Shown: positions 1 to 22,002 of the stretch, in pieces
Layout of the letters: each line of letters opens with the position of its first letter
Position numbering within the stretch: the stretch's first letter is position 1
IMG/VR virus record: IMGVR_UViG_3300017783_005116
Location: 1 to 22,002 of that record
Length of the DNA: 22,002 nucleotides
DNA from: a virus
Direction: 5' to 3' (one strand)
Position numbers and translations under genes: made by a program
The notes under the pieces: generated by a model
Database searches by the model: none
Seen by the model: the letters and a program-made list of their open reading frames with translations, nothing else
What the model was told of the DNA's origin: nothing

Positions 1-470
1 TGTGCGGCTTTTAAATCACTTATTTTATCGCCAACGTAGTATCCGCCATGTGCGAACTTTATACCCGGTATTTCTGTTTCTGCTCGTTTAAACATACCAG
101 TATTGGGTTTAGCATACATATCTTGTTTGCTACTACTTTCACTAAAGTAAAGACCATCTATACTTGGACAACCTGCTTGTCCTAAAAGTTCAAACATGCG
201 ATGATTAACTTGTTCTACTTGTTGTTGCGTAACAATACCTTTAGCTATACCGCCTTGATTTGTAATTACAACAATTTTGTAACCTTCGTATCTAAGTTTT
301 GCTACTGCTTCTAAACTATTTGGTATAGGTTCAAAGTCTGCAGGATTGCCTATATAAGTTCCTTTGTCAACATTAAGTACTCCGTCTCGATCTAAACCAA
401 TTACCGGTCTATTTTGACGTTTCTTTATCTTTGTTGGGATCTCGCTCGACCATCTTATCGTCGGTTCCAT
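1..470 (-). CDS. gmhB: D-glycero-beta-D-manno-heptose 1,7-bisphosphate 7-phosphatase (GmhB-like HAD phosphatase), partial
   Basis: The gene continues beyond the left edge; 156 codons are present. The translation shows a HAD fold: DRDG with nucleophile D27 and acid/base D29, ITNQ (69-72), the Lys of AKPNTGMF (K121) and GDKISD (147-152). GmhB removes the C7 phosphate of heptose bisphosphate on the route to ADP-heptose, which fits hldE and hldD upstream in the same operon. I place the start at ATG 470 because AGGAGA precedes it by 9 nt. This puts the first 62 nt inside the cupin gene in another frame and gives about 20 residues before the HAD core. The Cys/His zinc loop of Escherichia coli GmhB is absent: the segment reads LYFSESSSKQDMYAKP. 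A histidinol-phosphatase-type HAD enzyme is the main alternative, but the neighbours favour GmhB. Confidence 0.8.
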   Translation of the reverse strand, partial: MEPTIRWSSEIPTKIKKRQNRPVIGLDRDGVLNVDKGTYIGNPADFEPIPNSLEAVAKLRYEGYKIVVITNQGGIAKGIVTQQQVEQVNHRMFELLGQAGCPSIDGLYFSESSSKQDMYAKPNTGMFKRAETEIPGIKFAHGGYYVGDKISDLKAA

Positions 471-852
471 TTTGGCTATCTCCTGGTGCTAATCTATAGT
501 TGTCGTCAACTGAGTCTGGTGTACTTACTTCTGTAACACTACTATTGTCTTCTAATGCAATAAGTTGATGCGGAAGTAATGGAGGATTTCTCCAAACATC
601 ACCTTCTTTCATTTCTTTCTCGTATACTGTTGCAGTTTTAGTATCAATATATTTTAGTAAAAAACGTCCACTATTTACAAACCATGATTCATCTTTTTCT
701 TTATGAAAATGCATACTAAACTTATTACCAGCCTTTTCAAAAACCATAATCTTACCACAGTATAATTCATTAGTTGACCAGATAAGTTCGTATCCCCATC
801 CTTTTTGTACTACACCTTCAAGTCTTTGAGGTTGTTCAGTTGTTTGTGTCAT
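409..852 (-). CDS. Cupin-fold sugar-phosphate isomerase-like protein
   Basis: This 147-residue single-domain cupin resembles the C-terminal cupin of mannose-6-phosphate isomerases and other small sugar-modifying cupins. The metal-binding pattern is visible as MHFHKEKDE (H48, H50, E55) in cupin motif 1 and PPLLPHQL (H95) in motif 2. Its 5' end overlaps hldD by 17 nt and its 3' end overlaps gmhB by 62 nt, so it belongs to one translationally coupled heptose operon. A role in sugar-phosphate or nucleotide-sugar conversion is inferred from this context. The substrate cannot be told from sequence. The last 30 residues are highly charged and lie outside the cupin core; part of that stretch serves mainly as the gmhB start region. 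Confidence 0.75.
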   Translation of the reverse strand: MTQTTEQPQRLEGVVQKGWGYELIWSTNELYCGKIMVFEKAGNKFSMHFHKEKDESWFVNSGRFLLKYIDTKTATVYEKEMKEGDVWRNPPLLPHQLIALEDNSSVTEVSTPDSVDDNYRLAPGDSQNGTDDKMVERDPNKDKETSK

Positions 853-1663
853 TTATAAAGTCCTTTATATTTGTCCATTTAAAATCGCCTATATATTGAT
901 TTAGTTTTGTTGTATCAGCACAAGTATATTTCTGATACTGTGATTTTATATTATCTGGTATAGGTATATAATTAATACCAGCATTGTGTTTTTGTGCAAT
1001 AGTATCTGCGACTTCTTGAAAACTAACAGGTTGTGCAGTGCCAATGTTAAATATTCCACTTGCATCAGTGCCCATCATAATTTCATGTATTTTTGCTATG
1101 TCATTTACACAAACAAAATCTCTAAGATACTTGTCACTATCTTCAAACAGCGTAATTATATTATCTTCTTTTGCTTGTTTTGTAAATTTTGTATAAGGAC
1201 TTGCTTGATCACCTTTGTTATCTTCGCCTTGTCCGTAAACATTAAAATATCTAAATCCTTGTATTTGTATTTGGAATTCATCTATAAATTGATTAATAAA
1301 TCTATCAAACAAATACTTGCTCCATGCATATGGAGATTGTGGTAGAATAGGTCCATCTTCTACAAAATTCTCTGTTGGTCCATAAACACTTGCACTTGAT
1401 GCATATTGTAATTTAGTTCCAAAGTTTTCACATACTTGTGCTAATCTTACACTAAACTCAAAGTTTTGCTCTAATATTTGATTCACATCCGTGTACGTAG
1501 TTGAACTTATTGCACCTGTGTGTATGCACCAATCATAACTTTCAGTACTTGGTATAATACCGGGTTGCCATTCCCATCCTTCAACTTCATGTCCTTTTGA
1601 CATTAAGTAAAGTGCAATATTGGATCCTATAAATCCTTTGTGTCCTGTTACTAATATTTTCAT
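836..1663 (-). CDS. hldD: ADP-L-glycero-D-manno-heptose 6-epimerase (HldD-like), NAD(P)-dependent SDR
   Basis: This 275-residue extended short-chain dehydrogenase would convert ADP-D-glycero-manno-heptose to ADP-L-glycero-manno-heptose, the sugar donor for the lipopolysaccharide inner core. Visible features are the Rossmann motif GHKGFIGS (7-14), HTGAISSTT (48-56, matching the HldD HEGACSSTT-type motif), SSASVYG (89-95), the catalytic YAWSK pair (Y112, K116), FRYFNVYG (137-144) and RDFVCVNDIA (181-190). It is shorter than E. coli HldD (about 310), with the C-terminal substrate region reduced. Its ATG overlaps the hldE stop as ATGA, implying translational coupling. A GDP- or UDP-sugar epimerase is possible, but the HldD-type motifs and neighbouring hldE and gmhB make HldD most likely. 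Confidence 0.85.
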   Translation of the reverse strand: MKILVTGHKGFIGSNIALYLMSKGHEVEGWEWQPGIIPSTESYDWCIHTGAISSTTYTDVNQILEQNFEFSVRLAQVCENFGTKLQYASSASVYGPTENFVEDGPILPQSPYAWSKYLFDRFINQFIDEFQIQIQGFRYFNVYGQGEDNKGDQASPYTKFTKQAKEDNIITLFEDSDKYLRDFVCVNDIAKIHEIMMGTDASGIFNIGTAQPVSFQEVADTIAQKHNAGINYIPIPDNIKSQYQKYTCADTTKLNQYIGDFKWTNIKDFINDTNN

Positions 1664-2799
1664 TTACTCTTCTCTATTATATCTGTTGTTGAATAACCAT
1701 CCAACGTAGGTATTATATGTACTTCTGCTAAGTCATTACCTACTACAGTTTCAAAAGTATAGTCTCCACCCTTTACAATTATATCTACATTAATAGCTTT
1801 TATAAGTTCGTAGGGTGTGTCTTCGTCAAATGCAATTACGTCATCTACCCAAGGTAACATTAGTAATTGTTCTGTACGTTTGCGTAAGTCGTTTATTGGA
1901 CGATTACTTCCTTTTAATCTTTTTACACTTTCGTCAGTGTTAATACCAACAATTAGTTGGTTTCCTAATTTACTTGCTTCTTTTAGTAAGTGTAAATGAC
2001 CTTTATGTAATATATCAAATACACCATTTGTAAACACAACAGTATTTTTTATATCGCTTAACTTTAAAGTATATGTACCAATGTGCTTAACACTTTCTGT
2101 TGCGCCTTTCGAAGCAAGTTCAATAGACTGTTTAATATCTTTGTCTTGTGTAAGTCCATATACAAACCCTGCTAAAAAACAGTCGCCTGCGCCTGTAACA
2201 TCATTAACTTCTACCTGTTCAGGAATAACAAAATGTTTTTCATTTTCAAATGTTGCTGTTATTGCACCTGAAGCATTTGTTGTAATAATATTTCCTTGCC
2301 ATGCATCAAATCCAAAATCATAATATTCTTTACCGTTTGGTTTTACTAACCATGCGCCTTTATACGCTTCAGCATGTCGTTTTGGATCTACAATTACTTT
2401 GCAATCGAATGTGTTTATATGTGCAATAATTTCCTTAGCATGATCTAATACGCCTTTGTTGTAATCGCTTAGTATTACATAATCATATTTTTTAAAGTCA
2501 CTGCTTAAAATATCTTTCAAAACAGCGTCACTATCAGCTTGTTGGTCCTCATCTAAACGTGTAATGTAATGTCCGTCACAAATAATACGTGTCTTAGTGC
2601 TACGTGGTTGCGTAGTATTGTATAGTGTAACATCTACACCTAAACTTTTTAAGTTTTCAAAAACTAATCCTGCACCGCCGAGCGATGTCTTAACTTCACC
2701 AAGGTTTACTACAGGTACAGGAGCCTCCGGACTTATCCGTGTGCTTGTACCATAGATATATTTGTCAACAATTACATCGCCAAGAACTAATACTTTCAT
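1660..2799 (-). CDS. hldE: Bifunctional heptose 7-phosphate kinase / heptose 1-phosphate adenylyltransferase (HldE)
   Basis: This two-domain enzyme would phosphorylate heptose 7-phosphate at C1 and then attach AMP. Residues 1-250 are a PfkB/ribokinase-type kinase with LGDVIVD (6-12), SPEAPVPV (23-30), GGAG (41-44) and the ATP/anion-hole signature DVTGAGD (200-206, catalytic D206). Residues 253-379 are a nucleotidyltransferase with FTNGVFDILHKGH (HxGH at 265-268), KGGDYTFETVVG (343-354) and the HldE-like end GYSTTDII. It has 379 residues against 477 in E. coli; the loss is in the kinase domain. It is the first gene of the heptose operon. The promoter's -10 box ends 6 nt before this ATG and there is no Shine-Dalgarno site, so translation is probably leaderless. 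All key motifs appear intact. Confidence 0.92.
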   Translation of the reverse strand: MKVLVLGDVIVDKYIYGTSTRISPEAPVPVVNLGEVKTSLGGAGLVFENLKSLGVDVTLYNTTQPRSTKTRIICDGHYITRLDEDQQADSDAVLKDILSSDFKKYDYVILSDYNKGVLDHAKEIIAHINTFDCKVIVDPKRHAEAYKGAWLVKPNGKEYYDFGFDAWQGNIITTNASGAITATFENEKHFVIPEQVEVNDVTGAGDCFLAGFVYGLTQDKDIKQSIELASKGATESVKHIGTYTLKLSDIKNTVVFTNGVFDILHKGHLHLLKEASKLGNQLIVGINTDESVKRLKGSNRPINDLRKRTEQLLMLPWVDDVIAFDEDTPYELIKAINVDIIVKGGDYTFETVVGNDLAEVHIIPTLDGYSTTDIIEKSK

Positions 2800-2805
2800 G
2801 TTTTA

Positions 2806-2834
2806 ATTATACTATGTTATGACTGCATTGTCAA
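2806..2834 (-). promoter_or_regulatory. Consensus sigma-70 promoter of the heptose operon
   Basis: On the minus strand TTGACA (2834-2829) is followed after exactly 17 nt by TATAAT (2811-2806), a perfect match to both vegetative boxes. It lies across the end of the Nudix gene. Transcription would start close to position 2799, the A of the hldE ATG. It implies that the heptose genes can be transcribed by unmodified host polymerase independently of the late gp14-gp15 operon. Confidence 0.85.
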
Positions 2835-3264
2835 GTAAATTTATTGTTTGAAATACAGTTTCTAATTTATTTAAATTGACTTTACTTTGTAGTGTGTTAC
2901 GCAAACCGTGATGCAATGGTTTTGGCCATTTTCCAAAACTACACCATGCATAACCATCATGCTCGTTATTGAGATTTGGTATAAATTCTTTATCGATCAG
3001 CACCAAATATGTGTGAAAGAAGAATTTATTATCATTAGATGTAAAACTTTCTAACGGTATTACTTTTTTATATTCTGGGAGTTGGCCTATTTCTTCCTTT
3101 ATTTCTCTCTGCAATCCTTCCCAAGGAGTTTCTGCTTGCTCGTTAGCACCGCCAACAAGCCCCCATTGATTAGTTTTCTTTTTACCAGTTCTGTGTAAAA
3201 ATAGAAAACGTTTGGTAGAAGTTGTGTAGAAGAGAGCTCCACTACATATAATATTCTCGTTCAT
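2812..3264 (-). CDS. Nudix hydrolase
   Basis: This 150-residue protein has a full Nudix box at 39-61: G39, E45, then R53-E54-I55-K56-E57-E58-I59-G60, the Mg2+-binding helix that hydrolyses nucleoside diphosphates linked to another group. The final hydrophobic box position is Gln. The overall form (NENIICSGALF at the start, WGLVGGANE before the box) resembles small NUDIX proteins acting on nucleotide sugars or damaged nucleotides. It lies 8 nt after gp15 and 12 nt before hldE, so it may be the last gene of the late gp14-gp15 unit, yet its 3' end carries the heptose promoter. Nucleotide-sugar clean-up is plausible from context. The true substrate is unknown. No strong Shine-Dalgarno site is visible before the ATG. 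Confidence 0.85.
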   Translation of the reverse strand: MNENIICSGALFYTTSTKRFLFLHRTGKKKTNQWGLVGGANEQAETPWEGLQREIKEEIGQLPEYKKVIPLESFTSNDNKFFFHTYLVLIDKEFIPNLNNEHDGYAWCSFGKWPKPLHHGLRNTLQSKVNLNKLETVFQTINLLDNAVIT

Positions 3265-3272
3265 GTAAGTAA

Positions 3273-4688
3273 TTAGCCGTTGAGGTCTATGCGCCAGGTG
3301 CCAACTGGATAGTCGCCATCAACTGATTTGAACCATTCACCATCTTCAAATCGATATTGAATTTGTGTATTTAGGTTAGTAGTATAGCTTACAGTAGTTT
3401 GTTCTGATGCATCAAATACAATAGACCAAGCAGAGCCTGACCATTCTATAATGTCATTAGCTGATGCAACAAATGCACTACCATCATTATTTGTCCATGC
3501 TTGCGCACTATTTGTTGCATTAGCATTACCAATATCATCAAGTATTAAAAAGCGTAAGCCTGCACTTAAAACTTGTAGAGGGTTAAATTTAGTTGGATCT
3601 ATAATGTAATCAATAGAAGTACGATTGTCTATTACACTATCATCTGGAAAACTATCTAAATCAAAGTTTATGTTTATTTGCCCATCATCAAACGGATTCA
3701 CTGTAAAAGATCCGCTTATTGTACCATTATTATTTGCATTACGCAAGTGTATTCTACTTACATCAGCAGTATATACACCTGGATATCCTTGGAAAATATC
3801 TTCCCAGGATATTGCACCAATATTACCATCATTGCCGATGATACGTGCTGTGTCACCTTCTAAGTAAACACCATACTTGTTATAGTTTACATTTGCCATT
3901 TGCTGTGCAGTTTCTGAAGTTGCAGTTGTGCCTTTAGAATTTGTGTTTGCACCTGCTTGTGCAAAATCATCCCATCTATTTTGATCAGGCGCACTTACAC
4001 CTTTTATAATATCACCACGTGATTCGTCAAACATACTTGTGATAATATTTGTAATAGCACCCATACGTTTTACTTTTGTCGGTGGTGAAATATATACAGG
4101 CACACTAAATGTTAATGTAGCAATGTCTATTTCACTCTCAACGCCAACTGGTATACTTCTGTTTGTAAATTGTACATTTTCTAAATATACAGATGTAATA
4201 CTTGTCCAATCAATAAAGTTATCAGTAGTTTGCATTTCTAATGCAGGATTGAATAGTACAAGTATTTGTTCAAGCATTTGCAATTTTTGATCTGTATTTG
4301 TTGTCCAAATATCTGCATTCATTCGTAGCAAATAAGGCGTAGGCATAATCTTTTCTACGCTATATGCTTTACCTTGATAATTTAAATATTCTTCATTAGT
4401 CTCGTCAAATGCTTTTTCTCTTACTCTGGTAGTATGAGTATATGTTGCATCTGCAAGCCTATCTTTATCTAATTCTAATGCAGTGATGTAACATGCAATG
4501 CGAGGAGCACTTGGTATTTTGTTTTCACTGTTTTCTCTAATTATATTCGCAACTTGTCTTGTTAAATCGCCATACACAACCGGTACATCTTTTGTTGCAC
4601 CTTTACCATCTTTTACTGGAAAGTTAGATAGTATACGCATCATTTGCGTTACATATCTTCTTATTTGTCCGTCATAAAAATGATCCAT
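3273..4688 (-). CDS. gp15: Tail sheath stabiliser / tail completion protein gp15, extended
   Basis: This is the homologue of T4 gp15, the hexameric ring that caps the finished tail and joins it to the neck. The N-terminal part matches the family: MDHFYDGQIRRYVTQMMRIL (compare T4 FYNSSFRRYATLM), DVPVVYGD (35-42), MLEQILVLFNP and LTFSVPVYISPP. At 471 residues it is far longer than T4 gp15 (272). The extra C-terminal 240 residues hold a Gly/Asn-rich linker and a module ending NDIIEWSGSAWSIVFD ... QYRFEDGEWFKSVDGDYPVG, which resembles modules in the sheath and gp14. It overlaps the gp14 stop by one base (TAATG), so the two are probably coupled. Unlike in T4, gp15 and gp14 are transcribed away from gp13. 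Confidence 0.87.
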   Translation of the reverse strand: MDHFYDGQIRRYVTQMMRILSNFPVKDGKGATKDVPVVYGDLTRQVANIIRENSENKIPSAPRIACYITALELDKDRLADATYTHTTRVREKAFDETNEEYLNYQGKAYSVEKIMPTPYLLRMNADIWTTNTDQKLQMLEQILVLFNPALEMQTTDNFIDWTSITSVYLENVQFTNRSIPVGVESEIDIATLTFSVPVYISPPTKVKRMGAITNIITSMFDESRGDIIKGVSAPDQNRWDDFAQAGANTNSKGTTATSETAQQMANVNYNKYGVYLEGDTARIIGNDGNIGAISWEDIFQGYPGVYTADVSRIHLRNANNNGTISGSFTVNPFDDGQININFDLDSFPDDSVIDNRTSIDYIIDPTKFNPLQVLSAGLRFLILDDIGNANATNSAQAWTNNDGSAFVASANDIIEWSGSAWSIVFDASEQTTVSYTTNLNTQIQYRFEDGEWFKSVDGDYPVGTWRIDLNG

Positions 4689-5848
4689 TATACGTCATCC
4701 GTTTTTGGTCTAAGTGCTTTTGACAAGCTCTGTTTTTCAGGAACCGTTTCGCCTGCAATTTCATTTGTTGCTGTATTGTTTATAAACGAGGTTTTCTGTG
4801 TACGTCTTTCAAGTGTATTACTTAATGCCATACGCACATCATCGCCTACTTTAACCCAACGACTGCCATCAAATCTAAACATTCTGTTTGGTGCAAAATC
4901 TGTTCTTAAGAAGTAATCACCTTGTTGATTTTCTCTTGGAAACTGTATACCAAATCCAAACGGAGCACCATTTGGCGCTGTAGCAGAATCTACAAGGTAG
5001 CCTGTGTAACCTGCTCTGTCTGGTCTGTTTGCTATTTCATCAGCATTTACATTAATATTGCTTGCGTCTAAGTCTGTTTGGTCAGCAGTCTGTAATGATA
5101 CTGTTCCGTCGTCATCTGTAGCTACTGTATATAAATGGTTTATATCAAATCCGCTTTCTGGTGAGTCTTGCTCTGCTTGTGCAACAACAGCATTATTAAT
5201 TTGCATCTCTTTTTCATATGTAGAAAGCACATCACGTAATGTTTGTGAACTTCCTTCTTTTGCAGGTAAGTCTAATATTTCTGCATATTCTTGACTATCG
5301 TATATTTGCTTCATCTTTAATCTATAAAGATGTGGATACCAAGTAGGTGAAAATCCTTCAGCCGCTCGATTTATATCTTCAATTACATAAAATCTTTTAA
5401 GCGCAATGTCAAAATCATTAAGTGCATATTCGTCTTTCAAATGTGGAAGCTCAATTACATCACCTGACATAGGTTTACGACCAAGTGTCTTTACTATACT
5501 ATTAATATGCACAGTCATAAACAATGTATCATTGCTCAGGAATAATCCAAACTGGCTTAGATCAAAGTCAATATCTTGTACATTGTATATTGCTCTGTGT
5601 GTATAAACATCTGTGTCGTACTTTCTGTCCCTATTTTCTAAAAAAAGTAAATCTTGAATATTTGTTTCTTTCACAGCATCATACTGAGGTAGTGTTGCTG
5701 TTGATTCACCTTCTGCAGGATTACTTGGTCCAATGTATTTGTGAATGTTTATATCAGTTCCGCCAACAGTAAACATTTCTTGGATTTGTTTGTCCAAAAA
5801 GTGATAATCATTGCCGCGTTCGGGTTTATATAAAGATAGTCTTGGCAT
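4688..5848 (-). CDS. gp14: Neck protein gp14 (head completion)
   Basis: The 386-residue protein matches marine T4-type gp14, which with gp13 closes the filled head and forms the neck. It starts MPRLSLYKPERGNDYHFLD, followed by FTVGGTDINIHKYIGPSNPA. The central SGDVIELPHLKDEYALN ... KRFYVIEDINRA corresponds to the T4 gp14 segment GDLIYFPL ... FEVNWV. The C-terminal third contains FRFDGSRWVKVGDDVR, a module also seen in gp15 and gp18. It is longer than T4 gp14 (256). The start codon is 5 nt after the late-promoter box at 5854-5861 with no Shine-Dalgarno site, so a leaderless late mRNA is predicted. The identification is from remembered family patterns. Confidence 0.78.
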   Translation of the reverse strand: MPRLSLYKPERGNDYHFLDKQIQEMFTVGGTDINIHKYIGPSNPAEGESTATLPQYDAVKETNIQDLLFLENRDRKYDTDVYTHRAIYNVQDIDFDLSQFGLFLSNDTLFMTVHINSIVKTLGRKPMSGDVIELPHLKDEYALNDFDIALKRFYVIEDINRAAEGFSPTWYPHLYRLKMKQIYDSQEYAEILDLPAKEGSSQTLRDVLSTYEKEMQINNAVVAQAEQDSPESGFDINHLYTVATDDDGTVSLQTADQTDLDASNINVNADEIANRPDRAGYTGYLVDSATAPNGAPFGFGIQFPRENQQGDYFLRTDFAPNRMFRFDGSRWVKVGDDVRMALSNTLERRTQKTSFINNTATNEIAGETVPEKQSLSKALRPKTDDV

Positions 5849-5853
5849 ATGTA

Positions 5854-5874
5854 TATTTATCGTTACGATAAATA
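5854..5874. promoter_or_regulatory. Palindromic two-way late promoter between gp14 and gp13
   Basis: These 21 bases form a perfect inverted repeat centred on T5864. Each arm reads outward as CGATAAATA, matching the T4-type late -10 element (TATAAATA) used in this genome. The plus box (GATAAATA, 5867-5874) faces gp13 with a 21-nt gap containing GGAGAAG. The minus box faces gp14 with only 5 nt before its ATG. One short element thus serves both divergent neck genes. Confidence 0.8.
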
Positions 5875-5895
5875 CTATGTGGAGAAGATATCTTT

Positions 5896-6654
5896 ATGAC
5901 AGACTTAGCAACTAAAAAACAAGAAATATTTAACTATATCTATACAGCCTTAGGTGGCGGCATGGTAGATGTCGAGCTTGATCCAGCACATTATGAGCAA
6001 GGATTAACAAAAGCACTGACTAAGTTTAGACAGCGTAGTGATAATTCAGTAGAAGAGTCATATATGTTTATGCCTACTGTAATTGATCAAAACACTTACA
6101 AACTACCAAATGAAGTTGTAGAAGTAAGAAGACTTTTCCGTAGATCTATTGGTTCACGTACTGGTGGAGGTGATGGCGGCACTTTGTTTGAGCCGTTCAA
6201 CATGGCATACACAAATACATATTTGCTTTCAAGTTCTAAAATGGGCGGCTTAGCAACATATGATTTATTTTCTCAGCACCAAGAATTAGTAGGACGTATG
6301 TTTGGTTCCTTTATTGAATTTAAATGGAATACACAAACAAAAAATCTAACCCTTTTACAACGCCCAAGAGCTGAAGAAGAACTTCTTCTTTATGTTTACA
6401 ATTACAGAGGCGATGAACAATTATTAGACGATTACCTTGCAGTACAGTGGTTAAAGGATTATGCATTAGCCGCATGTAAATTTATGTTAGGCGAAGCACG
6501 TTCAAAGTTTGCCACTATTGCAGGTCCACAAGGTGGTTCTACACTAAATGGTGACACACTAAAAGCAGAAGCAACTGCTGAAATGGAAAAGCTGGAAACA
6601 GAAGTTCAAATGGCAGTTCCAGGTGGCGTAGGCTACGGCTTTACAATCGGTTAA
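5896..6654 (+). CDS. gp13: Neck protein gp13 (head completion)
   Basis: This is a 252-residue homologue of T4 gp13, which binds the portal and completes the head with gp14. It starts MTDLATKKQEIFNYIYTALG and continues VDVELDPAHYEQGLTKAL, YKLPNEVVEVRRLFRR, LFEPFN, a Phe/Trp-rich centre, LLLYVYNYRGDEQLLDDYLAVQWLKDYALA and a Gly-rich end (VPGGVGYGFTIG), all familiar from marine T4-like gp13. A GGAGAAG ribosome site lies about 10 nt before the ATG and the late box GATAAATA lies 21 nt upstream. It is the only neck gene on the plus strand, split from gp14 and gp15 by the palindromic promoter. Confidence 0.85.
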   Translation: MTDLATKKQEIFNYIYTALGGGMVDVELDPAHYEQGLTKALTKFRQRSDNSVEESYMFMPTVIDQNTYKLPNEVVEVRRLFRRSIGSRTGGGDGGTLFEPFNMAYTNTYLLSSSKMGGLATYDLFSQHQELVGRMFGSFIEFKWNTQTKNLTLLQRPRAEEELLLYVYNYRGDEQLLDDYLAVQWLKDYALAACKFMLGEARSKFATIAGPQGGSTLNGDTLKAEATAEMEKLETEVQMAVPGGVGYGFTIG

Positions 6655-6663
6655 AAAAACTTC

Positions 6664-6692
6664 TTGACAACCTATACTTTTTGCGTTATAAT
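6664..6692 (+). promoter_or_regulatory. Consensus sigma-70 promoter for oxygenase and nucleotide kinase
   Basis: TTGACA (6664-6669), 17 nt, TATAAT (6687-6692): both boxes and the spacing are perfect. It lies just after the gp13 stop and drives the oxygenase-kinase pair, so these can be expressed by host polymerase before the late genes around them. Confidence 0.88.
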
Positions 6693-6721
6693 GTAGTTTA
6701 TAAAGTAAGAAAGTGACTCAC

Positions 6722-7372
6722 ATGTTTGATTATCAAGTACAACCTGTCTTTTCTACTCCTATTGTGAGTGTTGATATAGGCAAAGTAGATCCAATGACAT
6801 TAGCATGGATCAAGAACTTACGCTACGAACATAAGGCAGTAGGACAAACTGACGACGAAGAACATCTGCCGTTCAAAGAGCGCGGATTTAATATTATTAA
6901 TGCAAAACAATTACGTTTGCTAAGAAGTAATATTATGAAAGCAGTAGCTTGGTATTCATACGAGTTGTTAGATGTAACTACAGATGTAGAATTTGTTTTC
7001 ACAACAAGCTGGATCAATAGATTAGAAAAGGATGAAAATATAGATAGACATCCTCATACTAATAGTGTTATCTCAGGCATATATTACATTGACGTTACAC
7101 CAAATTCATCACCTATTACTTTTCATAAAAACAGGACACATTTAAGTACTTGGCCATTATCAACCAAACCTTTACAGGCAGGTAGACAATGGAATCAATA
7201 CAACACAGAACAATATACATACATGCCACAAAATGGATTGTGTATATTATTTCCAAGCCATTTGGAACATTCTGTAGAACATAGTACTGATGACAAGTAT
7301 AGATATGGACTTGCTTTTAATTTATTTGCACGTGGAAAACTTGGCGAAAACTCAGGAAGTATTACAATATGA
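6722..7372 (+). CDS. Putative 2OG-Fe(II) oxygenase
   Basis: The 216-residue protein resembles the short 2-oxoglutarate/iron dioxygenases common in marine T4-like phages. Visible features are TTSWINRL (94-101), RHPHTNSVISGIYYIDV with candidate iron ligands H110/H112, LFPSHLEHSV with H183, and KYRYGLAFNLF with R194 as the likely 2OG-binding residue. The substrate is unknown; such proteins may hydroxylate proteins, nucleic acids or small molecules. I prefer ATG 6722 over GTG 6713 because the protein then starts MFDYQVQPVFSTPI, typical of the family, although no strong ribosome site is seen for either. Its stop overlaps the next start (ATGA), so it is coupled to the kinase. It sits 30 nt after a perfect sigma-70 promoter. 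Confidence 0.78.
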   Translation: MFDYQVQPVFSTPIVSVDIGKVDPMTLAWIKNLRYEHKAVGQTDDEEHLPFKERGFNIINAKQLRLLRSNIMKAVAWYSYELLDVTTDVEFVFTTSWINRLEKDENIDRHPHTNSVISGIYYIDVTPNSSPITFHKNRTHLSTWPLSTKPLQAGRQWNQYNTEQYTYMPQNGLCILFPSHLEHSVEHSTDDKYRYGLAFNLFARGKLGENSGSITI

Positions 7373-7980
7373 TAATAGGCATTTGCGGTTTAATCGGAAG
7401 TGGTAAAGGTACAGTAGCAGACATTCTTGTAGAAGAACATAAATTTGAAAAAATAAGTTTTGCAGACAAACTTAAAGATGGCGTAGCAACAGTTTTTAAT
7501 TGGGACCGTTCTATGTTAGAAGGTGATACAAAAGAATCACGAGAATGGCGTGAAAAGGTTGACGAGTATTGGACTAAAGAAACAGGACGCACGATTACAC
7601 CAAGGCTTGTTTTACAAGAATTTGGTACAGATTGTATGCGTAATGGTTTTTATGATGGCATTTGGGTAAGTCTAACCAAACAACAACTATTAGCTAATCC
7701 TACAAAGAACTATGTTATACCAGATGTCCGTTTTGACAATGAAGCTGATATGATAAAATCAATAGGCGGATCAGTTTGGAGAGTACGCAGAGGCGGAGAT
7801 CCTGTTTGGTTTAGAATGTATCAAGACATTGGTGTAGAACCACAGGATGTTCATCCAAGTGAATGGAGATGGGCAAACGTAGAGTTTGATCAAATCATAG
7901 AAAATAATCACACTATAGATGATCTTAAAAATCTGGTACAAGGTCGCCTTGTTTCCATCGGACACCTTGTTTCTGCATAA
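7369..7980 (+). CDS. Deoxynucleoside monophosphate kinase (T4 gene 1-like)
   Basis: This 203-residue P-loop kinase would phosphorylate dNMPs to supply phage DNA synthesis. It has Walker A GLIGSGKGT (7-15), VADIL, ISFADKLKDGVATVF, TPRLVLQEFGTDCMRNGF, YVIPDVRFDNEADMIKSIGG with the VR.VR-type lid (VWRVRRGG) and a HPSEWRW motif, the arrangement seen in T4 dNMP kinase and its marine relatives. T4 gp1 is about 241 residues. It overlaps the oxygenase gene by 4 nt. Its last 56 nt overlap the end of the convergent HNH gene in antisense; the residues there (LVQGRLVSIGHLVSA) look less conserved and may owe their composition to the HNH frame. Confidence 0.8.
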   Translation: MIIGICGLIGSGKGTVADILVEEHKFEKISFADKLKDGVATVFNWDRSMLEGDTKESREWREKVDEYWTKETGRTITPRLVLQEFGTDCMRNGFYDGIWVSLTKQQLLANPTKNYVIPDVRFDNEADMIKSIGGSVWRVRRGGDPVWFRMYQDIGVEPQDVHPSEWRWANVEFDQIIENNHTIDDLKNLVQGRLVSIGHLVSA

Positions 7981-8260
7981 TTCGTTGACAATTTGCACAA
8001 ATTGTTTTTAAGTTATTAGGACGACAATTTTCTAAATCACCGTCTATGTGATATACGTTAAACTGTTCTTCATGTTTAGATTGGAAACCACATTTTTCGC
8101 ATTCGTTCTTTTTTTCGTATCCGCGTTGTTTCCATTTAGGTATGCCATGACCTATACCGTTACGTAGGCAAGTTTCACACATACTTCGATAGTATACTTT
8201 ATTCTTTTTCTTATAATTTATTGCGGCAGGTCTTTGACCGCATTTGCATAAAGGTCTCAT
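7925..8260 (-). CDS. HNH endonuclease-like zinc protein, conserved in marine T4-like phages
   Basis: The 111-residue protein has two zinc-site clusters. The first is CKC and CETC (C5, C7, C28, C31). The second frames an HNH-like centre: CEKC (C54, C57), VYHIDGD with H71, CRPNNLKT with N82/N83, and CANC (C88, C91). It ends GVRWKQGDLVPDF. I recognise this architecture from homologues in cyanophage-type genomes annotated as HNH endonucleases. It is a free-standing gene, possibly a homing-type nuclease domesticated at this site. It is minus-strand between plus-strand units, and overlaps the kinase gene's end by 56 nt. A GTAAATA box lies 4 nt before the ATG, and an AGGTGAGG sequence just upstream could be its ribosome site. 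Confidence 0.8.
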   Translation of the reverse strand: MRPLCKCGQRPAAINYKKKNKVYYRSMCETCLRNGIGHGIPKWKQRGYEKKNECEKCGFQSKHEEQFNVYHIDGDLENCRPNNLKTICANCQRIMQKQGVRWKQGDLVPDF

Positions 8261-8264
8261 ATTG

Positions 8265-8271
8265 TATTTAC
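8265..8271 (-). promoter_or_regulatory. Candidate late promoter box before the HNH gene
   Basis: The minus strand reads GTAAATA (8271-8265), then caat and the ATG at 8260. The spacing equals that of other boxes here, but the box is a weak variant and overlaps a possible Shine-Dalgarno region. Confidence 0.4.
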
Positions 8272-8327
8272 CTCACCTTTTTGGTCCCTTTTTCATACGT
8301 ATTTCCTACTGGAATTTGTTTGCTATG

Positions 8328-8335
8328 TATAAATA
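8328..8335 (+). promoter_or_regulatory. Late promoter of the sheath gene
   Basis: TATAAATA, identical to the T4 late consensus, lies 35 nt before the gp18 ATG. The leader contains AGGAG (8359-8363), well placed for gp18 translation. Confidence 0.85.
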
Positions 8336-8370
8336 CAAGTGATGGAACTCATTCTAACAGGAGATTTAAA

Positions 8371-11300
8371 ATGGCATTAGTATCACCAGGAGTAGAAGTC
8401 AATGTAATTGACGAATCATTCTACACCCCTGCGGCAGCTTCAACAGTCCCAATGATTTTTGTAGCTACTCAGGAAAACAAAACAAAAAGTTCTGGTACAG
8501 GTGTCGCACCAGGAACAATTAAAGCAAACGCAGGTAAGCCGTACTTGATTACAAGTCAAAGAGAATTAGGCGAAACATTTGGCGATGCAGTGTTCATAAG
8601 CGATGCAAACGGAAATATGGTTCATGCAGGAGAGCAAAACGAATACGGTTTGCAAACTGCATATTCAACATTGGGTATTTCAAATAGAGCATACGTAGTA
8701 CGTGCAGACATTGATTTAGCAAAATTAAATGCAAGTGCAACTGCGCCAGGAGGCGAGCCAGTTAACGGTGCATATTGGTTTGATACACAAACTTCAGGGT
8801 TTGGTATTTTAGAATGGAACGGTTCGGCAGCAACAGTAGTTGGCGGTCAATCTTTTGCTTCTCAAACACGCACAGTTATTACTGAGACAAGCGACATTAC
8901 AGCAAGTAAACCAAAAGAATCAATTGGTGCTATAGGTGAGTACGCTATCGACGCAACAACAACAATGAATAAATTGTTTTATAAATCTCCAGGTTATGGT
9001 GCATCGATTTCGGTTATCACAGCAAACGCAGGTAAATGGGTTCAAGTTGGATCAGCAGAGTGGAAACAAAGCTGGGCAAGCGTAAGAGGCACAGCGTCGA
9101 ATCCAACAATTACAGTTGGCGACGAATTAATTATTAACTCAACTACAGTTACAGCAACAGGTACAACTATCACTGCACTTGCTGGCGATATTAACACAGC
9201 GGCTATTGCAGGTATTAGTGCAAACGTAATTGACGGATCAATAGAAATTTATTCAAGTGGTGTTGATGTTGTCCTTAACAAAGGCAGCGGAGAATTACTT
9301 ACAGAATCAACTACTGGTTCAGCAACAGGTGCTTTAGGAATTACAGAAGGTACTTATAGTGCTCCAAGAGTTGCAGTTGCTCCACATACAAATATTCCAG
9401 GATACAAGGCAGGCGACACATCACCAGCTCCTACAGGAAGTATTTGGATTAAAACAACTGAACCAAATGGCGGCGCTAAACTAAGCGTAAAAGAGTACAA
9501 CACAGATACACAACTTTGGTCAACAATTACAACACCAATGTACAGCACACCAGAAGCGGCTCTTGTAGCACTTGATAAAGCTGGCGGTGGTGCAAACTTA
9601 GTGTTAGGAGATCTTTATGCAAAAGTAAATGCAAACGAGATAAGTCCAGCACTTGTTGATTATAAATTGTATAGACGTGCAAATACAGGCGCTACACAAA
9701 TTACAGGTTCAAAAGTTACAGGCGTAAGCGCAGGTACTTATGGATTTACAATGGAAGAAACAGTTGCAGGAAGTGCAACAAAAGTTTCAAAAACTATGTC
9801 AGTAACAACAACTGGTGCATCTTCAGACGCAGATGCAATTGCAGGTGTTATTAACGCTGCCGGATTTACAAATATTGTTGCATTAGTTAATAGTGCAAAT
9901 AAAGTTGTCATTAGCCATAAAATTGGAGGTGATATTCATATTACAGATACAGACAACGTACTAAGTGCAATCGGAATGGTTGCATATGATCCAAGCCTTG
10001 ATAACGCAGATGTTGCAACAGCAAACCTTTCAGTAGCACCAAGCGCATTATCAGCGGATTGGGTTGCAAGTAACTGGGCGGAACTTACTTACACAGCATC
10101 AAATGATGAGCCAACAAGCCTAACAGCAGATGGTGAAATTTGGTACAGTTCAGTAACTGACGAAGTTGACATTATGATACATGATGGAAGCACATGGGTA
10201 GGATACCAAAACTACAATGCGGCATATGCAGATACTGACCCAGCAGGTCCAATTGTTAGCGCAAGTGAACCAACAAAACAGTCAGATGCATCAACATTAG
10301 TAGATGGCGATCTTTGGATTAGCACAGCAAGTATTGATGATTATCCAGGCGTATACAGATGGAACGGTACTACTTCTAAGTGGGTATTGCTTGATAAAGC
10401 AGACCAGACTACAGAAAACGGCGTACTGTTTGCAGATGCACGTTGGTCAGATGCAGGTGCAAACTCAGCACAAGCTGAAATTGCAGATCTACTTACAAGT
10501 GATTACTTAGATCCAGATGCTCCAGATCCAGCACTATATCCAAAAGGTATGTTGCTTTGGAACACACGTAGAAGCGGATTTAATGTTAAGCGTTTTGAGC
10601 GCAATCACATTGATACAGCAGGCGACAACGGACGTTTCCAAGTAATAGGTGCAAGTGGTTCTTTAGAAGACCAATCAATGAGCGGCTACTATGAGCACAG
10701 ATGGGTAACAGATTCACCTAACAATGATGATGGTTCAGGTGCGTTTGGTAGAATTGCACAACGTAAGTCAGTTGTAAAAGCACTACAAGCAATGGTTAAC
10801 AGCAACCAAGATATACGTGACGAAGAGTCACGTCAGTTTAACTTAATGGCATGTCCAGGTTATCCAGAGCTAATCGGCGAAATGGTTACACTAAACACAG
10901 ACAGACGCTTAACAGCATTTGTTGTAGGTGATACACCATTTAGATTAACTCCAGATGCTACTTCATTAAATGAATGGGCAACAAACGTTAAACTTGCAGT
11001 TGAAGATAACGATGATGGCGCAGTATCTAAAGATGAATACTTAGGTATGTACTATCCAGCAGGCTTTACAAGTGATAACTTTGGTAACAATATTGTTGTT
11101 CCAGCGTCACACATGGCACTAAGAACAATTATACTAAACGACCAAGTTGCGTTTCCGTGGTTTGCACCAGCAGGTACAAGACGCGGTGGTGTTTCAAATG
11201 CTACAAGTTCAGGCTATGTAAATAGCGAAGGCGAATTTGTAAGTGTTGCATTAAACACTGGACAACGTGATACACTATACAGTAACCAAATAAACCCAAT

Positions 11301-11691
11301 TACGTTTATTAACGGTGCAGGTTTAGTTGTATTTGGTCAGAAAACAAGAGCAAGAAATGCAAGTGCATTAGATCGTGTTAACGTAGCACGTTTAACTGTG
11401 TACTTACGTGGACAGCTTGAGTTACTTGCAAGACCATACTTGTTTGAACCAAATGACAAGATTACACGTGATCAAATTAAGGCGGCAGCAGATGCATTGC
11501 TTCTTGAACTACAAGGTCTAAGAGCCATATATGACTTCTTAGCAGTATGTGATGAAAGTAATAATACTCCTGCAAGAATTGATAGAAACGAACTATACTT
11601 AGACGTTGCTATTGAGCCAGTTAAAGCAATTGAATTTATTTACATTCCGTTGCGTTTGAAAAACACAGGTGAGATTGCAGCCTTAGGTTAA
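8371..11691 (+). CDS. gp18: Contractile tail sheath protein gp18, enlarged
   Basis: The start at ATG 8371 gives MALVSPGVEVNVIDES, the usual sheath N-terminus, preceded by AGGAG and a late promoter. The open frame upstream is not needed. The protein forms the contractile outer tail tube. The C-terminal sheath domain is clear: GMLLWNTRRSGFNVKRF, QDIRDEESRQFNLMACPGYPEL, VPASHMALRTI and the end region FLAVCDESNNTPARIDRNELYLDVAIEPVKAIEFIYI (T4: CDETNNT...RIDRNEF). At 1106 residues it is much longer than T4 gp18 (659). The extra mass lies between about residues 130 and 690 and contains at least four related segments of the form G-x-[IL/Y]-W-x-x-[TS] followed by a W/D-N/D-G-x-x-W turn. It is probably a surface insertion. 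Confidence 0.95.
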   Translation: MALVSPGVEVNVIDESFYTPAAASTVPMIFVATQENKTKSSGTGVAPGTIKANAGKPYLITSQRELGETFGDAVFISDANGNMVHAGEQNEYGLQTAYSTLGISNRAYVVRADIDLAKLNASATAPGGEPVNGAYWFDTQTSGFGILEWNGSAATVVGGQSFASQTRTVITETSDITASKPKESIGAIGEYAIDATTTMNKLFYKSPGYGASISVITANAGKWVQVGSAEWKQSWASVRGTASNPTITVGDELIINSTTVTATGTTITALAGDINTAAIAGISANVIDGSIEIYSSGVDVVLNKGSGELLTESTTGSATGALGITEGTYSAPRVAVAPHTNIPGYKAGDTSPAPTGSIWIKTTEPNGGAKLSVKEYNTDTQLWSTITTPMYSTPEAALVALDKAGGGANLVLGDLYAKVNANEISPALVDYKLYRRANTGATQITGSKVTGVSAGTYGFTMEETVAGSATKVSKTMSVTTTGASSDADAIAGVINAAGFTNIVALVNSANKVVISHKIGGDIHITDTDNVLSAIGMVAYDPSLDNADVATANLSVAPSALSADWVASNWAELTYTASNDEPTSLTADGEIWYSSVTDEVDIMIHDGSTWVGYQNYNAAYADTDPAGPIVSASEPTKQSDASTLVDGDLWISTASIDDYPGVYRWNGTTSKWVLLDKADQTTENGVLFADARWSDAGANSAQAEIADLLTSDYLDPDAPDPALYPKGMLLWNTRRSGFNVKRFERNHIDTAGDNGRFQVIGASGSLEDQSMSGYYEHRWVTDSPNNDDGSGAFGRIAQRKSVVKALQAMVNSNQDIRDEESRQFNLMACPGYPELIGEMVTLNTDRRLTAFVVGDTPFRLTPDATSLNEWATNVKLAVEDNDDGAVSKDEYLGMYYPAGFTSDNFGNNIVVPASHMALRTIILNDQVAFPWFAPAGTRRGGVSNATSSGYVNSEGEFVSVALNTGQRDTLYSNQINPITFINGAGLVVFGQKTRARNASALDRVNVARLTVYLRGQLELLARPYLFEPNDKITRDQIKAAADALLLELQGLRAIYDFLAVCDESNNTPARIDRNELYLDVAIEPVKAIEFIYIPLRLKNTGEIAALG
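8767..10443 (+). repeat. Repeated Trp-containing module inside the sheath insertion
   Basis: Related protein segments recur: GAYWFDTQTSGF..ILEWNG (near 8767), GSIWIKTTEPN..VKEYNTDTQLW (near 9436), GEIWYSSVTDE..IMIHDGSTWVG (near 10132) and GDLWISTASIDD..VYRWNGTTSKWVLLD (near 10306). The conserved C-terminal segment GMLLWNTRRSGFNVKRF (near 10540) has the same form. The similarity is at protein level; I see no long DNA identity. Confidence 0.6.
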
Positions 11692-11692
11692 A

Positions 11693-11735
11693 AACTACGT
11701 AGTTAATGAGTGGTTGAAATATACCACTCAATTAA
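11693..11735 (+). other. Palindrome and stem-loop between sheath and tube genes
   Basis: AACTACGTAGTT (11693-11704) is a perfect palindrome. It is followed by a stem of TGAGTGGT (11707-11714) with ACCACTCA (11723-11730), extended by TTAA/TTAA after one bulged A. No U-run follows, so it is not a standard terminator. It could protect the upstream mRNA end or mark processing. Confidence 0.6.
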
Positions 11736-11736
11736 C

Positions 11737-11744
11737 GATAAATA
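11737..11744 (+). promoter_or_regulatory. Late promoter of the tube gene
   Basis: GATAAATA lies 21 nt before the gp19 ATG, with AGGAGA in the leader at 11755-11760. It follows the stem-loop between gp18 and gp19. Confidence 0.8.
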
Positions 11745-11765
11745 TTAATGTAACAGGAGAACATT

Positions 11766-12404
11766 ATGCCAATATCAACATTACAAAGAATATCTGTACC
11801 AACAGCAGATGGCGGTGGCACTAACAGTGCATTGCTTATGCCTAAGTTACAGTATCGCTTTAGAGTCCTGTTTGACAATTTTGGAGGCGACGGTGGCGCA
11901 GATGGCGTTAGAGAGATTACAAGACAAATTGTCGACGTAACAAGACCTAATGTTAGTTTTGAGCAAATAACACTGGATGCTTACAATTCACGTACCTATC
12001 TTGCTGGTAAGCATACATGGGAACCAATTACAGTTACAATACGTGAAGATGTAAACAACAACGTACAAAAAATTGTTGGACAGCAACTTCAAAGACAGTT
12101 TGACTTTTATGAGCAAGCAAGCGCAGACAGCGGCGGATCATATAAGTTCCAAATGGGAATTGAAATACTCGACGGCGGTAACGGTAACACTACAGGCGGA
12201 TCAGCTAATATTGACAGATTCCAAATGGTAGGTTGTTATCTTGAAAGTGTAAACTACAATACTTTAGCGTATGCTACAAGTGATCAAGTTACAATTTCAT
12301 TAACAGTCCGCTACGATAACGCGATACAGTTTGGCCCAGGTGAGTCATTTGACGGCATCGGCGAATCAGTAACACGTGGTATATCAGACTTTACAGTAGC
12401 GTAA
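11766..12404 (+). CDS. gp19: Tail tube protein gp19
   Basis: The 212-residue protein polymerises into the inner tail tube. The family pattern is clear: LMPKLQYRFRVLFDNFG at 24-40, VTRPNVSFEQITLDAYNS, YLAGKHTWEPITVTIREDVNN, and near the end YNTLAYATSDQVTISLTVRYDNAIQ. T4 gp19 has 163 residues; a Gly-rich loop (GIEILDGGNGNTTGGSANI) and N-terminal additions account for the difference. It has its own late promoter and a good AGGAGA site, and a strong terminator follows, so it can form a separate abundant transcript, as expected for a major virion protein. Confidence 0.95.
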   Translation: MPISTLQRISVPTADGGGTNSALLMPKLQYRFRVLFDNFGGDGGADGVREITRQIVDVTRPNVSFEQITLDAYNSRTYLAGKHTWEPITVTIREDVNNNVQKIVGQQLQRQFDFYEQASADSGGSYKFQMGIEILDGGNGNTTGGSANIDRFQMVGCYLESVNYNTLAYATSDQVTISLTVRYDNAIQFGPGESFDGIGESVTRGISDFTVA

Positions 12405-12423
12405 AGTTAGATAAAAGGGGTTT

Positions 12424-12452
12424 AAAAGCGGGGCTTAGGTCCCGCTTTTTTT
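12424..12452 (+). terminator. Rho-independent terminator after the tube gene
   Basis: A 9-bp stem AAAAGCGGG (12424-12432) pairs with CCCGCTTTT (12441-12449) around the loop gcttaggt, followed by a T-run to 12452. It lies 20 nt after the gp19 stop and is the clearest terminator in the window. Confidence 0.92.
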
Positions 12453-12474
12453 ATCTACGTAGTTTATTAGGGTT

Positions 12475-12482
12475 GATAAATA
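12475..12482 (+). promoter_or_regulatory. Late promoter abutting the 409-residue gene
   Basis: GATAAATA is followed by only 4 nt before the ATG at 12487. It restarts transcription just after the gp19 terminator. No Shine-Dalgarno site lies at usable distance, so the mRNA is probably leaderless. Confidence 0.78.
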
Positions 12483-12486
12483 CTGT

Positions 12487-13716
12487 ATGGACAGGTTTAA
12501 TTCTTATTCACGACAAGCGGCAGGTAGTAACACGCATTTACGTGATCAACAACACGCATTACGCTTTTACTCAGAAAGCAGTCATCTCTTTACCCCAAAG
12601 GTAAAGTTTTTATATCATGCAACTTTTCAAGTAAATGATCAAGCTGATGCACCTAACACTAAAAAGTTTAGAGAAGAACTAAGTGTACTGGCAGCCAATG
12701 TTGCACTACCTAAGTTTACAGCTTCTGTGGATACAAAACAACAGTACAACAGAAAAAAGCATTACCAAACAAGAATAGACTACAGCGAAGTTAGTTTTAG
12801 TTTTTACGATGACAACTTAGGCGCTTCACGTAAGCTACTCGAAGAGTATTATAGACATTATAGTTCAGACGGTAATACAGCAGTAACTACTGAAAACAAA
12901 TTTAATACAAGAGACAAATATTTTACAGATGGTTCTTTACCAGCTTATGGTTTAGACACAGGAGTAACATATCCATTTTTTGATTACATAACAGTATATC
13001 AATTATCACAAGGCGAGTGGGCAAGTTATAGATTAGTAAATCCTATCTTAACAGCATGGGGCCATGATAGTATGGATTATGCAGATGGCGGCACATCTAT
13101 GATGAACGATATCTCAATTGCATATGAGTCTGTTATTTACGATCACGGCGAGTTAGCAGAAAACGGAGAACCACAAGGCTTTGCAAGTGCGGCATCACGT
13201 TATGATATAACACCGAGTCCATACGGAAAAGTTGACACATCTTCAGCAGGAGATATACACAAAATTGTTTCTAATAGACCACGACTTATATCACGGGATA
13301 CACAACGTAAGATAAGTCCTTTGTTAAGAGCATTTAATAGTGATCAAGATCGTCCTACTGCAACAACAGATATACAAAACTTGCCAGGAGGTTTAGGTAG
13401 TACAAGTATTCCTAATCCTAACACAAGATCCAACAGAACACCATCTGGTAGAATAACGCCCCCTGCGGCAAGATCAAGAGATACATCAAGATTAGGTAGT
13501 AGTATAGCTAACATACCAGGCGGCCAGGATAGTTTAGTTGCAAGATCAATTAATGCAGGCAGTATTCCAGGTGTCAATTATAATGCTTATAATGCTTTAC
13601 CAACTGCCGAAGCAAATGCTATAAAAAATGAAGTACTCAATAGATTAGACAACGGAGATAGTAAAGAAGTAAATATTGCTAACGATATTATTAATAATAC
13701 AGGAACATTTACATAA
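12487..13716 (+). CDS. Tail-tube-like virion protein, possible gp54-type tube initiator
   Basis: The first 250 residues look like a tail-tube fold: LFTPKVKFLYHATFQVND, LAANVALPKFTASVDTKQQYNRK, YSEVSFSFYDDNLGASRKLLEEYYRHY and ISIAYESVIYDHG, the same order of features as in gp19 and T4 gp54 (the baseplate tail-tube initiator, 320 residues). The remaining 160 residues are a disordered-looking region rich in Arg, Ser, Asn and Pro, with many DT/SR-type repeats (ARSRDTSRLG), then a short helical end. The assignment to the gp54 role is inference; a second tube protein or neck component is also possible. It begins a long plus-strand late unit and its stop overlaps the next start (TAATG). Confidence 0.6.
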   Translation: MDRFNSYSRQAAGSNTHLRDQQHALRFYSESSHLFTPKVKFLYHATFQVNDQADAPNTKKFREELSVLAANVALPKFTASVDTKQQYNRKKHYQTRIDYSEVSFSFYDDNLGASRKLLEEYYRHYSSDGNTAVTTENKFNTRDKYFTDGSLPAYGLDTGVTYPFFDYITVYQLSQGEWASYRLVNPILTAWGHDSMDYADGGTSMMNDISIAYESVIYDHGELAENGEPQGFASAASRYDITPSPYGKVDTSSAGDIHKIVSNRPRLISRDTQRKISPLLRAFNSDQDRPTATTDIQNLPGGLGSTSIPNPNTRSNRTPSGRITPPAARSRDTSRLGSSIANIPGGQDSLVARSINAGSIPGVNYNAYNALPTAEANAIKNEVLNRLDNGDSKEVNIANDIINNTGTFT

Positions 13717-14048
13717 TGGCAGTCTCAACAGAAAAATATTTTAACGAATACTTCAAAACACCTATCAACTTTACACCTAATGAAGTAGATAGCGTTATTG
13801 CATATTTTTTAAAACGTGGTTTTGAAAAACAAGCCGCAGTAAATATTTCAAGCACACTTTTGCAACAAGCAGACATAGATGGAGTAAATATATTCCAATT
13901 GCTTGATACACTTAAAGGTGTTACAGACGTTCAACTTAACAACGTGATTGCACAAATACTAAACCTAAATAGACCAAAGTCAAGCAAAATAGGTTTTAGA
14001 ACAACACCTTTAACACAGCTATTTGATCAAAGAAACATAATAATCTAA
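13716..14048 (+). CDS. Small conserved late protein of unknown function
   Basis: The 110-residue protein is not recognised with certainty. It is mainly helical: YFNEYFKTPINFTPNEVDSVIAYFLKRGFEKQAAVNISSTLL, then DGVNIFQLLDTLKGV and LNNVIAQILNLNR. It ends with a basic tail (RPKSSKIGFRTT) and no Cys or membrane segment. It is joined by one-base TAATG overlaps to the genes on both sides, so it is made together with the tube-like protein and gp4, suggesting a small virion or assembly protein. AGGAAC upstream is a modest ribosome site. Confidence 0.75.
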   Translation: MAVSTEKYFNEYFKTPINFTPNEVDSVIAYFLKRGFEKQAAVNISSTLLQQADIDGVNIFQLLDTLKGVTDVQLNNVIAQILNLNRPKSSKIGFRTTPLTQLFDQRNIII

Positions 14049-14392
14049 TGCCACGCTTTGCTCAGGGAAAGTTCAATCCAAAAAACCCTGAAAAGTATAT
14101 GGGTAATAGAACGCCTACATATAGATCGGGATGGGAATTTACATTTATGAAATTCTGTGACGAGCATCCTGCTGTATCTAAATGGGCAAGTGAAGCAATT
14201 AAAATACCATATAGAAATCCGCTTACAGGCAAACATACTATATATGTGCCAGACTTTTTTATTGTATATGCTACACAAAAAGGTAAGCAACGTGTAGAGC
14301 TAATAGAAGTAAAACCTTCTAATCAAGCAGTCAAAGAACGTTTAGGCCGTAGTAAACATAATCAAGCGGCTTGGATAGTTAACCAAGCATAA
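14048..14392 (+). CDS. gp4: Head completion nuclease-like protein gp4, truncated by an in-frame TAA
   Basis: The N-terminal 114 residues match T4 gp4 (about 150 residues), a head-completion protein with a TnsA-like endonuclease fold: FNPKNPEKYMGN, TYRSGWEFTFMKFCDEHP with E30, VPDFFIVY with D69, and VELIEVKP with E87 and K89, the PD-(D/E)xK core. The reading frame then meets TAA at 14390-14392. The same frame continues without a break to 14491 with 32 more codons matching the expected end of the family. One A-to-T change in an AAA Lys codon would explain the stop. The catalytic residues are before the stop, so the short form could keep part of its function. It overlaps the previous stop as TAATG. 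Confidence 0.85.
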   Translation: MPRFAQGKFNPKNPEKYMGNRTPTYRSGWEFTFMKFCDEHPAVSKWASEAIKIPYRNPLTGKHTIYVPDFFIVYATQKGKQRVELIEVKPSNQAVKERLGRSKHNQAAWIVNQA

Positions 14393-14491
14393 TGGGAAGC
14401 CGCAAGAGCATACTGTAAACAAAATGGAATATTTTTTAGAATAGTTACTGAAGAAGATATATTCCATACTGGCGGAAAGAAGAGACGCTAA
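14393..14491 (+). pseudogene. Separated 3' part of gp4 after the in-frame stop
   Basis: In frame with gp4, this stretch reads WEAARAYCKQNG, then RIVTEEDIF and a basic end GGKKRR before a TAA at 14489-14491. Gp4 homologues characteristically continue KWEAA...FRIVTE.DIF, so this is coding sequence, not spacer. No start codon or ribosome site would let it be translated alone. Confidence 0.85.
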
Positions 14492-14496
14492 TATTT

Positions 14497-14504
14497 GATA
14501 AATA
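14497..14504 (+). promoter_or_regulatory. Late promoter of the small terminase gene
   Basis: GATAAATA lies 26 nt before the ATG at 14531. The leader holds only a weak ribosome site (ATGGAAC). Confidence 0.75.
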
Positions 14505-14530
14505 ATAGTAGCAGTTAATGGAACATTACA

Positions 14531-15031
14531 ATGACCAAAAAATTAGAAGATCTACTTGACTTACCTGATTCTAAAAAAATGATAGAAGAAGCTGAAGCAC
14601 AAGAAGTAGAACAAACAAAACACGAAATAGAACGTGAAGAAACATTCCGTGATATAGCAGAGTTTGATAAAATAACTGCGGCATTGCCCGCTGTTAAAGG
14701 CTTAGGCGAATTAGCAGACAACGAATTAAATGAAGTTGCATCTAAAGCAATGAGTGCATATGATGATTTAATGGATCTTGGTATGAACGTAGAATCACGT
14801 TATGCAAGTAGAGTATTTGAAGTTGCTGGCGGCATGCTAAAAACATCACTTGATGCTAAAACAGCTAAACTTGATAAAAAATTAAAAATGATTGAGCTTC
14901 AACTTAAAAAAGAGAAGATGGACAAGGACAATAGTGACGGTAGTGACTCTATGATAGAAGGTCAAGGATATGTTGTTACTGATAGAAATAGTCTATTAGA
15001 GAAGCTAAAAGGTCTTGATAAAGATAAATAA
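14531..15031 (+). CDS. gp16: Terminase small subunit gp16
   Basis: At 166 residues, almost identical in length to T4 gp16 (164), this protein would recognise DNA and regulate the large terminase during packaging. It starts with an acidic helix (KLEDLLDLPDSKKM), as T4 gp16 does, followed by a coiled-coil-rich centre: ELNEVASKAMSAYDDLMDLG, SRYASRVFEVAGGMLKTS and LDKKLKMIELQLKKEKM. The segment ...AYEVA..L...T matches small terminases of marine T4-like phages. The end, VVTDRNSLLEKLKGL, corresponds to the segment around VFMGSPTELMD in T4. It lies three genes upstream of the large terminase, not adjacent to it as in T4. Confidence 0.8.
   Translation: MTKKLEDLLDLPDSKKMIEEAEAQEVEQTKHEIEREETFRDIAEFDKITAALPAVKGLGELADNELNEVASKAMSAYDDLMDLGMNVESRYASRVFEVAGGMLKTSLDAKTAKLDKKLKMIELQLKKEKMDKDNSDGSDSMIEGQGYVVTDRNSLLEKLKGLDKDK
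15023..15030 (+). promoter_or_regulatory. Late promoter of the 185-residue gene
   Basis: GATAAATA overlaps the end of gp16, including its stop region, and lies 21 nt before the ATG at 15052. AGGAAC (15040-15045) is in the leader. Confidence 0.75.
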
Positions 15032-15051
15032 TACAGTATAGGAACAATCAT

Positions 15052-15609
15052 ATGAGAAAATTTACTGACATACTTACTGAATCCAAAAAAATATACCAAT
15101 TTCATATTGGTGTAGCAGGAGAACTTCCTGAGAATTTTGAAGATAAGTTAGAACAATCATTAAAAAAGTTTGCTTTAGAAAATATATCAGCAGGCAAAAA
15201 GACTCCTATACAAGAAAGACCTTTGGATTTTCCACAATTAAAAAACATGGAAGTAACATATTGGGAAGCTGATGTAGTATATCCTACAACTCCGCAAGTG
15301 TTACAAGCATATATAGGCGAGTGCTGTACTATTGATCAAGCATACGTTATCGTTAGAAATATAAACGATCCAAGAGAAGAATACCAAGAAATAAAAGATA
15401 ATGAACCATACGAGTCGTTACTCAATACCGAAGAGATGGTATCAGAAGACGGCCAACCAATGGCAGGCGAAAGCAGAGTAATGGAATTACTCAAAGAGCT
15501 GGAGAAAGCACGTGGTGAGAGAGACATTGACATTGCAGACAGTGCTCCAATAGGCGATTCAAAAGATATCGATATGGTCGAAAATACAAAATCGGTTATA
15601 GGAGGCTGA
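15052..15609 (+). CDS. Late protein with capsid-targeting-like N-terminus
   Basis: I do not recognise a defined family for this 185-residue protein. It begins MRKFTDILTESKK, resembling the short signal (MKTYQEFI.E type) that sends T4 internal proteins into the prohead and is cut by the gp21 protease; LTE would be a fitting cleavage site. The centre alternates strands and helices (YQFHIGVAGELPENFEDKLEQSLKKF, MEVTYWEADVVYPTTPQVLQAYIGE, QAYVIVRNINDPREEY), and the end is acidic. There are two adjacent Cys at 87-88 (GECC) and no membrane segment. It is followed after 4 nt by the next gene, whose GGAGG site overlaps its last codons. A virion or core protein is plausible. Confidence 0.65.
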   Translation: MRKFTDILTESKKIYQFHIGVAGELPENFEDKLEQSLKKFALENISAGKKTPIQERPLDFPQLKNMEVTYWEADVVYPTTPQVLQAYIGECCTIDQAYVIVRNINDPREEYQEIKDNEPYESLLNTEEMVSEDGQPMAGESRVMELLKELEKARGERDIDIADSAPIGDSKDIDMVENTKSVIGG

Positions 15610-15613
15610 TATT

Positions 15614-16753
15614 ATGGATATGAAAAAAATATTAGAAAACATGGATCAAGCCGCAGCCGGTGAAAAACCAGCCGCAGGCAAGGGTAATGTAAACGACATG
15701 AAAACTATTTTAGAGTCAATTCAAGCAGTAGAAGAATGTGGACCAATGGTTGACGAAGGACCTATGCCTACAATGCCTACATCGATGCCACCCAAAGATG
15801 ATGGCAGTCCGGTATCAATGAACGTGTCAATTAATGCACGTGGTAAAGATCATGTAGCTGACCTAATTGACATGATGAAAAATGCAGGCGTTGGAGGAGC
15901 AAAAGAAATTGAACCTACAGACATGCCTATAAGTTTGCCTACACCAAAAGATATGGACATGCTTGATTTGCCAATGGACATGGATGGTCCAGACGATATG
16001 AACGATCTTAAGCCAGGCATACAAAAAGAACCATGTAAAAAATGTGGTAAAGTACATTTAGGAAATTCAAGTTGCGCCGGTCACGAAGATATCGATGTCG
16101 ACGAAGGCGGAATGAAAGATGAGCTCATTCAAGCAATGGAAAAGATTGCCGCTGACGATAGTGGAGAGTTGCTATATAAAGCACTAAGCAAAGGTGTAAT
16201 GGGTCCAGAAATACAAAAATATCTACAAGATATGTACGATGATGTAGCACGTGAAAATGGACTACACCCAGATGACGACCACGATGATATAGAACAAAAA
16301 ATGTGGGATCAAATCGAAGCAGACTACGGAATAGGCGAAGGTTACGACAACGACTATAAAGAAGATTATGCAAACGAACCTGATCCACAGTATGGAACTT
16401 TAGATGATGTAATTCCAGATGGTAACGATCTAAACAGAAAGAAAAAGTCTTACAAAGCTACAGCAGGCGGCGACAATCCAATTAATACAGAAGAAGTTAA
16501 CAGCATTAGAGAACGCTTGTTTAAAGCACTTGCAGAAAAAATGGATCCTGTAGGTAAAGAAGATGATGACGTAAACAACGATGGTAAAAAAGATAAGACA
16601 GATGATTATCTAAAAAACCGCAGAGAAAAAGTTGCAAAAGCTATTAACAAAGGCAAAGGCGAAAAAGAAAGCATTGAAGAAAGTGATTGTCCGAAATGCG
16701 GCAAAGCTGGTAAAAAGAAGTTAATGGCTTGTTCAAGTTGCGGATGTAGCTAA
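15614..16753 (+). CDS. Acidic structural-type protein with two zinc ribbons and an EF-hand-like loop
   Basis: This 379-residue protein has no single recognised family. In order: helices MKKILENMDQAAAG and MKTILESIQAVEEC; a Met/Pro/Asp-rich linker (40-135); a CxxC...C..H zinc site (C141, C144, C154, H157); a helical region (165-250); KKKSYKATAGGDNPINTEE followed by IRERLFKALAEKM; an EF-hand-like loop D319-N321-D323-G-K325-D327-D330; a basic helix DYLKNRREKVAKAINKG; and a C-terminal zinc ribbon (C359, C362, C373, C376, C378). The last motifs are familiar from virion proteins of marine T4-like phages. Its GGAGG site is strong. It is probably a virion or packaging-associated protein; binding of zinc or calcium is inference. 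Confidence 0.7.
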   Translation: MDMKKILENMDQAAAGEKPAAGKGNVNDMKTILESIQAVEECGPMVDEGPMPTMPTSMPPKDDGSPVSMNVSINARGKDHVADLIDMMKNAGVGGAKEIEPTDMPISLPTPKDMDMLDLPMDMDGPDDMNDLKPGIQKEPCKKCGKVHLGNSSCAGHEDIDVDEGGMKDELIQAMEKIAADDSGELLYKALSKGVMGPEIQKYLQDMYDDVARENGLHPDDDHDDIEQKMWDQIEADYGIGEGYDNDYKEDYANEPDPQYGTLDDVIPDGNDLNRKKKSYKATAGGDNPINTEEVNSIRERLFKALAEKMDPVGKEDDDVNNDGKKDKTDDYLKNRREKVAKAINKGKGEKESIEESDCPKCGKAGKKKLMACSSCGCS

Positions 16754-16765
16754 AAGGAAGTTATA

Positions 16766-17002
16766 ATGACTGATGAAGAAATTGCACACATTTTAAAACA
16801 AGAGCGCGAAGCTGGCGGCGGCGTTATTATGAAAGATGGTTTTCTAAAAATAGAAGAGCAACTTGCTCCACAGCCAGATGTAGACTTAGAGCGTGTAATT
16901 AAAGTATGGAACGAATGGATCCTTGGTCCAGACGATGCTCCTGCTAATACATTTACTACTCGTACTACTATGCGTCAGTATGATATGGACCACACTCAAT
17001 AA
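16766..17002 (+). CDS. Small acidic protein before terL, unknown function
   Basis: The 78-residue protein starts MTDEEIAHILKQEREAGGG and contains MKDGFLKIEEQL and VDLERVIKVWNEWILG, then a Thr-rich end. It is not recognised. AAGGAAG stands 8 nt before its ATG, 12 nt after the previous stop, so it is in the same transcript. The terL promoter follows it by 19 nt. It is probably a true gene because of the good ribosome site and tight packing. Confidence 0.7.
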   Translation: MTDEEIAHILKQEREAGGGVIMKDGFLKIEEQLAPQPDVDLERVIKVWNEWILGPDDAPANTFTTRTTMRQYDMDHTQ

Positions 17003-17021
17003 CACACATTGAAGTGCGCGG

Positions 17022-17028
17022 TTAAATA
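17022..17028 (+). promoter_or_regulatory. Late promoter abutting terL
   Basis: TTAAATA, preceded by GG at 17020-17021 and followed by cgtac and the ATG at 17034. The 5-nt spacing equals that of gp14 and the 629-residue gene. There is no clear Shine-Dalgarno site. Confidence 0.6.
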
Positions 17029-17033
17029 CGTAC

Positions 17034-18614
17034 ATGAGCAAAAGTTTAGATGGCGTATTAACTAAAAAAGCCAACACCAGAGAAACATTTACAGAAGAAC
17101 AAATACAGGATCTGCAATTTTGCATGGATCCTGAATTAGGCTATCTGTATTTTGCAAAGAAGTTTGCGTACATTCAACACCCTGTACAAGGCAAACTATT
17201 ATTTGATCCTTTCACATACCAGTTAGGGTTAATGGAAAGTTATCACAAATATAGATTTAATATAAACATGATGCCAAGGCAAACAGGTAAAACTACCTGT
17301 GCGGCAATATACTTAACTTGGTATGCAATGTTCAACCCAGATCAAACTATACTAATTGCGGCACACAAGTACACTGGTGCGCAAGAGATTATGCAACGTA
17401 TTAGATACGTATATGAAATGTGTCCTGATCATATTAGAGCAGGTGTAACATCATACAACAAAGGTAGTATAGAGTTTGAGAATGGATCACGTATTGCTTC
17501 ACAAACTACAACAGGCAACACAGGGCGTGGTATGTCTATATCATTACTATACTGTGATGAGTTTGCATTTGTGATGCCTAACATTGCCGAAGAATTTTGG
17601 ACTTCGATATCACCTACACTTGCTACAGGTGGTCGTGCTATTATTACAAGCACACCTAACTCAGACGAAGATACATTTGCTACTATATGGAAGCAAGCAG
17701 AAGATAAATTTGATGCTAACGGAAATGAACAAGATGTTGGTATAAACGGCTTTCATAGTTTTATAGCAGAATGGCATGAGCATCCTGATAGGGATGACAA
17801 ATGGAAAGCAGACGAAATAGGACGTATTGGTGAAGAGAAGTTTAGACGTGAATACGGTTGTGAATTTCTTGTATTTGACGAAACACTTATTAATAGTATT
17901 AAGTTAGCCGCTATGGAAGGATCAACACCTTTATTGAATATGGGTCAAACACGTTGGTATAAAAAACCTACAAGTCAATATACATATTGTGTATCGCTTG
18001 ATCCCTCAATGGGTACAGGAGGCGATTATAGTGCAATACAAGTATTTGAATTGCCTACATACGAACAAGTAGCAGAATGGCGACACAATCAAACAGCTAT
18101 ACCAGGACAAATTAGAATACTTGCTGACATATGTAAGTATATAGAACAGGAAACAAATCATCCTGCTGGTATATACTGGAGTGTAGAAAATAATGGATTA
18201 GGTGAAGCGGCACTAATTGTTATACAAGACTTTGGCGAAGAAAACATACCGGGATTATTTGTAAGTGAACCTATACGCAAAGGACATGTGCGTAAATTTA
18301 GAAAAGGCTTTAACACTACACATAGTACAAAAGTTACAGCATGTAGTAGATTAAAAACAATGGTAGAAAATGATAAAATGTCTATCAAATCAAAAGTTCT
18401 TATAGGTGAGCTTAAAAACTTTATTGCAACCGGATCAAGTTATCAAGCAAAATCTGGTGCAACAGATGATTTAATAAGTGCTACATTATTATCCTTGCGT
18501 ATGATGGAAGTGCTTAAAGATTGGGATCCGAGAGTGTATAATACATTCAATCAAGCAGAAGATATAGAAGATTACGAAGCACCTATGCCTATCTTCATTA
18601 GCAGTAACTATTGA
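17034..18614 (+). CDS. gp17: Terminase large subunit gp17 (packaging ATPase and nuclease)
   Basis: The 526-residue packaging motor has all key motifs. The ATPase has Walker A PRQTGKTT (81-88), Walker B LLYCDE (171-176, with D175 and E176) and the coupling motif TSTPN (205-209). The nuclease domain has D323 in SLDPSMGTGGD, E385 in WSVENNG and D478/D479 in GATDDLISA, the RNase H-like acidic triad. T4 gp17 has 610 residues, so this is compact but complete. No intron or intein is seen. The start has no ribosome site but lies 5 nt after a late box, so leaderless translation is likely. Its stop (TGA, 18612-18614) overlaps the next gene's late promoter. Confidence 0.97.
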   Translation: MSKSLDGVLTKKANTRETFTEEQIQDLQFCMDPELGYLYFAKKFAYIQHPVQGKLLFDPFTYQLGLMESYHKYRFNINMMPRQTGKTTCAAIYLTWYAMFNPDQTILIAAHKYTGAQEIMQRIRYVYEMCPDHIRAGVTSYNKGSIEFENGSRIASQTTTGNTGRGMSISLLYCDEFAFVMPNIAEEFWTSISPTLATGGRAIITSTPNSDEDTFATIWKQAEDKFDANGNEQDVGINGFHSFIAEWHEHPDRDDKWKADEIGRIGEEKFRREYGCEFLVFDETLINSIKLAAMEGSTPLLNMGQTRWYKKPTSQYTYCVSLDPSMGTGGDYSAIQVFELPTYEQVAEWRHNQTAIPGQIRILADICKYIEQETNHPAGIYWSVENNGLGEAALIVIQDFGEENIPGLFVSEPIRKGHVRKFRKGFNTTHSTKVTACSRLKTMVENDKMSIKSKVLIGELKNFIATGSSYQAKSGATDDLISATLLSLRMMEVLKDWDPRVYNTFNQAEDIEDYEAPMPIFISSNY

Positions 18615-18620
18615 TAAATA
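18613..18620 (+). promoter_or_regulatory. Late promoter overlapping the terL stop
   Basis: GATAAATA shares two bases with the terL stop and ends 5 nt before ATG 18626. No ribosome site is present between them. Confidence 0.78.
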
Positions 18621-18625
18621 CTAAT

Positions 18626-20515
18626 ATGCAGAATATACAAAAGATAAGCACAGATTTATTTAATAAACTACGTGGCAGATTTGACCAAATTACAATCGGC
18701 GACGAAAGCGGCACTGTCACAAATACACCTGACAATGCAAGATTTTTTGATTTTGCATATACCGAAGGAAAAAAAGAATTAGGAAAAGTTAGTGTAAGTA
18801 TAAATGAAGAAGATAAACTAACTGTAATATTTTCAAAAGACTTTATTACAGCAGAAGATTCATTTACACAAAAGAATTGGTATAACTTTCTTAAAGAATT
18901 ACGTCAATTTGCCAAAAAAAGAATGTTAGAATTTGACGTAAGAGACATTAACAAATCCAATTTAACTAAAAGAGATTACAAATTTTTAGCAAAGCAGTCT
19001 GGGGACGATAACATGAACGAATCTAAGATGTATGGCACATCTCGTGTAAGCTATCAAAATGTTGATGAAGCACGTATTGTAGTAAAACATACAGAAAATA
19101 TTAATCAAGAATTAAACAATAGAACACAAAAGATTGGTTCTATTTACATTGAAAGCAATGACGGAGAACGCTTTAAGTATCCATACAAACATTTGAATGG
19201 TGCAAGAGCAATGGCACGTCATGTAGCAGAAGGCGGTAAACCTTACGATGACTTTGGTAAACATATTACAAGCCTATCTGAAGAACTTTCTAAACTTAAA
19301 AAGTTTACTTCTTACATGGGTCGTTCAGCAGTAATGGCAGAAAGCCTTGCAGAATATACAGACGTTGTAAAAGGCCGTATTAAAACGGTAAAGAAAACAA
19401 TAGAAAGTTTACAAAAAAAGAAAAACTACACAGAGGCATTTTCATCATTTGAATCCCCAGTTCTTGAAGATGTGCCAAGTGACGTTGCTGAAAATTGGAT
19501 TGATCAACTTACTGTAAGACAGTTTAACGAAGAATTAAAAGATGTATTTCCATATATCTATAAGTTAGTAAGTGAAGCAACAAAAGCAACAGAATTAGGT
19601 CCGGATGATTTAGTAGATGAATCAGCACTAATGGCTTACGCAGGCAAAAAGAAGCACGGCGCAGAATATATGAAAAAAGCCGCACAGGCAGGACGCGAAG
19701 GTGCAAGTCAAGAAGAATTAGGCCGACTAAAAGACAAGTATAGTAAAGCTGAAAAGACTCCAGAAGAAATTCAAATAGAAACAGCATTTGAAAAAATGAT
19801 GGGTCAGTTTTCAGAAGCCGGTGAAGAAGAAGAACACGAAACCGGATTTGAATTCATAGGTGATGACGGTGAACCAGCATACGGTCAACTATTATATACG
19901 GTTGTAAATGGTGAAGTAGATCCTAAATCATTAAGAGGTGAAACTGATGAATCAGATCCAAGGTTTGCAACTCATAAAGTTGATTCTGAGTTTGCAACAA
20001 TGATGGTTGCACCCGGAGGTGATGATCACGAATCTGCACTTAATTATGCTCAAGTGGACTACAAAGAAAAACAAGCCGAAAATGAATCAGTATGTTCAGA
20101 GTGCGGCAACCCAAGTTACACAACATTACCAGAAGAAAAGCAAAAAGGCGTAGACGGCAAAGTATGCTGGAAAGGCTACAAGCGTATGGGCACCAAGAAA
20201 AAAGGTGGCAAGACTGTAGACAACTGTGTAAAGATTAAAGATGATGTCGAAATGGACGAAAAAGAACAAAAGACACCATTAGGCGAGTTCATACTAAGTT
20301 ACTTTGATAGAGAACAAGGCGCATTTCCAAAAGGCGAAACAGCAGTTCTTACAATGGTAGAAAAAGATTATGGCGAGCGGTTCATAGAACCTGCAAAGGC
20401 ATTTATAGAACAAATACAAGCAACGTACGAAGAAATCCAAATGCGTACACAACCACAGCAAATGGAAGTCGATACAGAGTTTGACAGAATGAGAGAGTTA
20501 GCTGGTTTAAGATAA
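18626..20515 (+). CDS. Large virion-type protein with zinc-ribbon motif
   Basis: The ATG at 18626 gives MQNIQKISTDLFNKLRGRF and 629 residues. A frame with a TTG start at 18611 exists but would lie within the late promoter. It is not assigned to a named T4 gene. In order: a folded-looking N-terminal domain (1-125); an internal ESKMYGTSRVSYQNVDEARIVV segment; a helical coiled region (210-265); VDQ/LTVRQFNEELKDVFPYIYKL; the helical module GKKKHGAEYMKKAAQAGREG ... EELGRLKDKYSKAEK (340-376); Cys-containing VCSECGN (C490, C493) with CWKGYKRMGTKKKGGKTVDNC (C514, C534); FILSYFDREQGAFPKGETAVL; and the end RMRELAGLR. These motifs recur in virion proteins of marine T4-like phages. It is probably structural. 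Confidence 0.75.
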   Translation: MQNIQKISTDLFNKLRGRFDQITIGDESGTVTNTPDNARFFDFAYTEGKKELGKVSVSINEEDKLTVIFSKDFITAEDSFTQKNWYNFLKELRQFAKKRMLEFDVRDINKSNLTKRDYKFLAKQSGDDNMNESKMYGTSRVSYQNVDEARIVVKHTENINQELNNRTQKIGSIYIESNDGERFKYPYKHLNGARAMARHVAEGGKPYDDFGKHITSLSEELSKLKKFTSYMGRSAVMAESLAEYTDVVKGRIKTVKKTIESLQKKKNYTEAFSSFESPVLEDVPSDVAENWIDQLTVRQFNEELKDVFPYIYKLVSEATKATELGPDDLVDESALMAYAGKKKHGAEYMKKAAQAGREGASQEELGRLKDKYSKAEKTPEEIQIETAFEKMMGQFSEAGEEEEHETGFEFIGDDGEPAYGQLLYTVVNGEVDPKSLRGETDESDPRFATHKVDSEFATMMVAPGGDDHESALNYAQVDYKEKQAENESVCSECGNPSYTTLPEEKQKGVDGKVCWKGYKRMGTKKKGGKTVDNCVKIKDDVEMDEKEQKTPLGEFILSYFDREQGAFPKGETAVLTMVEKDYGERFIEPAKAFIEQIQATYEEIQMRTQPQQMEVDTEFDRMRELAGLR

Positions 20516-20540
20516 TCATCTAACTCCTTTAAGTTTTTTT
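20495..20540 (+). terminator. Possible weak terminator after the 629-residue gene
   Basis: GAGTTAG (20495-20501) can pair with CTAACTC (20520-20526), and seven T's follow at 20534-20540. The loop is long and the stem overlaps the coding end, so the call is tentative. Confidence 0.3.
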
Positions 20541-20561
20541 GTCTTTTCTTTAAAAAAAGAC

Positions 20562-20590
20562 TTGACAATGTTTGTAAACGATAGTATTAT
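20562..20590 (+). promoter_or_regulatory. Near-consensus sigma-70 promoter of gp32
   Basis: TTGACA (20562-20567), 17 nt, TATTAT (20585-20590; one mismatch). It would start a leader of about 60 nt that ends in a strong AGGAGG site (20642-20647). It separates replication genes from the late block. Confidence 0.85.
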
Positions 20591-20655
20591 ATATACTGTG
20601 CTACAAACAAATAAGGCACAAAGCACATAGGCATAACATATAGGAGGCACAAACT

Positions 20656-21651
20656 ATGGCATCATTAGCAGAAATCCGAGCAAAGCTCAAGGAACAAGAA
20701 GCCAACACTGGCGGAAACAGAGGTCCACAAGGACCCAATCCAATTTACCCATTTTGGAATATGCAAGAAGGACAGAGTTCAACTCTGAGATTCCTTCCTG
20801 ATGGAGACGCAGACAATACTTTCTTTTGGAAAGAACGTTTGATGATCAAACTTCCATTTAGTGGAGTAAAAGGGGACACAGGTTCTCGTCCAGTACAAGT
20901 ACAAGTACCTTGTATGGAAATGTACGGCGATAGCTGTTCAATTTTACAAGAAGTACGTGGTTGGTTTAAAGATCCATCATTAGAAGATATGGGTCGTAAA
21001 TATTGGAAGAAGCGTTCATACGTATTCCAAGGTTTTGTAACGGAAAACCCACTTGCCGATGATCAAGCACCTGAGAATCCAATCAGACGCTTTATTATTG
21101 GTCCACAAATCTTCCAGATCATTAAGCAGGCGCTTATGGATCCAGACATGGAAGAACTACCAACAGATTATACTGCTGGTGTAGACTTCCGTCTTAACAA
21201 AACAAGTAAAGGCGGTTACGCAGACTATTCAACATCAAACTGGGCTCGTAGAGAGCGTCCATTAAGTGATGAAGAAATGTCAGCAATCAACACACATGGT
21301 TTGTTTAACCTAAATGACTTCCTTCCAAAGAAGCCAGACGAAACTGCAATTAAAGTAATGCAGGAGATGTTTGAAGCATCTGTAGATGGCGAAGTATATG
21401 ATCCAGATCGTTGGAGCAACTACTTCCGTCCAGCAGGGATGTCACAAGCAACAGGTGATCCTAACAAAGCACCTGCTCCAGCGGCACCAACTGCAACTGC
21501 TCCGGCAGAACCAACTCCAGCACCAGAAGCGGCACCAGCGGCTCCTGTAGCAGAAACAGCACCAGCGGCACCAGCGGCTGAAGCGGCACCTGCAACTGGC
21601 GGTGATGCAAATGACATTCTTGCAATGATCAGAGCACGTCAAGGACAGTAA
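20656..21651 (+). CDS. gp32: Single-stranded DNA-binding protein gp32
   Basis: This is the 331-residue cyanophage-type gp32, which coats ssDNA during replication and recombination. It starts MASLAEIRAKLKEQEA (the cooperative N-terminal region), then NPIYPFWNMQEGQSSTLRFLPDGD, KERLMIKLPF, VPCMEMYGDSC (C86, C94), RKYWKKRSYVFQGFV, IGPQIFQIIKQAL and GVDFRLNKTSKGGYADYSTS, the OB-fold and partner region shared with marine gp32 proteins. The T4 zinc site has three Cys and one His; only two Cys are obvious here. Residues 271-314 are an Ala/Pro linker and the end is DANDILAMIRARQGQ, not the Asp-rich tail of T4. The start is fixed by AGGAGG 8 nt upstream. Confidence 0.93.
   Translation: MASLAEIRAKLKEQEANTGGNRGPQGPNPIYPFWNMQEGQSSTLRFLPDGDADNTFFWKERLMIKLPFSGVKGDTGSRPVQVQVPCMEMYGDSCSILQEVRGWFKDPSLEDMGRKYWKKRSYVFQGFVTENPLADDQAPENPIRRFIIGPQIFQIIKQALMDPDMEELPTDYTAGVDFRLNKTSKGGYADYSTSNWARRERPLSDEEMSAINTHGLFNLNDFLPKKPDETAIKVMQEMFEASVDGEVYDPDRWSNYFRPAGMSQATGDPNKAPAPAAPTATAPAEPTPAPEAAPAAPVAETAPAAPAAEAAPATGGDANDILAMIRARQGQ
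21466..21597 (+). repeat. Ala/Pro-rich low-complexity linker in gp32
   Basis: GCA, GCG, CCA and ACT codons dominate 44 residues, with imperfect repeats such as gcaccagcggc. The local GC is higher than around it, and the antisense frame therefore also stays open. Confidence 0.85.
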
Positions 21652-21657
21652 AACAAT

Positions 21658-21741
21658 ATGACAGCTATTGGCGAAACCGAAGTAGAGATTCACGGTTTAC
21701 CTGTCAAAACTTCAAAAGTTAATAGCTGTCACGCTTTTTAG
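21658..21741 (+). CDS. Tiny ORF between gp32 and uvsX, uncertain
   Basis: ATG 21658 to TAG 21741 encodes 27 residues (MTAIGETEVEIHGLPVKTSK, then VNSCHAF). The upstream ribosome site is weak (AAGGA, 12 nt away). Inverted-repeat arms at both ends make an RNA element an equal alternative. No family is recognised. Confidence 0.35.
   Translation: MTAIGETEVEIHGLPVKTSKVNSCHAF
21659..21731 (+). other. Inverted repeat between gp32 and uvsX
   Basis: TGACAGCTATT (21659-21669) is the exact reverse complement of AATAGCTGTCA (21721-21731). A nested pair, AAACCG (21674-21679) and CGGTTT (21693-21698), sits in the loop. It could fold as a branched RNA that separates gp32 and uvsX expression. Confidence 0.65.
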
Positions 21742-21754
21742 ATAGGAGAAAAAT

Positions 21755-22002
21755 ATGGCGAACAAATCGTTTGATCCGACAAAGTTTCGGAATTCATTAA
21801 CAAAATCTATTTCAGGTATGAGTGCAGGATTTAACGATCCTACCGACTGGATTAGTACAGGCAACTATGCACTCAATTATCTTATCTCAGGAGACTTTAA
21901 CAAAGGTGTTCCGATGGGTAAAGTAACTGTTTTTGCAGGAGAGTCTGGCGCAGGCAAATCATATATCTGTGCAGGCAATATTGTAAAAGCAGCACAAGAA
22001 CA
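21755..22002 (+). CDS. uvsX: UvsX RecA-like recombinase, partial
   Basis: Eighty-two codons are present before the right edge. The protein starts MANKSFDPTKFRNSLTKSIS, then WISTGNYALNYLISGDFNKG and Walker A GESGAGKS (62-69), the ATP-binding core of the T4 UvsX/RecA recombinase that pairs DNA strands. AGGAG stands 6 nt before the ATG. It follows gp32 by about 100 nt, and the two proteins act together in T4 recombination-dependent replication. Confidence 0.93.
   Translation, partial: MANKSFDPTKFRNSLTKSISGMSAGFNDPTDWISTGNYALNYLISGDFNKGVPMGKVTVFAGESGAGKSYICAGNIVKAAQE

Follow-up and report, generated by a model that had tools for sequence, protein, structure and literature searches.

A gp4-type head-completion gene in a T4-like phage is interrupted by an in-frame TAA; a 99.9%-identical sibling contig and all further relatives examined lack this stop. 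The gene lies in a ~22-kb linear IMG/VR-type virus record (22,002 nucleotides, the whole of which was analysed and is referred to here as the window). Because neither the near-identical sibling nor any other relative checked carries the stop, we consider it most probably a single-base consensus error in the window contig, introduced by sequencing, amplification or low-coverage assembly, and a technical cause, as opposed to a mutation in the sampled virus, appears the most likely origin. One wrong base at position 14390 of the contig consensus (A to T) would suffice to give TAA from AAA, and the phage itself would then most likely possess an ordinary, intact 147-residue gp4-type head-completion nuclease with lysine at position 115.

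Gene identity and the interrupted reading frame

The gp4 gene belongs to a block of T4-type structural and packaging genes that includes those for the tail tube, the terminase large subunit and an ssDNA-binding protein; a head-tail adaptor is also encoded in the window. Its frame opens with an ATG at 14048, meets the TAA at 14390-14392, continues through 32 sense codons (14393-14488) and closes with a terminal TAA (14489-14491); the coordinates of the frame and of its single internal stop had been reported exactly in the initial annotation. The features of this locus are as follows.

14048..14491, + strand: gp4-type head-completion (head closure) nuclease gene; 147 codons with the stop at codon 115 counted; assigned from profile matches and the intact copy in sibling contig L247
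14390..14392, + strand: in-frame TAA in place of Lys115; private to the window record, as judged from the sequence and its relatives
14048..14392, + strand: 114-residue product expected if the stop is real; D69, E87 and K89 kept, half of helix 103-125 and strand 129-133 lost
14393..14491, + strand: normal C-terminus, 32 undamaged codons and terminal TAA; identical to L247

When the stop is read through, residues 4-142 of the protein match positions 3-145 of the 148 in the phrog_218 "head closure" profile (E 2.1e-43), and residues 40-135 match PF08722 (TnsA-like N; E 1.3e-22), in agreement with the gp4 head-completion identity proposed at the outset. The part preceding the stop gives clearly weaker scores on its own (E 6.9e-32 and 1.2e-12, respectively), which indicates genuine homology, as opposed to a chance extension, for the segment past the stop. 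The rise in the family match upon read-through thus bears out the earlier view that the 32 codons past the stop encode the expected C-terminus. The PD-(D/E)xK catalytic motif is present as VPD (D69) and E87-V-K89, invariant in a 56-sequence alignment, and both elements are located N-terminal of codon 115, as had also been recognized.

Via the intact sibling L247, the window gene is placed in the T4 gp4 family (PHROG 218), which it resembles in its profile, in D69 and E87-x-K89, and in the T4-type gene block. It differs in one respect: the window record alone has TAA for Lys115, and among the features used to delimit the family, an uninterrupted frame beyond residue 114 is lacking in this record only. 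In T4, gp4 is required for infectious heads. Our literature searches yielded general statements only on T4 gene 4 and nothing specific on assembly errors.

Comparison with sibling contigs

A single sibling contig, L247 (IMGVR_UViG_3300048026_000322), spans the stop codon; it matches window positions 13162-22002 and is ~99.9% identical to the window up to ~21748. Between 13162 and 21740, the two sequences differ at five bases, four of which are synonymous third-position changes (13353, 13383, 13458 and 16693). The fifth is 14390, the first base of the affected codon, which is A in L247 and restores AAA (Lys), the residue anticipated in the initial annotation. The gp4 reading frame of L247 is accordingly open (887-1330, 147 residues). 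A second sibling, L293, covers window positions 6444-13407 and shows eight differences from it, all synonymous and two of them common to L247.

Taken together, the window, L247 and L293 display ten synonymous sites, no missense change and one nonsense change (14390) over ~15.3 kb (6444-21740). If substitutions fell at random in these genes, ~21% would be expected to be synonymous and 4.8% nonsense, and the chance of ten out of ten being synonymous is ~2e-7. The excess of synonymous sites and the lack of missense changes imply that the differences other than the stop are true polymorphism under strong purifying selection. Judged by these substitutions, the stop is the single outlier among the sibling differences, and a nonsense codon at residue 115 would be a misfit with the selection against amino-acid change seen elsewhere. 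Two siblings were thus enough to reveal the stop as private and out of keeping with selection on the rest of the genome; more generally, sibling contigs should be consulted before a lone premature stop in a metagenomic phage contig is given a biological reading. What speaks against a consensus error is that the window contig is not generally error-rich, since nearly all other sibling differences look like true polymorphism, and suspect bases thus amount to no more than about one per 15 kb.

Conservation of the codon among gp4 relatives

We further inspected the codon in more distant gp4 genes. The 80 nearest IMG/VR relatives, selected solely on sequence upstream of the stop, carry AAA (55) or AAG (25) at this site and a stop in none (0/80). 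Lysine was likewise found in all 19 gp4-covering loci out of 20 picked via the neighbouring gene, as well as in all three loci from genome contigs. The pattern TTAACCAAGCANAATGGGAAGCC, in which the first codon base is left open, occurs in 38 contigs, with AAA at every occurrence. Corresponding pattern scans for gp4 with TAA or TAG at the stop site returned 21 and 4 loci, respectively, and none of these 25 is gp4. The residues around K115 are also invariant in the 56-row alignment, in part by construction, as many of its rows derive from a pattern that fixes those codons; the conservation of Lys115 stated here is therefore based on the upstream-selected relatives and the open-base pattern. Among cultured phages, the alignment spans 80% or more of the 147-residue protein in 2460 of the 2484 matching records. 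By these sequence comparisons, a natural short form is absent from the collections covered (IMG/VR and cultured phages).

Broken gp4 copies do exist among IMG/VR contigs, a point in favour of a consensus error. An example is found at 4301-4738 of L295 (IMGVR_UViG_3300016651_000012), where the N-terminal part of the gene is scrambled and contains three stops; L295 looks like a low-quality contig.

Predicted fold and consequences of truncation

The structure predicted for the intact gp4 of L247 (mean pLDDT 87.8) features a helix at residues 103-125, followed by a strand at residues 129-133. Structure comparison ranks TnsA first (Foldseek E 2.9e-5; VIA Z 10.4 over 120 residues, rmsd 3.2), and the TnsA endonuclease N-terminal domain (PF08722; PDB 1f1z, 1t0f) is also the best Pfam match of the window protein. 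A sequence search of the PDB with gp4 gave chance-level matches only. TnsA differs in acting as an endonuclease in transposition and in possessing a second domain; sequence identity is 17-18%, and the window offers no transposon context. T4 gp4 had earlier been proposed to belong to the PD-(D/E)XK superfamily, with TnsA and T7 endonuclease I as its nearest members (PMC1189080).

In the predicted model, a stop at codon 115 would split helix 103-125 mid-way and delete strand 129-133. Although the truncated product would retain D69, E87 and K89, the domain would probably not fold, and the protein would probably be dead. Reinitiation at the ATG at 14392-14394, which overlaps the stop, was considered and rejected, as that frame stops after eight codons and cannot yield the C-terminus.

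Alternative explanations for the stop

The initial annotation had left three options, namely a recent event, a sequencing error or read-through; our analysis retains the first two and finds no support for the third. A real, very recent nonsense mutation, present either in a defective genome or as a null allele kept briefly through complementation by intact siblings in the same cell, is unlikely, albeit the most serious competitor of a consensus error. The stop is present in the sequence as given, the frame past it is undamaged, and the real-looking polymorphism at the other sibling differences indicates a generally good contig. Set against this are the lysine in all relatives checked, the absence of missense changes among the siblings over ~15 kb and the part of the predicted fold core that truncation would cost. 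Moreover, a null allele of an essential virion gene should be rare at mutation-selection balance and hence unlikely to reach the consensus.

A real stop that is read through or suppressed, giving full-length gp4 at a reduced level, is very improbable. Its sole advantage is the undamaged frame beyond the stop, which matches L247 exactly. However, 14 of the 21 other genes counted in the window use TAA as their regular stop codon (TGA in 5, TAG in 2), and no tRNA genes were found within the 22-kb window, which also counts against suppression. Read-through cassettes are normally conserved, whereas this stop is conserved in no relative and is replaced by a sense codon (AAA) in L247; in addition, a U directly after UAA does not create a leaky context. 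We give similarly little credence to a real stop combined with a functional gp4 of 114 residues or with a little full-length protein made by read-through, with complementation in co-infected cells. Least probable of all is a natural short gp4 ending at residue 114, which would keep the PD-(D/E)xK residues N-terminal of the stop, but no relative ends at that position, the downstream codons fit both the family profile and L247, and the lost helix half and strand belong to the predicted fold.

Other features of the window

Beyond ~21748, 36 sites (35 mismatches and one gap) within the final 254 bases separate the window from L247 (region 21741-22002). This divergence sets in immediately ahead of a RecA/UvsX-like gene at 21755, which is an open reading frame in both versions, and either reflects recombination between strains or marks a chimeric end of a contig. 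Two further features lie on the minus strand.

7925-8260, - strand: HNH-endonuclease-like ORF; weak match under the Pfam cut-off (E 2.9e-4)
409-2799, - strand: sugar-metabolism genes encoding a cupin, an NAD-dependent epimerase and a PfkB kinase with a cytidylyltransferase domain

The HNH-endonuclease-like ORF is flanked by the dNMP kinase and tail sheath genes, lies on the strand opposite to them and overlaps the 3' end of the kinase gene. The sugar-metabolism genes resemble those for ADP-heptose synthesis enzymes and adjoin phage virion genes.
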